NCBI RefSeq assembly: GCF_020622345.1
Contig: NZ_JACNMO010000011.1
Coordinates: 110,218 to 174,217, forward strand
Length of the DNA stretch: 64,000 nt
Reading direction: 5' to 3'
Origin: Roseobacter weihaiensis
GTDB taxonomy: Bacteria; Pseudomonadota; Alphaproteobacteria; Rhodobacterales; Rhodobacteraceae
In this document: positions 1 to 64,000 of the stretch, one piece after another
How positions within the stretch are numbered: the stretch's first letter is position 1
Layout: each line of letters begins with the position of its first letter
Program-made: the position numbers and the translations under genes
The notes under the pieces: generated by a model
What the model was told of the DNA's origin: nothing
What the model saw: the letters and a program-made list of their open reading frames with translations, nothing else
Databases searched by the model: none

Positions 1-380
1 GTACCTTTCTGTGGCTGAGCGCGAGCCGTCTCAACGCCATGACCGTCGGGGATGAGACCGCAACAACCCTCGGGATCGCGGCCGCGCGGTTCAGGCTTGT
101 CATCTTTGTTGTCGGGGCGCTGGTGACCGGGGTGATGGTGGCGTTTTCGGGCATGATCGGTTTTGTCGGCCTGATGATCCCGCATATCGTCCGCCTGATC
201 GTGGGCGGAGACTATGCCCGCGTTCTGCCCGCCAGTGCCATATGTGGCGCGATTTTCCTGATCTGGGCCGACATTGCGGCGCGCACCGTCATGGCCCCGG
301 ATGACATGCCCATTGGCATTGTGACCGGCCTGATTGGCGGTTTCTTCTTTATCTGGCTGCTGCGGAGACGCGCACCCTGA
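1..380 (+). CDS. FecCD-family iron/B12 ABC transporter permease, C-terminal part
   Basis: The reading frame is open from base 3, so the gene begins left of the window and only about 125 C-terminal residues are seen. The start of the visible part (LNAMTVGDETATTLGI) and the segment GMIGFVGLMIPHIVR are hallmarks of the FecCD/BtuC permease family, which forms the inner-membrane channel for ferric siderophores, heme or cobalamin. Hydrophobic helices fill the rest and the protein ends in a basic tail (LLRRRAP). The substrate cannot be told from this fragment. It is convergent with the two-component pair that follows. Confidence 0.9.
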   Translation, partial: TFLWLSASRLNAMTVGDETATTLGIAAARFRLVIFVVGALVTGVMVAFSGMIGFVGLMIPHIVRLIVGGDYARVLPASAICGAIFLIWADIAARTVMAPDDMPIGIVTGLIGGFFFIWLLRRRAP

Positions 381-675
381 CCGACACCAGGCCTCGCACA
401 AAAATCGGCTGCGACCCGTACCGATTTTCCATTCTGTGGAGGTAAAGTGCGTTGCGGCCCATAGTGCAAAACGGACCGCAACGCTATTCCAGTCGTCCAG
501 ACCATTTCTGACCTGAAGTCTTATCCTGGAGGGGAAGATAGGCAAACGAGAGCAGGCTAATTCCGCTTTCAACAACTCGTTAATTGGTAGCACACTCGAT
601 GTAGCTGTCATTCAACAATCACATCTTGGCAGAACAATGCAATAAACCGGCTGCTGCGTAAATTCGCGTGAATAC
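381..675. other. Intergenic region with a 9-bp perfect inverted repeat
   Basis: No gene is seen here between two convergent genes. The main structure is a perfect inverted repeat, GCGTTGCGG at 449-457 and CCGCAACGC at 476-484, separated by 18 bases. No T-run follows on either side, so if it is a transcription terminator it is not a classical one. A protein-binding site is possible. Confidence 0.45.
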
Positions 676-1341
676 CTAGGTAATTCTACCTATGCCGCCG
701 CCCGGCTCGCTTTCAGCAAAAAGCTTGCAGGTGATCGACAAATCCACCAGTTCCGCGACCGAGTTGATGCACATTTTCTCCAGAATGCGGGCGCGGTGAT
801 GGTCAACCGTCCGGGGGCTGATCCCAAGATGGCGCGCGACATCCTTGCTGGAGCTGTTGGCGGGGTTGGAGACGAGAAACTGCGCAATTTCACGCTCCCG
901 ACCGGTCAACCTGTCGAACCGGGCTCTTGTATCTCTGGATTTATCATCGATTAGCCGTGCCTGCGCATCCAGCCTCAACGCGGTATCAATCCGCTTTATC
1001 AGCTTGTCCTGTCGAAATGGCTTTTCCAGAAAATCGACGGCGCCGTATTTCATTGCCTCGACCGCCTCCGGAACGCCGCCGTGGCCGGTGATAAAGATGA
1101 TCGGCAATGACCTGCCCCGGTTTACCAGCACCTGTTGCAGTTCAAGACCCGACATTTCGGGCAGGCCGAAATCCAGTATCAAACAGCCGGAGCGCTGGGG
1201 ATCATAGCCCTCAAGAAAAGCCTGCGCCGAGGCAAAAACCTCCGTTTCATAGCCGCGCGTGCGCAGGGCCCGGGACAGGGACGTGCGGATATCCTCATCG
1301 TCGTCAACGATGAATATGGTCGGGTCAGGCGCTGAATTCAT
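676..1341 (-). CDS. FixJ/NarL-like response regulator
   Basis: This 221-residue protein has a receiver domain (about 1-125) and a LuxR-type helix-turn-helix (about 150-210). Visible receiver residues are the acidic pocket VDDDED (12-17), the phosphoacceptor Asp57 in LILDFGLPEMSG, Thr85 in FITGHGG and Lys107 in EKPFR. The output domain contains LTGREREIAQFL and ISPRTVDHHR, typical of FixJ-type activators. The start overlaps the end of the sensor kinase gene by 17 bases, so the two are translationally coupled partners. Target genes cannot be read from the sequence. Confidence 0.93.
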   Translation of the reverse strand: MNSAPDPTIFIVDDDEDIRTSLSRALRTRGYETEVFASAQAFLEGYDPQRSGCLILDFGLPEMSGLELQQVLVNRGRSLPIIFITGHGGVPEAVEAMKYGAVDFLEKPFRQDKLIKRIDTALRLDAQARLIDDKSRDTRARFDRLTGREREIAQFLVSNPANSSSKDVARHLGISPRTVDHHRARILEKMCINSVAELVDLSITCKLFAESEPGGGIGRIT

Positions 1342-3670
1342 CGACCATTTCTTTGTCAGTTTTGGGACCTAGTGCCGGCAGGGTGAAACAGAATTCAGAG
1401 TGGCCGTTCTCATCGCGCTGATACCAGATCTTACCGCGATGCGATTCAACGATTGTGCGGCAAATGGAAAGACCGAGCCCCATACCGTCCTTTTTTGTCG
1501 TCTGAAAACGCTCGAACAAATCGACATCATGGGGAAGCCCCGGCCCGCTGTCGGTCACGCAGATCAACACCCCGGACTCGGTGTTTTTTGCGCTGAGGCG
1601 GATCAGCCGTCTGTCTACATCGCCGCAGGCAATCGCCTCTATCGCGTTGCGCAGCAAATTGACCAGAACCTGCGCGATCTGCACCCGCGAGCCATAAACC
1701 GAATCCAGTTTATCTGCGCTTGTCCTGATGCTGATCCCGTATTCCTTGGCTTCGGGCCGCACCAGGTGCAAGGACTGCTCCAGCAGCTCCGCGATATCGA
1801 ACTCTGCCTTCTCGACACCATCTTTTTTGACAAAGCCTCGAAGCGCCTTGATGATGTCACCGGCCCGGTGCGCATGGCGGTCCGTTTCCTCGAGGATCCC
1901 CGACAGCTCCTGCACCTTTTCATTCTGTTTTTTCAGCAGGTAGAGCGCCGTATCCATATTCTGCGAGATTGCCAGGAGTGGCTGGTTCAGCTCATGCGCC
2001 AGACCGGTTGCCATCTGGCCCATCATGTTGACACGCGCCGAATGCGAAAGATCGAGGTTCAATTGCTGGATTTTTCGCTCCGCAGCCTTTCGGTCGGTGA
2101 TGTCATCGACCGTGACAACCGCGTGGATCGGTTTGCCGGTGTCATTGCGGATCACGATGACGTTTTCACTGACCCAGATGAAGGTGCCGTCTTTGCGCAT
2201 ATACCTCTTTTCGTGGACGTATTCGGACCCCGCGTCTGTTTCATTCTGCATGAACACCGCAGCGACCGGGTCTTCGGGATGGGAGATGTCCTGCGCCGTC
2301 AGCTCAAGTATCTCATTTTGCGTGTAGCCGAGCATATCCGCGAATTTTCCGTTGGCGCGGATAACCTTGCCGGTGGCTGCTTGAATCTGCGCCATGCCAC
2401 GGGATGCCAGATCGAAGGTCCGACCATATTCCGCCTCGGATTGTTTACGCTCCGCAATCGCCTGCACCAGCGTTTCATTGGCGCGTGCAAGCTCTTTATA
2501 GGTCTTAGGCAGCGGTTCCGACGCGGAGACTTCCCCCTGGGAGACCAGCGACGCCCGCACCGCGAAGGCCCGAACCGGTTTATGAATGAAGTTGGCAAGC
2601 CATAGGCCAAAGACGCCCGACGCAACTGCGATCATTGCCGCGATCCAGACGTTCTGGGTCCGGTTGTCCCTGATCTCCCCGGTGAAATCTGCCTCAGGCG
2701 CGTAGACGGCAATGGTCCACGGCAATTCTTCACTGATCATCGGCATGATCGTGGACACATAAGGGGCACCCTCAAAATCAAACCGTGACACGATTTCTCT
2801 GTCAACCGATACTTCTTGACCCGAGACAAACCCTTCAAAGGCTGCATTTGCAACGGGGTCTTCAATTTCGTCGATATGCACAAAGCGGAAGGTGCCGTCA
2901 TTGTTGCGTGTTTGGATGATTTCTTTGTTCGGGTGCGCAATCACATCGCCGTTTCTGTTCAGGATCAGCGCGGTCCCGTTATCACCGATATTCAAGCGCG
3001 ACAGGAATTCAGAGATTGCATCGATCTCGATATCCACTCCGACGACGCCCCGCAGCTGCCCATCGGAGTTAAAAACCGGAGATGCAGCCGTGATGCCCGG
3101 CGTCTGTGAGGTAAAAAAGATGTAGGGGTCGGTCCAGATACCGGACAGCCGGGTTTTGGCAGATTGATACCAGGGGCGCTCTCTGGGGTCGAACCTATCG
3201 CTTGGGTCGGCACGTTGCTCCAGCAATGCATATTGGTCGCTTCGCCAGATCAGATCGGTCGTGCGCGCGTCGCCGTCGCGGGCGACAATTTTCGACCGGA
3301 AGGGGCCGGGGCCTTCACTCCGCATCACATAGACAAAATTCCCGGCCTCATCGCCGTAATAGACGCCCGAGAACTGCGGCGAAATCTGCAATTGCTGGAA
3401 CAGAAGTTTTTCCAGCTGTTCGAAATCATCGCTGGCGATCACCTCGCTTTCGGCCAGACGGGTGGCAAGTTCAGCCGCGCCTTTTGCCGGTTTCAGAAAA
3501 CCTCTGGAGTGCTCGATGGTATTGGTGCCGACATCGCTCAACAACTCCCGCGCATGCTCCAGCAGGACTTTCTCGGAGGTTAGAAAAGATGAGAAAACAA
3601 CAAATGTGACCGCAACGAATTGCAGGCCGGCAAGGCACAGGGCCAAGATCATCCCAAGCGAAAATTTCAT
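1325..3670 (-). CDS. Membrane sensor histidine kinase with Cache and PAS domains
   Basis: The protein has 781 residues. A first membrane helix (about 5-28) and a second (about 342-362) flank a periplasmic dCache-type ligand-binding region. A PAS domain (about 420-540, ending DDITDRKAAE) follows, then a HisKA domain with the H-box HELNQPLLAI and an ATPase domain with the N-box NLLRNAIEA, DSGPGLP and GMGLGLSI. It resembles FixL/DctB-like kinases. The Cache domain suggests an external small molecule as the signal, but the ligand is unknown. It is transcribed with the FixJ-like regulator downstream. Confidence 0.93.
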   Translation of the reverse strand: MKFSLGMILALCLAGLQFVAVTFVVFSSFLTSEKVLLEHARELLSDVGTNTIEHSRGFLKPAKGAAELATRLAESEVIASDDFEQLEKLLFQQLQISPQFSGVYYGDEAGNFVYVMRSEGPGPFRSKIVARDGDARTTDLIWRSDQYALLEQRADPSDRFDPRERPWYQSAKTRLSGIWTDPYIFFTSQTPGITAASPVFNSDGQLRGVVGVDIEIDAISEFLSRLNIGDNGTALILNRNGDVIAHPNKEIIQTRNNDGTFRFVHIDEIEDPVANAAFEGFVSGQEVSVDREIVSRFDFEGAPYVSTIMPMISEELPWTIAVYAPEADFTGEIRDNRTQNVWIAAMIAVASGVFGLWLANFIHKPVRAFAVRASLVSQGEVSASEPLPKTYKELARANETLVQAIAERKQSEAEYGRTFDLASRGMAQIQAATGKVIRANGKFADMLGYTQNEILELTAQDISHPEDPVAAVFMQNETDAGSEYVHEKRYMRKDGTFIWVSENVIVIRNDTGKPIHAVVTVDDITDRKAAERKIQQLNLDLSHSARVNMMGQMATGLAHELNQPLLAISQNMDTALYLLKKQNEKVQELSGILEETDRHAHRAGDIIKALRGFVKKDGVEKAEFDIAELLEQSLHLVRPEAKEYGISIRTSADKLDSVYGSRVQIAQVLVNLLRNAIEAIACGDVDRRLIRLSAKNTESGVLICVTDSGPGLPHDVDLFERFQTTKKDGMGLGLSICRTIVESHRGKIWYQRDENGHSEFCFTLPALGPKTDKEMVDEFSA

Positions 3671-3803
3671 GACCCGAAACTCTCCACTAAAATCATCCGA
3701 CTGTTTGAATCGAATCGAACTGGATTAGCATAGACCTAAGTGATGTTCCTTGCCCAGCAGCGTCCGCGTCAAACGCTTTCAACAAGCGGAGCATCACACT
3801 CAG

Positions 3804-4733
3804 TCATGGCCTAAGGGGGGATACTCCATTGACATTGAGGAACACGGAATAAAGCGATGTCGTCCCGCAGATGAAAAGCCGGTTCAGTTTGGCCCCGCCA
3901 AAACAGACATTGCCCACCATCTCGGGGATCAGCACCTTGCCGATCAGCTCTCCGCTGGGGGCAAGGCAGTGCACCCCGTCTGCGGCAGAGCTCCAGATCC
4001 GCCCCTCCCGGTCCAGGCGGAACCCGTCAAAGACACCGCTGGTACACTCGGCAAAGACCGCGCCGCCCGACAGCGTTCCGTCCGCGTGAACACGGTGCTT
4101 GCGGATATGGGCCGGTCCGCCGGGCGTGTGGGTCACGCCGGTATCCGCGATATAGAGATGGCTTTCGTCCGGGGAAAACGCCAAGCCGTTGGGTTTGACG
4201 TAGTCGTCAGCGACGCGCGTGATCTCTCCTGACGGGGCGACGCGATAGACATGGCAGGCCCCTATTTCGCTTTCGGCGCGGTCGCCTTCATAGTCCATCA
4301 GAATGCCGTAGGACGGGTCGGTGAACCAGATCGAGCCGTCGGATTTCACCACCACATCGTTGGGCGAATTCAGCCGCTTGCCCTCGAAGCTGTCGGCGAT
4401 GACTGTGATCGAGCCGTCAAACTCCGTCCGGGTGACGCGCCGCGTCAGATGTTCACAGGACACCAGTCGGCCCTGCCGGTCGACGGTATGGCCATTGGCG
4501 TTCTGCGAAGGCTGGCGGAAGGTCGATACCGATCCGTCAGTTTCGTCAAACCGCAGCATCCGGTTGTTGGGGATGTCAGACCAGAGCAGGTAGCGGCCGG
4601 GCGCAAACCACACAGGGCCTTCAGACCAGCGCGCCCCGGTCCACAACCGCTCGACCCTGGCATGACCGATCAGACAGTCGTTGAACTGCGGATCAAGCGC
4701 TTCAAATCCCGTGCCGTCGAGAATGCCGTACAT
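3804..4733 (-). CDS. SMP-30/gluconolactonase/LRE family hydrolase
   Basis: The product (309 residues) belongs to the SMP-30 six-bladed propeller family, calcium- or zinc-dependent lactonases of sugar catabolism. Family motifs are visible: WSEGPVWF with the N-terminal metal-binding Glu, SPNDVVVKSDGSIWFTDPSYG and KPNGLAFSPDES. The ATG at 4733 is chosen because AGGAGAG lies 6-10 bases upstream; longer frames would run into the neighbouring gene. It overlaps the b561-like gene by 32 bases and is the last gene of the sugar ABC operon. It probably opens a lactone formed from the imported or periplasmically oxidised sugar. The exact substrate is unknown. Confidence 0.88.
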   Translation of the reverse strand: MYGILDGTGFEALDPQFNDCLIGHARVERLWTGARWSEGPVWFAPGRYLLWSDIPNNRMLRFDETDGSVSTFRQPSQNANGHTVDRQGRLVSCEHLTRRVTRTEFDGSITVIADSFEGKRLNSPNDVVVKSDGSIWFTDPSYGILMDYEGDRAESEIGACHVYRVAPSGEITRVADDYVKPNGLAFSPDESHLYIADTGVTHTPGGPAHIRKHRVHADGTLSGGAVFAECTSGVFDGFRLDREGRIWSSAADGVHCLAPSGELIGKVLIPEMVGNVCFGGAKLNRLFICGTTSLYSVFLNVNGVSPLRP

Positions 4734-5448
4734 CTTTTCTCTCCTGTGAAGGTCCATCTCTGCGCACGCCCCACCCCGGATGGGACAGCCGGTTGCCTGG
4801 CAGATCAGGGTCCGGGCCCCAGATCGCCTGATAGGTATCCACCGCCATGCCGCGTCTTTGCAAGCTGATAAAGACAATGACCAGCGCAGGCCACCAGAGC
4901 GCCAGCATCACCCACATCCAGTTGGGCGCGTTCGCTTTCCAGAGACCGAGTAGAATTGTGACCGCAGCCAAAAGCAGCACGCCGTACCCGATGGCCTTGT
5001 GGAGCGCTTCGAACACGCGCCGCCAGAGGGTCATGTCATAGTGATCACCGTGCAGGCTGCCATCCGGTGCCGGAGCGGACGGCCCGCCTTTGGTGCCGCG
5101 AAAAATGCCCAGAAGCACCTGTACGGCCAGCCCGGCCAGCACGCCGTAGCCCAACCCGTTGTGCAGGCTCATCTGCGACAGATCAGGAGGCAGCACCAAC
5201 ACCAGACCGATCGCCGACAACACGACGACCAGAACCTGCCCTTTCCAATGCACCTGCCACCAAAGCTGCACATCCAGCACGCGCGGCCAGTCCTGGCCCG
5301 GCAACACCTTGAAGTAACGCGCGATGATAACGGCAAGCGGTGCGATGACGCCCCATGCCAACACCATGGAGCGCGCATGCCATGACACCGCAAACCCCAC
5401 GTCATGTGCGCGTTGGGCGTCGATGGGGGAAAGCAACCACTCCCACAT
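4702..5448 (-). CDS. Cytochrome b561-like membrane protein in sugar ABC operon
   Basis: This is a 248-residue integral membrane protein with about five hydrophobic segments. Histidines recur at helix ends (SWHARSMVLAWG, WWQVHWKGQ, LHNGLGYGV, EALHKAIGYGV), the pattern expected for bis-heme b561 domains that pass electrons across the membrane. It lies one base after the MalG-like permease gene and overlaps the lactonase gene. An electron carrier between a sugar permease and a lactonase suggests oxidation of the sugar at the membrane; this is inference. The C-terminal 50 residues are hydrophilic and not conserved-looking. Confidence 0.72.
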   Translation of the reverse strand: MWEWLLSPIDAQRAHDVGFAVSWHARSMVLAWGVIAPLAVIIARYFKVLPGQDWPRVLDVQLWWQVHWKGQVLVVVLSAIGLVLVLPPDLSQMSLHNGLGYGVLAGLAVQVLLGIFRGTKGGPSAPAPDGSLHGDHYDMTLWRRVFEALHKAIGYGVLLLAAVTILLGLWKANAPNWMWVMLALWWPALVIVFISLQRRGMAVDTYQAIWGPDPDLPGNRLSHPGWGVRRDGPSQERKDVRHSRRHGI

Positions 5449-5449
5449 A

Positions 5450-6385
5450 TCAGCCCTTTACCGCACCTGCGGTCATGCCGGTGATGATCTGGCGCGAGGC
5501 AAACAGGGTAAAGATGATGGGCGGGATGGCCAGCAACATGCCCGTGGCCATGATGACCCCCCATTCGACGTTGAACTCGCTCATGTTGTTCACGATCAGA
5601 ATGGGTACCGTTCTTGTGTTGCGGTCTGAGAGGGCAGAGGCCAGCAGGTATTCGTTCCAAGCAATCCGGAAGGTAAAGATCGCCGCTGCCGCCAGACCCG
5701 GCTTGATGAGCGGCAGGACAACCTTGAAGAACACCTGAAACGGGCCCGCGCCATCGACGCGGGCGGCCTCTTCCAGGCTGCGGGGCACCTGCACGATAAA
5801 GCTCTGCAAGATCCAGATGACAAAGGGCAGGTTCATCGCCACATAGACCAGAATGATGCCGGAATGGGTTCCAGCGAGGCATACATCGCCGCGGCCACCA
5901 AAGGTGTCACGGATAAAGCCGCCGATGAGGCCGTCGCGGTCCAGGCAGAACTCGTTGTTCCACAGACCAAAGACCGGAACCAAGAGCACCGCCGGCGGCA
6001 CCATGCGGACCATCAGCGTGGTCAGCGACACCGTGTCCCGTCCCATGAACCGAAACCGCACCAGCGCGTAGGCGGCCATGCAGCCGATCACCAATGTCAG
6101 CAGCGTTGAGATCAGCGCGATGATCAGCGAGTTGATGAAGGCGCCCCCGAATTTCAAGGCGCAGAAATCCAGATGCTCCGGCTCGTACCAAAGGATGTCG
6201 CAAAGGGCTGTCTCATAGTTCTGGATGGTCGGCAGAAAGATCAGCCCCGTCGTGCCCGAGATGATGTCCACGTCGAGCTTGAAGCTGTTGACGAACATCA
6301 ACAGAACCGGCCCCACCGACATGAACACCAAAAGCGCAATGATGGCATAGAAGGCCGGATTTTGCTTTTCATGCGCCTGCGACAT
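5450..6385 (-). CDS. Carbohydrate ABC transporter permease (MalG-like)
   Basis: The 311-residue protein has six predicted membrane helices and the binding-protein-dependent permease signature EEAARVDGAGPFQVFFKVVL (EAA loop), which contacts the ATPase. The family is CUT1. It differs from most MalG proteins in longer loops with cysteines (CDILWYEPEHLDFCALKF near residue 60 and a second pair near residue 150), which may form periplasmic disulfides. It overlaps the upstream MalF-like gene by one base and forms the channel with it. Confidence 0.92.
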   Translation of the reverse strand: MSQAHEKQNPAFYAIIALLVFMSVGPVLLMFVNSFKLDVDIISGTTGLIFLPTIQNYETALCDILWYEPEHLDFCALKFGGAFINSLIIALISTLLTLVIGCMAAYALVRFRFMGRDTVSLTTLMVRMVPPAVLLVPVFGLWNNEFCLDRDGLIGGFIRDTFGGRGDVCLAGTHSGIILVYVAMNLPFVIWILQSFIVQVPRSLEEAARVDGAGPFQVFFKVVLPLIKPGLAAAAIFTFRIAWNEYLLASALSDRNTRTVPILIVNNMSEFNVEWGVIMATGMLLAIPPIIFTLFASRQIITGMTAGAVKG

Positions 6386-7296
6386 CAGCTTTCCTCCTCG
6401 ACGGCGGCGCGGATGCGGGCGGCGCGTGCTTCCTGAAGGCGGGTAAAGGCAAACATCGCGAGCGTCAGCGCCAGTAGCAGGATCAGCAGGTAGTTCGACA
6501 TCGCCGCCGCCACGCCCAGCTCGCGGAACTCGGTGGCGGTGCGAGAGATGCGCAGGGCGAGGATCTCGGTCGAGAGGCCCGGGCCGCCTTCGGTCATGAC
6601 CAGAATAACCTCAAGCACCTTGAACGCGTCGATCAGGCGCAAGAGACCTGTCACGATCAGCACCGGCATCATCAGCGGCAGTTTGATGTGCCAGATCTGC
6701 TGCCAGGCGGTGGCACCGTCAATGCGAGCGGCCTCCAGCGCCGAGCGCGGCAGCGATTGCAGGGCGGCCAGCGCCAGAATGAAGATAAACGGTGTCCACT
6801 GCCAGATGTCGGCGATGATGACGGACATCAGCGCGTGATTGCCCAGCCAATCCACCGTTGGCAGGCCGAGGCTGTCGAGCATGCGATTGAAGGTGCCGAC
6901 CGTCGGGTGGTACATGTAGCGCCACATCAGGCCCACCACGACAGGCGCGATCATCATCGGCAGGATGAACAGCGTCCGCAGCACGGACATACCGCGAATA
7001 TTGCGATCCAGCAGCAACGCCAGCCCGACACCGATCAGCATCTCCAGCGTCACCACAAAGAAGGCGAAAGTCAGCGTGACCGACAGGCTTTCCCAGAAAT
7101 TCGGATCGCCCCAGAGTGTGACGTAGTTCTTGAGCCCGACAAACTCGGCCTCGCCGATGGTCTGGCTGGGAGACCAGTCGCGAAAGCTGCCCCAGATCAT
7201 GTAGCCCAGCGGGTACATCAGGGCGATGGCCATGATGACGACGGCAGGTGCCATAAAGAGATAAGGGGTCAGGCGGTTGGCCACGGCGATGCGCAT
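6385..7296 (-). CDS. Carbohydrate ABC transporter permease (MalF/UgpA-like)
   Basis: This inner-membrane CUT1 permease has 303 residues when read from ATG 7296 (MRIAVANRLTPYLFMAPAVV), where the first membrane helix begins. A longer frame adds only 16 hydrophilic residues and has no good ribosome site. The EAA loop reads LEAARIDGATAWQQIWHIKL. It pairs with the MalG-like permease immediately downstream, and both serve the binding protein encoded upstream. Six helices are predicted, as usual for the family. Confidence 0.92.
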   Translation of the reverse strand: MRIAVANRLTPYLFMAPAVVIMAIALMYPLGYMIWGSFRDWSPSQTIGEAEFVGLKNYVTLWGDPNFWESLSVTLTFAFFVVTLEMLIGVGLALLLDRNIRGMSVLRTLFILPMMIAPVVVGLMWRYMYHPTVGTFNRMLDSLGLPTVDWLGNHALMSVIIADIWQWTPFIFILALAALQSLPRSALEAARIDGATAWQQIWHIKLPLMMPVLIVTGLLRLIDAFKVLEVILVMTEGGPGLSTEILALRISRTATEFRELGVAAAMSNYLLILLLALTLAMFAFTRLQEARAARIRAAVEEES

Positions 7297-7336
7297 GGGC
7301 TCACACTCTCTTTCATTGCTGGACCAGCGAGGGGAC

Positions 7337-7361
7337 CGGGGCACGCACGACGGGTGCCCCG
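7337..7361 (-). terminator. Hairpin between binding-protein and permease genes
   Basis: A perfect 8-bp stem (CGGGGCAC at 7337-7344, GTGCCCCG at 7354-7361) lies just downstream of the binding-protein stop codon and before the permease start. There is no T-run, so it probably protects the upstream mRNA or only partly stops transcription, giving more binding protein than permease. Confidence 0.5.
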
Positions 7362-7374
7362 ATCAACGGCAGGG

Positions 7375-8703
7375 TTACTGCCAGGTGTAGTAGCCCGCCT
7401 CTTCCATCACGGCGCGGGTCCGGTCTGCCACGCCGTCCAGCGCTTCCTGGATATCGAGGCCCTCGGTCAGCACCTTGGACATGGTTGTCCCGATGTCCGC
7501 GTTGATCTTGCCCCAGACCGGGATGATCGGACGCCAGTCCGGGTCGGCATATTTCAACGCTTCCCCAAAGGTGGCCGAAAAGGGGAATTTCTCGTTCAGG
7601 CCGGCATCCTGATAGGTCGAGAACCGCGAAGGGTTGCCGCCTTCCATCGCCACCATGAGATCACCCTTTTTTGATGTGAGCCACTGCATCAGCAGAAAAG
7701 CCGCCTCCTTGTTTTCGGCATTCTTGGGAATCGCGATGCCAAAGCCGCCGGTCTGGCTGCCCCGGCGCACGCCCTTGGGGTGCATCGCATAACCCACCTT
7801 GCCCACCACACTGGACCGGTCCGGGTTCTCGAAACCGGGCATGAAGGCGATGGAATCAAGGAACATCGCCGACTGACCATTTGAGAAGGACGCCGCCGCC
7901 TCTGAGGGGCCAAAGCTCATCGCGCCCTCCGGGCCGCATTCAACGATAGTTTTCAGCGCATTGGCCGCTTCGACACCGGCCTCATTGTTGATGATCGGGT
8001 TCCAGGCCTCGTCAAAGACACGTCCGCCCAGCGGGGCCAGATGCAGCAGGAATGCGTGGCTGGCCTGATGGCCCGAGGCCGCGCGCGAGGCCATGCCCCC
8101 CATACCGGGCTCAAGCTCGGGGATCTTGCAGGCCGCTTCGAGCAGTTGCTCATAGGTCTCAGGCTCGGCCAGCCCGTGCTTTTCAAAGATGTCCTTGCGG
8201 TAGGCCAGCACCGAGGTCTCCGACCCGAAGGGAATGCCGAAAAGCGACCCCGTGGGTCCCGGCAGGTAGCCTTTCTCGCCCCCCGCCACGCCGATATTCT
8301 GCACATAGCCGTCGATCAGGTCTTCGGCGTCATAATTGGGGTCCGCCAGCTTTGGGTCCATGAAATATCTGGCGAGGTTTTCCAGCTGGTCGGCAAAGAC
8401 ATAGTCTGCCTTTGAGAACACAACGTAGGAGATCAGGTCATATTCGCCCTCATCCTGCGCCAGCTCAAGCGTCTGACGTTCACGCATCTTGAGGTAGGGT
8501 AACTGGTCGACCTCTACCTCGATCCCGGTTTCCCTGATAAACTCCGGCAGCACCTTGATGGCCGCATCGTAATGCGGATGCGCGGGGAAGTTCACAATCA
8601 GTGTCGTGCCCTCGTACTCCGCATAAGGATTGGCCAGTGCCGTCCCCGCCATCAGGACGGCTGTGGCACTTGCCAACGCCGTCACCTTGAATGATTTAGA
8701 CAT
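7375..8703 (-). CDS. Sugar ABC transporter substrate-binding protein (family 1)
   Basis: The precursor has 442 residues with a Sec signal peptide (basic MSKSFK, hydrophobic stretch, cleavage after GTALA near residue 25). The mature protein has the fold pattern of family-1 extracellular binding proteins (MalE/UgpB type), with the conserved late segments FGIAIPKNAENKEAAFLLMQWLTS and GGNPSRFS. It captures the sugar in the periplasm for the two permeases encoded downstream. The ligand is unknown. An AGGAGG-like ribosome site precedes the start. Confidence 0.92.
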   Translation of the reverse strand: MSKSFKVTALASATAVLMAGTALANPYAEYEGTTLIVNFPAHPHYDAAIKVLPEFIRETGIEVEVDQLPYLKMRERQTLELAQDEGEYDLISYVVFSKADYVFADQLENLARYFMDPKLADPNYDAEDLIDGYVQNIGVAGGEKGYLPGPTGSLFGIPFGSETSVLAYRKDIFEKHGLAEPETYEQLLEAACKIPELEPGMGGMASRAASGHQASHAFLLHLAPLGGRVFDEAWNPIINNEAGVEAANALKTIVECGPEGAMSFGPSEAAASFSNGQSAMFLDSIAFMPGFENPDRSSVVGKVGYAMHPKGVRRGSQTGGFGIAIPKNAENKEAAFLLMQWLTSKKGDLMVAMEGGNPSRFSTYQDAGLNEKFPFSATFGEALKYADPDWRPIIPVWGKINADIGTTMSKVLTEGLDIQEALDGVADRTRAVMEEAGYYTWQ

Positions 8704-8724
8704 GTATTCCTCCCATTGATTGAC

Positions 8725-9822
8725 TTATTTGCTTTGGATCGCGTCTTCGCTTTCGCGATCAAACAGATGCACCCGGTTCGGCGTGATCCGGAACCGCAAG
8801 GTTTGCCCCAGCGCCATTGGTGTCTCGGAGTTCATCTCGACCGTGACTTGATCCGCCCCGCATTGGCACAGCAATACAGATTGCGCGCCGACGTATTCCG
8901 ACACCATCACATCGAGGGTCAGCGCCTGATCGCTTGGAGCCTCCGCGTCGAAAACCAAATCCGACGGCCGGACCCCCAAAACAACCTCCCGCACGCGATG
9001 TGCCTTGGCGGCTTGCGCCTTTTCATCCTGCAACCGCAGGGAAAAACCGTTGCCTTTGACGAAAACGTCACCCGCTTCCTCTTTGATCTCCCCGTTCAGA
9101 AAGTTCATCGGCGGCATGCCCAGAAAGCCTGCGACGAATTTGTTGACCGGCCTTTTGAACAACGCTTCGGGGGAGCCCTGTTGCTGAATGTACCCGCCGT
9201 GCATCACGACAATCCGGTCCGCCAGAGTCATGGCTTCGATCTGGTCATGGGTCACGTAGATCATGTTTTTCTCGACCCGCTGGCTCATCAACGCAAGCTC
9301 TGCCCGCAGTTGACCCCGCAGCTTGGCGTCAAGATTGGAGAGCGGCTCGTCAAAAAGAAAGATGCCGCTGTCCTTTGCCAGCGCCCGCGCCATGGCGACC
9401 CGCTGGCGTTGCCCGCCCGATAAAGCCCCCGGTTTGCGGTGCAGGAAGTCGGTCAGGCCGACCATATCGGCAACCTCTTTGACCTTGGCGTGAACCTCCG
9501 CCTTGGGACGGCGGGCCAGCCGCAGCGCAAAGGAGATATTCTGCGCCACGTTCATATGCGGATAGAGCGCGTAATCCTGAAAAACCATCGCCAGATCACG
9601 ATCTTTGGGTTCAAGATGGCTGACGGGCTTGCCATCGACGTAAATCTCGCCTTCGGTGACATCTTCCAGTCCCGCGACCATGCGCAATGTCGTGGATTTC
9701 CCGCAACCGGAGGGGCCGACCAGCACGGTGAACTCGTTATCCGCCATCTCAAGCTCAATGCCGTGCAGCACCTCCACCTCACCGTATCTTTTGATGAGGT
9801 TATCCAGCTGAATTGTTGGCAT
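8725..9822 (-). CDS. Sugar ABC transporter ATP-binding protein (MalK/UgpC type)
   Basis: The product has 365 residues when started at ATG 9822, which has GGGAGG nine bases upstream; further upstream the frame runs through the operator and is not coding. Walker A (GPSGCGKST, about 36-44), the signature LSGGQRQRVAMARAL, Walker B (FLFDEPLSNLD) and the H-loop (YVTHDQIEAM) are all intact. A C-terminal TOBE/OB regulatory domain (about 240-360) marks the CUT1 class. It is the first gene of the ABC operon and energises the two permeases. Confidence 0.93.
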   Translation of the reverse strand: MPTIQLDNLIKRYGEVEVLHGIELEMADNEFTVLVGPSGCGKSTTLRMVAGLEDVTEGEIYVDGKPVSHLEPKDRDLAMVFQDYALYPHMNVAQNISFALRLARRPKAEVHAKVKEVADMVGLTDFLHRKPGALSGGQRQRVAMARALAKDSGIFLFDEPLSNLDAKLRGQLRAELALMSQRVEKNMIYVTHDQIEAMTLADRIVVMHGGYIQQQGSPEALFKRPVNKFVAGFLGMPPMNFLNGEIKEEAGDVFVKGNGFSLRLQDEKAQAAKAHRVREVVLGVRPSDLVFDAEAPSDQALTLDVMVSEYVGAQSVLLCQCGADQVTVEMNSETPMALGQTLRFRITPNRVHLFDRESEDAIQSK

Positions 9823-9841
9823 GGCGGCCTCCCATTCCCCC

Positions 9842-9879
9842 GTGTTACCGGTCACAGTAACATTTGTGACCGGTAACAC
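9842..9879. promoter_or_regulatory. Double LacI-type operator (15-bp perfect inverted repeat)
   Basis: Two perfect 15-bp arms, 9842-9856 and 9865-9879, flank an 8-bp spacer. Each arm is itself close to palindromic (TGTTACC/GGTCACA), so this looks like two adjacent LacI-family sites. It lies 20 bases before the ATPase start and downstream of the LacI gene on the same strand. Repression of the ABC operon by that LacI protein is the natural reading. Confidence 0.8.
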
Positions 9880-9920
9880 AAGAAATATCTCGGGCGTTTA
9901 TGACGCCCCTAACGGCGCCT

Positions 9921-10943
9921 TTATCGGGTGCTGTCGCGGAAGCTCAGATCGGCATCAACGGTCACATGTCGCGGTTTCAGGCTGCCCTCCCCTGACAGAA
10001 GGTCCGCGATCAGATGCCCTGTCGACTGCCCGATGCGTCGCGGATCCACCTTTACGGTGGTGATGGTCGGGGTGGAAAAGCGCGACACCTCAAAGTTGCC
10101 AAAGCCCGCAACCCCGATATCTTCGGGCACCGATTTGCCCATCGCGCGCAGCGCCGACAGTATGCCGAACGCGGGCGCATCAGAGACGCAGAAGATGCAA
10201 TCTGTCTCGGGATACTGTGCCAAAAGCGCCTTGCCCGCCGCGGCACCATCCTCAATGGAGAGCGGCGGCTTGCCGATCTTCAGCACCCGGTGCGCCGGCA
10301 ATCCCGCCGCCGCCATCGCCTGAACAAACCCTCGGCGCCGCGCCGCGCCGCGCGTCCAGGCGTCCTCTGCCTCCCCCAGAAAGGCGATGTTGCGATAGCC
10401 TTTGGCAATCAGCGCGCGCGTCATATCCGCTGCCGCTTCGCAGTTGGAAAAGCCGATGGTGTGCCCGATGGGCGTCTCGGGGCGTTCCCACAGTTCAATG
10501 ACCGGCACGGCGGCATCCTTGAGCAGCTCGATCGTGCGCGGGGAATGCCCATCGTAAGAGAGCACGATCGCCTCCGGCCTGCGCCGCAGCATGGTCTCGA
10601 CCAGGGTTTCTTCACGGGCGGTGGAGTAATCGGTGTAACCGAGCAGGATCTGCTGGCCGATCTTTTCCAGCTCCTCGGTCAGGGCCTGAACAGTCTCGGC
10701 AAAATGCAGATTGTTGAGCGAGGGCACCAGAACGGCGACGAACCCGGACCGCTTGGTGGTCAGGCTGCCCGCCATCTGGTCGGGCACGTAATTCATGTCG
10801 CGCACGACCTTGAGGATGCGGTCGCGGGTTTCCTTTGAAACGGGGCTGTCCTGCCTGAGCGCCCGTGAGACCGTCATACGCGACACACCCGCAGCCCGCG
10901 CCACGTCGCGCATCGTTACCTGAGGTTTCCGGGTATCGGCCAC
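9921..10943 (-). CDS. LacI-family transcriptional regulator of the first sugar operon
   Basis: The protein has 340 residues. The N-terminal helix-turn-helix reads VTMRDVARAAGVSRMTVSRAL, followed by a hinge and a sugar-binding-like effector domain. GTG 10943 is chosen because GGAG stands five bases upstream; an apparent start further up would lie across the operator and terminator. Matching operators lie in front of this gene (10957-10972) and in front of the ABC genes (9842-9879), so autoregulation plus repression of the transporter is likely. The effector is unknown. Confidence 0.9.
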   Translation of the reverse strand: MADTRKPQVTMRDVARAAGVSRMTVSRALRQDSPVSKETRDRILKVVRDMNYVPDQMAGSLTTKRSGFVAVLVPSLNNLHFAETVQALTEELEKIGQQILLGYTDYSTAREETLVETMLRRRPEAIVLSYDGHSPRTIELLKDAAVPVIELWERPETPIGHTIGFSNCEAAADMTRALIAKGYRNIAFLGEAEDAWTRGAARRRGFVQAMAAAGLPAHRVLKIGKPPLSIEDGAAAGKALLAQYPETDCIFCVSDAPAFGILSALRAMGKSVPEDIGVAGFGNFEVSRFSTPTITTVKVDPRRIGQSTGHLIADLLSGEGSLKPRHVTVDADLSFRDSTR

Positions 10944-10956
10944 ATATGCTCCAGAA

Positions 10957-10972
10957 GTGTTATCGGTAACAC
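10957..10972. promoter_or_regulatory. LacI-type operator before the lacI gene
   Basis: GTGTTATCGGTAACAC is a near-perfect 16-bp palindrome that shares the GTTA-N4-TAAC core with the double operator at 9842-9879. It sits 13 bases upstream of the GTG start of the LacI gene, consistent with autoregulation. Confidence 0.7.
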
Positions 10973-10996
10973 CTTGCTGGAACCCGAGCGTGTAAT

Positions 10997-11027
10997 CAAG
11001 AGGTGCCACGGCGGGTGGCACCTCTTG
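10997..11027 (-). terminator. Terminator-like hairpin after the LuxP-like gene
   Basis: A perfect 13-bp stem (CAAGAGGTGCCAC at 10997-11009, its complement at 11015-11027) with a 5-base loop lies seven bases after the stop codon of the last ribose-type operon gene. The T-run is on the plus-strand side (GTTTT), so read on the minus strand it lacks a strong U-tract. It still separates the operon from the LacI gene. Confidence 0.7.
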
Positions 11028-11033
11028 CAGGTT

Positions 11034-12173
11034 TTATCGCGACAACGCGCCGACGCCGGAAAAACGGAAGGCTTCCTGCTCCAATGCGTCAATGTCCTCG
11101 ACACTCATCTGATCGTGGGCCACCGTGATGCGGCCCAGAAAGACCAGCGGCAATTCATCCGCGCGCCCTTCCAGATCCGCCCGGATCGCCTCGGCCGTGG
11201 CCGCGCCCACATCGTCGCCCATCCGCATCGGGGTGGCATTGAGCTCTCCGCGCCGGATGGCCTCAAGCTCCAGCCCGGTGCCGCCCCAGCCGGTGGAAAA
11301 GACGTCCTTTTCCTTGCCCATGGCGATCTGAGCCTCGACAGACCCCATTGCCATAGCTGTGTTGGCGTTGTGGATGATCTCCGCTTCCGGATAGGCCTGC
11401 AGGATCAGCGAGGTCCCTTCAAAGCCACCCTCGCGCTGATACTCGCCATAGTGTTCATAGGCCGTAGTCCAGCCCCCCTTCTCTTCGATGCAGGTCTTGA
11501 AATCCCCCGAGCGCTGGTTGTCCGTGATCCCCGGAATGCCGCGGTTCAGCGCCATGGTCTTACCCTCGCCCAAGCGGTCCAGCATGTAGTCGCACATCAC
11601 CAGCGCGCCCGCAGCAGAGGAGAAGTCAAACCACACATCAGGCTGATTCTCCAGATCCTTGAGCGGGGTGTGAAACGCCCAGACATAGGTGGTGAAGCCA
11701 TCATTGCCCGACAGCTTGTCGATGTTGTCCGCCTGAATTTCCAGCTCCGACGGGCCGAAGATGACATAGTCGTAGAGGTCCGCGTCCTGCGCCACCTGAT
11801 TGGCATAGGTCGCCTGCAATGAATGTTCGATCTGCCGAGAGGCAAATTCGGTGGTTTCAAAAGCGATCCCCAACTCCTCCAGCCGTTTGGTCAGCGCCAG
11901 ATAATTGCGCGCCCAGAAATCCGACGTATCGGCGGACGGGTAGATCAGGGCGATTTGCAGCGGGTTTTCCAGCGTTCCCGCATAGGGCTCGGCCGCCGCG
12001 CCGACAACGCTTTGCAGCGCTTCCAGTTTGCCTTCGGCGTTGACTTCATCGGGGACCCAGTAGTTGCGGTCCGCGATGTCAGGCAGTTCTTTCAGCGGCA
12101 GATGCCCGTCGGCAAAGGCGCTGCCGGCCAGCGCAAGGCTTGCGACCAGTCCGGTTGTCATCAGGTATTTCAT
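11034..12173 (-). CDS. LuxP-like periplasmic binding protein of an ABC transporter
   Basis: The 379-residue precursor has a signal peptide ending AGSAFADG (about residue 21). It is a type-1 periplasmic binding protein. The segments IALIYPSADTSDFWARN (74-90) and STGWGG (293-298) followed by PMRMGDDVG (315-323) closely match what I recall of Vibrio LuxP, the AI-2 receptor. Ligand-contact positions that appear kept are Ser84, Trp87, Arg221, Thr272, Trp296 and Arg317; others differ. It is the last gene of a ribose-type ABC operon, with no LuxQ kinase nearby. The ligand may be AI-2-like or another furanose sugar; this is inference. Confidence 0.75.
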   Translation of the reverse strand: MKYLMTTGLVASLALAGSAFADGHLPLKELPDIADRNYWVPDEVNAEGKLEALQSVVGAAAEPYAGTLENPLQIALIYPSADTSDFWARNYLALTKRLEELGIAFETTEFASRQIEHSLQATYANQVAQDADLYDYVIFGPSELEIQADNIDKLSGNDGFTTYVWAFHTPLKDLENQPDVWFDFSSAAGALVMCDYMLDRLGEGKTMALNRGIPGITDNQRSGDFKTCIEEKGGWTTAYEHYGEYQREGGFEGTSLILQAYPEAEIIHNANTAMAMGSVEAQIAMGKEKDVFSTGWGGTGLELEAIRRGELNATPMRMGDDVGAATAEAIRADLEGRADELPLVFLGRITVAHDQMSVEDIDALEQEAFRFSGVGALSR

Positions 12174-12197
12174 GTTAGTTCCTCCCTTTCAAAAATA

Positions 12198-12246
12198 TGA
12201 GGCCACCGGAAAGCGCAGAGCTGAAACGCCCGCTCCGGTGGCCTCA
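12198..12246 (-). terminator. Hairpin between permease and LuxP-like gene
   Basis: A perfect 13-bp stem (TGAGGCCACCGGA at 12198-12210, complement at 12234-12246) with a 23-base loop fills the gap between the permease stop and the binding-protein start. It may stabilise the downstream mRNA or attenuate transcription. No U-run is present. Confidence 0.5.
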
Positions 12247-12256
12247 CAAAAACCGG

Positions 12257-13375
12257 TCAACCGCTTGGATTGGTCGTTCCGGCGAACAAGCCCCCCAGTG
12301 CCAAAAGGGCAATGAGCAGACCTATGAGTGCCGCACTAAAGCGCATCATCTTCTGGCCATCGGGCGTCTTGAGACCGGCAAGCCAGCCCCCGGCCCCATC
12401 GCGGTCCTTCTTCTGCATCCAGGTATAGAGCGCGACTGAACTGACAATCACCACGCCCGAGGCCACGGACTGCCAGAAAAACTCGATCCGCAGGGTCACC
12501 AGCGCGTTGATCATCATCGACAAGAGCAGCACGCCCGCAAAGGACCCCAGCATCGACGCCCGCCCCCCGAAAAGCGATGTACCGCCCACCACAACTGCCG
12601 CGATGACATGCAGGTTGAAATAGGGGGCCGAAGTGGCCTGAATCGCGTTCAGCTTGCCTGTGAGCAGGATGCCTCCCAGCGCGGCACAGGCCCCGCAGAG
12701 CACATAGGCATAGACTTTGTGGCGCTTGACCGCGATGCCGGTCAGTTCTGCGGCTTCGGGGTTCGAGCCAATCGCAATGGTATAGCGCCCGAAATAGGTG
12801 CGGGTCAGCAGCACATAGCCTGCGATCATCGTGGCGATCCCGATCAGAACGGGAATGGGGACAAAGCCCGGGATCTGCCCCCGACCGATGTCGGTCAGAA
12901 AATCCGGGAACCGCGCCAGCACCAGCCCCTTGGCCAGCACCAGCGCGAGCCCGCGATAGACCAGATCCATCGCAAGTGTCCCGATGAGATCAGGTACGTT
13001 GAAGCGCGTGATGATGAGACCGTTGATAAGCCCCATCAGGGCGCCCAACAGCAGCGCAATGGGCACCGCGACATAGACCGAAAACCCGTATTGCTTGATC
13101 AGAAAGGCCATCATGATACCCGAGAGCGCGGCAATTGACCCGATGGACAGATCGATGCCGCGCTGGGTGATGACAAAGGTCATCGCCATGGCCATGGGCA
13201 TGTAAAGTGCTGCATCGAGCAGGATCAGGTTCAGGTTGGTGGCCCGGAAATAGCGCGCGGGCTCGGCGACGCCCATAAAGAGCAGGATCGCAAGGATCAT
13301 CACCATCGGGCCGATGATGGCGATATAGGGCTCCAGCCGCTCGGTCGTCGTGCGGGTTTGTGTGGTTGTGTTCAT
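12257..13375 (-). CDS. Ribose-type ABC transporter permease (RbsC family)
   Basis: The 372-residue membrane protein has the pattern of BPD_transp_2/RbsC permeases: a segment ITQRGIDLSIGSIAALSG and later GGTSLFGGRASMLGSFAGV, which is the conserved C-terminal loop. About ten helices are predicted. It is about 30-40 residues longer than usual, with a C-terminal extension around MQKKDRDGAGGWLAG and one further helix. Its start overlaps the stop of the single-domain ATPase gene (TGATG), so the two are made together. It probably takes substrate from the LuxP-like protein encoded next. Confidence 0.9.
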   Translation of the reverse strand: MNTTTQTRTTTERLEPYIAIIGPMVMILAILLFMGVAEPARYFRATNLNLILLDAALYMPMAMAMTFVITQRGIDLSIGSIAALSGIMMAFLIKQYGFSVYVAVPIALLLGALMGLINGLIITRFNVPDLIGTLAMDLVYRGLALVLAKGLVLARFPDFLTDIGRGQIPGFVPIPVLIGIATMIAGYVLLTRTYFGRYTIAIGSNPEAAELTGIAVKRHKVYAYVLCGACAALGGILLTGKLNAIQATSAPYFNLHVIAAVVVGGTSLFGGRASMLGSFAGVLLLSMMINALVTLRIEFFWQSVASGVVIVSSVALYTWMQKKDRDGAGGWLAGLKTPDGQKMMRFSAALIGLLIALLALGGLFAGTTNPSG

Positions 13376-14130
13376 CAGGCGGCCTCCTCGGCACCGACAA
13401 TGAGGCCAAGGACCTCTTGCGTATTGCTGCTGGCGGTCTCCACCACCCCGACCCGCTGGCCGCGTCGCTGGACGTGAATGCGGTCGGAGACCTCGAAGAC
13501 ATCATCAAGCGAGTGGCTGATCAGGATCACCGCCAGCCCCTGCGCTTTCAGGGTCTGGATGAGTTTGAGGGTGCGGGCGGTCTCCTGTGGGCCAAGGGCG
13601 GCGGTCGGCTCGTCCATGACCAGCACGCGCAACCCCTCATGGTAGACGGCGCGCGCGATAGCGACCGCCTGCCGTTGGCCGCCCGACAGGCTTTCTGTGG
13701 GGGCATCCAGTGACTTGAGCCTCACGCCCAGCCGTTCCATCAGCACCCGCTCGGTCTCGGACCGCATGCGCTTGTTGTCCAGAAAGGTCATGCCCAGCAC
13801 CGTGCGGGTCAGTTCATTGCCCAGAAACATATTGGCGGCCGGGTCCAGATGGTCGGCCAGGGCCAGGGTCTGGTAGACCGCATCGATCCCCATATCGATG
13901 GCGTCGGCATGGCTGGAGAAGGCGACTTTCAGACCGTCAAGAAACATCTCGCCCTCGGTGGGCTGATAGACCCCTGTAAGGATTTTTATCAGGGTGGACT
14001 TGCCCGCGCCATTGTCCCCGACAATGGCGAGGACTTCGCCTGCATAGGCCTCCAGATCGACGTCTATCAACGCGGTCACGCCCCCGAAGCGTTTTGTTAT
14101 GCCGCGCATTTTGACCAATGGCTCGCTCAT
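13375..14130 (-). CDS. Single-domain ribose-type ABC ATPase
   Basis: This ATPase has 251 residues, half the size of RbsA, and so must work as a homodimer or with another subunit. Walker A is GDNGAGKST (about 37-45), the signature is LSGGQRQAVAIARAV and Walker B is LVMDEPTAALG; the switch histidine is in ISHSLDDVFE. Fructose-type FrcA ATPases have the same size. A ribosome site (AAAGGG) precedes ATG 14130. The gene lies between the second binding-protein gene and an RbsC-type permease. Confidence 0.92.
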   Translation of the reverse strand: MSEPLVKMRGITKRFGGVTALIDVDLEAYAGEVLAIVGDNGAGKSTLIKILTGVYQPTEGEMFLDGLKVAFSSHADAIDMGIDAVYQTLALADHLDPAANMFLGNELTRTVLGMTFLDNKRMRSETERVLMERLGVRLKSLDAPTESLSGGQRQAVAIARAVYHEGLRVLVMDEPTAALGPQETARTLKLIQTLKAQGLAVILISHSLDDVFEVSDRIHVQRRGQRVGVVETASSNTQEVLGLIVGAEEAA

Positions 14131-14202
14131 CGTATCGCCCTTTCAGAATGGTGTTGCCCAAGAGGTCACAATCGCGGCCCACAAGAGGGACGGATCATGA
14201 AA

Positions 14203-14236
14203 CCGGCGGGGGGCGCCAAGATAGCCCTCCCGCCGG
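14203..14236 (-). terminator. Hairpin after second binding-protein gene
   Basis: A GC-rich stem (CCGGCGGG...GGC at 14203-14214 with its partner at 14224-14236, one bulged base) lies 17 bases after the binding-protein stop codon, in front of the single-domain ATPase gene. It has no U-run. It probably raises the level of binding-protein mRNA relative to downstream genes. Confidence 0.5.
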
Positions 14237-14252
14237 CCCCTGGGAGGAAGCG

Positions 14253-15296
14253 TTATTTTCCCCAGATCGCCGAATAGGCGGCGCGGTAGGGGATGTCGGG
14301 ATCGAATGCGTTGCTCTCGCCCAGCTTTTCCAGCCCGCCAGAGGTCACAAGCGCTGGCGACGTAATATACCCGGAGCAGGGCTCACCCTGCATCGCGCGG
14401 TTCAGCTCATCGACAAGCTGCCAGCCCTGCAGGTTGAGCGGCTCTGCCACGGTGATCGACTGATAGCCGCCGGAGCGGATCCGCTGAAAGGCGGCCTCGG
14501 AGCCGTCTCCGGCGGAGCCCGCTTTCGGCCCCTTGTCGGGCGAGAGGCCAGCGGCCGCAAGCGAGGGCCCCATGAAATCAAAGTAGAGATCATTGATCGC
14601 CAGCGCGTGGGTCCAGCTGTCGCCGTATTTCTGCAACAGGCTTGTCGTCAAAGGCCCCATGCGGGTCGAGGTATCGGCAATCGGCGTATCCACATATTCA
14701 AGGACCTTGCCGCCCGCCGCCTCCACGGTTTCCTTCAGCCGGTCGGCCTTGTCGATGGCAATCTGATAGGTGGAATCGGTAAAGATCACCACCCCGATAT
14801 CCTTGCCACCATCCTCAAGCGCCCACTCGGCGGCAACTTCCGAAACGGTCATCGCATCGGTTGAGACATTGGCAAAGATACCTCCCGGTGCATCGCAGCC
14901 GATTTTGGGGCCGGAATGCCAGGCGACCATGGGAATACCCGCGCTCACCACCCCCTCAAGGGCGGCCTGCTGCTCGACCGCGTCAAAGCCGTTGATCACG
15001 ATGCCGTCCGCCTGCAAGGCCAGGGCTTGGCCGATGGCCGCCGTGCGCCCCTGGATCGAGCCTGCGCCGTCCAGCACCCGCAAATCCCAGCCGATGGTGG
15101 CTGCGGCCTCCTCCACGCCCGTGGTAACACCCAGAATACCGCCATTCTTGAGATCGCCCGCCACAACGACGATGGACTTGCCCTCGGCGGCGGCCGGTCC
15201 GGTGGTCGGACCGTCCCAGGCGGTCCCCGCCAGACCCGGTGTGACCGCCAGCGTGGTGCTCGCCAGCAAAGCACCTAGAAATGTTCGTTTAAGCAT
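14253..15296 (-). CDS. Ribose-type sugar ABC transporter substrate-binding protein
   Basis: The precursor has 347 residues with a signal peptide (MLKRTFLGALLASTTLAV, cleavage near residue 22). ATG 15296 has GGGAGG seven bases upstream and begins at the signal peptide; the longer frame would run into the permease gene. It is a type-1 periplasmic binding protein (Peripla_BP_4), with the typical middle segment ADGIVINGFDAVEQQAALE. The ligand is unknown. It lies between the RbsC-type permease upstream and the single-domain ATPase downstream, and most likely serves the upstream RbsA/RbsC pair. Confidence 0.9.
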   Translation of the reverse strand: MLKRTFLGALLASTTLAVTPGLAGTAWDGPTTGPAAAEGKSIVVVAGDLKNGGILGVTTGVEEAAATIGWDLRVLDGAGSIQGRTAAIGQALALQADGIVINGFDAVEQQAALEGVVSAGIPMVAWHSGPKIGCDAPGGIFANVSTDAMTVSEVAAEWALEDGGKDIGVVIFTDSTYQIAIDKADRLKETVEAAGGKVLEYVDTPIADTSTRMGPLTTSLLQKYGDSWTHALAINDLYFDFMGPSLAAAGLSPDKGPKAGSAGDGSEAAFQRIRSGGYQSITVAEPLNLQGWQLVDELNRAMQGEPCSGYITSPALVTSGGLEKLGESNAFDPDIPYRAAYSAIWGK

Positions 15297-15324
15297 GTGA
15301 ATCCTCCCGTGGATGTAAAATGCG

Positions 15325-16347
15325 TCAGCGCTTTTCAGCGCCTTTTCTGCGTTGGGCGTAGCCTGCGATGCCGATGGCAATCAGCAAGGTCACCCCGTTG
15401 AACAGCGGCTCAACCCAGAACGAGCCGCCAAACTGCTGGATGCCGGAAATCCCCACCGCGAGGATCGCGACACCGACAATGGTGCCCCAGACATTGACCC
15501 GCCCCGGCTTGATCGTGGTGGAGCCCAGAAACGCCCCCACCAGCGCGGGCAGCAGGAATTCCAGACCCACCGACGCCTGCCCGATGCGCAGCTTGGCCGC
15601 CAGCAAAACCCCGGCCAGCGCCGTCATCGTGCCGGAGGCTACAAAGGCGCCGATCACGAACTTGCGGGTCGGGATTCCATTCAGTTGCGCTGCCCGCTGG
15701 TTCGCACCGATGGCATAGAGGTAGCGACCAACGGGCGTGTATTCCAAAACGATCCACATCATCACGGTGATCGCCATCAGGTAATATCCGGTGATCGGCA
15801 GGCCGAAAACGAAGGTATTGTTGAGCGCGTAGAACCCGTCGGGCAAGACCCCGACCATCTGCCGCCCGCCGGTGTGCCACAGCGCCAGCGCATAGAGCAC
15901 GGTGCCGGTGCCCAAAGTGGCGATGAAGCTGTCGATCTTGGCAACTTCGACCAGCAGGCCATTGAGAAAGCCCGACAGCGCCCCTAGCAAGAGCACAAGC
16001 ATCACCGCCAAGGGCCACGGCATGCCAAAAAGCGTTTGCAGGCTGATCGCCAGAATATGCCACAACACGATGCCGTAGCCGACCGTCAGATCGATACGCC
16101 CTGCCGCCATGGGGATCATCGCGCCCAGAGACAGCAAGGCAATGATCGCCTTGTCGGACACGATGGACCGCAGGTTCAACATTGTGGGGAAGGTGTTCGG
16201 CAGCAGGATCGAGAACAGCGCAATCAGCAGAACCGTGAGAATGACCAAGCCGTAGACCGGGATAAAACGCAGGAGCCGACGGCCAAACGAGAGCCCCTTG
16301 AGCTCTGCCTTGGTGGGTTCCAGCGCACCGGAGTCAAGCGATTGCAT
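15325..16347 (-). CDS. Ribose-type ABC transporter permease (RbsC family)
   Basis: The protein has 340 residues and about ten membrane helices. Conserved points include AAGRIDLTVGYGIVLWH, where most RbsC proteins have G-[IV]-DLSVG, and the late segment FLGSTTIKPGRVNVWGT. ATG 16347 is preferred over a TTG at 16371 because AAGGA lies nine bases before it. It overlaps the end of the RbsA gene by 14 bases. Together with RbsA and the next binding protein it makes a complete importer. Confidence 0.9.
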   Translation of the reverse strand: MQSLDSGALEPTKAELKGLSFGRRLLRFIPVYGLVILTVLLIALFSILLPNTFPTMLNLRSIVSDKAIIALLSLGAMIPMAAGRIDLTVGYGIVLWHILAISLQTLFGMPWPLAVMLVLLLGALSGFLNGLLVEVAKIDSFIATLGTGTVLYALALWHTGGRQMVGVLPDGFYALNNTFVFGLPITGYYLMAITVMMWIVLEYTPVGRYLYAIGANQRAAQLNGIPTRKFVIGAFVASGTMTALAGVLLAAKLRIGQASVGLEFLLPALVGAFLGSTTIKPGRVNVWGTIVGVAILAVGISGIQQFGGSFWVEPLFNGVTLLIAIGIAGYAQRRKGAEKR

Positions 16348-17860
16348 GAGGCGCGTCCTTTTTGTCGGCAATGTTTCCGGCAGAGGCCGATTGGATGAGG
16401 TTTTCCGTGGTCAGCCGCGTGCCGCTGACCTCGTCAACAATCGCGCCCTGGCTGAACACGATGGCGCGATGGCAGATCGTTGCGATCTCTTCAAAATCGG
16501 TGGAGATGAGGAGGATCCCCACGCCCTTGGCCAAGGCCCGGTTCAGCAAGGCATAGATTTCGGCCTTGGCCCCGACATCCACCCCAGCGGTGGGGTCTTC
16601 GCAGAGCAGCAGGCGGCGGTTGGTGGCCAGCCAGCGCCCGATCACGACTTTCTGCTGATTGCCACCCGACAGCGCTTCGATCGCGAGGCTGGGGTCGTTT
16701 GGCGAGAGACCGAGCTCTGCTCCGATTGCTGCCGCCTGATCGGCTTCGGTCTTCGGGGACAGCAAATCCAACAAGGCTCGTCCGATGCCCTTGGGGTTGA
16801 GAAAAGTGTTTTCCCGGATCGACAGGCTCATCGCGACGGATTCCTCAGTGCGGTCCTTGGCCACCAAACCGACCCCGGAGGCCAACGCCTGCTGCGGAGA
16901 GGTCAGCCTGGGCGACACACCATCCAACATGACCCGCCCCTCAAAGCGCGCCAGTCCGAACAAAGCGCGTGAAATCACTTCGTGCCCTGCCCCGCGCAGC
17001 CCCACAAGGCCGACGATTTCATTGCGATGCAGTTCGAAATCCATGGGGCCGACCGACCCGACATGGAAACCCTCGAGGCTGAGGACGACAGGACCCGGTG
17101 CCTCCGCAGCCTTCACCGTGCTGCGGGTTTTGCGCCCAACGATCTTTTGGACCAGCTCTTCGGGGGTGGTGTGTTCAATGCTGCGCACCCCGACCATTTC
17201 ACCGTCGCGCAGCACCGCCACACGGTCGGCGATCTGAAAAATCTCATCGAGCCGGTGACTGACGTAAATCATGCCAACTCCTCTGTCCCGAAGGGGGCGA
17301 ATGGCCGCAAAAAGACGCTCCACTTCATCAGCAGGCAGTGAGGCGGTTGGCTCATCCAGTACCAGGAATTCACTATCGACCGCCAATGCACGGGCAATGG
17401 CGACCAGAGATTTTTCGGTCCGGGACAAATCCTCGACACGGGTTGTCGGATCAAAGGCGCAATCCACCTTGGCCAGCGCCCGGTTGGCAAATTTCTCCAC
17501 GTCAGCCCAGCGGATCAACCCCTTCCTGCGTGAAAACCCCAGCGCCAGCGCGATGTTCTCGGCCACCGTCATCCATTCGATCAACCCCAGGTCCTGATGG
17601 ATAAAGGCCACTTTCTGCCGCTCACCAAATCCGGCAGGGCGATGCTGGTAAGCCGCACCGTCGATCATGACACGCCCCTTGTCCGGTGCGTGAATGCCGC
17701 CCAGAACCTTGATGAGGGTGGATTTTCCAGCGCCATTCTCGCCCAAAAGCGCGACAATCTCACCACGCCCGACCGACAGCGAGACGTCCTTTAGCGCATA
17801 GGTGCCGCCAAAATGTTTATCTATGCCGTCGAAAAACAGACCTGATGTCAGGTTCTGCAT
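16334..17860 (-). CDS. Ribose-type ABC transporter ATP-binding protein (RbsA, two NBDs)
   Basis: This 508-residue protein contains two fused ATPase domains. The first has Walker A GENGAGKST and Walker B LVLDEPTASLP but an altered signature (LSRTEK). The second has a degenerate Walker A (GLRGAGHEV) and a good signature (LSGGNQQKVVIGRWL), the usual asymmetry of RbsA proteins. ATG 17860 is chosen because GGGAGGG precedes it by nine bases; the longer frame crosses the operator. It is the first gene of the operon and starts right after a LacI-type operator. Confidence 0.92.
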   Translation of the reverse strand: MQNLTSGLFFDGIDKHFGGTYALKDVSLSVGRGEIVALLGENGAGKSTLIKVLGGIHAPDKGRVMIDGAAYQHRPAGFGERQKVAFIHQDLGLIEWMTVAENIALALGFSRRKGLIRWADVEKFANRALAKVDCAFDPTTRVEDLSRTEKSLVAIARALAVDSEFLVLDEPTASLPADEVERLFAAIRPLRDRGVGMIYVSHRLDEIFQIADRVAVLRDGEMVGVRSIEHTTPEELVQKIVGRKTRSTVKAAEAPGPVVLSLEGFHVGSVGPMDFELHRNEIVGLVGLRGAGHEVISRALFGLARFEGRVMLDGVSPRLTSPQQALASGVGLVAKDRTEESVAMSLSIRENTFLNPKGIGRALLDLLSPKTEADQAAAIGAELGLSPNDPSLAIEALSGGNQQKVVIGRWLATNRRLLLCEDPTAGVDVGAKAEIYALLNRALAKGVGILLISTDFEEIATICHRAIVFSQGAIVDEVSGTRLTTENLIQSASAGNIADKKDAPHAIA

Positions 17861-17891
17861 CGCGAAATCCCTCCCTCGTCCGGGCAGTTGA

Positions 17892-17903
17892 GTTACCCGT
17901 AAC
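17892..17903. promoter_or_regulatory. LacI-type operator downstream of the rbsA promoter
   Basis: GTTACCCGTAAC is a 12-bp palindrome (GTTAC-2-GTAAC) that occurs again 57 bp away. It lies just downstream of the predicted minus-strand -10 box, where a bound repressor would block initiation. Confidence 0.75.
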
Positions 17904-17912
17904 GTTACGCTA

Positions 17913-17941
17913 ATGCTTGTCCCAAGAACGCCACCTGTCAA
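17913..17941 (-). promoter_or_regulatory. Predicted promoter of the ribose-type operon
   Basis: On the minus strand TTGACA (17941-17936) is followed after 17 bases by AAGCAT (17918-17913). The -35 box is perfect and the -10 box weak. It is flanked by the two identical LacI operators. Confidence 0.5.
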
Positions 17942-17948
17942 GCCCTAA

Positions 17949-17960
17949 GTTACCCGTAAC
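17949..17960. promoter_or_regulatory. LacI-type operator upstream of the second lacI gene
   Basis: This is the second exact copy of GTTACCCGTAAC. It lies 15 bases before the TTG start of the divergent LacI gene and just upstream of the -35 box of the ribose-type operon, so one repressor could control both directions, possibly by looping between the two sites. Confidence 0.75.
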
Positions 17961-17974
17961 GTAAGGATCCTGCC

Positions 17975-19012
17975 TTGAAAGAAAAGCTAATCAAAAACAA
18001 CAAGGTAAGCTTGCTTCAGGTGGCAAGGGCGGCGGGTGTGTCGAAGATGACCGCAAGCCGGGTTTTGCGGGGTGAGGGTGGGTATTCCGAGCAGACACGC
18101 ACACTGGTGATGCAAAAAGTCGACGAATTGGGCTATCTGCCGAATCGTCTCGCGACCGTGTTTGCGGGGGACAAAACCTCCACCTTCGTCGGGGTGTCCA
18201 TTCCCGATCTCGGCAATGAAGTCTTTGCGCATGTGCTTGAGGGCATTGATCGCAAGCTCGGCTCTTTCGACTATCAGTCGGTGCTGGGTCTTACGCAACA
18301 TACGCAAGAGGAAGAAGAAAGCTGGATCCGCACCGTGCTGTCCTGGCAACCGGCGGGGCTCATCCTGACCGGGCGATATCATTCCAAGCGCGCGACCGAA
18401 ATGCTGCGCAATGCGGGTATCCCGATTGTCGAAATCTGGGATCTGAACTCCAGCCCGCTCGATCTGAGTGTTGGGATCAACCACTTTGACAGCGGCTTTG
18501 ACATGGGCCGGTTTCTGATCGGCTGCGGCTACTCCAAGATCGGGTATGTGGGCACGTCACACGACACGGCCAGCGCCGCAACAACCCGGCTGGACGGGTT
18601 CTGCAAGGCGGTGGAAGGCGGCGGCGGGCAGGTCGCCAAGCAGCTCTGCCTGCATGACACGGCGACCTATTACCCGGGCTATTACGGGACAGAACAGCTT
18701 TTGGCCGCGGGCAGCGGGATCGAATGTATCTTCTATCAGAACGATGCGATGGCCTTTGGCGGCCTTCAATACTGCACGGCTCAAGGGATGCGCGTCCCTC
18801 AGGACATCGGCATTGCCGGCTGGGGGGATTTGCCAATCGCCTCCGTCTTGGATCAACGGTTGACCTCCATGCATGTCCCGCATCTGAAACTGGGCCAGAC
18901 AGCCGCAGAGATGATGATCGCCCGGCTCTCGAATGAGCCTGTAGACCCCTGCAAGGACATCGGGTTCCGCCTGATCCCCGGCAGCACGGTTTCGCACCCG
19001 ACCAACCGTTAG
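17975..19012 (+). CDS. LacI-family transcriptional regulator of the ribose-type operon
   Basis: The 345-residue protein starts with a TTG codon preceded by AAGGA at eight bases. The DNA-binding part reads VSLLQVARAAGVSKMTASRVLRG when taken in pieces (helix-turn-helix about 11-33), and the rest is a periplasmic-binding-protein-like effector domain. It is divergent from the ribose-type operon and both face the two GTTACCCGTAAC operators. It may also affect the glp-type operon downstream, but no copy of the operator is visible in front of that operon. Confidence 0.9.
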   Translation: MKEKLIKNNKVSLLQVARAAGVSKMTASRVLRGEGGYSEQTRTLVMQKVDELGYLPNRLATVFAGDKTSTFVGVSIPDLGNEVFAHVLEGIDRKLGSFDYQSVLGLTQHTQEEEESWIRTVLSWQPAGLILTGRYHSKRATEMLRNAGIPIVEIWDLNSSPLDLSVGINHFDSGFDMGRFLIGCGYSKIGYVGTSHDTASAATTRLDGFCKAVEGGGGQVAKQLCLHDTATYYPGYYGTEQLLAAGSGIECIFYQNDAMAFGGLQYCTAQGMRVPQDIGIAGWGDLPIASVLDQRLTSMHVPHLKLGQTAAEMMIARLSNEPVDPCKDIGFRLIPGSTVSHPTNR

Positions 19013-19049
19013 TACGCACCGATCCTATTGACGGCTCTGTGTCGGTCAG

Positions 19050-19103
19050 CAGGAAAACGCCTGCGCCCAAAGCGTATCGAGCTTTGACCTCAGGCATTTC
19101 CTG
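19050..19103 (+). terminator. Possible terminator of the second lacI gene
   Basis: CAGGAAAACGCCTG (19050-19063) and CAGGCATTTCCTG (19091-19103) form an imperfect stem with a 27-base loop, followed by a short T-run (ATTTTTA). It is placed correctly after the LacI stop, but the loop is long. Confidence 0.4.
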
Positions 19104-19165
19104 AAACAGATTTTTAAAAGCGAAAACCGCGCAATAAATTATATAAAACATATGCTTATCATTCT

Positions 19166-19208
19166 ACTAATAAATTAGTTTGACACCTTCGCAATTCTCA
19201 CGCTAGCG
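19166..19208 (+). promoter_or_regulatory. Predicted promoter of glpV operon with palindrome at the -35 box
   Basis: TTGACA (19180-19185) is followed after 17 bases by CTAGCG (19203-19208), a poor -10. A perfect palindrome ACTAAT-AA-ATTAGT (19166-19179) abuts the -35 box and may be a regulator site. The flanking sequence is clearly AT-rich compared with its surroundings. Confidence 0.45.
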
Positions 19209-19257
19209 TGAAGCCGTCGGCGAAAGTCGGCTGACAAAAAATTTGGGAGGAGAAATG

Positions 19258-20991
19258 ATGCGCAAGTATCTGCTCTCCGCGACTGCGGCTGCGGCCGTCA
19301 TCGCGGGGTCTGGGTTTGCTATTGCCGACACGGCAGCAGCTCAGAAATGGATTGACCAGGAATTCCAGCCGTCAACGCTGTCCAAGGAGGAGCAGCTGGC
19401 CGAGATGGAATGGTTCATTGAAGCGGCCGAGCCCTTCAGCGGCATGGAAATCAATGTGTTGTCGGAAGGTATTCCGACCCATGGCTACGAATCGGAAGTG
19501 CTCACGAAAGCCTTTGAAGAGATCACCGGCATCAAGGTGAATCATCAGATCCTCGGTGAAGGCGAGGTTGTTCAGGCGGTGCAGACGCAGATGCAGACGC
19601 AGCGCAACCTCTATGATGGGTATGTGAACGACTCCGATCTGATCGGCACGCACTCGCGGTTGCAGCTGGCCTACAACCTGACAGAGCAGATGGCCGGTGA
19701 GTGGGCTGCAACCACGTCTCCGACCCTGGATCTGGACGATTTCATGGGCATTCAGTTCACGACCGGTCCCGATGGCAACCTCTATCAACTGCCCGATCAG
19801 CAATTTGCCAACCTCTACTGGTTTCGCAAGGACTGGTTTGACAACGAAGAGTACAAGGCCGCCTTTCGTGACAAATACGGCTACGAGCTAGGCGTCCCGA
19901 TCAACTGGTCCGCTTACGAGGATATCGCCGATTTCTTCTCCAACGACGTCAAGGAAATCGATGGCGTCACGATCTATGGCCATATGGATTACGGCAAACG
20001 CGCGCCTGACCTGGGCTGGCGGATGACCGATGCCTGGCTGTCGATGGCGGGCACCGGCTCCAAGGGCGAACCCAACGGTGTGCCAATCGACGAATGGGGC
20101 ATCCGCATGGAGGCCGGTTCGTGCAACCCGGCGGGCGCGAGCGTCACCCGCGGCGGCGCGGCGAACGGCCCGGCAGCGGTCTATGCGATCCGCAAGTGGG
20201 ATGAATGGTTGCGCAACTACGCCCCTCCGGGTGCTGCGAGCTATGACTTTTACCAGTCCCTGCCCGCATTGGCGCAAGGCAACGTGGCCCAGCAGATCTT
20301 CTGGTACACCGCCTTTACCGCCGACATGGTCAAGCCGCAGTCCGAAGGCAACAACACAGTTGATGCCGATGGCAATCCACTGTGGCGCATGGCTCCCTCG
20401 CCCCATGGCCCCTACTGGGAAGAAGGCCAGAAGGTCGGATACCAGGACGTGGGCTCCTGGACCTTCCTGAAATCGACACCGTCGGACCGCGCGCAAGCCG
20501 CCTGGCTTTACGCACAGTTCGTCACGTCCAAGACGGTTGACGTGAAAAAATCCCACGTCGGTCTGACCTTTATCCGCGACAGTACCGTCAACCATGAGAG
20601 CTTTACCGAACGCGCGCCCAAACTCGGCGGTCTGGTGGAGTTCTACCGCTCACCCGATCGCGTGGCGTGGTCCCCCACGGGCATCAACGTGCCGGACTAT
20701 CCAAAGCTGGCGCAAATCTGGTGGCAGCAGATCGGTGATGTGAACTCCGGTGCCTTCACACCGCAGGAAGCGATGGATCGTCTGGCCGAGGAGATGGACA
20801 TTACCATGGCCCGGATGGAGCAGGCGGATCTGGCGGCAAACGTCTATGGCGGCTGCGGCCCGCGCCTGAACGAAGAGCAGGATGCGGAGTTCTGGTTCGC
20901 CAATGGCGGTGCCAAGCCTAAGCTGGAGAACGAAAAACCACAGGGCGAGACCGTCAACTACGACGATCTGGTCGCGCGCTGGAACCAGTAA
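19258..20991 (+). CDS. glpV: Glycerol-type ABC transporter substrate-binding protein
   Basis: The precursor has 577 residues, much larger than usual family-1 binding proteins (about 430), which fits GlpV of the GlpSTPQUV glycerol importer of rhizobia. A signal peptide (MRKYLLSATAAAAVIAGSGFAIA) is visible. Start 19258 lies seven bases after GGAGG; the ATG one codon earlier is also possible. The gene opens an operon with two ATPases, two permeases and a small DUF2160 protein, the full set of that system. The assignment to glycerol is by gene content, and a related polyol is possible. Confidence 0.82.
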   Translation: MRKYLLSATAAAAVIAGSGFAIADTAAAQKWIDQEFQPSTLSKEEQLAEMEWFIEAAEPFSGMEINVLSEGIPTHGYESEVLTKAFEEITGIKVNHQILGEGEVVQAVQTQMQTQRNLYDGYVNDSDLIGTHSRLQLAYNLTEQMAGEWAATTSPTLDLDDFMGIQFTTGPDGNLYQLPDQQFANLYWFRKDWFDNEEYKAAFRDKYGYELGVPINWSAYEDIADFFSNDVKEIDGVTIYGHMDYGKRAPDLGWRMTDAWLSMAGTGSKGEPNGVPIDEWGIRMEAGSCNPAGASVTRGGAANGPAAVYAIRKWDEWLRNYAPPGAASYDFYQSLPALAQGNVAQQIFWYTAFTADMVKPQSEGNNTVDADGNPLWRMAPSPHGPYWEEGQKVGYQDVGSWTFLKSTPSDRAQAAWLYAQFVTSKTVDVKKSHVGLTFIRDSTVNHESFTERAPKLGGLVEFYRSPDRVAWSPTGINVPDYPKLAQIWWQQIGDVNSGAFTPQEAMDRLAEEMDITMARMEQADLAANVYGGCGPRLNEEQDAEFWFANGGAKPKLENEKPQGETVNYDDLVARWNQ

Positions 20992-20998
20992 ACTGACC

Positions 20999-21026
20999 TG
21001 TGGCCCCGCTGAACCGCGGGGCCACA
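20999..21026 (+). terminator. Hairpin after glpV
   Basis: A perfect 11-bp stem (TGTGGCCCCGC at 20999-21009, complement at 21016-21026) lies eight bases after the glpV stop and before glpS. The following bases are AAAA, not T. It probably allows much more GlpV than membrane components to be made. Confidence 0.6.
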
Positions 21027-21087
21027 AAACCCGGTCAAAGCAGTGCATTCGCCGCTTTGACTCCAACGGCCCGAGGCTGGGGACACC

Positions 21088-22152
21088 ATGAGTATCGAAC
21101 TGGTAGACGCCACAAAAGTGGTGCGTGGCATCACGCATATCAAACCGACATCGCTGGTCTTGAAAACCGGGAATTTCAACGTGCTGCTGGGACAGACCGG
21201 GGCGGGCAAGACCTCTCTTATCAAACTGATGGCCGGGCTTGACCCGATGGCCTCCGGCAAGATCCTGATGGACGGCGAGGATGTCACCCGCCAGTCGACG
21301 CAAAAGCGCAACATCGGCCTCGTGCATCAGTTCTTCGTGAATTATCCGCATATGACCGTCTTTGACAACATTGCTTCCCCCCTGAAGGTCGCAGGCATGG
21401 CCCGATCCGAGATCGAGGGCCGCGTCGAAGAAGCCGCCGATATCCTGCAACTGAAACCGATGCTCCACCGCCGCCCGCAGGAGCTCAGCGGTGGGCAGCA
21501 ACAGCGCTGCGCGCTGGCCCGCGCAATCGCCAAGGAAAGCCGGGCCGTGTTCCTTGATGAACCGCTGGCAAACCTGGATTACAAGCTGCGCGAGGAATTG
21601 CGCGAACAGTTGCCCGAGCTTTTCGCCGGGCGCGGCACCGTGGTGGTCTATGCCACCTCGGAGCCCGAAGAGGCGCTGCTGTTGGGGGGCGAGACCGCCC
21701 TGATGGACAACGGCCATGTTACCCAGTTCGGCACAACGGCGGAGATTTACCGCAAGCCCGCCACGCTGACGGCGGCGCGCGTGTTCTCGGACCCGCCCAT
21801 CAACTCCGCCACCATCACCAAGACCGGTCGTGAAGCAAAGCTCAAAACCGGCGTAAGCTGGCCCATGGCCGGAGAGGCCGCGAACCTGCCCGATGGCCCT
21901 TATACCGTGGCCATCAGACCGCATCACGTCTCACCGGTCGAAGGATCTGCCGAGGATGTCCGCCTGAACGGCATTGTCCAGGTCACGGAACTGTCTGGGT
22001 CGGAATCCAGCGCACATTTCCAGATGGGCGAGGATGGCTGGGTGTCGCTGGCCCACGGGGTGCATCCTTACGAAGTCGGCGAAGAGCATCTTTTCTTCAT
22101 GGACGCCAGCAAGGCCTTTTACTTCGCACCTGACGGGAGCCTTGTCGCCTGA
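21088..22152 (+). CDS. glpS: Glycerol-type ABC transporter ATPase 1
   Basis: The protein has 354 residues with an ATPase domain (about 1-235) and a C-terminal TOBE-like domain. Walker A is GQTGAGKT (35-42), the signature is a canonical LSGGQ (133-137) and Walker B is VFLDE (154-158). The switch (H-loop) histidine is replaced: the region reads VVYATSEPEEA, with Ser191 where histidine is expected. It overlaps glpT by one base and should pair with GlpT as a heterodimer. See the finding on complementary degeneracy. Confidence 0.85.
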   Translation: MSIELVDATKVVRGITHIKPTSLVLKTGNFNVLLGQTGAGKTSLIKLMAGLDPMASGKILMDGEDVTRQSTQKRNIGLVHQFFVNYPHMTVFDNIASPLKVAGMARSEIEGRVEEAADILQLKPMLHRRPQELSGGQQQRCALARAIAKESRAVFLDEPLANLDYKLREELREQLPELFAGRGTVVVYATSEPEEALLLGGETALMDNGHVTQFGTTAEIYRKPATLTAARVFSDPPINSATITKTGREAKLKTGVSWPMAGEAANLPDGPYTVAIRPHHVSPVEGSAEDVRLNGIVQVTELSGSESSAHFQMGEDGWVSLAHGVHPYEVGEEHLFFMDASKAFYFAPDGSLVA

Positions 22153-23225
22153 TGGCTAAAATCACGCTTTCCAACCTGCGCCATTCCTACCTGCCCTCTC
22201 CCGCAGGTCCCGAAGACTATGCCCTCAAGGAAATCGACCTCGATTGGCAGGACGGCGGGGCTTACGCTTTGCTGGGGCCGTCAGGCTGTGGCAAATCCAC
22301 CTTGCTCAACATCATCTCCGGCCTGCTGGTCCCTTCCGAGGGGCGCATCCTGTTTGATGACCGCGACGTGACCGACCTGCCCCCCGACCAGCGCAACATC
22401 GCGCAGGTGTTTCAGTTTCCGGTGATCTACGACACGATGACCGTGCGCGACAACCTCGCCTTTCCCCTGCGCAACCGCGGCGTGGCCGAGGCCAAGATCG
22501 CCGAGCGCGTCGCCGAAATCGCCGAGATGCTGGATGTGCAAGAGATGCTCGACACCCGCGCGGCACATCTGTCACCTGACAATAAGCAAAAGATTTCCAT
22601 GGGGCGCGGGTTGGTGCGCGACGACGTGAATGTGGTGATGTTCGACGAACCGCTCACCGTGATCGACCCGCACCTCAAGTGGAAGCTGCGCTCAAAGTTG
22701 AAAGAACTGCACCAGCGGGTGCGCGCGACGATGATCTATGTCACCCACGACCAGACCGAAGCCCTGACCTTTGCAGATCAGGTGGTCGTCATGCAAGACG
22801 GCGAGATCGTGCAGATCGGCACCCCCGTGGAGCTTTTCGAGCGCCCTCAGCATACGTTTGTGGGCCACTTCATCGGCTCACCCGGCATGAATGTACTGCC
22901 CGCTCTGGAGCTGGAGGGCGTGATCCTGTTCGAGGGGCATCAGATCGCCTTTGAAGGGGCTGTCAAAGGCACCGGCGGCCACACCGAAGTGGGCATCCGT
23001 CCCGAGTTCGTCTCGCTCTCCGACGCCGGCCTGCCCGCACAGGTGCGCAAGGTCTCCGACGTGGGCCGACACGCGGTGGTCGAGGCGATGGTCGGCAACA
23101 CACCCGTCAAGGCCATCGTCGAGGGCGAGGTCCCGCCCCAGGGCGACACGGTGCATCTGGCTTTTCGCACCGACCAGACCCGGCTCTACCGCGACGGCTG
23201 GATCGCAACGGAGGCAAGCAGATGA
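22152..23225 (+). CDS. glpT: Glycerol-type ABC transporter ATPase 2
   Basis: This ATPase has 357 residues. Walker A (GPSGCGKST, 42-50), Walker B (VMFDE, 162-166) and the switch histidine His199 (YVTHDQTEA) are intact, but the signature is degenerate: LSPDNKQKISMGRGL at 140-154 instead of LSGGQ. A TOBE-like domain follows. Its start codon overlaps the glpS stop. The symbol follows the rhizobial GlpSTPQUV naming and is not the glycerol-3-phosphate antiporter GlpT of enteric bacteria. Confidence 0.85.
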   Translation: MAKITLSNLRHSYLPSPAGPEDYALKEIDLDWQDGGAYALLGPSGCGKSTLLNIISGLLVPSEGRILFDDRDVTDLPPDQRNIAQVFQFPVIYDTMTVRDNLAFPLRNRGVAEAKIAERVAEIAEMLDVQEMLDTRAAHLSPDNKQKISMGRGLVRDDVNVVMFDEPLTVIDPHLKWKLRSKLKELHQRVRATMIYVTHDQTEALTFADQVVVMQDGEIVQIGTPVELFERPQHTFVGHFIGSPGMNVLPALELEGVILFEGHQIAFEGAVKGTGGHTEVGIRPEFVSLSDAGLPAQVRKVSDVGRHAVVEAMVGNTPVKAIVEGEVPPQGDTVHLAFRTDQTRLYRDGWIATEASR

Positions 23226-24085
23226 AGACCGAAAATCAAAAGGCATGGTTCTTCGTGCTGCCCGTGCTGTTTCTTGTGGCCTTCAATGCGCTGGTGCCGA
23301 TCATGACGGTCGTCAACTATTCGGTGCAGGAGACCTTCGGCAACAACCTCTTTTTCTGGCAGGGGCTGGACTGGTTCGAACAGATCCTCCGCTCGGATCG
23401 GTTTCACGCCGCTTTGGGGCGGCAGTTCCTCTTTACCGGTATGATCCTCGCAATTGAGATCCCGCTTGGGATCATCATCGCACTTGCAATGCCACGCAAA
23501 GGCATCTGGGTGTCGGTCTGCCTTGTGTTGATGGCCCTGCCCATGCTGATCCCGTGGAACGTCGTGGGGGCGATGTGGAACATCTTTGCCCTGCCCAAGG
23601 TGGGCATGCTGGGGTACTTCATGAACGACGTGCTGGGCGTGCGCTACGACATGACCCAGGACCCGCTGGCCGCCTGGATCACCATCATCGTAATGGATGT
23701 CTGGCACTGGACGTCGCTTGTGGTGCTGCTGTGTTACGCGGGCCTCGTCTCGATCCCGGATGCCTACTATCAGGCTGCGAAAATCGATGGGGCCAGCCCC
23801 TGGAAAGTATTCCGCTACATCCAGCTGCCCAAGATGAAAACCGTGCTGACCATCGCCATCCTGCTGCGCTTCATGGACAGCTTCAACATCTACACCGAAC
23901 CCTTCGTGCTCACCGGTGGAGGGCCGGGCAACTCGACCACATTGCTGTCGATTGATCTGGTCAAGATCGCGCTGGGTCAGTTCGACCTCGGGCCTGCTGC
24001 CGCGATGTCGCTGATCTACTTTGCCATCACGCTGCTGGTCTCGTGGCTCTTTTACACCCTCATGACCAAGGACGATCAGAAATGA
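23222..24085 (+). CDS. glpP: Glycerol-type ABC transporter permease 1
   Basis: A 287-residue inner-membrane permease with six predicted helices and the EAA-type loop YYQAAKIDGASPWKVFRYIQ, where the ATPase docks. Another conserved stretch is EPFVLTGGGPGNSTTLLSID. It overlaps glpT by four bases (ATGA) and glpQ by four bases, showing tight coupling. It forms the channel with GlpQ. Confidence 0.87.
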   Translation: MKTENQKAWFFVLPVLFLVAFNALVPIMTVVNYSVQETFGNNLFFWQGLDWFEQILRSDRFHAALGRQFLFTGMILAIEIPLGIIIALAMPRKGIWVSVCLVLMALPMLIPWNVVGAMWNIFALPKVGMLGYFMNDVLGVRYDMTQDPLAAWITIIVMDVWHWTSLVVLLCYAGLVSIPDAYYQAAKIDGASPWKVFRYIQLPKMKTVLTIAILLRFMDSFNIYTEPFVLTGGGPGNSTTLLSIDLVKIALGQFDLGPAAAMSLIYFAITLLVSWLFYTLMTKDDQK

Positions 24086-24879
24086 GAAAACGCGCGCTTA
24101 TTCCCATTTTCTACATCATCTTCCTGATGCTGCCGATCTACTGGCTGGTGGCCATGAGCTTCAAGACCACGAATGATATCCTGGCGGGCTTCAGCCTCTT
24201 TCCCGAGACGGTGACGCTGGACAATTACCGTGTCATCTTTACCGATCCGACGTGGTACTGGGGCTATATCAACTCGATCATCTACGTCTCGCTGAACACG
24301 GTGATCTCGATCTGCGTGGCCCTGCCCGCAGCCTATGCCTTCTCGCGCTATCGGTTTCTGGGCGACAAGCAGCTGTTTTTCTGGCTGCTGACCAACCGCA
24401 TGGCCCCGGCGGCGGTCTTCGCGCTGCCGTTCTTTCAGCTTTACTCCTCGGTCGGGCTCTTTGACACGCATCTGGCGGTGGCGCTGGCACATTGCCTCTT
24501 TAACATTCCGCTCGCCGTCTGGATTCTTGAGGGGTTCATGGGCGGTGTACCGAAAGAGCTCGACGAGACGGCTTATGTCGACGGTTATTCCTTCCCGCGG
24601 TTTTTCGTCACGATCTTCCTGCCGACGATCAAGGCCGGGGTCGGGGTCGCGGCCTTCTTCTGCTTTATGTTCTCCTGGGTGGAGCTGTTGCTGGCCAAGA
24701 CCCTCACCGCCGTGGCGGCCAAGCCCATCGCCGCGACGATGACCAAAACCGCATCATCGGCCGGGTATGAACTGGGCCTGCTGGCCGCCGCCGGGACACT
24801 GACGATCATCCCCGGTGCCATCGTGATCTACTTTGTCCGCAACTACATCGCCAAGGGCTTTGCCCTGGGGAGGGTGTGA
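24082..24879 (+). CDS. glpQ: Glycerol-type ABC transporter permease 2
   Basis: The permease has 265 residues when started at ATG 24082, whose ATGA overlaps the glpP stop. The first helix begins at once (RALIPIFYIIFLMLPIYWL). The EAA loop reads ELDETAYVDGYSFPRFFVTI, with acidic residues where EAA is usual, a common variation in this group. It ends in ATGA overlap with glpU. It is not the phosphodiesterase GlpQ of enteric bacteria. Confidence 0.87.
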   Translation: MRKRALIPIFYIIFLMLPIYWLVAMSFKTTNDILAGFSLFPETVTLDNYRVIFTDPTWYWGYINSIIYVSLNTVISICVALPAAYAFSRYRFLGDKQLFFWLLTNRMAPAAVFALPFFQLYSSVGLFDTHLAVALAHCLFNIPLAVWILEGFMGGVPKELDETAYVDGYSFPRFFVTIFLPTIKAGVGVAAFFCFMFSWVELLLAKTLTAVAAKPIAATMTKTASSAGYELGLLAAAGTLTIIPGAIVIYFVRNYIAKGFALGRV

Positions 24880-25277
24880 TGAAAAGACTTCTCGCGGCCC
24901 TCAGCCTCCTCTGGACCACTCCCGCCCTTGCACAGGGCTGGGGAAATGTCGCCCAACAGGAAGAAGAAACCGGCTTTTCCTGGACAGAGCCCCTCTGGCC
25001 TGCGTTCTGGATGGCGTGGACGCCGGCGACCTTCCTGCTCTTTTGCGGGATTTTTGGCGCCATGGCCATCCTCACCATTCTGGAGATACGCCGCCCCGGC
25101 GGCGATGAGCGGCGCGGCATTCTGGGGCTGACCACCACGCGTGGCGACCGGCTCTTTATCTCACTGCTGGGCACGGCCTATATCTTTCTGGCCTGGCTTG
25201 GGCTGATTGGTCAGCCGCTCTGGTGGCCCTTGGGCATATCCGTGTGCTGGGCGATCTTTTGTTTCCGAAAGGTGTAA
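24876..25277 (+). CDS. glpU: Small membrane protein of the glycerol-type ABC operon (DUF2160)
   Basis: The 133-residue protein has a signal-like N-terminus (MKRLLAALSLLWTTPALA) and three further hydrophobic segments. A small DUF2160 protein always accompanies the GlpSTPQUV importer in the systems I know, and its role is undefined; it may be an accessory subunit of the channel. It overlaps glpQ by four bases. No terminator-like hairpin stands out in the 74 bases after it. Confidence 0.78.
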   Translation: MMKRLLAALSLLWTTPALAQGWGNVAQQEEETGFSWTEPLWPAFWMAWTPATFLLFCGIFGAMAILTILEIRRPGGDERRGILGLTTTRGDRLFISLLGTAYIFLAWLGLIGQPLWWPLGISVCWAIFCFRKV

Positions 25278-25351
25278 GAAAAGCCTTTGGACCTTGTCGG
25301 TCATAGTATTTACTCAGCAGGGTTAACCAGTGAGCGGTGCCCGGGGACGGA

Positions 25352-25753
25352 ATGGGAATGAGAGAGAGAAAGAAAAGAGAGCTTCTGACGGAAGTTGAAC
25401 TGGAGTTCATGAACGAACTCTGGGCCCTCGGGGAGGGAACAGTGCGCGATGTGCTCAGTCAACTCCCCGAAGACCGCAATCTGGCCTATACCTCTGCTGC
25501 AACCATCCTGCGCATCCTGGAACAAAAAGGATTCGTCACCAGTCGAAAATCCGGCAAGCAGCATGTCTACAAACCGTCTCTGGCCAAGGACACCTATCAA
25601 TCCCGCTCACTAAAAGATCTCTCAATGAAGCTCTTTGATGACACGCCCGCCTCGCTGGTGGCGCGTCTGGTCAATGACGATGAGCTGACAGAAGAGGCAT
25701 TGGGGCAAATCCGGGCACTGGTTGATCGGAGGTTGAAAAATGATACCGGTTGA
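25352..25753 (+). CDS. BlaI/MecI/CopY-family transcriptional repressor
   Basis: A 133-residue winged-helix protein with the family pattern LTEVELEFMNELWALGEGTVRDV near the start, then YTSAATILRILEQKGFVTSRK in the recognition-wing region. Members are dimeric repressors inactivated by a partner membrane protease of the BlaR1/M56 class, and such a gene overlaps this one by 14 bases. The start could also be the ATG two codons later (25358). No beta-lactamase or penicillin-binding protein is encoded next to it, so the controlled genes are unclear. Confidence 0.9.
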   Translation: MGMRERKKRELLTEVELEFMNELWALGEGTVRDVLSQLPEDRNLAYTSAATILRILEQKGFVTSRKSGKQHVYKPSLAKDTYQSRSLKDLSMKLFDDTPASLVARLVNDDELTEEALGQIRALVDRRLKNDTG

Positions 25754-26888
25754 TGCCGTTCTCGATGCGTTCATCAATGCCAATATCCTGTTCTGCTTTG
25801 CCTATGTCATCTGGGTCGCGGCCCGTGTGACCTTGGCCCGGATAGGGCTCAAGAACGCATTTGCGACGCAGCTCAAACTGCTCAATACCGTCTTTGTCAC
25901 CATCGTTTGCGCGCCGCTGATCGCCGCAGCGTTCGGCAGCCTGCAAAGTGCCGGGCTTGCCAAGGGCCTCAACCTCAATCTGTCGGACTTTGTCGTGTCC
26001 TACTACCTGAACGGCGGGTTTGAAATGAAAGCCTCGGCCTTTGAAGAGCTGGTCGCGCTGCGCAATACCTTCACGCTGAATGTGGTCAGCGGGGTGGGCT
26101 GGCTGGCCTGGGCTGTCATCGGCACCTTTCTGGCTGGCTTTGCCATTGGCACCGTGCGGCTGTTCTTTTCCGTATTCTGTCTGCACAGGATTGTGGCGGG
26201 CAGCTATGCCTGGCGTCGGTTTGGCCGCATCAGCCTTTGCCTTTCCGACCGAACAATGGTGCCCTTTTCGACACGTGGTCTGTGGACCTACTACGTTGTG
26301 TTGCCCTCTCATATGCTGGCGAACGATCATGAGTTGAAGGTGTCCATCGCGCATGAGTTTCAACATATCCGGCAGGGCGATCTGGAATGGGAAATTCTGC
26401 TGGAGGCGCTGAAACCCTTTTTCTTTCTCAACCCCGCCTACCACGCCTGGAAGCGGCAGGTTGAAGAGTTGCGCGAGTTCAATTGCGACAGTGCGGTCCT
26501 TGGACGGGGCCTGATCGACATTCGGGTTTACTGCGACACGCTGTTGTCGGTCTGTCAGAAAACCCTGCGGCGAGACCGGGATTTTGTCATCGCCGTCCCC
26601 AAGGTAACACTGGTCACGGCCGACAGGTCCGCCTTGCGAGAGGGCAAAAGGAGCTTTCTGGAAAATCGCATTCTATCGCTTCTCAACACCCGGCAGCTCG
26701 CCCACCCCCGTATTGTCTTTCTGGCGCTGGTCCTGCCCCTGGTCACGGCAATTGCGCTCTTTGCAGTGGCCATCCAGCGCCCAGCAGACTGGAGCCAGGA
26801 CAGGTTGATGCTCTCTACCGTCGTCAACCTTGAGCGACTTGATCATATCAATCGCATGTCTACTTTTGGCCGGATAAGAAACGAATAG
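25740..26888 (+). CDS. M56-family (BlaR1-like) membrane metallopeptidase, no sensor domain
   Basis: The protein has 382 residues with hydrophobic segments near 12-32, 48-68, 112-145 and about 325-345. The zinc-protease motif is HEFQH at 205-209, with Glu206 catalytic. BlaR1 proteins of about 600 residues carry a C-terminal penicillin-binding sensor; here only about 30 residues follow the last helix, so that sensor is missing. It should cleave the BlaI-like repressor encoded just upstream, in response to an unknown signal in the membrane or periplasm. Confidence 0.85.
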   Translation: MIPVDAVLDAFINANILFCFAYVIWVAARVTLARIGLKNAFATQLKLLNTVFVTIVCAPLIAAAFGSLQSAGLAKGLNLNLSDFVVSYYLNGGFEMKASAFEELVALRNTFTLNVVSGVGWLAWAVIGTFLAGFAIGTVRLFFSVFCLHRIVAGSYAWRRFGRISLCLSDRTMVPFSTRGLWTYYVVLPSHMLANDHELKVSIAHEFQHIRQGDLEWEILLEALKPFFFLNPAYHAWKRQVEELREFNCDSAVLGRGLIDIRVYCDTLLSVCQKTLRRDRDFVIAVPKVTLVTADRSALREGKRSFLENRILSLLNTRQLAHPRIVFLALVLPLVTAIALFAVAIQRPADWSQDRLMLSTVVNLERLDHINRMSTFGRIRNE

Positions 26889-26946
26889 GAGGGAGCCTCA
26901 GACCGCCAGCTTTGGGATTCTAGGCGACAGGGCAGGCCATGCATCC

Positions 26947-28050
26947 TCAGGCTGCAAAACTCGCCAACAACTGTCGGCGGTTTTTCAAATGCCTTGCGAC
27001 GAGCTGCTTTTGCTGCTGTGCCCCCGGGATCGGCAGCGCGGGCGTTGGTGTGTAGCCAGGCTGCGCCAGTTCAGGAAACATTGACAAAATCTCATCCCGC
27101 GCTTGCGGAGAGACAGATTTTAACGCCTCCGGACCGGTAAAGAGCGTTTCGGAGGGCGCTCCATTTGCGAAAATCACTTCGTGCCTGTCAAACAAGAGGT
27201 GGAAGTAATCAACGTAGTCTGCCTCATCCTCCACAAAAATACCGGGGATCTGCGTCAGCATGATCGCGGGAATTAGCACATCGCGCGCACCGAACATGCG
27301 TCGGGCAATCTCGGAAGAAAGCATCATCCGATGCTGGCGCGAGACGACCAGATCGCGCGTCGGCAATCCGCGCCCCAAGGCACCGGCCACGATCCGAACC
27401 GGTCGAAGCTTGGGGTTTTCCGCAAGCTGCGCCCGGCAGATGCGGGTTCGGAAGACCTTTTTCAGCAGACTCAACCTACCCTCCAGGGTCACGACATGAT
27501 CTCCGGCCAGCAGGTTCTCGATCCCGATTATCCCACGCGCGGTTTCAATTTCTGTCCCCCCGGCAAAACAAATAGGCACGATCAGGCTTTCATCGATCGC
27601 GTCCGGACCACTATTTTTCGGGCCCTCTTCTGCGCTGATAACGCGCAGCGGGACCCCCACCGGGGGCGGCGTTGTGATAAAAGCGATCGCCTCATCCGTG
27701 GCATAAGTCCGGGAAGAATTGACAAAATTGACCGCGAGCATCTTAAACTGCTGACCCGTTCTGTCGTCTTGCACCACAAACTGATATTCGGCTTCGACAA
27801 TCGTATTGTCGCGAAAGGTCACGCCGTCGATGGTCGTGTCGCCATCCAATCTCTGCTGCCTGTCATTGTCGGCAAACTTGGTTTCAGTTCCTGCATCGCG
27901 GATGAAAACTTCGGTGGAATTGGTTGAATTGATCGTCATTGTCTCCCCGACAATATTGCGACCGTCACCCTGAAAGATGCCATCCAATTCGGCACCACCT
28001 GTAAACGAAATATTGGATTCACCCAGAACCCAAAATGAATAATTTGCCAA
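26947..28050 (-). CDS. Hint-domain protein (Rhodobacterales type)
   Basis: The 367-residue protein starts with TTG (GAGG eight bases upstream). Residues 1-155 form a beta-rich N-terminal region with no recognised motif. The Hint domain starts at Cys161 (CFAGGTEIETARG) and includes DLVVSRQHRMML and the late DYVDYFHLLFDRHEVIFANG. Such Hint proteins are numerous in Rhodobacterales, and their self-processing activity and targets are mostly unknown. It is convergent with the M56 gene and has no signal peptide. Confidence 0.85.
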   Translation of the reverse strand: MANYSFWVLGESNISFTGGAELDGIFQGDGRNIVGETMTINSTNSTEVFIRDAGTETKFADNDRQQRLDGDTTIDGVTFRDNTIVEAEYQFVVQDDRTGQQFKMLAVNFVNSSRTYATDEAIAFITTPPPVGVPLRVISAEEGPKNSGPDAIDESLIVPICFAGGTEIETARGIIGIENLLAGDHVVTLEGRLSLLKKVFRTRICRAQLAENPKLRPVRIVAGALGRGLPTRDLVVSRQHRMMLSSEIARRMFGARDVLIPAIMLTQIPGIFVEDEADYVDYFHLLFDRHEVIFANGAPSETLFTGPEALKSVSPQARDEILSMFPELAQPGYTPTPALPIPGAQQQKQLVARHLKNRRQLLASFAA

Positions 28051-28507
28051 CCTATTTGCCTCGCAAAATCAGTTCCGCGCGTGCGCCCCACTTTGATGTG
28101 TGAGAGCATGCATAGCTCTAGTATAGAGTTATCAGGCTCACTTGGTCAATTGCAGCACGGTTTCTCGTCAAGTTTGTCGGCCTGGCGGAGTTGCAGCCCC
28201 GCGCTATGGCCCCAGAACGCCAGCCTGTTTTGCTTTTTGACCTCCTCTTGGCGAGGCCTGCGCCCCGATCCGCAACACAGAGCGCGGCGGAAGATTTAGT
28301 CGATCGACCAGCGCGGCAGCCCCTTCAAAGCCCGAGCTCACGATAAATTGGGCAGGATCGGTTGGAAAAAACGGACAATGGCCATAGGTTGGATGCACAA
28401 CGGGCCGCACACCCCAAAGACCAAACCGGACGTTTTATCCAAGGCTGACAAAGTCGCGCAATCGACAAAAGCCGAAACCGCAAGAAGACAGATTAGGAGA
28501 ATTGGAA
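28051..28507. other. Intergenic region, no gene recognised
   Basis: About 457 bases lie between the divergent Hint gene and the Tat-protein gene. The only structure noted is a short inverted repeat near 28106-28124 (AGAGC and GCTCT around GCATGCAT). Short open frames here lack ribosome sites and look non-coding. It must hold the promoters for both neighbours, but none is convincing by eye. Confidence 0.4.
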
Positions 28508-28996
28508 ATGAAAATACCTTTCTACAATCGTCGGTCCTTTCTGAGAACGGCTTCATATGGGGTTGCAGGCCTTGGATTGATGGCGGGCGGTGTCCCCGCG
28601 ATGGCACAGAGCTTTGCGCCAACACAGACGATGCGTGGCGGCAGCAACAACTACAGACCCAATGCGCCATTGGTCGACCGGCTCGGCTCGGGCTTTCAGA
28701 TGTCCGGGATCGTCCGCCGCGCGGGGACAGGTGAGCCGCTGGAGGGCGTCCGCATCCAGATCTGGGCCGCAACAACGCTGGGGGGCGAACGAGAACCGCG
28801 CAATCACGGCAGTGTCCTGACACAGGCGGATGGGTCCTATTCCCTGGAGATGGAGCAGATCGTCCCGAATTTCGGCCAGCCGCACGCCCATCTGGCCTAT
28901 GATGATGACGACTTCGAGACCGTTTTCCTGCGCCCGGTCATGCCAAGCGCCAGTGACACATCCCTGCAAGCGGATTTCAACCTGGCGCCCGCCTAG
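28508..28996 (+). CDS. Tat-exported intradiol-dioxygenase-like protein
   Basis: The 162-residue protein has a twin-arginine signal (NRRSFLRTASYGVAG, cleavage near AMAQ at about residue 34), so it is exported folded, as cofactor proteins are. The mature part resembles the core of intradiol ring-cleavage dioxygenases: SGIVRRAGTGEPLEGVRIQI, TQADGSYSLEM and GQPHAHLAY, where HAH matches the HxH iron ligands and Tyr in DGSY matches one tyrosine ligand; the other tyrosine is not evident. ATG 28508 has AGGAG eight bases upstream. The gene lies five bases before a ferric-reductase-like gene. Confidence 0.72.
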   Translation: MKIPFYNRRSFLRTASYGVAGLGLMAGGVPAMAQSFAPTQTMRGGSNNYRPNAPLVDRLGSGFQMSGIVRRAGTGEPLEGVRIQIWAATTLGGEREPRNHGSVLTQADGSYSLEMEQIVPNFGQPHAHLAYDDDDFETVFLRPVMPSASDTSLQADFNLAPA

Positions 28997-29001
28997 ACCA
29001 C

Positions 29002-29637
29002 ATGCGGAAACCTCAAGGGCGTTTGGTGACGGCAGCCGTCTGGCTCGGGCTTGCCGGGCTGGTCATCACCCCGATGTTGGTCGCCGCTCTGAGCCCTTAT
29101 CTGCCAAGCAGAGAGTTTGCCTATATCGCAAGCGGTTTTGCAGGCATCCTCTGCCTCGGCCTCTTTCTGGTTCAGCCCCTTCTGGCCGGTCACTACCTGC
29201 CGGGACTGGCGCGGATGCAAGCGCGCCGGTGGCATCGCCGGGTCGGTCTGGGCATCGTTATCGCGATTTTCGTCCATGTCGGCGGGCTGTATCTGACCAG
29301 CCCCCCGGACACCTTGGATGCGCTCTTTCTGAGATCGCCCACACCGTTTTCGGTCTTTGGCGTCATCGCAATGTGGGGCACTGTTTTCGTCGCTCTGCTG
29401 GCGGCAGCCCGCCGCAGATTGGGGCTGGACTATTCTTTGTGGAAGGTCATTCACCACGGCATCGGCAGCATCGTGATCGTGTCGACCGTGATCCATGCCC
29501 TCCAGATCGAAGGCACAATGGGCAATCTGTCGAAATGGGTTATCTGTTGCAGCCTGCTGCTGGTCACGGCCCTTGTGGCTGTTGATCTGCGCCTGCTCCG
29601 ACGCTCGGTCAAGGCGCGCGACTCTCAGCAAAGCTGA
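29002..29637 (+). CDS. Ferric-reductase-like heme membrane protein
   Basis: The 211-residue membrane protein has six predicted helices. Paired histidines lie in RRWHRRVGLGIVIAIFVHVGG and WKVIHHGIGSIVIVSTVIHA, the pattern of the ferric-reductase-like transmembrane domain that binds two b hemes (as in MsrQ). No flavin or NAD domain is attached, so electrons must come from another source such as the quinone pool. It starts five bases after the Tat-exported gene, so the two form an operon and are likely functional partners. Confidence 0.82.
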   Translation: MRKPQGRLVTAAVWLGLAGLVITPMLVAALSPYLPSREFAYIASGFAGILCLGLFLVQPLLAGHYLPGLARMQARRWHRRVGLGIVIAIFVHVGGLYLTSPPDTLDALFLRSPTPFSVFGVIAMWGTVFVALLAAARRRLGLDYSLWKVIHHGIGSIVIVSTVIHALQIEGTMGNLSKWVICCSLLLVTALVAVDLRLLRRSVKARDSQQS

Positions 29638-29711
29638 GCCGCCCCCATCGCCAAATGTCGCTGACGCCCTACATCTTTCACGCAAGGACAGATGTTTTCG
29701 CATGAGCCCGG

Positions 29712-29743
29712 CCTGGTTGCCCCGCTGTAGAGGCGGGGACAGG
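29712..29743 (+). terminator. Stem-loop between the membrane protein gene and yceI
   Basis: CCTG (29712-29715) and CCCCGC (29720-29725) pair with GCGGGG (29733-29738) and CAGG (29740-29743) to form a two-part stem. No U-run follows. It may end the preceding operon or be part of the yceI leader. Confidence 0.4.
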
Positions 29744-29831
29744 TGGCAAAGAAAAGCCTCTTCTGGTCTCCATTTGCGATACGGTGTCCTGATCGGGACG
29801 AGATGTTCTCAACTGTTCGGGAGGAACGACA

Positions 29832-30416
29832 ATGAAATTCATAACCACTTTTCTATGTGCCACAGCCTTGATGACGACGTTTGCTCTTGCGGGCAGCGAT
29901 ACCGGTTGGACGTCCGTTGATGAGGCATCCATCGTCGCTTTCGGTTCGATCAAAAGCGATGATACGGGCGAGGTTCACCAATTCCAAAGCGTGTCCGGCA
30001 CTGTCTCTGACGCAGGCGAGATTTCAATCTCCATCGATGTAACCTCGGTCGAAACTTACATCGACATCCGCAATGAACGGATGATGGAGCATGTGTTTCA
30101 GGACGGTGAAGCCGAGGCAGTATTGACCGGCCAGGTGGATCTGGACGCCGTGACCGGGATAGAGGTCGGGGACACCAAGGTCGTCGAGATGGAAGGTACG
30201 CTCACCTTTGGGGGCATTGAGAGCTATGTGGACGCGAACCTGCTTGTGGCGCGTCTGGCTGAGGACCGCGTGCTGGTGACAACCGCGGATTTGATCATGC
30301 TGTCCACGGCGGATCTCGGCATTGATCCGGGCATCGACAAACTGATGGAGCTGGCCAGCCTGCCCAGCATCACGCGGGTCGCACCGGTGACAGTGCGGAT
30401 GGTCTTCGAAAAATAG
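29832..30416 (+). CDS. YceI-family periplasmic protein
   Basis: The 194-residue precursor has a signal peptide (MKFITTFLCATALMTTFALA). The mature part fits the YceI lipocalin-like fold, which binds polyisoprenoid or amphiphilic molecules; the region SFGSIKSDDTGEVHQFQSVS and the later DIRNERMMEHVF match the family pattern. GGGAGG stands seven bases before the ATG. It is separated from the heme membrane gene by 194 bases and may be transcribed on its own. Confidence 0.82.
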   Translation: MKFITTFLCATALMTTFALAGSDTGWTSVDEASIVAFGSIKSDDTGEVHQFQSVSGTVSDAGEISISIDVTSVETYIDIRNERMMEHVFQDGEAEAVLTGQVDLDAVTGIEVGDTKVVEMEGTLTFGGIESYVDANLLVARLAEDRVLVTTADLIMLSTADLGIDPGIDKLMELASLPSITRVAPVTVRMVFEK

Positions 30417-30531
30417 GTCGGCCTTTGCGCTAAAACCCCCTGCGCCGGCCTCGACGCGCGCGCTTCGGCTTGGGCCCGGTCCGTCGGTTGGGGCTTCTTG
30501 TTGGTCTGTTGAGGGGGGCTGCCGCCGCGCG

Positions 30532-31275
30532 TCAGTCCGGGGTCCGCCGCAGCATGTATGTATCCATGATCCAGCCATGCGTAGCGCGAGCCTCGGCGCG
30601 CAGCTTGACGATCCCGGACCCGACCTCATGGAGCGGCCCGGCCCTGAGAAGCTGTTCCTCCATGCCGAGGAAAGCCCCCCACCAGATGTAAAGCGGTCGC
30701 TCCTCCAGCGATTGGAAACTGCATTGCCCGTCAAGCATCACCAGGACCGTCTCCACCCCGGCAGGCATCCCGTTTTCCCGCAACTGTTGGCCGGTCGTAA
30801 CACAGACACTGCCGTCGATGGTATTGAAAGGCACCGCATGCGCTGCCGTCAGCGCCTGTAGTGCCGTGATCCCCGGCACCACCCGCAGCGCAGGTTTCGG
30901 CGACAACCGACCCGCTATCCGCAAGGTGCTGTCATAAAGGCCGGGGTCTCCCCAGACCAGCAGGGCAACCGGCCCTTCGACCTCTGCCGCCGCCAGCGTG
31001 CTTTCCCAAATCTGCGCAATTTCGTCATGCCATTTGGCAACGCGGGCCTGATAGGGCAGCGTCTCGTCCCGCACCGGCATGTCAAAATCCAGCACCTGCG
31101 CTGGCGAGCCGACATCTTGCAGGATGTTCAGCCGCAGCGTGGCCAGATCATCCTTGCCCGGCCCCTTGCGCGGCAACAGAACAGCAGCGGCCTCTCGGAG
31201 CGCCTTTGCCCCCTCCCGCGTGATATGTTCAGGTGATCCGGTGCCGATCCCGATGAGCCAGAGCTGTTCGATCAT
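30532..31275 (-). CDS. cobF: Precorrin-6A synthase (deacetylating)
   Basis: The 247-residue protein is a tetrapyrrole methyltransferase of the CobF type, which methylates C1 and removes the acetyl group to give precorrin-6A in the aerobic pathway. Motifs are LIGIGTGSPEHITREGAKAL at the start, LLVWGDPGLYDSTLRIA and VVPGITALQALTAAHAVPF in the SAM-binding cleft. It is the last gene of the large minus-strand cob operon, seven bases after cobA. CobF is a marker of the oxygen-dependent pathway. Confidence 0.93.
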   Translation of the reverse strand: MIEQLWLIGIGTGSPEHITREGAKALREAAAVLLPRKGPGKDDLATLRLNILQDVGSPAQVLDFDMPVRDETLPYQARVAKWHDEIAQIWESTLAAAEVEGPVALLVWGDPGLYDSTLRIAGRLSPKPALRVVPGITALQALTAAHAVPFNTIDGSVCVTTGQQLRENGMPAGVETVLVMLDGQCSFQSLEERPLYIWWGAFLGMEEQLLRAGPLHEVGSGIVKLRAEARATHGWIMDTYMLRRTPD

Positions 31276-31282
31276 GGTGCGG

Positions 31283-32002
31283 TCAGGCCTCTGCCAAAGG
31301 GCCGTAAAGGATCAGCGCCGGTTTTGATCCGATCTGCTGCGACAAGGTGGCGGACAAGCCCCCGACCGTACTGCGGGTCACCTGCTGTTCATCCGTGCCG
31401 ACCGCTTCGGCCAGTATGGCAGGCGTGTCGGAGGGCAACCCTCGTGCGATCAGGCTGGCGGCAAGTGCCGGAAAGGTCCGTTTGCCCATAAAGATCACGG
31501 TGCAGGCGGTCGCATCCGCCAGCGCGGCGAGGTCTATGTCCTGCGGCAGGTCTCCGTTTGCATCGTGCCCCGTCACAAACTGTACCCGGCGCGCGGTCAG
31601 ACGGCGCGTCAGCGGTATACCGCAGGCCGCCGCCGCCGCGATGGCCGAGGGCACGCCGGGAATGATCTCGTAGTCGATGCCCGCCTCGCGCAGTGCCACA
31701 AGCTCTTCCTCCAGACGCCCGAAAAGGCCGCTATCGCCGGATTTCAACCGAACGATACGCCCGCCGGCCTGCGCGTAGTCGACCAGCAGGCGGCTCACAT
31801 GATGCTGGCGCGGCGACGGGTGCCCCGCCCGCTTGCCAACGCCCACCAGGTCCGCCCCTTGGCGGGCATGCTTCAGGATCGGCCCGGAGGACAGATCATC
31901 AAAGAGAACCGCATCCGCCCTTTTCAGACGGTCCACCGCCTTGAGCGTCAGCAGGTCCGGGTCGCCCGGCCCGGAGCCGACAAAGGAGACAAAGCCGCTC
32001 AT
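31283..32002 (-). CDS. cobA: Uroporphyrinogen-III C-methyltransferase
   Basis: The 239-residue SUMT adds two methyl groups to uroporphyrinogen III to make precorrin-2, the entry step of the corrin branch. Visible motifs are FVGSGPGDPDLLTLKA (7-22), IVRLKSGDSGLFGR and the region YEIIPGVPSAIAAAAACGIP. It is a single-function enzyme without the CysG dehydrogenase/chelatase part. Its start overlaps the cobB stop (ATGA). Confidence 0.93.
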   Translation of the reverse strand: MSGFVSFVGSGPGDPDLLTLKAVDRLKRADAVLFDDLSSGPILKHARQGADLVGVGKRAGHPSPRQHHVSRLLVDYAQAGGRIVRLKSGDSGLFGRLEEELVALREAGIDYEIIPGVPSAIAAAAACGIPLTRRLTARRVQFVTGHDANGDLPQDIDLAALADATACTVIFMGKRTFPALAASLIARGLPSDTPAILAEAVGTDEQQVTRSTVGGLSATLSQQIGSKPALILYGPLAEA

Positions 32003-33315
32003 GCCGCCTCCGGCGTTATCAGGTGGAAAAAGGTGCCCGTGACCTTGCCGCGATGAGAGCCAGTCTCGGGCACAGGCTGGCCGTCGGCGTCAAAGACTTC
32101 CGCCAGTGGCGCGTCCGGTTGCGCCAGAATCGTGGAGTAGTGGAACTCATGCCCCCGCAGCGCCTGGCCTGCGTCAAATCCCGGCATGGCCGCCCCAAGG
32201 ACTGCGCGGCGGTAGCCAAGGTGAAACTTGCGCTTTTCGTAGGACGTGACCAGTCCGAGCAGGCCCGCCATCGCATGCCGGTGGCCTTGCTTGTCGATGA
32301 GCGCCTCCCCGAGCGCCATGTACCCGCCGCATTCCCCATGGACGGGTCTTGCCTCGGCATGACGCCGCAAAGCGGTCAGAAAACACTGCGCAGCGGCCAG
32401 CCTGCCTGCGTGCAATTCAGGATACCCCCCCGGCAACCAGACCAGATCTGCTGTCGGGTCCGGCACCTCATCCGCCAAGGGGGAAAACGGGCTGATCTCG
32501 GCCCCCGCGTCGCGCCACCCCTTGAGCAAATGCGGATAGGTAAAGGAAAACGCAGCATCCTGCGCCAGGGCAATCCGTTGCGCAGGCGGGGAGGGCAAGC
32601 TGCCGGTCTGCCCCCCGCGCACAGAATTGGCAGCGGCCCGGATCGCGGCCAGATCGACATGCTCGCGCAGGAAATCGGCATAGCCCGCGATGGCGCTTTC
32701 AAGGTCTGGATGCTCGACCGCCTGAATGAGACCAAGGTGCCGCTCCGGCAGCGTCAGATCACCGCGCCGGGGCAAAACGCCCAGAACCGTGATCCCCGCC
32801 TGATCCATCCCCAGACGCGCCAGACGCTCGTGTCTGGGGCTTGCGACCCGATTCAGGATAACCCCCGCAAAAGGCAGATCGGGCGCATAGGTCTGAAACC
32901 CCAAAGCGGTGGCGGCAGCCGATTGCGCCTGTCCGCCCACATCCACAACCAGCACCACCGGCCAGCCAAGCCGTCTGGCGGTCTCGGCACTGGAGCCAAA
33001 GCCGGTCTGACCTTTTGTCGCGACGCCATCGTAAAGCCCCATCGACCCTTCCGCGATACAGATATCCGCACCGTTCATCTGCGCGGCGATGCCATTCAGC
33101 AGCCTGTCATCCATCGCCCAGGTGTCGATATTGAACGAAGCCCGCCCGCAGGCCGCCCGATGAAAGGCCGGGTCAATATAATCGGGCCCCGATTTATAGG
33201 GCTGCACGACCAACCCCTCATCCCGCAGCGCGCGCAACAGCCCCAACATGACTGTGGTTTTGCCGGTCCCCGAAGAGGGCGCGGAAATCAGAACACCGGG
33301 GGGCGTCTCAATCAT
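31999..33315 (-). CDS. cobB: Hydrogenobyrinic acid a,c-diamide synthase
   Basis: The 438-residue glutamine-dependent enzyme amidates the a and c side chains using ATP. The N-terminal domain has the P-loop [11 protein letters not shown] (11-21), and the C-terminal glutaminase domain has the nucleophile Cys in [17 protein letters not shown] 33315 is chosen because GGAGG is seven bases upstream. It overlaps cobM by eight bases and cobA by four. In the aerobic pathway this step precedes cobalt insertion by CobN. Confidence 0.93.
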
Positions 33316-34102
33316 CGCCATGCCTCCATTCAGACCAGGGGCTATCCGCTGTTTGCGGACGGTACCGCCGGTCATACTCCGCCGCATAGAGCTTACTATC
33401 GGCAAAGCCTTCGCCCGCGAGCGACGGCCCCACGAAAATCAGCGCGGTGCGGGCAATTGTGGGATCCAACGCGACCTCAATGGTGCAAAGCGTGGCGCGT
33501 ATGATCTTTTCATCAGGCCAGGTTGCCCGAAAGACAACGGCCACCGGGCAATCCGCACCGTAGTGCGGCGTAAGGTCTTCAACCACCCGCGCCAGATTGC
33601 CGATCGACAGATGCAAGGCCAAGGTCGCGCCTGTCGCGCCGAAATTGGCGAGCGTTTCCCTCTCCGGCATGGTGGAGGCGCGGCCTTGCGTGCGGGTCAG
33701 CACAACCGACTGCGAGAGCCCCGGCAAGGTCAGCTCCTGCCCCAGGCTGGCCGCGGCAGCGGCAAATGACGGCACACCGGGGGTGACGGTATAGGGGATG
33801 TCCAGGGCCTTGAGCCGTCTGATCTGTTCGCCCATCGCGGACCAGACGGACAGATCACCCGAGTGCAGGCGGGCCACATCCTGCCCCTGCGCCGTTGCCG
33901 CTGCGATCTCTGAGAGGATCGCATCAAGGTCCATCGGCGCGGTGTTCACGATACGGGCGTCTTTGGGGCAATGCGCCAGTACCGCCTCGGGCACCAGCGA
34001 TCCGGCATAAAGGCACACCGGACAGGACGCAATCAGGTCCCTCCCCCGCAGCGTCAACAGATCCGCCGCCCCTGGCCCCGCGCCGATGAAATGAACCGTC
34101 AT
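33308..34102 (-). CDS. cobM: Precorrin-4 C11-methyltransferase
   Basis: The 264-residue SAM-dependent enzyme methylates C11 to form precorrin-5. Motifs are [20 protein letters not shown] at the start, [20 protein letters not shown] in the active-site region and [17 protein letters not shown]. Its start overlaps the cobE stop by four bases. The C-terminal 25 residues, including the end [12 protein letters not shown], are hydrophilic. Confidence 0.93.
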
Positions 34103-34482
34103 CTGTCCTCTCCTTGGGCCAGGGCACAGGTCGCCCGACCATCTGTGGATATGACCCGCATGACAAGCAACTGGGCCCGCGCGCCTGCGGCGGCCAGCGC
34201 TGCTGCTTCGGCGACGGACCCCGTGCCGTGGGCGGCCCGAGACGCGTCGGATTGCGTCACGGTCTGCTGCGCTGCCAAGGCCGCGGGCGTCACGGCCAGC
34301 ATCGCCAGGTCGTGCCCTTTTGCAAAGGCAACAAACACATCTTCCACGGCTTTCCCCTCAACTGTCGCAACGCCATCCGGTTGCAGCCCGGCGCAGGCCA
34401 GACTGAACGCATCTTCAAGACTGTCCCGGGTGACCGAGCGCCGAAATCCAAAGCCCGCGACAATCACAGCACCCCGCTCCAT
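34099..34482 (-). CDS. cobE: CobE/GbiG-family cobalamin biosynthesis protein
   Basis: The 127-residue protein matches the CobE family (related to the C-terminal domain of CbiG). It begins with [20 protein letters not shown] and has a hydrophobic core typical of the family. CobE is thought to act as a carrier or helper of corrin intermediates rather than an enzyme. It is overlapped by cobL (19 bases upstream end) and cobM (4 bases). Confidence 0.85.
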
Positions 34483-35663
34483 TGCACCACAGGATAGGCA
34501 GGCTTCCAGCCCCGTTTTGACCCGAGCGGGTGTCCGGTTGCAATCTCTATCCGCATCAAACCCCCACCCCGGTCGGTCTGAAGCTGCGTCAACAGCGCTT
34601 CGCCCTCAAGTGTCACGGCATTTGCCACCACACGGGTTCCGGCAGACAGACAGGCGCTCAGCGCTCCGATCATCTCCTCGGATACTCCGCCGCCGATGAA
34701 AACCGCATCGGGAACCGCGAGCCCCGCCAGAACGTCAGGCGCCTGCCCCACGACGACCTCAAGCCGGTCGGCGCCGAGGTTCTGGGCATTGGACTTGATG
34801 AGCGCCACACGGTCGGCGCGGGGCTCGATGGCAATGGCCCGACACGCGGGGTGCGAGAGCAGCCATTCAATCGCGACCGAGCCCGAGCCCGCACCGATGT
34901 CCCATAAAAGCTCTCCCGGTTTGGGCGCCAGGCTTGACAGGGTGATCGCGCGCACGGGGCGCTTGGTCATCACGCCGTCGCTTTCAAAAAGCCGATCCTC
35001 CAGACCTGATGCACAGGGCAGCGCCGGCCCGATGCCTGCCACCTCCACCGCGACACAGACCGGGTGCGCAAAGCTGTGCTGGTCCGCGTCCTGCACCCTC
35101 AGGCGTGTCACCTTTTCGCGCAGCCCGCCGAGCGCTTCGAAGGCCGTCAGTGTGCTTTGTCCAAAGCCCTGTTGTTCCAGATAGTCTGCCAGTTCCTGAA
35201 CGGCCTCTCCGTTGCGCAGCAGCACCAGCATCTGCCTGCCCGCCGCCAGATGCGGCCGCAGTTGCGTGAGTGGCAATGCATGCAGACCGAGGCACACGAC
35301 TTTTTCCAGTGCCCAGCCCAGCCTGCTTGCCGCCAGCGAAAAGGTGGACCGTCCCGGAAAGGCCCGCCAGTCGGAGGGCGCGAAATGACGCGCAATCACA
35401 CTGCCCGCCCCGAACCAGAACGGATCACCGGATGCCAGGACAGCCACCCTTTGTCCCTTGAGGGTCTTCAGACGCGCGATCCCATCGGCAAAGGGCACCG
35501 GCCATGCGATCTGCGGGACGCGCACATCCGACAGCAAAGACAGATGCCTTTTGGACCCCATGATCACCTCTGCCGCCTCCAGCGCCTTGCGGCTTGCACC
35601 GGACAGGCCATCCGGTCCATCTTCGCCCAGACCGATGATCGTGATCCAAGGGGCCTCAGCCAT
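34464..35663 (-). CDS. cobL: Precorrin-6Y C5,15-methyltransferase (decarboxylating)
   Basis: The 399-residue protein is a fusion of a CbiE-like methyltransferase (about 1-200, starting WITIIGLGEDGPDGLSGAS) and a CbiT-like domain (about 210-399, with LLWDIGAGSGSVAIEWL). It methylates C5 and C15 and decarboxylates the acetate at C12. ATG 35663 is the start that fits family length. This start codon overlaps the start of the divergent cobK gene (CATG at 35661-35664), which is unusual. It resumes the minus-strand cob run after cobK. Confidence 0.93.
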   Translation of the reverse strand: MAEAPWITIIGLGEDGPDGLSGASRKALEAAEVIMGSKRHLSLLSDVRVPQIAWPVPFADGIARLKTLKGQRVAVLASGDPFWFGAGSVIARHFAPSDWRAFPGRSTFSLAASRLGWALEKVVCLGLHALPLTQLRPHLAAGRQMLVLLRNGEAVQELADYLEQQGFGQSTLTAFEALGGLREKVTRLRVQDADQHSFAHPVCVAVEVAGIGPALPCASGLEDRLFESDGVMTKRPVRAITLSSLAPKPGELLWDIGAGSGSVAIEWLLSHPACRAIAIEPRADRVALIKSNAQNLGADRLEVVVGQAPDVLAGLAVPDAVFIGGGVSEEMIGALSACLSAGTRVVANAVTLEGEALLTQLQTDRGGGLMRIEIATGHPLGSKRGWKPAYPVVQWSGVL

Positions 35664-36417
35664 GACGCCGAACCTGCTGATACTGGGCGGCACCACCGAA
35701 GCCACGGCTCTGGCCAAAACGGTGGCCGACGCGGGTCTTCGCGGTATCGTGTCCTTTGCCGGTCGTGTGGACCGCCCGGTGCGCCAGCCGCTGCCGCAGC
35801 GGATTGGCGGTTTTGGCGGGGTGGCCGGACTGATGAGCTTCCTGAAAGATCAGAGCATCACCCATGTGGTGGACGCCACACACCCCTTTGCCGCGCAGAT
35901 GAGCCGACACGCGGTGGCTGCGACCAAGGCACTGGATCTGCCGCTGGTGGCCTTGACCCGTCCGGCATGGGTACCGCAAACCGGCGATATCTGGCATTCT
36001 GTTGCGGATATCGCCGGGGCTGTTGAGGCGCTGCAGCGTCCCGCCGCGCGGGTCATGCTCGCCGTCGGGCGCATGCATCTGGCAGCCTTCGCGCCCAATC
36101 CGCAGCATTTCTACCTGTTGCGGCTGGTCGATCCGCCAAAGACCGCGTTGCCGCTGCCCCGGACCGAGGTTCTCGTCTCGCGCGGCCCTTTCCGGGAGGC
36201 CGAGGACAGCGCCCTGATGCAACACCACCGCATCGAGATCGTCGTGTCGAAAAATGCAGGTGGCACCGGAGCCTACGCCAAAATAGCGGCAGCCCGCGCG
36301 CTGAAGCTGCCGGTCATCATGATCGACCGCCCGGCCCTGCCGGACCGGATGGAAGTCGCAACACCCAAGGCCGTTTTGCGGTGGCTGGCTCATACATGCA
36401 CCGATCTGGGCGTGTAG
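35662..36417 (+). CDS. cobK: Precorrin-6A reductase, antisense within the cob operon
   Basis: The 251-residue NADPH-dependent enzyme reduces precorrin-6A to 6B. Motifs are LLILGGTTEATALAKTV near the start, VDATHPFAAQMSRHA and ILVSKNAGGTGAYAKIAAA-like VVSKNAGGTGAYAKIAA near the end. It lies on the plus strand between cobJ and cobL. Its start overlaps the cobL start by two bases, and its end overlaps the cobJ end by 28 bases. AAGGGG about nine bases before the ATG lies inside cobL, where its promoter must also lie. Confidence 0.92.
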   Translation: MTPNLLILGGTTEATALAKTVADAGLRGIVSFAGRVDRPVRQPLPQRIGGFGGVAGLMSFLKDQSITHVVDATHPFAAQMSRHAVAATKALDLPLVALTRPAWVPQTGDIWHSVADIAGAVEALQRPAARVMLAVGRMHLAAFAPNPQHFYLLRLVDPPKTALPLPRTEVLVSRGPFREAEDSALMQHHRIEIVVSKNAGGTGAYAKIAAARALKLPVIMIDRPALPDRMEVATPKAVLRWLAHTCTDLGV

Positions 36418-37142
36418 ACGATGGGGTCGCCTTCGCGCTCGATCCGACGGGTCAGCGACGATCCCACCAGAACAACGGTGCGCATATCGGCCATCTCGGG
36501 GGTCGCCTCCGCAAGGGTCGCGACGCACATATGCTGATCCGGGGTCGAGACGGCACGGGCAAAGATCACCAGACGTTCAGGCTCGCAGGTCTCGCGCAGA
36601 ACATCCAGGGCGCGCCCAAACCCCTCGGGCCGGGCGCGGGAACGTGGGTTGTAGAACGCCATGGCGAAATCCGCCTCGGCGGCCAGCCGCAGGCGCTTTT
36701 CGATCACCGACCAGGGTTTGAGGTTGTCACTCAGGTTGATCGTGCAGAAGTCATGCCCAAGCGGCGCACCCGCCTGCGCGGCGGCAGCCAGCATCGCGGT
36801 GATGCCCGGCAGCACCCGGATATCAAGGGCGCGCCAGATGGCAGGCCCGGCCTCCACCGCTTCAAAAACCGCGGAAGCCATGGCAAAGACACCCGGATCG
36901 CCTGAGCTGACCACCAGAACCTGCCGCCCCGCCTCTGCCATCTGCAGGGCGTGTCTGGCCCGTTCAAGCTCCACCCGGTTGTCGCTTTCATGCAGCGTCA
37001 GCCCCGGACGCGGGGAGATGCGGCGCACATAGGGAATATAGCCGACGACATCGGTGGCCTGCTCTATGGCCTCGGTCACCTGAGGGGTCACGAGGACGTC
37101 AGCCCCCGGCCCCAATCCTGCGATGGCAAGCCACCCTTTCAT
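36390..37142 (-). CDS. cobJ: Precorrin-3B C17-methyltransferase
   Basis: The 250-residue enzyme methylates C17 and contracts the ring to give precorrin-4. It starts at ATG 37142 (MKGWLAIAGLGPGADVLVTP), overlapping the cobI stop by four bases; a longer frame has no family match. Other motifs are VVGYIPYVRRI and VSSGDPGVFAMASAVFEAV. Its 3' end overlaps that of cobK on the other strand. Confidence 0.93.
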   Translation of the reverse strand: MKGWLAIAGLGPGADVLVTPQVTEAIEQATDVVGYIPYVRRISPRPGLTLHESDNRVELERARHALQMAEAGRQVLVVSSGDPGVFAMASAVFEAVEAGPAIWRALDIRVLPGITAMLAAAAQAGAPLGHDFCTINLSDNLKPWSVIEKRLRLAAEADFAMAFYNPRSRARPEGFGRALDVLRETCEPERLVIFARAVSTPDQHMCVATLAEATPEMADMRTVVLVGSSLTRRIEREGDPIVYTPRSVHV

Positions 37143-37864
37143 GGTCTGCGGCCCTGCCCATGGACCAAGATGATCGAGAAATAAGGCAGCGTTTCGGCAT
37201 CGCAATCGGCAAGACGGCAGACTTCTTGCCCTTCCATGCTGGCGTATTTCACCAGCACCGCACGATCTGCCTTGCCCGCGGCGGCCAAAGCGCGGCGCAC
37301 CTTGGGCAGGTTGCGCCCGATCTTCATGACGACCAGCGCATCCGCCTCCGTCATGGCGCGGGTGAGCGCGTCCTCACTCAGGGTGCCCATCACGGTTGAG
37401 AGGATATCGTCCCCCCAGGTGATCGGCGCGCCCGAGGCTGTCCAGGCGGCGGACATGCCGGTGATCGCCGGGACAACTTCGACCGGAATACGGTCCTTGA
37501 GGCGTGTGTAGAGATGCATGAAAGAGCCGTAGAAGAACGGGTCTCCTTCGCACAGAACAACCGTATCCCTGCCACTGCGCACCAAGGCTTCGAGATGGGC
37601 GGTGCAGTCAGCGTAAAACGCCGAGAGCACCTCGTTATACCGAGGATCGGTCAGCGGGATTTCGGTGGTGACGGGATATTCCATCGCAAAGATGGCGGCG
37701 TCTTCGGGCATCATCCCCTCGACGATCTTGCAGGCCCGCCCCGACCGGCCCGCCTTGCGGAAAAAGGCGATGTCGCGGGTATTGCGCACCAGGCGGTTCG
37801 CCTTCACGCTCATCAGGTCCGGGTCGCCGGGCCCCAACCCCACTCCATAGAGCTTCGCGGTCAT
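37139..37864 (-). CDS. cobI: Precorrin-2 C20-methyltransferase
   Basis: The 241-residue SAM-dependent enzyme methylates C20 to form precorrin-3A. The start at ATG 37864 gives MTAKLYGVGLGPGDPDLMSV, the classic family start, and overlaps the cobH stop (ATGA). VVLCEGDPFFYGSFMHLYTR and VVPAITGMSAAWTASGAPI are further family motifs. The frame is open further upstream, but that part is a shadow of cobH. Confidence 0.93.
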   Translation of the reverse strand: MTAKLYGVGLGPGDPDLMSVKANRLVRNTRDIAFFRKAGRSGRACKIVEGMMPEDAAIFAMEYPVTTEIPLTDPRYNEVLSAFYADCTAHLEALVRSGRDTVVLCEGDPFFYGSFMHLYTRLKDRIPVEVVPAITGMSAAWTASGAPITWGDDILSTVMGTLSEDALTRAMTEADALVVMKIGRNLPKVRRALAAAGKADRAVLVKYASMEGQEVCRLADCDAETLPYFSIILVHGQGRRP

Positions 37865-38490
37865 TCGGTCCGACTCGCTATCGCATTCATCGCGGCGACC
37901 GTGATGGCGCTGCCGCCCAGCCTGCCCTTCACGATGATCGACGGGGCGGGATTGGCCGCCCACAGCGCCTCCTTGCTTTCGCGCGCGCCCACGAAACCCA
38001 CCGGGCAGCCGATGATGGCGGCGGGGCGCGGGCAGGCAGGGTCTTCGAGCATCTCCAGCAGGTGGAACAGCGCGGTCGGCGCGTTCCCGATGGCCACCAG
38101 CGACCCCTCCAGTCGGTCGCGCCACAACTCAAGCGCCGCCGCCGACCGGGTGGTTCCCAGATCAGCCGCCAGCTGCGGCACACGCGGGTCGCGCAACGTG
38201 CAGATCACCTCATTCTCGGCAGGCAGGCGCTTGCGCGTGACACCTTCGCTGACCATATGGGCATCGCAGAAAATCGGCGCGCCGTTTTCAAGCGCCGCCC
38301 GTGCCGCCGCCACCATGCCGGGTGCGACCCTGACATGGCGTTCGAGCCCCACCATCCCCGCCGCATGGATCATCCGCACCACCACCTGTTCCGCGTCTGG
38401 CGCAAATCCAGCCAGCGCCGCCTCGGCCCGAATGGTGGCAAAGCTTTCCAGATAGATGGCGGCACCGTCTTTTTCGTATTCGTAAGGCAT
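37861..38490 (-). CDS. cobH: Precorrin-8X methylmutase
   Basis: The 209-residue protein moves a methyl group from C11 to C12 to give hydrogenobyrinic acid. It matches the family from YLESFATIRAEA (about 13-24) through MIHAAGMVGLERHV, where the conserved catalytic histidine lies, to IIGCPVGFVGARESKEAL. It lies two bases after cobG and overlaps cobI. Confidence 0.94.
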   Translation of the reverse strand: MPYEYEKDGAAIYLESFATIRAEAALAGFAPDAEQVVVRMIHAAGMVGLERHVRVAPGMVAAARAALENGAPIFCDAHMVSEGVTRKRLPAENEVICTLRDPRVPQLAADLGTTRSAAALELWRDRLEGSLVAIGNAPTALFHLLEMLEDPACPRPAAIIGCPVGFVGARESKEALWAANPAPSIIVKGRLGGSAITVAAMNAIASRTE

Positions 38491-38492
38491 AG

Positions 38493-39632
38493 CTACCGGG
38501 CAATCTCTTTCGCAATATCGTCACGAGACAGACCTCGGACGGATGGCGCATCCCACGCTGTGCCGTTGCGCACAAGGTCAAAGTAGCCATCGGCACCGAC
38601 CAGTGTGAGATCGGCGGAACCGGGATGCGCGCATCCTTTGGCACATCCCGAGACATGCAGTGTCTGCCCCGTAGGCATCTTGCCTGAAAGCGACAGGGCA
38701 AGCGCACGGGTCTCGGCCTGCCCTTGGCTACACTTGGGCAGTCCCGGGCAGGCATGCACCCGCAGGGTGGCATCCCCGGGGTCGCAAACAAATGCCTCGA
38801 CCCGTTGCGGCGCGGCCCCTTCAAGCACAAACAACCGCCATGGCGTCAGCCGGAGGCCGGTCCCCGCACCCTCCGATATCAGATGTGCCAGCGCGGCGGC
38901 ATCTATGGCCCCGAAGGGCACACCGTAGACCGCCCCGATCGCGTGGACTCCGGGTTGCAGCATCGCGCCCGGCGCGCGCGGCCGCGCCCCCTGAAATCGG
39001 GTGGGCAAATCTTGGGTTGCAAGATGGCGCGCCATGCGGCCCGCGCGCGCGCCGCCCGTGTCCACAAACCACAGCGCCAGCGCCCGCAACATCTCGGGCG
39101 CTGTGTCCTCGGTGACGGCCACGCCCGTGTCCGCGCCATCCGCCCGCAGGATCAGCCCGACCTCCTGCCCGCGTTCGAACCGGAAATCCGCCGACGCCTT
39201 TGCCAGCAGGGGCTGCGCGCCGGTATCAAGCGCGATGCCCATTTTTGCGGGCAGGTCCGGAAGCGTTGCAAGACTGGCCAACAAAACCTTGTAGAGCCAC
39301 GCAGTCAGGTCGTCCTGACCCCACTGGGGTGTGGTGAGGATGTTGCGCCGGGCCTCCTGCGCCGGGGTGGCGTCCAGCAGCCCCGCCGCCATCAGCGCCT
39401 CAAGCAAATCGGGATGCCCGGCCGCGCGCACCCCGCGTAATTGCAGATTGGCGCGGGAGGTCAGATCGATAATGCCATTGCCATAGGTCTGCGACAGGTG
39501 GCACAGGGTCAGCGCCTGTGTCCGGTCAAACCGGCTCATGTGAGGCCGGACCCGGACGATCAGACCATCCCCCGACATCATCGGGCGATGCGCACCGGGG
39601 CACCAGCCCTTGACCGTAGGTGTGGCGGTCAT
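38493..39632 (-). CDS. cobG: Precorrin-3B synthase
   Basis: The 379-residue protein resembles nitrite/sulfite reductases and uses an Fe-S centre and oxygen to hydroxylate C20 and form the gamma-lactone of precorrin-3B. The cluster cysteines are visible as CPGLPKC (295-301) and CAKGC (330-334). The N-terminal half carries the ferredoxin-like repeat starting at KGWCPGAHRPM. CobG marks the aerobic pathway. Its start overlaps the cobN stop by four bases. Confidence 0.93.
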   Translation of the reverse strand: MTATPTVKGWCPGAHRPMMSGDGLIVRVRPHMSRFDRTQALTLCHLSQTYGNGIIDLTSRANLQLRGVRAAGHPDLLEALMAAGLLDATPAQEARRNILTTPQWGQDDLTAWLYKVLLASLATLPDLPAKMGIALDTGAQPLLAKASADFRFERGQEVGLILRADGADTGVAVTEDTAPEMLRALALWFVDTGGARAGRMARHLATQDLPTRFQGARPRAPGAMLQPGVHAIGAVYGVPFGAIDAAALAHLISEGAGTGLRLTPWRLFVLEGAAPQRVEAFVCDPGDATLRVHACPGLPKCSQGQAETRALALSLSGKMPTGQTLHVSGCAKGCAHPGSADLTLVGADGYFDLVRNGTAWDAPSVRGLSRDDIAKEIAR

Positions 39633-42600
39633 TCTGCCGCCTCCAGCGAGGCAAGGATGGAATTGCGCCGCGATGTCCAGAGCCCGGCCGCATGCAGCGC
39701 GGCAAAGCGGTCGCGCATGGCGGCATGGGCTTCCGGGTTGGCATCGGCCAGAAAGGCTGCGACCTCGGCATCACCCAGGGTTGCATCGTAATAAAGATCA
39801 AAGAGATGGTCCGGGACCACCTGCGCGAGCTGCGCAAAAGCCGCCATGTTCTCCAGGGTTGAGGCGATCTCCGCCGCGCCACGGAACCCGTGCCGCCGCA
39901 TGCCCGCAATCCAGTCGGGCTGCACCGCGCGCCCGTGTACGACCCGCGCGATTTCTTCGGTCAGGCTGCGGGTGCGCGGCGCGTCGAAATCCGTGGCGTC
40001 AAGATGATAGAGCCCGGCGCGCCCGCCCGTAACCGCTTGGGCCGCAGCGAAGCCCGCCTCATGAGTGGCGTAATCTTCGGCCAGCAGCACATCGGTTTCC
40101 GGCAAATCCTGAAGGTGCAGGAAGGCCTTGGCACCGACCACTCGCGCGCGCAAACCTGCCGCGTCCTGCACGGCGTTATCCCCGTCCACAGCCCAGCTTG
40201 ACGCCGCCAGCCACGCCTCCCCCGCCGCCTTGCGGGCATCCTCAGAATAGTCACCGATATGCGCGCCCATCGAGACCCCGAAATGGCCCGGCGCGGGGCC
40301 AAAGACCCTCGCACCTGACTGGCCGACATAGGGGTTCCAGTCGGGGGCCTCGTCGCGCGCTGCCAGCGCCCGCACCGCCTGAGCAAAGAGGGCCGTCAGG
40401 GTTGGAAAGACATCGCGGAAAAGCCCCGAGACGCGAAGGGTCACGTCCAGACGCGGGCGGTCCAGTTCGGTGATCGGCAGCACTTCGATCCCCGAAACCC
40501 TTTCGGATTTTGCATCCCACCGTGGGCGCACCCCCAGCAGGCTGAGCGCCATGGCAAACTCCTCGCCGGCCGTGCGCATCGTGGCAGAGCCCCAGAGATC
40601 GACCACGAGGCTGCGGGGCCAGTCGCCCTCGTCCTGCAGATACCGGCGCACGAAGTCATCGGCCAGCCGCTGCCCCTGGGCGTAAGCCGCCCGTGTCGGG
40701 ACAGCCCGCTGATCGACGGTGTAGAGGTTACGGCCCGTGGGCAGCACGTCCTGCCGCCCGCGGTAAGGGGACCCCGAGGGGCCGCCCTCAATCCGCTTGC
40801 CATCCAGCGCATCCAGCAGCGCCAGGCGTTCCGCCTGCGAAGAGGCCTGCGCATCAAAAGGTGTCTGACCGGCGGGGGCGCGTCCCCAGATGTGCAACCC
40901 GTCACCGAACTGGCTGTCCTTGACGTCGCAGACAAAACGGTCGATGCGGGTGATCGCCTCGGCGGCACAGGACACGCCCGCCAACCCCAACTCGTTTTCG
41001 ACACCCAGGGCCTGCGCCTCCTGTCGGATATCTTCCTGCAAGCGGTCGCGCCGACGCGGGTCAAGCCCGTCCGCGTTGGAGAACTCATCGAGCAGCGCCT
41101 CCAGCCGGGTCAGCCTTTCGGGCGTTGCGGCCTGCCGCATCGGTGGCGGGATGTGCCCCAGGGTCATTGCGCCGATGCGGCGTTTGGCCTGCGCGGCCTC
41201 GCCGGGATCGTTGACAATAAACGGATAGATCACCGGGCTCGCGCCGGTGAGCAGATCCGGCCAGCAGCTTTTGGAGAGTGCAACGGATTTGCCCGGCAGC
41301 CACTCCAATGTGCCATGCGCGCCGATATGCACGATCACATCGACCTGGCGCTGCAGCCATAGATAAAAGGCCACGTAGCCGTGACGCGGCACCCGTGCCA
41401 GATCATGGTATTCTGCGTCCCGCAGTTTTGGCGTACCACGCTCCGGCTGGAGCGCGACAAGCACCTTGCCACGGGCAAGGACCGGCAGCGCGAGACTGCC
41501 CTGTTCAAATGCCGCATCCGCTTCCGGGTGCCCCCAGGCGGCGATCAGATCGGCCTGCGCAGCGGCGGGAAGCGCAGCCAGGGCGCGTTTGTAGTCCGCC
41601 AGTGGCAAGGGCGTTGCCGCGGCTTGTAGGTCATCGCCTGCGATCGTGCCGCCGGTATCATAGCCTGCCATCTTCAGATCATCGAGAATGGCATCTGCCG
41701 AGGCGATGGCGTCCAGCCCCACCGCATGCGCGAGGTTCCAATCCCGCCCCGGATAGGTGGAAAGCACCAGCGCTACCCGCCGTTCAGAGACCGGCGTGAC
41801 GGACAGGCGATGCCAGGCGGCGATGCGGTCGGCTGCCGCCGCGATCCGCTCATGATGCGGGGTGTGGACGTAGCGGGAAAACTCAAGATGCGGATCGCGC
41901 GCCTGCGGCTCCTTGAAGGACGCGACCCCGGCAAAGAGCCGACCATCCACCTCCGGCAGCACCACATGCATCGCCAGATCGGCAGGTGACAAGCCGCGAT
42001 CCGCCGCGGCCCAGGCCGCCTCTCCGGATGTTGCCAGCGCGATCTGGAAAACCGGCACGCCGGGGGCGTCCAGCGGCGAGGCCCCTTGCGCCCCCTGCCC
42101 GGAAAAAGATGTCGCATTCACGATGGCCGCAGGATCCAGATGGCGGAGCTGGCGCGCCAGCCATTCCGTGGCCCCCGGTGCCTTGAGCGAGGGTGCAAAG
42201 AGGCCCATGACCTCGAAACCCCGCTGGCGCAGGGCCGAAAACATTGCCTTGATGGGGGCAAGGTCTGCGGCCACCAGATAGGAGCGGTAGAACACCACGG
42301 CAATCAGGGGCTTGACTTGGCCGCCCGCAAGGACCGGGCAGCTCACCCCATGTTCGGGCGTCCAGCCGCCGACAAAGGGCAGTTTCTTGGCGCCCTTGAC
42401 CGGACCGGCATAGAGGCCAGACGCCAGCGCCATCTGTGCCAGCGCCGCCTGCCAGGCCACCACCCCGCCGGTGTCGCAAAGGTGCTGCAACCGGCGCAGG
42501 GTCGAGACCGGCAGCGTAGAGACCGCATCCAGGCTGGGGTCCACCCGACCGTCTGCGGGCAGCACGGCAAGGGCAATGCCTTGCTGCCGCGCCAAGGCTT

Positions 42601-42910
42601 CGATCTGTTGCAGCCCGTAGGGCCAGTAGGGCACCCCGCCAATGAGACGGATCAGGATGCCGCGCGTGCCACTGAGGGTTTGCTCCACGTAGGTATCAAC
42701 CGACAGCGGATGCTTGAGGGCCGCGATATTGGCCAGCCTGAGACCCGGCAGTTTGCCATCCGGTCCGCCGCCCTTGTGCCAGGCCTCCGCCAAAGCCCCG
42801 AGGTCTGAATCCGAGAGGCTGAGCACCACCAGATCCGCCGGGCTTTGCCCCAGATCGGTTGGTGTCTCGGTCTCTTCCAGACCGTGGCTTTCGCGAAAGA
42901 CGACATGCAT
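39629..42910 (-). CDS. cobN: Cobaltochelatase subunit CobN
   Basis: The 1093-residue protein is the large ATP-dependent chelatase subunit that inserts cobalt into hydrogenobyrinic acid a,c-diamide with CobS and CobT, which are not in this window. Family segments include VDVIVHIGAHGTLEWLPGK, PVIYPFIVNDPGEAAQAKRR and NLYTVDQRAVPTRAAY. It is shorter than the roughly 1275-residue Pseudomonas denitrificans protein but similar to other Rhodobacterales CobN, as far as I recall. The start lies six bases after cobW. Confidence 0.94.
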   Translation of the reverse strand: MHVVFRESHGLEETETPTDLGQSPADLVVLSLSDSDLGALAEAWHKGGGPDGKLPGLRLANIAALKHPLSVDTYVEQTLSGTRGILIRLIGGVPYWPYGLQQIEALARQQGIALAVLPADGRVDPSLDAVSTLPVSTLRRLQHLCDTGGVVAWQAALAQMALASGLYAGPVKGAKKLPFVGGWTPEHGVSCPVLAGGQVKPLIAVVFYRSYLVAADLAPIKAMFSALRQRGFEVMGLFAPSLKAPGATEWLARQLRHLDPAAIVNATSFSGQGAQGASPLDAPGVPVFQIALATSGEAAWAAADRGLSPADLAMHVVLPEVDGRLFAGVASFKEPQARDPHLEFSRYVHTPHHERIAAAADRIAAWHRLSVTPVSERRVALVLSTYPGRDWNLAHAVGLDAIASADAILDDLKMAGYDTGGTIAGDDLQAAATPLPLADYKRALAALPAAAQADLIAAWGHPEADAAFEQGSLALPVLARGKVLVALQPERGTPKLRDAEYHDLARVPRHGYVAFYLWLQRQVDVIVHIGAHGTLEWLPGKSVALSKSCWPDLLTGASPVIYPFIVNDPGEAAQAKRRIGAMTLGHIPPPMRQAATPERLTRLEALLDEFSNADGLDPRRRDRLQEDIRQEAQALGVENELGLAGVSCAAEAITRIDRFVCDVKDSQFGDGLHIWGRAPAGQTPFDAQASSQAERLALLDALDGKRIEGGPSGSPYRGRQDVLPTGRNLYTVDQRAVPTRAAYAQGQRLADDFVRRYLQDEGDWPRSLVVDLWGSATMRTAGEEFAMALSLLGVRPRWDAKSERVSGIEVLPITELDRPRLDVTLRVSGLFRDVFPTLTALFAQAVRALAARDEAPDWNPYVGQSGARVFGPAPGHFGVSMGAHIGDYSEDARKAAGEAWLAASSWAVDGDNAVQDAAGLRARVVGAKAFLHLQDLPETDVLLAEDYATHEAGFAAAQAVTGGRAGLYHLDATDFDAPRTRSLTEEIARVVHGRAVQPDWIAGMRRHGFRGAAEIASTLENMAAFAQLAQVVPDHLFDLYYDATLGDAEVAAFLADANPEAHAAMRDRFAALHAAGLWTSRRNSILASLEAAE

Positions 42911-42916
42911 GAGATC

Positions 42917-43972
42917 TTACTCGGCCGCTTCCCGCGCGGGGGCCAGCACGGAGCGGATCGCTTCGACGTCGATATCGTCATGCTCCGCAATCACGACCAA
43001 CCGCCCGGCGCGCGGCTCACCCGCGCCCCAGGGCCGGTCGTACTGATGCCGCACCCGCGCGCCCACGGCCTGCACCAGCAGGCGCAGGGGTTTACCGGCC
43101 ACGCAGGCATATCCCTTGACCCGCAGGATGTTCTGGCTCTTGGCCAGATGCTCGATCCGGTCCACAAGATCCAAAGGATCGGTGAATTCCGGGATGTCGA
43201 TCACCACGGATTCAAAATCGTCATGTTCGTGATCGTCATGGCCATCGTGATGCGACGGGCGCGCGTCCATATCGTCTTCGGCAGCGGCCTCGAGCCCCAG
43301 AATGACACGCGGGTCGACCTGACCTTCCGCAACCTCGACCACCGGGATGGGCCGAGGGCTTTCGGCGGCAATCACCGCCTTGGCCCTGGCCAAGCCCTCT
43401 GGCCCGGCCAAATCCGGCTTGGTCAGCAGGATGATATCGGCACAGGAAATCTGATCGCCAAAGACCTCGGACAGGGGCGTTTCATGATCAATGCTGTCAT
43501 CCGCCAGCCGCTGCGCGTCCACCTTGGCCACATCCATGGCAAACCGGCCCGCCGCCACGGCCTCGGCATCTGCCAGTGCGATCACGGCATCAACGGTGAT
43601 TTTCGAGCGGATATCGGGCCAGTCAAACGCCTTGAGCAGCGGTTTGGGCAGGGCCAGCCCGGAAGTTTCGATCAGGATATGCTCGGGGCGCGGGTCCAGC
43701 GCCATCAACGCCTCGATCGTGGGGATGAAATCATCCGCCACAGTGCAACAAATGCAGCCGTTGGCCAGCTCCATGATGTTTTCCGCCGGGCAGTCGGGGA
43801 TCGCACAGCCCTTGAGTATTTCGCCGTCCACACCCACATCGCCGAACTCGTTGACGACAACGGCCAGCCGCTTGCCACCGGGGTTCTGAATGAGATGAGA
43901 GATCAGTGTCGTCTTGCCGGATCCCAGAAAACCCGTGACAACAGTGACGGGGAGTTTTGCCAGATCAGTCAT
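42917..43972 (-). CDS. cobW: CobW-family GTP-binding metallochaperone
   Basis: The 351-residue G3E GTPase has Walker A GFLGSGKTT (14-22), the metal-binding CICC (73-76), TKPD (184-187) for guanine recognition and a His/Asp-rich loop at 240-252 (SHHDGHDDHEHDD), likely to bind metal. In this operon it probably delivers cobalt to the CobNST chelatase. It overlaps the DUF1636 gene by eight bases. Confidence 0.93.
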   Translation of the reverse strand: MTDLAKLPVTVVTGFLGSGKTTLISHLIQNPGGKRLAVVVNEFGDVGVDGEILKGCAIPDCPAENIMELANGCICCTVADDFIPTIEALMALDPRPEHILIETSGLALPKPLLKAFDWPDIRSKITVDAVIALADAEAVAAGRFAMDVAKVDAQRLADDSIDHETPLSEVFGDQISCADIILLTKPDLAGPEGLARAKAVIAAESPRPIPVVEVAEGQVDPRVILGLEAAAEDDMDARPSHHDGHDDHEHDDFESVVIDIPEFTDPLDLVDRIEHLAKSQNILRVKGYACVAGKPLRLLVQAVGARVRHQYDRPWGAGEPRAGRLVVIAEHDDIDVEAIRSVLAPAREAAE

Positions 43973-44345
43973 TGGGGGTGTCCTCCTGCGGCGGAATGCG
44001 CGCGATACAGTTGCGTTTGAAATGCTCCGGGCGCGTGCGCCACGGGATCAGACCATCCGCGGTCTGATGATAAAGACCCGCGCCTTCGATCAGCGTGTCC
44101 AGATGCGACACCTCGTGCAGATTTCCGTACACATAGGTCCACTTTTGCGCCCCGCCGCGCAAGGCGACCGAGCATCCGTAATCGCAGTTTTGCAGGCATT
44201 CGACGGCGCGTACGGCAACGCCCTGCGGCAGAGCGCGCGCCTTGAGGGTCTCGAACAGATGGGCACCGGGGCGCTCACCCTCCTCGGTGACCTCGGTGCC
44301 GCGTTTGCATTTGATACAGACCAGAATCTCGGTTTGCTCAGGCAT
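43965..44345 (-). CDS. DUF1636 ferredoxin-like protein of cobalamin operon
   Basis: The 126-residue protein has the DUF1636 pattern: cysteines at 10 and 13 (CIKC) and at 50, 54 and 58 (CLQNCDYGC), which could hold a 2Fe-2S centre in a thioredoxin-like fold. It is the first full-size gene after the cobalamin riboswitch and precedes cobW, so a link with metal handling or with reduction of cobalt is likely but not proven. It overlaps the 20-codon leader by eight bases. Confidence 0.8.
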   Translation of the reverse strand: MPEQTEILVCIKCKRGTEVTEEGERPGAHLFETLKARALPQGVAVRAVECLQNCDYGCSVALRGGAQKWTYVYGNLHEVSHLDTLIEGAGLYHQTADGLIPWRTRPEHFKRNCIARIPPQEDTPND

Positions 44346-44400
44346 GCAGCACCCCCGAATTCACCAGGCGGGCTGCCGTGGATACAGCATCAAGTAACAT
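44338..44400 (-). CDS. 20-codon leader ORF after the cobalamin riboswitch
   Basis: The frame starts at ATG 44400 with GGAGGA eight bases upstream, encodes MLLDAVSTAARLVNSGVLHA and stops at 44338, overlapping the start of the DUF1636 gene by eight bases. The DUF1636 gene lacks its own clear ribosome site, so translation may pass from leader to gene. The riboswitch could then act on the leader ribosome site. No homology is recognised. Confidence 0.5.
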   Translation of the reverse strand: MLLDAVSTAARLVNSGVLHA

Positions 44401-44453
44401 CGTCTCTCTCTCCTCCGGGACACCCCGCCCGGGCCAGCATTGCGTTTCAGGAT

Positions 44454-44620
44454 GGCAGGTCTCCTGGCTCACGGGTCACGGCCCATCTGCGCCTTCCCGG
44501 CCCAAGGATCGGACCAGTGGCATGGTGCAGGTGCGCTCTCCGCTTACAGTTGCGGGGGCAGCCGCGGCATTGCACCGCGTTCCCTTTTGCGCCTTGGGAT
44601 CGAACCAAGGCAACCATCAA
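44454..44620 (-). ncRNA. Cobalamin riboswitch
   Basis: Read on the minus strand, the segment contains the conserved parts in order: GGGAACGCGGTG, the CCCGCAACTGT element, GCCACTG, GGGAAGGC and the closing GCCAGGAGACCTGCC (complement of 44454-44468). It lies between the predicted promoter (44632-44659) and the ribosome site of the leader ORF, about 50 bases away. It should shut down cob operon expression when adenosylcobalamin is plentiful. Confidence 0.95.
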
Positions 44621-44631
44621 ATCGTGCAGGC

Positions 44632-44659
44632 ATTGTTCAGCCACGGCGGCAGATGTCAA
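44632..44659 (-). promoter_or_regulatory. Promoter of the cob operon
   Basis: On the minus strand TTGACA (44659-44654) and AACAAT (44637-44632) are 16 bases apart, just before the riboswitch. The -35 box is part of the palindrome GTCAA-TGG-TTGAC (44655-44667), whose other arm offers a TTGACG box facing cobO. Confidence 0.7.
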
Positions 44660-44719
44660 TGGTTGACGCTGCCCGGCGCGCATGCATTTTGAGGGCGAAC
44701 CCACAGTTAGGATCATCCC

Positions 44720-45328
44720 ATGACCGACGAGAACGCCCGCCACGCCGAAAAGATGCGCAAGATCAAAGCCGCGCGCGACAAGATGATGGAGACCAAGACC
44801 GAGGAAAAAGGGCTCATCATGGTGCATACCGGCGCGGGCAAGGGGAAATCCTCTTCGGGGTTTGGCATGGTCATGCGGTGCATCGCGCATCAGATGCCCT
44901 GTGCCGTGGTCCAGTTCATCAAGGGCAACTGGGACACGGGCGAGAAGTCGTTCTTGCGGGGACGGTTTGCCGAGGAGTGTCGCTTTTTCGTCTCCGGCGA
45001 AGGTTTCACCTGGGAGACGCAGGACCGCGAGCGGGACATCGCCGCGGCCCAGAACGGCTGGAAGATCGCCAGGGAACAGATCCTCGACCCCGAAATCCAG
45101 TTCGTGTTGCTTGATGAGATCAACATCGCGCTGCGCTACGACTACCTTGATATCGACGAGGTGGTCGATTTTCTGCTGCACGAAAAGCCCCGTATGACCC
45201 ATGTCTGTCTGACCGGGCGCAATGCCAAGCCGGAATTGATCGAGGCGGCGGATCTGGTGACGGAAATGAGCCTCGTGAAACATCCTTTCCGCGACGGGGT
45301 GAAGGCGCAGAAAGGCGTCGAGTTTTGA
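44720..45328 (+). CDS. cobO: Cob(I)yrinic acid a,c-diamide adenosyltransferase
   Basis: The 202-residue ATP:corrinoid adenosyltransferase (BtuR/CobO type) attaches the upper adenosyl ligand. It has a P-loop [10 protein letters not shown] (36-45), [14 protein letters not shown] and [11 protein letters not shown]. It is divergent from the riboswitch-led operon and has no riboswitch of its own. cobQ starts 13 bases after it. Confidence 0.95.
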
Positions 45329-45341
45329 GCGCCCCGGCCTC

Positions 45342-46787
45342 ATGACCCGCGCGATCATGCTGCAGGGCACCGGCTCTGACGTGGGCAAATCGGTGCTGGT
45401 GGCGGGGCTCTGCCGGGCGGCAAGACAACAGGGGCTGTCGGTCGCGCCGTTCAAGCCGCAGAACATGTCCAACAATGCCGCCGCCACACCGGATGGGGGC
45501 GAGATCGGGCGCGCGCAGGCGCTGCAGGCGCTGGCCGCCGGTCTGAAGCCGCATACGGATATGAACCCCGTCCTGCTCAAGCCCGAATCCGAGACCGGAT
45601 CGCAGGTCATCGTGCAAGGCAAGCGTTTCGCAACGGCCCGGGCACGCGATTATGCCAAGCTCAAGCCGCAGCTTATGACCCATGTGCTGGAGAGCTTTGA
45701 GCGGCTCAAAGCCCGCCACGATCTGGTGATCGTCGAGGGAGCTGGCAGCCCGGCCGAGGTCAACCTGCGCGCGGGCGACATCGCCAACATGGGCTTTGCG
45801 CAGGCGGCAGGGGTGCCCGTGGTGCTCTGTGGTGACATCAACCGGGGCGGTGTCATTGCCCAGATCGTGGGCACGCAGGCGGTGCTGACGCCCGAGGATG
45901 CGGCACTGGTTCAGGGCTTCCTCATCAACAAGTTTCGGGGTGATTCCAGCCTCTTTGACGATGGCTACGCCTTCATTCAGGACCAGACCGACTGGCCGGG
46001 GTTTGGCGTGATCCCCTGGTTTGACACGGCCTGGAAGCTGCCTGCCGAGGACGCCTATGACATCGGCACCCAAGCGCGGAAAGACGGGTTGCATGTCGTC
46101 TGCCTGCAACTGGCCCGGATCGCCAATTTCGATGACCTCGACCCGCTGGTGCAGGAACCCGGCGTGCGCGTGACCATGCTCCGCGCGGGCCAGGCGCTGC
46201 CGGGCGATACGGATGTGGTCATCCTGCCGGGCAGCAAATCGACGCGGGGCGATCTGAGGTTTCTCAAACAGCAGGGATGGGATGTGGATATCAAGGCGCA
46301 TCTGCGCCGCGGCGGCCACGTGCTGGGGCTGTGCGGCGGCTACCAGATGCTCGGCACTTCCGTCGCAGATCCTGACGGGATCGAAGGCCCCCCCGGTACG
46401 GATGCGGGGCTGGGGTTTCTGGACGTCACTACGGTGATGACATCCGACAAGCAGGTCCGCCCCACGTCGGCCACGCATTGCGCCAGCGGTCAGGGCTTCA
46501 CCGGCTACGAGATACATCTGGGCCAGACCGAAGGCGCCGATTGCAGCCGGCCCTTTGCCCAGGTCGGACCCCGCTTTGACGGGGCCATCAGCCCCGACGG
46601 CCGGGTCAGCGGCACCTATCTGCACGGGATGTTCAGTGATGATGCGTTTCGCGCGCTCTGGTTGGCCGAATTTGGCGTGAAACAGCAGGTGACCTATGCG
46701 CAGAGCGTGGACCGTACCCTCGACGGGCTGGCAGAACATCTGCGGCAGCACGCCGATGTCGAGGGCCTGCTGAACCTGAAGGTGTGA
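45342..46787 (+). CDS. cobQ: Cobyric acid synthase
   Basis: The 481-residue glutamine-dependent amidotransferase amidates side chains b, d, e and g of adenosylcobyrinic acid diamide. It has a P-loop GTGSDVGKS (9-17), [11 protein letters not shown], and a C-terminal glutaminase with the nucleophile in [11 protein letters not shown]. It forms a two-gene plus-strand operon with cobO. The next gene is convergent. Confidence 0.95.
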
Positions 46788-46790
46788 TCC

Positions 46791-46823
46791 GTCGCCGCCC
46801 GGAGAAAACCCCGGGACAGCGAC
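46791..46823. terminator. Bidirectional hairpin between cobQ and PepSY gene
   Basis: GTCGC and CCCGG (46791-46802) pair with CCGGG and GCGAC (46811-46823) around an eight-base loop. It lies between the two convergent genes. There is no clear T-run. Confidence 0.45.
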
Positions 46824-46837
46824 AGGCCCGGCAGACC

Positions 46838-48241
46838 TCAGGTCAAGGCACGGCGTAGCCTCGGTAGCCGCGAGAGCACCAAGGTATCGAACGCGAGCAC
46901 CGCCAGCAGGGTGATCCCCGCCATCGGGAAGGCCAGTGAGATGGCAAGGCCCACGAGCACGGCCCCCTGCCATACCGGCATTTCCTTTGGCATCGGCGGC
47001 GCGGCCAGCCGACCCGCCCCTTCGGGACGCCGTTTCCACCACATCACCACGGAGCTTACGCAAAGAAAAAGCACCGACAGGCAAACCAGCGTGTTGGCAA
47101 GTACGCTCCACAGCCCCAGCGTGCCCATGTGCAGTGCAATCCCCACGGCCATGGCTTTGCCCGCCCATGAATAATCCTCGTAGCGCACATCGGCCAGAAT
47201 CTTGCCAGTGAACTGATCCACATGCACCGTGCGATCCGACATCGGGTTGACGCTGTCGTTGCTCATGGAATCGCGGCTCATGGTCCAGACCCCGGCGTCG
47301 GACCCTGGCAGGTTGAGCTGATAGCGCCCGTCAAAGCCAATCTGGCGGGCCAGCGCATCGATGGTGTCGAGGGTCAGCGGCGTTCCGGCCTCCAGCACCG
47401 CCACGCCAGACAGGCTGCCCGAGGCAGGCATCGGCGTTTGCTCAAGCACCCAAGGGACCTCCTTGCGGTTGTGGTTCATGCTGGCGTGGGTCTCGTCCGA
47501 CAGCGGAACGTTGTCCCATTTCTCGGCGGGAAACTGGCTCCAGGCCTGTACCATCTTGCCGCCCCAGATCCCCGCCCAGGACAGCCCGGAGATCAGGAAA
47601 AATACCAGAAACAGCGAGAGCCAGAACCCCAGAAACCCGTGCAGTGACTTCCACAGGGCGCGTCCGGGACCAAAGCGCGGCCAGAGCACCGCACGCCAAC
47701 CCTGCCCGCGCGGCCACCATAGATAGAGGCCTGTCGCGATCAGCACGAGCCCGAGCGAGGCGGCAATTTCAAGCATGCGGTCCCCGGTCACCCCCAGCAT
47801 CAGATCACTGTGCAGCCCGTCTGCGAAATCATACCACCCGCTCCGCCGGGGATAGGCCTGCAGGACTTCAGCCGTATAGGGGTCCAGGGCCACCATGACG
47901 GCATCCTCCTCAACGTCCACCCGGAAGATCGCGGCGAGATCCGCATGCCGGGGCGACACATACTGGATCAGCGTGCCGCCCGGCACCGCCGCAAGGGCCG
48001 CTTCTGCCTGAATGGAGACAGCCAGCGCAGTCTCTTGCGGCACAACCGGAATACGTTCCCCGTCGCGGCCATCGATGAAGGCGATCCACAGCATCATCAT
48101 GCCGGTCACGGCCAGAAGCGCAAAGAACGGGATCACGAAGAGGCCGGCGTAGAAGTGCCAGCGCCAGGCCGCAAAATAGAGCTTCTGCAGGCCAGTGCTG
48201 TCGGTCGCGGGCGGATTTTGGGTCGGGTCAATCGAGACCAT
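46838..48241 (-). CDS. PepSY-associated transmembrane protein
   Basis: The 467-residue protein has four main membrane helices (about 25-50, 155-175, 205-230, 385-460 region) and PepSY-type periplasmic segments (for example AVLEAGTPLTLDTIDALARQ and DQFTGKILADVRYEDY). Such proteins are usually encoded with metal uptake genes and may act in reductive release of iron or copper. It follows the PCu(A)C gene by 12 bases in the same operon, which favours copper. Confidence 0.87.
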   Translation of the reverse strand: MVSIDPTQNPPATDSTGLQKLYFAAWRWHFYAGLFVIPFFALLAVTGMMMLWIAFIDGRDGERIPVVPQETALAVSIQAEAALAAVPGGTLIQYVSPRHADLAAIFRVDVEEDAVMVALDPYTAEVLQAYPRRSGWYDFADGLHSDLMLGVTGDRMLEIAASLGLVLIATGLYLWWPRGQGWRAVLWPRFGPGRALWKSLHGFLGFWLSLFLVFFLISGLSWAGIWGGKMVQAWSQFPAEKWDNVPLSDETHASMNHNRKEVPWVLEQTPMPASGSLSGVAVLEAGTPLTLDTIDALARQIGFDGRYQLNLPGSDAGVWTMSRDSMSNDSVNPMSDRTVHVDQFTGKILADVRYEDYSWAGKAMAVGIALHMGTLGLWSVLANTLVCLSVLFLCVSSVVMWWKRRPEGAGRLAAPPMPKEMPVWQGAVLVGLAISLAFPMAGITLLAVLAFDTLVLSRLPRLRRALT

Positions 48242-48253
48242 GGTCCGAGCCCT

Positions 48254-48766
48254 CTAGTTTGTCGCGGCGGGGTCAGATTGACCCACACCGTGATTGGAAT
48301 GGTCGATGTCGCCCGCGCCGTCCGCGCCCCGCGCCTCCACTTTGAAGACGACCTCGACGGGGCCTGCCCGCTCGAACATCAGCGTTGCGGGGATCTCTTC
48401 GCCGACCTCGAAGGGGTCACCGTTCAGCCCCATGAACATGACATGCAGCCCGCCGGGCTCCAGGGCCACGGTCTCGCCTGCGGGGATTTCAATGGTGTGG
48501 ACATGCATCATCCGGGCAATGCCGTCTTTTTCCTCGGTGGTGTGCAGCATGACCTTTGGAAAATCCGCCTCGACGCCCACCAGTTGGTCGGCTTCGGTGC
48601 CGCTGTTGGTGATCGTCATGTAGCCACCCGCCGACATCGCGGTCCGGGCGGTTTCAAAGGCCATTGGATGGTCGATGGTTAGGGTGCCCGATGTGAACTC
48701 GTGGGCCACGAGGGATGTGCCTGCACACGTCAGTGCAGCACAAAACGCAAAAACTGTGCGTTTCAT
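48254..48766 (-). CDS. PCu(A)C-family periplasmic copper chaperone
   Basis: The 170-residue precursor has a signal peptide (MKRTVFAFCAALTCAGTSLVA). The copper motif H-x10-M-x21-H-x-M is visible from VMLHTTEEKDGIARMM to LHVMFMG. The C-terminal tail holds extra histidines (IDHSNHG), as often seen. These proteins bring Cu(I) to cytochrome oxidase. It lies between a DUF2946 gene and the PepSY membrane protein gene in one minus-strand operon. Confidence 0.92.
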   Translation of the reverse strand: MKRTVFAFCAALTCAGTSLVAHEFTSGTLTIDHPMAFETARTAMSAGGYMTITNSGTEADQLVGVEADFPKVMLHTTEEKDGIARMMHVHTIEIPAGETVALEPGGLHVMFMGLNGDPFEVGEEIPATLMFERAGPVEVVFKVEARGADGAGDIDHSNHGVGQSDPAATN

Positions 48767-48836
48767 AGCATTTCTCCATGCTTGGATGAACCAGAGCTAA
48801 GCTGGTCAACGAAAAGTGTGAAAAATTCTCTGCGGC

Positions 48837-49202
48837 TCAGGTCGTCGGGGGGGCCCGCGACGCATGCGCGTGATCCAGCAAAAAGGACAGCGAGACCCTT
48901 GGAGCACTGGGTCCGGCAGCTGCTGGGCGGGCCATGGGCTGGGTGCGCTCAAGGCTGGTGTACGCCGGCAACATCGCCGAGCTGACGAGCAGACAGGCTT
49001 CGCAAATGCCAGGGCCTGTCCCGCCGTCGGCAAGATCGCCGCAAAGATCAGAGAGCGCGCCACCCGCCTGAACGTAGGCCTGCAACGCGGGGTCCAGTTC
49101 TTGCACGGCGGTGCGATGCGCAAAGCCCACACCGCTCATCGCAAAGACAAGAGCGAGGACAGTGAAAAGCTTTAAGACAGGGACAGCGGCACGCCAGTTC
49201 AT
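48837..49202 (-). CDS. DUF2946-like small secreted protein
   Basis: The 121-residue protein has a hydrophobic N-terminus (VLKLFTVLALVFAMSGVGFA) and the DUF2946-like pattern LCGDL...GICEACLL (about residues 52-72) followed by a hydrophobic turn. DUF2946 genes are often found next to copper genes, as here (70 bases before the PCu(A)C gene). The function is unknown; the CxxC pair could bind metal. Confidence 0.62.
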   Translation of the reverse strand: MNWRAAVPVLKLFTVLALVFAMSGVGFAHRTAVQELDPALQAYVQAGGALSDLCGDLADGGTGPGICEACLLVSSAMLPAYTSLERTQPMARPAAAGPSAPRVSLSFLLDHAHASRAPPTT

Positions 49203-49433
49203 GATCGAAATGGTAGCCGAATTGCCAACACCCCGCCATATCTAAAATGCACTGCGTCAGGCGCGTGTTGTGCGTCAGACCCTGGAAAGGGGCCAATCGG
49301 CCCATCTGGCACCCGGATGCGCATCTGCACCATCTGAAGGGACTTTTCACCAGCTTGTCACAGAAGCTTTGCAGAAATGTCATGGCGTTGCGCCACGGCA
49401 GACAGAGGTAATTTAACAGATGGAGATTTCCTT

Positions 49434-51590
49434 ATGTCGCACCGCCTGCTGATGCTGAGCACGGCCATGGCCCTTGTCTCTGGCCCCGACCTGGCAGAGA
49501 TGAATTTCAACCGCATCGCGTCATTTCCAGTGGCCCAGAATACACCGGAGGCCGCAGAAACCTCCTCCGAGATCATCGCGACCTCGGCGGATGGCATGAC
49601 ACTGGTCTACACCGACAGCCCGGCGGAGGTATTGGGGTTTATCGACATCACCGACCCCGCCAACCCGACAGCCGCAGGTGTCTTTGACATGCCGGGCGAG
49701 CCCACATCTGTTGCCGTGATCGGTCAGACCGCCTTTGCCGGGGTGAATACCTCGGAGGATTACATCAACACCTCCGGGCGGCTTCTGGCCATCGATATGA
49801 ACACCAGAACCGTTCTGGCGGCCTGTGAACTGGGCGGGCAGCCCGACAGTGTGGCCGTCGCCCCCGATGGCAGCTTTGTGGCGATCGCCATCGAGAATGA
49901 GCGCGATGAGGATCTCGGTGACGGCCGCGTCGGCCAGATGCCCGGCGGCTTTGTCAGCATCGTGCCCATAAGCGACAACAGTCTGGACTGCGATGGCATT
50001 GTTGCGGCAGATATCACCGGTCTGGCGGAGGTTGCCCCCGAAGACCCCGAGCCCGAATATGTCTCCATCAATGCGGAGCGTGAGATCGTGGTCACGCTGC
50101 AGGAAAACAACCACATGGTTGTGCTCTCCGCAGCAGGCGAGGTGCTCAGCCATTTCTCTGCCGGGTCGGTGGATCTGGAGGGCATTGACGTTGATGAAGA
50201 GGGGGCGCTGACCTTCGAGGCCCGCCAGCCGGGCCGTGTTCGCGAGCCCGACGCGGTCACGTGGATCGATGCCGATCACTTTGCCACCGCAAACGAAGGA
50301 GACATGGATGGCGGCAGCCGCGGCTGGACGATCTTCCATCAGGACGGCACGGTTGTCTACGAGAGCGGCGTCTCCTTCGAGCATGCGATTGTCGAGATCG
50401 GCCACTATCCAGAAAGCAGGTCAGCCAACAAAGGCGTGGAACCGGAATCCGTGACCTTCGGGGTCTATGGCGACACGCCCTACGTCTTTGTCGGGGCCGA
50501 GCGGGCATCGATTGTGGGCGTCTACGACGTCACCGATCCGACCAGCCCGGTGCTGGAGCAACTGCTGCCCTCGGGCATCGGCCCGGAGGGTTATGTGGCC
50601 ATCCCCGCGCGCGGTCTGCTCGTCTCGGCCAATGAGGTCGACGGTCGGCAAGACGGCGCGGCCGGCAGCCACGTGATGATCTACGAATACCAGGACGCCC
50701 CCGCTGCCTACCCGCATCTGACCTCCGCCGGGATGGAAAACCTGACCGGTTGGGGGGCGATCTCCGGCATGGTGGCGGAGGACGAAAGCGGGTTGATCTA
50801 TGCGGTCAACGACAGCTTTTATGCCCTGCAGCCGACGATCTTTACCATCGATCCCAGCCAGCAACCGGCGCGCATCATCAAGGCCACCCCGGTGACACGC
50901 GGCGGCCAGCCGGCGCAGCTTCTTGATATGGAAGGCATCACGCTCGATGGCGCGGGCGGTTTCTGGATCGCCTCGGAAGGGCGCACGGATCGGCTGGTGC
51001 CCCATGCGCTCTACCATGTGGATGCCAGCGGGGAGATCACCGACTACGTGACGCTGCCCGCAGAATTGCAGGCCGTCGAACGCCGCTTTGGCTTCGAAGG
51101 CATCACCCGCGTGGGCGACACACTCTGGATGGCCGTGCAGCGCAGCTGGCAGGATGACCCGGAAAACACCGTGAAACTGGTGGCCTACAACATCGAAACC
51201 GAAGAATGGGGGGCCGTGCATTATCAGACCACCGTCCCCGAAACCGGATGGGTCGGCCTGTCGGAGATCGTGGCCCATGGCGATCACATCTACCTGATCG
51301 AGCGCGACAACCAGATCGGTCAAGCCGCCGTGACCAAGATCATCACCCGCGTCGCGATGGACGAAATGCAGCCCGCCGCTTTGGGTGGCCCCTTGCCGGT
51401 GGTGACGCATGAGCTGGTCGTAGATCTGATCCCCTATCTGACCTCTACGGGCGGCTATGTTCTGGACAAGAGCGAAGGCCTGGCGATCATGGAGGACGGC
51501 ACATTCTGGGTGTCGATGGACAATGACGGTGTCGACGACCATTCCGGTGAGACCATGTTCTTTTCCGTCAAACCAGACACGGCGATGTAA
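49434..51590 (+). CDS. Phytase/esterase-like beta-propeller protein
   Basis: The 718-residue protein, started at ATG 49434 with GGAG nine bases upstream, has a short signal-like N-terminus. Residues about 25-430 form a propeller-like part with repeated surface-layer-type segments (SVAVAPDGSFVAIAIENE and DPTSPVLEQL), similar to choice-of-anchor-I proteins. Residues about 440-715 match the esterase-like activity of phytase domain (LDMEGITLDGAGGFWIASEG, FGFEGITRVGDTLWMAVQR, LDKSEGLAIMEDGTFWVSMD). It is probably periplasmic and may release phosphate. No Pho-box was recognised in the 231 bases before it. Confidence 0.82.
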   Translation: MSHRLLMLSTAMALVSGPDLAEMNFNRIASFPVAQNTPEAAETSSEIIATSADGMTLVYTDSPAEVLGFIDITDPANPTAAGVFDMPGEPTSVAVIGQTAFAGVNTSEDYINTSGRLLAIDMNTRTVLAACELGGQPDSVAVAPDGSFVAIAIENERDEDLGDGRVGQMPGGFVSIVPISDNSLDCDGIVAADITGLAEVAPEDPEPEYVSINAEREIVVTLQENNHMVVLSAAGEVLSHFSAGSVDLEGIDVDEEGALTFEARQPGRVREPDAVTWIDADHFATANEGDMDGGSRGWTIFHQDGTVVYESGVSFEHAIVEIGHYPESRSANKGVEPESVTFGVYGDTPYVFVGAERASIVGVYDVTDPTSPVLEQLLPSGIGPEGYVAIPARGLLVSANEVDGRQDGAAGSHVMIYEYQDAPAAYPHLTSAGMENLTGWGAISGMVAEDESGLIYAVNDSFYALQPTIFTIDPSQQPARIIKATPVTRGGQPAQLLDMEGITLDGAGGFWIASEGRTDRLVPHALYHVDASGEITDYVTLPAELQAVERRFGFEGITRVGDTLWMAVQRSWQDDPENTVKLVAYNIETEEWGAVHYQTTVPETGWVGLSEIVAHGDHIYLIERDNQIGQAAVTKIITRVAMDEMQPAALGGPLPVVTHELVVDLIPYLTSTGGYVLDKSEGLAIMEDGTFWVSMDNDGVDDHSGETMFFSVKPDTAM

Positions 51591-51663
51591 GCCGTTCAAA
51601 AGCACGCTAAGACCCCTGTGCAGAGGCTGCGCCGGGGTCTTTACGGCTCCGGGCGCACCATGC

Positions 51664-52209
51664 TCACTTGGGCTTCAGATCGTTGTGCACCACGTTAATC
51701 TTGACGGTGATCCGGCCAAGACCAGCCACTTTGGCCACACAAATCCGGTGCCGACCGTCATCCAGCGCGATGCGCCCCTCCCGTCCGATGTTCACCAATG
51801 GGGGATCCTTTGCGTCCATCCGGTAACGCCCAGCCAGGCAGTCCGCATAAAGCTGATCGAGAAAACGCAGCCGCCGTATGACCTTGTCCTCCGCGTTGTA
51901 GCGGCTGGGTCCCTTGGCCACCATCCAAGCATACCAAGCCGTCTCCCGCCAGTCCTTGCCGTGATGGAAATGCTCCCTTAGGGCGGTCAGGAAGTGATAA
52001 TTCTCCAGCGGGACCATGGCCGTACTCTGGCCCCTGCCGCCCTCATAACGCGCGCCCCAAAAACAGGCCTTTTCGCTGATCGCATCCCAATCCCCGCTGA
52101 TCCAACCCTGATCTGACACGGCAGCGCCCGGCCTTACTTTGTGCCACTCCGGGAATTGAATGAATCCGATGGCGGCGGGGTCCATCTCTACGATCTGGCC
52201 CGGCACCAA
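51664..52209 (-). CDS. Uncharacterised protein with ParB-like segment
   Basis: The 181-residue product starts with TTG (or GTG three bases later) after GGGAGG. I do not recognise a named family. The C-terminal part (NIGREGRIALDDGRHRICVA) resembles the ParB/sulfiredoxin nuclease fold where DGRHR is the usual signature. The N-terminal part is rich in Trp and aromatic residues. The gene follows a methyltransferase gene by 32 bases and probably works with it. Confidence 0.6.
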   Translation of the reverse strand: MVPGQIVEMDPAAIGFIQFPEWHKVRPGAAVSDQGWISGDWDAISEKACFWGARYEGGRGQSTAMVPLENYHFLTALREHFHHGKDWRETAWYAWMVAKGPSRYNAEDKVIRRLRFLDQLYADCLAGRYRMDAKDPPLVNIGREGRIALDDGRHRICVAKVAGLGRITVKINVVHNDLKPK

Positions 52210-52241
52210 AGCAGGCGCCTCCCCCTTCCGCTCAGGCGCGG

Positions 52242-52832
52242 TCAGGCTTTTTTTTTACACAGGTGGTAAAGGATGCGGTGCGGTTCCTTGCGGGTATGCT
52301 CCAGCACATCTTTTGCCTCAACGGTCCAATCCTCCCCCAGCACAGAGGCAAAAAGCGCCTCATGCCAGGCCGCCGCCGCCTCCACATCGTGCTCGGTGAA
52401 ATCGGGGGCGGGCTGTCCCTGATCCTTGTAGCGCGCATGCCGCGTGCTGCCTTCGATAAAGAGGGTATCGGTTTTCCTGCCGCATTCGGACAGAACGGAT
52501 CGCATGACCTCTTCTCCATCGAAGGCGTAGATGCGGTGCAGTACGCTCAAGAGCAGAATGGCGCTCCACTGCGGGCTGTTTTCAAAAAAGGCGGGTGAAA
52601 CGCCCACGCGCATGAAAGCCGAGGTGTCGCCCTGAATCTTGCGTGCGGCGTTGAACTCCTCCTGCATCTTTTCGACACCAATGGCGAAATGCCCAAGCTC
52701 ACCGAGGTATTTTGTCGTGAACCCGGTATTGGAGCCCACATCCAGCACCCATGAATTTCGGTGCGGCAAGCGGTCGGCAATCAGCTTGTTGCGCTTTTCA
52801 AAGCTGGCGTGCTTGTTGTGAAATCTCAGCAC
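52242..52832 (-). CDS. Class I SAM-dependent methyltransferase
   Basis: The 196-residue protein starts with GTG after GAGGA. The SAM-binding motif LDVGSNTGFTTKYLGE (about 31-46) and the later acidic residue in IGVEKM fit the Rossmann-type fold. The C-terminal end is CKKKA, encoded by a run of nine A in the mRNA, a slippery stretch near the stop. The substrate is unknown. It forms a pair with the ParB-like gene. Confidence 0.75.
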   Translation of the reverse strand: MLRFHNKHASFEKRNKLIADRLPHRNSWVLDVGSNTGFTTKYLGELGHFAIGVEKMQEEFNAARKIQGDTSAFMRVGVSPAFFENSPQWSAILLLSVLHRIYAFDGEEVMRSVLSECGRKTDTLFIEGSTRHARYKDQGQPAPDFTEHDVEAAAAWHEALFASVLGEDWTVEAKDVLEHTRKEPHRILYHLCKKKA

Positions 52833-52972
52833 CTGCGGTCCTCAATGCGTTGCGGGATATGGCGCCTTCTGCGGCTTTTGCACCCTTTGGGCCCGCCCCG
52901 TTTGGCGCACCCTACAGGCAGGATGCGGGCTTCGCCAAGGGCTATATCATCGCGCAGTCAGCCCTCCGGGCG

Positions 52973-54205
52973 TCAGTCAGCACGTGCGTCGCGCACCCAG
53001 GCAACAATGGCCGCGCGCGCCTCCGGCTCCATCCGGATCGCATTCGGAGGCGGCATGGCATGCGATACACCTGCTTGCAGATAGATCTGGCTGGCCTGCC
53101 GCGCCACATCAGCTTCGGTCTCCAGATAGACCCCCTTTGGGGCCCACTGCATGTTTTCCCAGACCGGCTCACGCGCATGACACATCGAACAGTTTCCAAC
53201 CACGGTGTCATAGACCTCCGCAAACCCTTGCGCGGCGGCGAACCGCTGCTCGTAGGATGTCAGCGGGCGCGTCTCGGCTTCTTCCCATGTTTCATGCCCG
53301 GGGACGGTCGACAGCCAGGCAATCACCAGCATGAGCAGAACCGTCACACCCCAGGTCCAATGCGGCCCGGCGCCGGTGGCGTGCAGGGTATTGAAGTAAT
53401 GTCGGATCGTGACCCCGGTGAGGAAGATCAGGCTGGCGATGATCCAGGCATATTCGGTGCCAAAGGACAGCGGATAATGATTGCTCAGCATCAGGAAGAT
53501 CACCGGCAGCGTGAGATAGTTGTTATGGGTGGAGCGCAGCTTGGCAATCTTGCCGTATTTGGCATCGGGCGTACGGCCTTGCTTGAGGTCTTTGACCACG
53601 ATGCGCTGGTTCGGCATGATGATGAAGAACACGTTGGCCGTCATGATCGTGGCGGTAAAGGCCCCAAGGTGCAACAGCGCCGCCCGGCCTGTGAAAATCT
53701 GATTGTACCCCCAGGCCATCACCACGAGGATCACGAAAAGCAGCAGCATCAGGGGGGTGGGGCTGTCGCCCAGTTTCGACCGGCAGAGCGCATCATAGAG
53801 CAACCACCCGACAGCCAGCGACCCGCCGGAGATCACAATACCCTGCCAGAGCGCCAGATCCGCCCTCGTCGGGTCCAGCAAGTAGAGCTCCCCGCCGACC
53901 CAATAGACGATCATCAGCAGCGCCGCCCCCGACAACCAGGTGATATAGCTTTGCCATTTGTGCCAGATCAGGTGCTCGGGCATGTTTTCGGGGGCCACGA
54001 GATATTTTTGGATGTGATAGAAACCACCCCCATGCACCTGCCATTCTTCGCCGTGGCAGCCGGCGGGCAAATTGGCGGCTTTTCTCAACCCCAGATCCAG
54101 CGCGATGAAGTAAAACGATGCCCCGATCCACGCCATGGCGGTGACGACATGCAGCCAGCGAACCGAAAACGCGATCCAGTCCCAAACGATTGCCAGGTCG
54201 TACAC
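52973..54205 (-). CDS. puuD: Membrane-bound urate oxidase with cytochrome c domain
   Basis: The 410-residue protein starts with GTG after GGAGG. Its N-terminal part (about 1-300) has eight or nine membrane helices with conserved histidines (WLHVVTAMAWIG, HGGGFYHIQKY, HLIWHKWQSY) and matches PuuD. The C-terminal part is a cytochrome c domain with the heme motif CSMCH (339-343) and likely axial Met384. It oxidises urate to 5-hydroxyisourate and passes electrons to the respiratory chain rather than to oxygen directly. It is divergent from the LysR gene. Confidence 0.92.
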   Translation of the reverse strand: MYDLAIVWDWIAFSVRWLHVVTAMAWIGASFYFIALDLGLRKAANLPAGCHGEEWQVHGGGFYHIQKYLVAPENMPEHLIWHKWQSYITWLSGAALLMIVYWVGGELYLLDPTRADLALWQGIVISGGSLAVGWLLYDALCRSKLGDSPTPLMLLLFVILVVMAWGYNQIFTGRAALLHLGAFTATIMTANVFFIIMPNQRIVVKDLKQGRTPDAKYGKIAKLRSTHNNYLTLPVIFLMLSNHYPLSFGTEYAWIIASLIFLTGVTIRHYFNTLHATGAGPHWTWGVTVLLMLVIAWLSTVPGHETWEEAETRPLTSYEQRFAAAQGFAEVYDTVVGNCSMCHAREPVWENMQWAPKGVYLETEADVARQASQIYLQAGVSHAMPPPNAIRMEPEARAAIVAWVRDARAD

Positions 54206-54305
54206 GGCTCACCTCCGACGTTTCAACGATGCCGCCAGTCTAGGCGGCAGGATATTGTTCTGGTATTGTCATTAATTATCAAGCAGCCTCAAAAAAATCG
54301 GAACA
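54206..54305. promoter_or_regulatory. Divergent promoter region puuD / lysR
   Basis: This 100-base AT-rich gap separates puuD and the LysR gene. It contains an imperfect symmetric stretch around 54262-54281 (TTGTCATTAATTATCAA) with T-N11-A character, as expected for a LysR-type binding site. No definite -35/-10 pair is claimed. Confidence 0.4.
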
Positions 54306-55226
54306 ATGTCTTATCTGGATAACATTCGCACCTTTGTGCGTGTCTATGAATTAGGCAGCATGTCCGCTGCGGGGCGGGATTTACGGATCTCTCCAGCCGT
54401 GACCTCATCCCGGATATCGCAGCTTGAGGACCGTTTGAGCGTGCGCCTGTTCCAACGCACGACACGCAGCCTGACGCCCACTGAACAGGGTAAGGCGTTT
54501 TACGGCGGGGCCTGCCAGATCCTCGAATCGGTCGAAAACGCCGAGGCACAGGTGGTCAATATCACCGAAAACCCCCGAGGGGCGCTCTATGTCGCGGCCC
54601 CGTTAGGGGTCGGGCGGCGGCTGATCGCGCCACAGGTGCCCGCGTTCTTGCAAGAATACCCGGAGGTCAGCATCCGGCTCAGGCTCACGGATCGCAAGGT
54701 TGATCTGACGACCGAGGGCCTTGATCTTGCGTTTTTTCTGGGCCAGCCCGAAGACAGCACTCTGCGCATTCGGAAAATCGCCGATGTACCGCGCGTGCTC
54801 TGCGCTGCCCCCGCCTATATCGCAGCGCGTGGGCACCCTGAGTGTGGGGAGGCGCTGGTCACAGGCCACCATGAATGTCTGAACCTGCGCTTTCCCGGCG
54901 CGACCGAATTCCAATGGCGGCTGCAAACGCAAGATGGCCCCAAGCGGTTCGCGGTCACCGGGCGTTACGAATCCGACGACGGCGATGTGCTGACCGACTG
55001 GGCGCTGTCCGGCCAGGGGATCGCGATGAAACCGGTCTTTGAAGTGAGCGCGCATATCGAGGCCGGGCGGCTTGTCCCCGTGGCCACAAAGACCCCGCCG
55101 GAGCCGATCCAGATGGCCTGCCTTTTCACCCATCGAAGGCGTCAGGACCCCAAGACCCGGCTCTTCATGGATTTTGTGATTGACCGCATCGCGCGGGCCG
55201 TCCGCGGCGAGGCACTGCCGCCCTAG
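54306..55226 (+). CDS. LysR-family regulator of urate catabolism
   Basis: The 306-residue protein has an N-terminal winged helix (about 1-60) with [20 protein letters not shown] and [16 protein letters not shown], and a substrate-binding effector domain. It is divergent from puuD and its end overlaps that of the hydroxyisourate hydrolase gene by four bases. The position suggests it controls the urate genes, with urate or allantoin as effector; this is inference. Confidence 0.9.
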
Positions 55227-55576
55227 CTGCCGCGATAGGTGGAATAGCCAAAGGGCGACAGCAAAAGCGGGACGTGATAATGCGCCGCCGCTGACACCCC
55301 GAACCGCAGCGGGACCACATCCAGAAACCGGGGGCTTTCGGGCGGCATACCACAGGCATCGAGGTAGTCACCTGCATGAAAGACCAGCTCATAAACGCCG
55401 GTCTCGAACACCTCGGCGGACAGGATTGGCGCGTCCGTGCGGCCGTCGGCATTGGTGACCAGCGTCTTGAGATGCTGGCGCTCGTCTCCGGCGACCCGGA
55501 AAAGGTCAATGCGCAGCCCCTCTGCCGGGCAGCCGCGTGCCGTATCGAGCACATGAGTTGTCAAATAGCCGGTCAT
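55223..55576 (-). CDS. uraH: 5-hydroxyisourate hydrolase
   Basis: The 117-residue transthyretin-like protein starts with the family pattern [17 protein letters not shown] and ends with YRGS, the C-terminal YRGS signature of these hydrolases. It hydrolyses 5-hydroxyisourate to OHCU, the next step after PuuD. It is divergent from the fusion gene that follows in the pathway, and its promoter must lie in the 151-base gap at 55577-55727. Confidence 0.95.
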
Positions 55577-55727
55577 AGCGCCTCTCGTTTTTCTATGCTG
55601 GTTTTATAGGCAGACTGTCGCGGTATAGGCAAAGGATCTGCGCCAAGACACTCCTTTTGGGTTTTTTTGAAAAACAAACGGATTGTTTTGGATTACTGCT
55701 AAAGGGCGACATGCAAAGGAACATCGC
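55577..55727. promoter_or_regulatory. Divergent promoter region uraH / puuE fusion
   Basis: This gap is AT-rich around 55650-55690, with a near-symmetric stretch GGGTTTTTTTGAAAAACAAAC. It must contain promoters for both operons. No binding site is assigned. Confidence 0.4.
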
Positions 55728-57140
55728 TTGACCCGCTACCCCCGAGATATGACCGGATATGGTGCCAAGCCGCCCAGGGCGCAATGGCCCGGAAACGCAA
55801 GAATTGCTGTCCAGATCGTGCTCAACTACGAAGAGGGCGGCGAGAACAACATCCTGCACGGCGATCCCGCGTCCGAAGCTTTCCTGTCGGAAATCACCGG
55901 TGCGCAGCCCTGGCCCGGTCAACGGCACTGGAACATGGAATCGCTTTATGAATATGGCGCACGTGCCGGATTCTGGCGACTGCACCGGATGCTTCGGGAC
56001 CTGCCGGTGACCGTCTACGGCGTCGCCACGGCGCTCGCCCGCGCACCTCAGCAGGTGGCCGCCATGACCGCCGCCGGTTGGGAGATTGCAAGCCATGGGC
56101 TCAAGTGGATCGAGCACAAGGACATGCCAGAGGAGGAAGAGCGCCGCCAGATCGCAAAGGCGATCACATTGCACACCGAAGTTGTCGGGACAGCGCCGCG
56201 CGGATGGTACACCGGGCGCTGTTCCAGCAACACCGTGCGGCTGGCGGCGGAGACGGGGCAGTTTGCCTATGTGGCCGACAGCTACGCCGACGATCTGCCC
56301 TATTGGATGCAGTTTGACGAGCGCGATCAGCTCATCGTGCCCTACACGCTCGATTGCAACGACATGCGCTTTGCAATCCAGGCCGGTTTCACCAATGGCG
56401 GCCAGTTCGAAGACTACCTCAAAGACAGCTTTGATACGCTTTACGCCGAAGGGCAGGCCGGGCTGCCCAAGATGCTGTCCATCGGTTTGCATTGCCGCCT
56501 CACCGGGCGCCCTGGACGGGCCGCCGCACTACAGCGCGTGATCGACCACTTCAAATCCCATGAGGACGTCTGGTTTGCCACCCGGCTGGAAATTGCAGAG
56601 CATTGGGCCAGGCACCATCCACCCAGGACAGAGCTGCGCCCGTCCGAGATGGACCGCGAGACCTTCGTCGCCGAATTCGGCGGCATCTTTGAGCACAGCC
56701 CCTGGATTGCGGAGGCCGCCCATCGGCGGGAATTGGGCCCAACGCATGATGGGGCGACAGGCGTGCATCAGGCACTGACCCGTATCTTCCGGGCCGCCCC
56801 CGTCGAAAAACGCCTTGCCGTGCTCACCGCCCACCCCGACCTGGCGGGCAAGCTGGCGGCGGCAAAACGGCTGACGACGGCCTCCACGGCGGAGCAGGCA
56901 TCGGCCGGGCTCGACGCGCTGACCGATGCCGAGCGCGCGCAGTTCACAGCGCTCAACGATGCCTATACGGCCAAGTTCGGCTTTCCCTTCATCATTGCGG
57001 TGCGGGACAACAGCAAGACCTCAATCCTTGAGGCGTTTCAGCGCCGTCTCGACAATGACCGCGACACAGAATTTGCCGAGGCCTGCCGACAGGTCGAACG
57101 CATCGCCGAAGTGCGCCTGATCGAGAAACTGGGCCCATGA
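55728..57140 (+). CDS. puuE: Bifunctional PuuE allantoinase / OHCU decarboxylase
   Basis: The 470-residue fusion starts with TTG (AAGGA eight bases upstream; ATG 55749 is an alternative). Residues about 1-305 match PuuE, the metal-independent allantoinase related to polysaccharide deacetylases (NYEEGGENNILHGD, ASHGLKWIEHKDM). Residues about 310-470 match OHCU decarboxylase UraD (FGGIFEHSPWIAEAA, LTAHPDLAGKLA, KFGFPFIIAVRDNSK). It thus turns OHCU to S-allantoin and then to allantoate. allA overlaps its stop. Confidence 0.93.
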   Translation: MTRYPRDMTGYGAKPPRAQWPGNARIAVQIVLNYEEGGENNILHGDPASEAFLSEITGAQPWPGQRHWNMESLYEYGARAGFWRLHRMLRDLPVTVYGVATALARAPQQVAAMTAAGWEIASHGLKWIEHKDMPEEEERRQIAKAITLHTEVVGTAPRGWYTGRCSSNTVRLAAETGQFAYVADSYADDLPYWMQFDERDQLIVPYTLDCNDMRFAIQAGFTNGGQFEDYLKDSFDTLYAEGQAGLPKMLSIGLHCRLTGRPGRAAALQRVIDHFKSHEDVWFATRLEIAEHWARHHPPRTELRPSEMDRETFVAEFGGIFEHSPWIAEAAHRRELGPTHDGATGVHQALTRIFRAAPVEKRLAVLTAHPDLAGKLAAAKRLTTASTAEQASAGLDALTDAERAQFTALNDAYTAKFGFPFIIAVRDNSKTSILEAFQRRLDNDRDTEFAEACRQVERIAEVRLIEKLGP

Positions 57141-57643
57141 GCGGGACACTCGTTCTTGAGACGCTGACGGCCAAGGCTTTCGCACCTTTCGGAGATCTGC
57201 TGGATGTATCAGGCCCGCCGGATAAGATGATCAATCAGGGGCTCTGCAAACGGTTCCACGACCGCGCCCGGATCGAGATCACCGACGGTCGCGCCGGGAT
57301 CAGCCTCTTTCAGGCCGAACCGCGCTCCTTGCCGATCCTGCTCGACATGGTGGAACGGCACCCGCTGGGCAGTCAGGCCTTTCTGCCCATGAGCCTTGAT
57401 CCCTTTGTCGTGGTCGTGGCCCCCGATGAAAACGATGCACCGGGTCGGCCAAGGGCCTTCATGACCGCGCCGGGACAGGGCGTGAACTACCACAAGGGCA
57501 CGTGGCACGGCGTGCTGACGCCGCTGAAGGCGCCGGGGCTTTTTGCCATCGTCGACCGGATCGGCGCGGGCCCGAACTTCGAAGAACACTGGTTTGAAAC
57601 CCCGTTCACGATCACGAACCAATCTGCTTCCACCGGCCCATAA
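57137..57643 (+). CDS. allA: Ureidoglycolate lyase
   Basis: The 168-residue cupin-like protein has the AllA pattern: AFAPFGDLLD near the start, SLFQAEPRSLPI, VERHPLGSQAFLPM and GVNYHKGTWHGVLTPL. It splits ureidoglycolate into glyoxylate and urea. It overlaps the fusion gene by four bases and is followed after 33 bases by the permease gene. Confidence 0.93.
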   Translation: MSGTLVLETLTAKAFAPFGDLLDVSGPPDKMINQGLCKRFHDRARIEITDGRAGISLFQAEPRSLPILLDMVERHPLGSQAFLPMSLDPFVVVVAPDENDAPGRPRAFMTAPGQGVNYHKGTWHGVLTPLKAPGLFAIVDRIGAGPNFEEHWFETPFTITNQSASTGP

Positions 57644-57676
57644 ACCGGCCTCATCTTTCAGAAGGAAGGACACAAG

Positions 57677-59101
57677 ATGGCTGACACATCCATTGGAACA
57701 CCCGGGCAGCTCCGCGATCCCAATTACACCCCGCCACTTGTCAAAGCAGTCCCGCTGGGCGTCCAGCACGTCTTGGCGATGTTTGTCTCGAACGTGACCC
57801 CGGCCATCATCGTCTGCGGTGCCGCGGGCTTCGGGTTTGGCTCGAACAGCCCCGACTTTCCCCAGATGATCTACATGATCCAGATGTCGATGTTCTTTGC
57901 AGGCATCGCCACGCTCTTTCAGTCCATCGGGTTTGGCCCGGTAGGCGCCCGCCTGCCCATCGTGCAGGGCACCTCTTTTGCCTTCATTCCGATCATGATC
58001 CCGCTGGTGGCGGGCAAAGGCGTCGAGGCGGTTGCCGTTTTGATGGGCGGCGTCATCGCCGGCGGGTTTTTCCACGCTTTCCTCGGCCTTTTCATCGGCA
58101 GGTTACGTTTTGCCCTACCCCCCTTGGTGACCGGGCTGGTGGTAACCATGATCGGTCTGGCGCTCGTGAAAGTCGGCGTGCAATACGCCGCCGGTGGTGT
58201 CCCTGCCATCGGGACACCGGCCTACGGCTCGCTGATCAACTGGAGCATGGCCGTTGTGGTCATCCTCGTCACGCTCGGGCTGAAGTTCTTTGCGCGCGGC
58301 ATGCTGTCTGTTTCTGCCGTGCTCATCGGCCTTCTGGCAGGATACGCCTTTGCCTTTGTGTTGGGCGAGGTCAGCCTCGGCAACGTGGGCACGGCGTCCT
58401 CCTTTGCCCTGCCCAACCCGCTGCATTTCGGTGTTGAGTTCACCGTGGCCGCCGTCCTCGGGTTTTGCCTGATGTCTTTCGTCTCCGCCGTTGAAACCGT
58501 GGGCGATGTCTCCGGCATCACCAAGGGCGGGGCGGGGCGCGAAGCCACCGACCGCGAGATTCAGGGCGCGACCTTCGCCGACGGCGTCGGCACGGCGATA
58601 TCGGGCTTTTTCGGGGCGCTGCCCAACACGTCGTTCAGCCAGAATGTGGGCCTGATCGCGATGACCGGCGTGATGAGCCGGGGTGTGGTGACGATCGGGG
58701 CGCTTTTCCTCATCCTCTGCGGGCTAATCCCCAAGATCGGCGCGGTGATCTCCTCCATCCCCATCGAAGTGCTGGGCGGCGGGGTGATCGTGATGTTCGG
58801 CATGGTGGTGGCGGCTGGCGTCTCGATGCTGTCGGACGTGCATTGGAACCGGCGCAACATGGTGATCTTTGCCATCTCTCTGAGCCTCGGTCTTGGTTTG
58901 CAACTGGAACCGGGTGCGCTGCAACACCTGCCCGAGACCGCCAAGGTGCTGGCGACCTCCGGCATCCTGCCGGCCGCCCTGATCGCCATCGTGCTCAATC
59001 TGATCCTGCCCGAAGAGTTGTCCGACACCGCAACCGAAGAGGTCTCAGGCGGCCTCTCGGGTCACGGCGAAGGGTCTTTGCCCGGCCGCGACCGCCGCTG
59101 A
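57677..59101 (+). CDS. NCS2-family urate/xanthine permease
   Basis: The 474-residue inner-membrane transporter has about 12-14 helices. Family patterns are VQHVLAMFVSNVTPAIIVCG near residue 35, the QGTSFAFIP motif and TSFSQNVGLIAMTGV, which matches the NCS2 signature. The context with urate degradation genes makes urate the likely substrate. It ends the plus-strand operon before a terminator. Confidence 0.92.
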   Translation: MADTSIGTPGQLRDPNYTPPLVKAVPLGVQHVLAMFVSNVTPAIIVCGAAGFGFGSNSPDFPQMIYMIQMSMFFAGIATLFQSIGFGPVGARLPIVQGTSFAFIPIMIPLVAGKGVEAVAVLMGGVIAGGFFHAFLGLFIGRLRFALPPLVTGLVVTMIGLALVKVGVQYAAGGVPAIGTPAYGSLINWSMAVVVILVTLGLKFFARGMLSVSAVLIGLLAGYAFAFVLGEVSLGNVGTASSFALPNPLHFGVEFTVAAVLGFCLMSFVSAVETVGDVSGITKGGAGREATDREIQGATFADGVGTAISGFFGALPNTSFSQNVGLIAMTGVMSRGVVTIGALFLILCGLIPKIGAVISSIPIEVLGGGVIVMFGMVVAAGVSMLSDVHWNRRNMVIFAISLSLGLGLQLEPGALQHLPETAKVLATSGILPAALIAIVLNLILPEELSDTATEEVSGGLSGHGEGSLPGRDRR

Positions 59102-59121
59102 AACCAAAGGCCATGCCGCGA

Positions 59122-59149
59122 AAGGGTCCGATCCGCAGATCGGGCCCTT
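59122..59149. terminator. Terminator between permease and allE
   Basis: A 12-bp stem (AAGGGTCCGATC at 59122-59133, GATCGGGCCCTT at 59138-59149, one G-T pair) with a CGCA loop lies 20 bases after the permease stop and 31 before the allE end. It can serve both convergent genes. Confidence 0.75.
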
Positions 59150-59180
59150 CGTGTCAGCAAAACCCTGAGTTTACGGCCCT

Positions 59181-60014
59181 CTAGGTCCCGATCACCGGGG
59201 CAAGAGACATATGACGATTGACGTCCTTGTAGAGCAGATAGCGGAACTTGCCCGGCCCGCCTGCATAGCAGGCCTGTGGACAGAACGCCCTGAGCCAGAT
59301 GTAATCCCCCGCCTCGACCTCGACCCAATCGGTGTTGAGCCGGTAGGCCGCCTTGCCTTCGAGCACATAGAGACCGTGTTCCATCACGTGCGTTTCCAAA
59401 AACGGGATGACACCGCCGGGTTCAAACGTCACGATCGTGACATGCATGTCATGACGCATGTCCTTGACGTCAACAAAGCGCGTGGTGGCCCATTTGCCGT
59501 CTGTATCAGGCATGACATCCGGGGCGATATCCTGCTCCCGCGCGATCACCACATCGGGAGGCGCAATCCCCGTAACGGGCACATAGGCCTTTCTGATCCA
59601 GTGAAAGCGCAGCATCTGCTCCGAGGTATTGTGCAAAGACCAGTCCGCGCCGGGGGGCAGATAGGCATATCCGCCCGGCTCAAGCCGGTGGGCTGCCCCC
59701 CCCACCGTCAAAGACGCCACACCCTCAACGACAAACAGCACCGCCTGAGCACCGCCGTCGCCCTCAGGGGCGTCCGAACCGCCGCCCGGTGCGACTTCCA
59801 TGATGTAATGGGAAAAGGTCTCGGAAAAACCACTTAGCGGTCTGGCCAGCACCCAGAGCCGTGTGTCGCCCCAGAACGGCAGATAGCTGACGACGATGTC
59901 CTGCATCACGCCTTTCGGAATTACCGCATAGCTTTCCGTGAAAACAGCGCGGTCCGTCAAAAGCTGGCTCTGACCGGGGTGCCCGCCTTTCGGGGCATAG
60001 TAAGGCGTGGTCAT
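59181..60014 (-). CDS. allE: (S)-ureidoglycine aminohydrolase
   Basis: The 277-residue bicupin protein matches AllE/YlbA: MTTPYYAPKGGHPGQ at the start, ESYAVIPKGVMQDIVVSYLP, and the second cupin with IPFLETHVMEHGLYVLEGKA, whose Glu and His residues bind manganese. It turns ureidoglycine to ureidoglycolate with release of ammonia, feeding AllA. Allantoate amidohydrolase (AllC), which makes ureidoglycine, is not in the window. Confidence 0.93.
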   Translation of the reverse strand: MTTPYYAPKGGHPGQSQLLTDRAVFTESYAVIPKGVMQDIVVSYLPFWGDTRLWVLARPLSGFSETFSHYIMEVAPGGGSDAPEGDGGAQAVLFVVEGVASLTVGGAAHRLEPGGYAYLPPGADWSLHNTSEQMLRFHWIRKAYVPVTGIAPPDVVIAREQDIAPDVMPDTDGKWATTRFVDVKDMRHDMHVTIVTFEPGGVIPFLETHVMEHGLYVLEGKAAYRLNTDWVEVEAGDYIWLRAFCPQACYAGGPGKFRYLLYKDVNRHMSLAPVIGT

Positions 60015-60418
60015 AAACGCTCCTTTGCGGCTCGGTCCTGCCGGCCAATATGGGGCGGATCTGACGTGCAGACCAGCCTCATTCGGGGCACAGCTCCTTT
60101 CGTAATCATTTGAAAATCAGTGGTAAATATCTGGGCATTAGAAACAAGGGGCATGGACACAGCCAAGCGTCAAGGGGCGTCAATTCGATTTGAAGGACAT
60201 GGGTGTTCAACGGCTCGTACGCATCCGGCAAGGGGTCGGCTAGGACCTCTCAACACCCGGCATCCGGCCCCCCAAGCCCATGCATGTCCGCGTTTCTTTG
60301 TGTCGGCGGTCATCAGCGCGTTTGACTGACTGCATCGCTTTTCAGTCTGCCCTGTGCCGGAACGCTGTGATACGCCTTATGTCAAAGAGTGCAACCACGC
60401 GCCAAACAGGAGCCCTTC
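60015..60418. other. Intergenic region, no gene recognised
   Basis: About 404 bases lie between the divergent allE and transglycosylase genes. Short frames here have no ribosome site and no recognisable family. The promoters for both neighbours must lie here, but I see no convincing -35/-10 pair. Confidence 0.4.
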
Positions 60419-61555
60419 ATGCATATAACACGCCGCCACTTTGGGATGGGTGCCCTTGCGTTCGGACTGTCTGCCTGTGCAAGCAGCCCGTTGGTCAGCC
60501 CTCGCAGTTCTGCCCTGCCGGACGACCTCAAGCCGGTTGCAAATCAGGCCTACAGCGCTTGGGTCAACAGCTTTCAGGGGCGCGCAAGAGCGCGAGGCAT
60601 ATCCCAGGATACCCTCACGCGGGCGTTCCGCGGCACAGGGTATCTGCCCGGCGTCGTCCGGCGGGATCGCAACCAGACCGAATTCAAAAGATCACTCGAA
60701 GACTATCTGTCCATCGCGGTCTCGGATGAAAGGGTGAGCAAGGGGCGGGCGGCCTTTGCCCGCTATCGCGACGTCTTCACGGCCCTGGAAACAACCTATG
60801 GCGTCGATGCCGAGATCATCGCGGCGATCTGGGGGCTCGAGAGCTTCTACGGTGAGCGGCGCGGCGATGTGCCGGTTATTTCGGCCACGTCGACCCTGGC
60901 CTATGACGGGCGGCGCGGGGCGTTTTTCGAAAGCCAGTTGCTGGCCGCCCTCAGGATCGTGCAAAGCGGTGACATTACCCCGGACCGGCTTGTCGGCAGC
61001 TGGGCGGGGGCCATGGGGCACACGCAATTCATCCCCACCTCCTACCAGTCCTTTGCTGTGGATTTCACCGGTGACGGGCGGCGTGACATCTGGTCGGAGG
61101 ACCCCAGCGACGCGCTGGCCTCTGCCGCTGCCTATCTGGCGCGGAACGGATGGGTGCGGGGGCAGCGCTGGGGAAGCGAGGTTGTCGGCAGCGCGGGCGC
61201 GGGGACGATCATTCAGCCCCAGGCAAACGGGCCGCGATTTGCCGTCACGCAAAACTTCCGGGTTCTCAAACGCTACAACAACTCCGACGCCTATGCGATT
61301 GGTGTCGGCCATCTGGCGGACCGCATCGCGGGCGCCGGCCCCCTGCGCACCCCCTTTCCGCCCGATGCCAATGGGTTGACGAAAGACGATCGGATTGCGC
61401 TGCAACGCGGTCTGACGGCGCGCGGATTTGATACCCAAGGAGCCGATGGCGTGATTGGCCCGAACACCGAGAGTGCCATCCGCGCCTACCAGGCGAACCG
61501 CGGGTTGCCCGTGACGGGTCAGCCGTCGCAGACGCTCCTGCGTGACCTATCCTAG
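60419..61555 (+). CDS. MltB-type lytic murein transglycosylase
   Basis: The 378-residue protein starts at ATG 60419 (AGGAG six bases upstream). The N-terminus has a twin arginine (ITRRHFGMGALAFG) and a lipobox LSAC with Cys20, so it may be a Tat-exported lipoprotein. The catalytic domain (about 35-290) has the active-site Glu141 in AAIWGLESFYG and later MGHTQFIPTSY; a peptidoglycan-binding domain (about 318-376) with DGVIGPNTESAIRAYQ follows. It cleaves glycan strands to anhydro-muropeptides. Confidence 0.93.
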   Translation: MHITRRHFGMGALAFGLSACASSPLVSPRSSALPDDLKPVANQAYSAWVNSFQGRARARGISQDTLTRAFRGTGYLPGVVRRDRNQTEFKRSLEDYLSIAVSDERVSKGRAAFARYRDVFTALETTYGVDAEIIAAIWGLESFYGERRGDVPVISATSTLAYDGRRGAFFESQLLAALRIVQSGDITPDRLVGSWAGAMGHTQFIPTSYQSFAVDFTGDGRRDIWSEDPSDALASAAAYLARNGWVRGQRWGSEVVGSAGAGTIIQPQANGPRFAVTQNFRVLKRYNNSDAYAIGVGHLADRIAGAGPLRTPFPPDANGLTKDDRIALQRGLTARGFDTQGADGVIGPNTESAIRAYQANRGLPVTGQPSQTLLRDLS

Positions 61556-61556
61556 A

Positions 61557-62465
61557 TCACGGGCGCGCAGTGCGGCGCACCTCTTTCGCATCGCGCCACA
61601 GCGCATAGGAATACAAAACAAGCGCCAGCCAGATGAGGGGAAAGGCGATCATGCGCGCCTGTCCGAAAGGCTCTCCAAAAACAAAGACGGCGATCAGAAA
61701 GATCATCGTGGGCGCAATGTACTGCAACATGCCAATGGTCGACAGCCGCAGCAGTTTTGCCCCGTTTGCGTAGAGCATCAAGGGGATCGCCGTGACCAGC
61801 CCGCAGCCCAGCAGCAACCAGGTGTCAGTGGCCTCTCCGGTCATGAAATGGCCACCGTCCTGCAGACCAAGAAACACCACGTAAAAGACCGCCGGTGGCG
61901 TGAGCAGCAGCACCTCAAGCAGGAACCCCTGATTGGGCCCAACGGGCAGCGACTTTTTGAAATAGGCGTAAAAACCCCATGAAACCGTGAGTGCAATGGC
62001 GACCAAAGGCACCGACCCGCTCTCCACCGTCAGGATCACCACCGCCGCAAGCGCCAGCAGGATCGCCGCCCATTTCAGCCTGTTGAGCCGTTCGCCCAAG
62101 AGCAAGGCGCCCAGAAAAACACTGAAGAGCGGGTTTATATAGTACCCCAAAGCCGCATCAAGGGCATGCCCGGAGACGATCGCCCAGATATAGACGCCCC
62201 AGTTGATGGATATCAGGGTGGCCGTCACGCAGCCCATCGCCAGCGTCCCAGGAGAGAGCAGCGCCGCACGAAGCTCTTTTGTCCGCCGCAAGGCGATAAG
62301 GGCGACAGCGGCAATGGGCACCGACCACAGAACCCGGTGCGCCAGGACTTCAAACGGCGAGATATGGGACAGCGCCTTCATGTAGATGGGCAGAAAGCCC
62401 CACAGAAAATAGGCTGAAACCGCGAACCCAAAGCCCCGCGGGCTGTCAGCGTCGGTCGATGTCAC
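61557..62465 (-). CDS. rarD: RarD-type EamA-family transporter
   Basis: The 302-residue inner-membrane protein has ten predicted helices in two EamA repeats. The family start GFGFAVSAYFLWGFLPIYMK and the later LGYYINPLFSVFLGALLLGE match RarD. GTG 62465 is chosen because AGGAAA lies nine bases upstream. The stop is one base away from the stop of the convergent transglycosylase gene. The substrate of RarD proteins is unknown. Confidence 0.9.
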   Translation of the reverse strand: MTSTDADSPRGFGFAVSAYFLWGFLPIYMKALSHISPFEVLAHRVLWSVPIAAVALIALRRTKELRAALLSPGTLAMGCVTATLISINWGVYIWAIVSGHALDAALGYYINPLFSVFLGALLLGERLNRLKWAAILLALAAVVILTVESGSVPLVAIALTVSWGFYAYFKKSLPVGPNQGFLLEVLLLTPPAVFYVVFLGLQDGGHFMTGEATDTWLLLGCGLVTAIPLMLYANGAKLLRLSTIGMLQYIAPTMIFLIAVFVFGEPFGQARMIAFPLIWLALVLYSYALWRDAKEVRRTARP

Positions 62466-62525
62466 GATGCGGTTTCCTGTGTCTGGATGCTGGCAGACGT
62501 CCAGCCCGCGCACCTAAACGTAAAA

Positions 62526-62550
62526 CGGGCAGCGGTGCAATCGCTGCCCG
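62526..62550 (-). terminator. Intrinsic terminator of L,D-transpeptidase gene
   Basis: A perfect 9-bp stem (CGGGCAGCG at 62526-62534, complement at 62542-62550) with a seven-base loop is followed on the minus strand by TTTTACG. It lies 24 bases after the stop codon. Confidence 0.85.
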
Positions 62551-62574
62551 ATCTGTCAGATCATGTGCCCCTGA

Positions 62575-63165
62575 TTATCCCTGACCAATCGGGTAAAGCA
62601 CCACGCGGGTGTTCATCGGCACGCGGTCGTAAAGCTCGATCATCTGATCGTTTATGAGCCGCGCACATCCGTTGGATACACGCCGACCGATGGTTTTTGG
62701 CTCATTCGTGCCGTGGATACGCAAAAATGTGTCGCCCCGCCCCCGCGTAAACAGATAGAGGCCCCGCGATCCCAGCGGGTTGTTGATCCCTCCCGGCATG
62801 CCGTCCGCAAATCTGGCGTAGCTTTCGGGGTCGCGTTCGATCATGTCCGGCGTTGGTGTCCAACCGGGCCATTCTTTCTTGGCGCCGATGTAGAACTCCC
62901 CCGCCTCATAAAGATCCGTTCGCCCGATCCCCACCGCATAGCGGATGGCCATTTTCTTGGGCAGCGTCCAATAAAGCGCGTACTGGCCCGGATCGACGTG
63001 AATTTCATAGGGTGCGAGCTCATTCTTGATGCGCACTTCACGGGGCAAAAACTCTTCCGGCATATTGTAATCGGGCAAAGTGGTCGGAATGGCCGCCCCT
63101 GCCCCAGCAGCGCCACACAACACAATTCCACATGCAGAACCTTGCAAAAACTGACGACGTTTCAA
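62575..63165 (-). CDS. L,D-transpeptidase (YkuD domain)
   Basis: The 196-residue protein is best started at TTG 63165, six bases after GGAG. The N-terminus is Tat-like (KRRQFLQGSACG). The YkuD domain has the catalytic motif with His151 in RIHGTNEP and Cys167 in SNGCARL. It forms 3-3 crosslinks in peptidoglycan or attaches lipoproteins to it. A terminator follows. The gene stands alone near other cell-wall genes. Confidence 0.93.
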   Translation of the reverse strand: MKRRQFLQGSACGIVLCGAAGAGAAIPTTLPDYNMPEEFLPREVRIKNELAPYEIHVDPGQYALYWTLPKKMAIRYAVGIGRTDLYEAGEFYIGAKKEWPGWTPTPDMIERDPESYARFADGMPGGINNPLGSRGLYLFTRGRGDTFLRIHGTNEPKTIGRRVSNGCARLINDQMIELYDRVPMNTRVVLYPIGQG

Positions 63166-63854
63166 TGATCTCTCCAACTAAATGACTTTACACACTTTTA
63201 GCATTTACGGGTCTTCCGCACGAAGCCTTAGCAAAAACATCGTTTTCACAAAATAGTTATGAGAGCGTTTCGATCCAAAACGCCTGTAAATCAAAGCTAA
63301 CAAATCCTTACCTTTCAGATGCGACCGCAGGTTTTGGGCGCTGAAACACGCCAAGACGATACGTGTGGTCTGCGGGTTTACACGGAGGCTCTACCGCCTG
63401 CGTTGCTCAGACCAGCAAAGAAGCGCGGGCTGTGGCGCAATGTATGTGATGGCGGTGTAAACTCATGAGAATACGGCTCCTGAAACAGGTGAGTCGCCGC
63501 CTCCGATCTCGTCAACACGCCACGGTTGCACGTGCAGGCTTCGCCCAATTTCTACCAAAAAGCGAAATGCGCCCTGTGATGACCGGCGCTAACAGCGACC
63601 CGAGTGCCGCGCAACTATCTTTCACTCTTTGACTGGCAATATATTGGACTCGTTAACTTTTGGCGTGTTGTCGCACTTGAAGTTTACAAAAATTAAAATG
63701 ATCGCAAAATAATTTTACAAAATAAATTAGTTTTATCAGATATATAGTTATTTCTTTTCAATTCTGTCGTAAACATTTCTTCAACTAAAGACCCACGCAA
63801 TAATTTTGCTGGCCAACGACAGGATTGCCTTGTCACCGATTGGAGGAGATCGAA
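63166..63854. other. AT-rich intergenic region before acs
   Basis: About 690 bases without a gene. The part at 63640-63785 is strongly AT-rich (for example AAATAAATTAGTTTTATCAG near 63720), in contrast to the GC-rich surroundings. Short frames seen in it lack ribosome sites. It probably holds the acs promoter and its regulation. No sigma-54 or other clear box was found. Confidence 0.4.
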
Positions 63855-64000
63855 ATGACCACGAAACATACCCCCCACGTTAATGCGCATCAGTATGAGG
63901 AGATGTACGCCACCTCGCTGACGGATTCTGAGGGTTTTTGGGGTGCGCAGGGGGATCGTGTGGCGTGGATGCGGCGGTTCACGCAGGTGAAGGACGTGGA
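63855..64000 (+). CDS. acs: Acetyl-CoA synthetase, N-terminal part
   Basis: The gene starts at ATG 63855 after GGAGG (8 bases) and runs off the window, so only 48 residues are seen. The N-terminal pattern HQYEEMYATSLTDSEGFWG followed by RRFTQVKDV is that of acetyl-CoA synthetases (the ACAS N-terminal region). Propionyl-CoA synthetase is the alternative but fits less well. It would activate acetate to acetyl-CoA. Confidence 0.75.
   Translation, partial: MTTKHTPHVNAHQYEEMYATSLTDSEGFWGAQGDRVAWMRRFTQVKDV

Follow-up and report, generated by a model that had tools for sequence, protein, structure and literature searches.

What does a LuxP-like protein bind when it is encoded with an ABC permease and an ATPase? 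This question is raised by a solute-binding protein gene in the window, the 64,000-nucleotide stretch of Roseobacter weihaiensis DNA analyzed here, for which a preliminary description had proposed AI-2 as the cargo. We put the chance at about even that the LuxP-like protein passes a gluconate/idonate-type sugar acid or its lactone, and not AI-2, to its own permease. It is likely that this role is the uptake of a sugar acid as food and not the sensing of AI-2, because three of the nine AI-2 contacts of LuxP differ in the protein and because the motif found at the start of its operon is also present at the gluconate genes of E. coli.

Organization of the operon

In a six-gene operon that specifies two CUT2-type ABC importers, the gene for the LuxP-like protein comes last (Table 1). 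In minus-strand order, the operon encodes a two-domain ATPase, a permease, a second binding protein (SBP2), a single-domain ATPase, a permease and the LuxP-like protein. A Peripla_BP_4 protein, a BPD_transp_2 permease and an ABC ATPase share this operon, and the system is therefore an importer of the known CUT2 type. No relationship between SBP2 and the LuxP-like protein is detectable by BLAST. Beyond the inverted repeat lie the genes for the second LacI regulator, the CUT1 importer and a b561-like protein, and then an SMP-30-like gene, whose product is the sole enzyme that we recognized near the operon. The NCBIfam models that best match the single-domain ATPase of this CUT2-type importer are about 500 residues long.

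Table 1. Features of the LuxP-like operon and its surroundings (window positions)
Feature	Position	Strand	Remark
CUT1 importer, b561-like membrane protein and SMP-30/lactonase-like gene	3804..9879	-	
Second LacI-family regulator, GntR/IdnR-like	9921..11021	-	True start probably within the listed ORF
Third operator-like site, GTTATCGGTAAC	10959..10970		Lies ahead of where the downstream LacI gene probably starts
Perfect 12-bp inverted repeat, 5-base loop	10998..11026		Directly 3' of the LuxP-like gene; terminator-like
LuxP-like solute-binding protein, 379 aa	11034..12173	-	N-terminus signal-peptide-like, judged by eye
CUT2-type permease (BPD_transp_2)	12257..13375	-	
Single-domain ABC ATPase, 251 aa	13375..14130	-	Matches the N-terminal half of RbsA/YtfR-type ATPases
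Second binding protein SBP2 (Peripla_BP_4)	14253..15380	-	Listed TTG start uncertain
Second CUT2-type permease	15325..16371	-	
Two-domain ABC ATPase (AraG/RbsA type)	16334..17941	-	ATG at 17860 is the likely start
Operator-like site GTTACCCGTAAC, copy 1	17892..17903		
Operator-like site GTTACCCGTAAC, copy 2	17949..17960		
Divergent LacI-family regulator, GntR/IdnR-like	17975..19012	+	

The permease and the single-domain ATPase lie directly upstream of the LuxP-like gene, as the preliminary description had stated, and no LuxQ kinase was recognized among the scanned neighbors in the window. A count of related loci made with a single LuxQ reference (0/80) was insensitive, finding only 1/7 LuxP loci at 50% identity, so it was redone with seven LuxQ-type references. 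These match in one of the 80 related loci (L009, 28% identity over 378 residues), compared with seven of eight LuxP loci. A Pfam LuxQ-domain search across genomes returned zero matches, and control genomes were equally without a match. The presence of importer genes, with no phosphorelay partner seen, agrees with the earlier proposal that this is an uptake system and not a phosphorelay.

Elsewhere in the window, a 781-aa sensor histidine kinase is encoded at 1325-3670 (best NCBIfam match FixL, 197 bits; cut-off 850), and a 382-aa ORF at 25740-26888 has weak BlaR1-type sensor similarity (24 bits; cut-off 400). On the plus strand, positions 19243-24879 hold a further importer-like cluster with two UgpC-like ATPases, a 582-aa ORF without any NCBIfam match and two more ORFs.

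Fold and ligand pocket of the LuxP-like protein

The closest solved relative of the protein is LuxP, the AI-2 receptor of Vibrio, which is its best match by both sequence and fold over the whole protein and bears out its designation as LuxP-like. Ribose-binding proteins are the next-best solved structures, with matches that miss an N-terminal stretch, and the score against the RbsB equivalog model (38 bits) is far below the cut-off of 337. LsrB is no close relative either, E. coli LsrB being matched with an E value of 0.049 over 56 residues. Although the system shares a CUT2-type ABC importer architecture with Lsr (LsrACDB, LsrK, LsrG), it is distinct from it, as previously suggested: references for LsrK, LsrG, LsrR and LsrF have no match in any of the 80 related loci.

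The AI-2 contacts of LuxP, which we take from the 2002 crystal structure to be Q77, S79, W82, N159, R215, S265, T266, W289 and R310, are only partly preserved. Measured against this list, six of nine are kept (S84, W87, R221, T272, W296 and R317, the residues singled out in the preliminary description), whereas Q77 is replaced by D82, N159 by A166 and S265 by N271. With six contacts only, these residues do not place the protein within LuxP; the four LuxP rows in our alignment carry the complete set. The window pocket (D82, S84, W87, A166, R221, N271, T272, W296 and R317) is found in 194/194 alignment rows and, by direct check of every locus, in 80/80 related loci. The 194 rows consist of the best 120 of 1198 database matches, 72 ORFs (one from the window and 71 from the loci) and two plasmid orthologs; they overlap, and nine of the 80 loci, for which antisense ORFs had been picked, are absent from them. 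Among those best 120 of 1198 matches, four carry the LuxP name from an annotation source.

A passage of PMC6452917 names N159, R215 and R310 as key hydrogen-bonding residues in LuxP, and an excerpt of PMC3794749 describes R215 and R310 as contacting a sulfone inhibitor as they do the borate form of AI-2. A conserved alanine at a site where LuxP hydrogen-bonds AI-2, combined with a retained arginine pair, would fit a different and possibly acidic ligand. The pocket varies in more distant relatives. The Vibrio THAF protein (57% identical) carries the window set, while protein P0190 (49% identical) has D82 and N271 as in the window but, like LuxP, an Asn at 166. In a clade of LuxP-like proteins from Lsr-type operons, all 70 rows have E at position 82 and N at position 166, and position 271 is S in 55 and N in 14.

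Phylogeny and neighboring clades

We built a tree of 32 rows, in which the outgroup branches are very long and the root is therefore uncertain. The window clade (support 97/99) is joined with the Vibrio THAF protein and P0190 at 100/99, and the Lsr-operon rows form one clade at 98/98. These two clades are sisters (95/89) outside the nine LuxP rows, subject to the uncertain root. The LuxP rows are themselves weakly grouped (23/79), and with that grouping and that root the tree does not assign the window protein to LuxP. A large sensor-like protein is encoded beside seven of the nine LuxP tree rows. Of the checks that had been proposed, the comparison by sequence and fold places the protein nearest to LuxP, and not with LsrB or RbsB, with three contacts lost, and the tree places it outside the LuxP rows. 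The binding protein belongs to a LuxP-like clade that is distinct from LuxP.

The sister clade is represented by a LuxP-like protein of Roseicitreum antarcticum that is 38.8% identical to the window protein. Its operon (L086:3268-13164) encodes LsrK (784 bits; cut-off 528), an LsrR-like regulator (292; cut-off 486) and an LsrG-like protein (110; cut-off 135), of which only LsrK exceeds its cut-off, and further holds a permease, a single-domain ATPase, an RbsD-like gene and a class II aldolase-like gene. Four more genomes (L133, L134, L135 and L159) share this type of operon. LsrK, LsrG, RbsD, permease, binding protein and ATPase are present at 50% identity or more in 5/5, the Roseicitreum reference being counted, and the operons mostly also hold class II aldolase genes. 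The clade is rare: among 390 genomes of the order, three have close members (E < 1e-180), and among 394 of the family there are four, one of which (G981) is, by its place, apparently Roseicitreum. The single-domain ATPase architecture recurs here, and these proteins resemble the window protein in their 39% identity and in the same permease and ATPase, but differ in keeping N159 and in lying beside LsrK, LsrG-like and RbsD-like genes. Judged from gene content, the sister clade is likely an AI-2 importer with a LuxP-type receptor, and the idea of AI-2 import fits this clade better than the window clade.

Other relatives adjoin sensor-like proteins. In Vibrio sp. THAF191d and THAF190c (L085:8212-12990; L187), homologs of both binding proteins adjoin a HAMP-GGDEF-EAL protein, and by eye no permease or ATPase of the window importer type lies alongside; these binding proteins may serve sensing rather than import. 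The LuxP-like proteins of six alphaproteobacterial genomes (L139-L144) adjoin LuxQ-type-sensor-like proteins of 728-1116 aa, which match each other or V. fluvialis LuxQ.

Conservation of the operon and its neighboring enzymes

The related loci are the best 80 of 113 relatives from one genome collection, at 75 to 88% identity with one at 74%. By taxonomy, 57 belong to Roseobacteraceae or Paracoccaceae, three to Gammaproteobacteria and the remainder to other Alphaproteobacteria. The LuxP-type trio of binding protein, permease and ATPase is present in 76/80 loci and the second importer in 62/80; all six genes, in identical order and strand, are present in 58/80. A CUT1 binding protein is found in 26 of the 80 and SMP-30 in 40.

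Neighboring enzymes were tallied at 50% identity or more to reference proteins from these neighborhoods, with 14 of the 80 loci being shorter than 21 kb. At least one of four idn/gnt enzymes is encoded in 26/80 loci, and at least three of four members of a set comprising a sugar-acid dehydratase, an aldolase, a dehydrogenase and PdxA in 11/80. Either set is present in 36/80 loci, or 52/80 with SMP-30 counted, and neither is present in the available flanks of 44/80. Neither set was found in 20 hand-picked 20-kb stretches from four genomes, in five Lsr-type loci or in seven LuxP loci. An earlier tally at a loose threshold (41/80 for the idn enzymes) was discarded in favor of 26/80, the short-chain dehydrogenase (SDR) reference having also matched an unrelated SDR at 30%. 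Only gluconokinase exceeds its cut-off among the four idn/gnt enzyme models: the neighbor reference scores 197 bits against the GntK/IdnK model (cut-off 113.75), compared with 322 for gluconate 5-dehydrogenase (408), 378 for L-idonate 5-dehydrogenase (469) and at best 191 for the 2-hydroxyacid dehydrogenase models (455). One locus (L166) places the LuxP-type importer after SMP-30, IdnD, GhrB, IdnO and GntK homologs and lacks the second importer.

A model search of the R. weihaiensis genome found no GntK/IdnK gluconokinase, and a gluconokinase over the cut-off is present in 9 of the 39 genomes searched, this one included. The R. weihaiensis genome also has no LuxS, and its best LsrK match scores 174 bits against a cut-off of 528.

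Regulators and operator motif

Both LacI proteins match GntR/IdnR models best, with GntR equivalog scores of 258 and 243 that lie below the cut-off of 400. The divergent regulator scores 243 for GntR and 219 for IdnR, compared with 147 for the better RbsR model. The divergent region contains two copies of GTTACCCGTAAC, compared with 0.00 expected by chance from shuffles, and a strict flanked pattern occurs in the 5.35-Mb R. weihaiensis genome only at these two promoter sites. A looser form, GTTAYSSRTAAC, is present in 57 of 58 divergent regions of related loci, with two or more copies in 51. The 80 loci, 1.58 Mb in total, contain 160 such sites, compared with 56 in about 85 Mb from 18 same-genus genomes (R. 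weihaiensis included). Because the loose motif is genome-wide no commoner than a reversed control (56 versus 57 in the 18 genomes), the weight of the motif lies in its placement and in the strict flanked pattern. Control DNA of 400 kb contains zero sites, a weak result by itself at a genus-wide density of about 0.7 per Mb. One loose site in the R. weihaiensis genome (L210, 1701) falls within a gene that seems unrelated.

R. pomeroyi and P. inhibens S4Sm have two operator-like sites each. In E. coli K-12, two sites 13 bp apart precede gntK, one lies between idnD and idnK and another falls where edd begins; the lsr and rbs stretches contain none. Passages of PMC4052901 report that GntR sites at gntKU overlap, with a spacing of about 13 bp, and that the effectors of GntR and IdnR are structurally similar. 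Gluconokinase is not a fixed partner: of eight same-genus genomes bearing one, seven carry an operator-like site at most about 5 kb away, the exception being G491. G772 has an idnO-gntK cluster with a site pair 14 bp apart. Where the two importers are separated, in G454 (L162, L209), operator-like sites are found at each, and in G778 the second importer has its own site pair, the 16 kb examined containing no LuxP-type trio. Of the seven same-genus genomes with the binding protein, one (G726) has no site on that contig; its two sites (L212) lie beside other genes.

The promoter thus carries a putative gluconate/idonate-type operator, while the sub-threshold regulator scores and the lack of a gluconokinase in the genome stop short of placing the operon in a gluconate/idonate regulon. 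The likeness to the E. coli gnt/idn regulon extends to the regulator type and, in some related loci, to GntK, IdnO and IdnD homologs, but not to the transporters, which in E. coli are listed as GntU and IdnT with no ABC importer.

Candidate cargos

The sugar-acid reading can be stated as a mechanism. The LuxP-like protein would be exported to the periplasm and close on its ligand, with R221 and R317, the counterparts of the borate-holding arginines of LuxP, gripping the acid group. Import of the sugar acid would fall to the permease together with a dimer of the single-domain ATPase, and a GntR/IdnR-type LacI repressor would silence both importers until bound by the sugar acid or its product. 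The cargo would then be degraded by idn/gnt-type or dehydratase-type enzymes. We count for this reading the pocket replacements, the separate clade, the neighboring enzymes and the occurrence of the operator motif at gnt/idn promoters. We count against it the absence of a gluconokinase from the genome, the 44 loci with neither enzyme set, the LacI scores below the GntR cut-off, the G726 contig without a motif and the LuxP-type Asn of P0190. A LacI operator may also persist although its effector changes.

That the operon is instead a roseobacter uptake system for ribose or another pentose is unlikely, though it has the strongest single piece of contrary evidence behind it. N271 aligns, by eye, with N190 of RbsB, which we take to be a ligand residue, and ribose-binding proteins are the runners-up in the structural comparison. 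The R. pomeroyi orthologs, SPOA0253-0258, were matched to the operon by gene order and product, and the matching of tags also used SPOA0249, given as TRAP dctP in a passage of PMC10041152. Table 2 of PMC9038784 lists SPOA0253, SPOA0254, SPOA0256, SPOA0257 and SPOA0258 as ribose, citing Landa 2017, and a passage of its text includes ribose among experimentally verified influx systems; this listing is the strongest evidence against a sugar-acid cargo. However, the operon shares with RbsABC the CUT2 importer family and differs from it in regulator type and motif: the RbsB score is far under its cut-off, the GntR and IdnR models outscore the better RbsR model, the E. coli rbs stretch lacks the motif, and no ribokinase was recognized in the conserved neighbor clusters inspected. 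That the same genes carry some other furanose or acidic sugar, such as a pentonate or an acid sugar of four carbons, is quite unlikely. The 11 loci with at least three of the four genes of the dehydratase-type set (PdxA-like, dehydratase, DHDPS-type aldolase and aldehyde dehydrogenase) point in this direction, as do L083 and L084, which also carry this set, and a HIBADH-like neighbor that also matches L-threonate dehydrogenase (182 bits; cut-off 350), but L083 and L084 keep the gluconate/idonate-type operator motif.

For the window clade, import of AI-2 is unlikely, and we regard it as the least probable cargo of those weighed here. Both borate-binding arginines are among the six contacts kept, the sister clade is encoded with LsrK and LsrG, and an excerpt of PMC12268683 reports AI-2 binding by three annotation-named LuxP proteins, a result that we also count against the sugar-acid reading. 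Against AI-2 stand the loss of N159, Q77 and S265 in every row and locus checked, the absence of Lsr partners from the 80 loci, the lack of LuxS and of an LsrK over the cut-off in the genome, and the gluconate/idonate-type neighborhoods and operator motif. The AI-2 cargo of the preliminary description is therefore the part that we do not retain.

A wider reading, which we offer tentatively and consider possible, is that the LuxP lineage consists mainly of ABC-import receptors for oxidized sugars, with AI-2 sensing as a side branch. The window clade would bind a gluconate/idonate-type acid, with the borate arginines on its carboxylate; the sister clade would be a LuxP-type AI-2 importer feeding LsrK; and the Vibrio branch would couple both binding proteins to a GGDEF-EAL sensor.

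Significance

Among the literature matches listed, drawn mostly from freely available papers, no title or abstract beginning describes an ABC importer of LuxP type or tests ligands on the window clade. An early lead, a Phaeobacter inositol importer as the nearest characterized relative, found nothing in the literature and was dropped. In the part of PMC9038784 concerned with co-culture of R. pomeroyi and a diatom, the noon/night ratios of the orthologs are 21.4 to 55.7, within the range of other verified uptake systems there. The true cargo of these orthologs, given their expression in this co-culture, bears on the flow of carbon from algae. According to passages of PMC12268683, the three AI-2-binding proteins were drawn from 267 that annotation called LuxP, and ocean habitats yielded the most LuxP identified in this way. 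The sister clade offers a candidate LuxP-type AI-2 importer that is directly testable. If the window clade binds sugar acids, some marine proteins reported as AI-2 listeners may belong to feeding systems instead.
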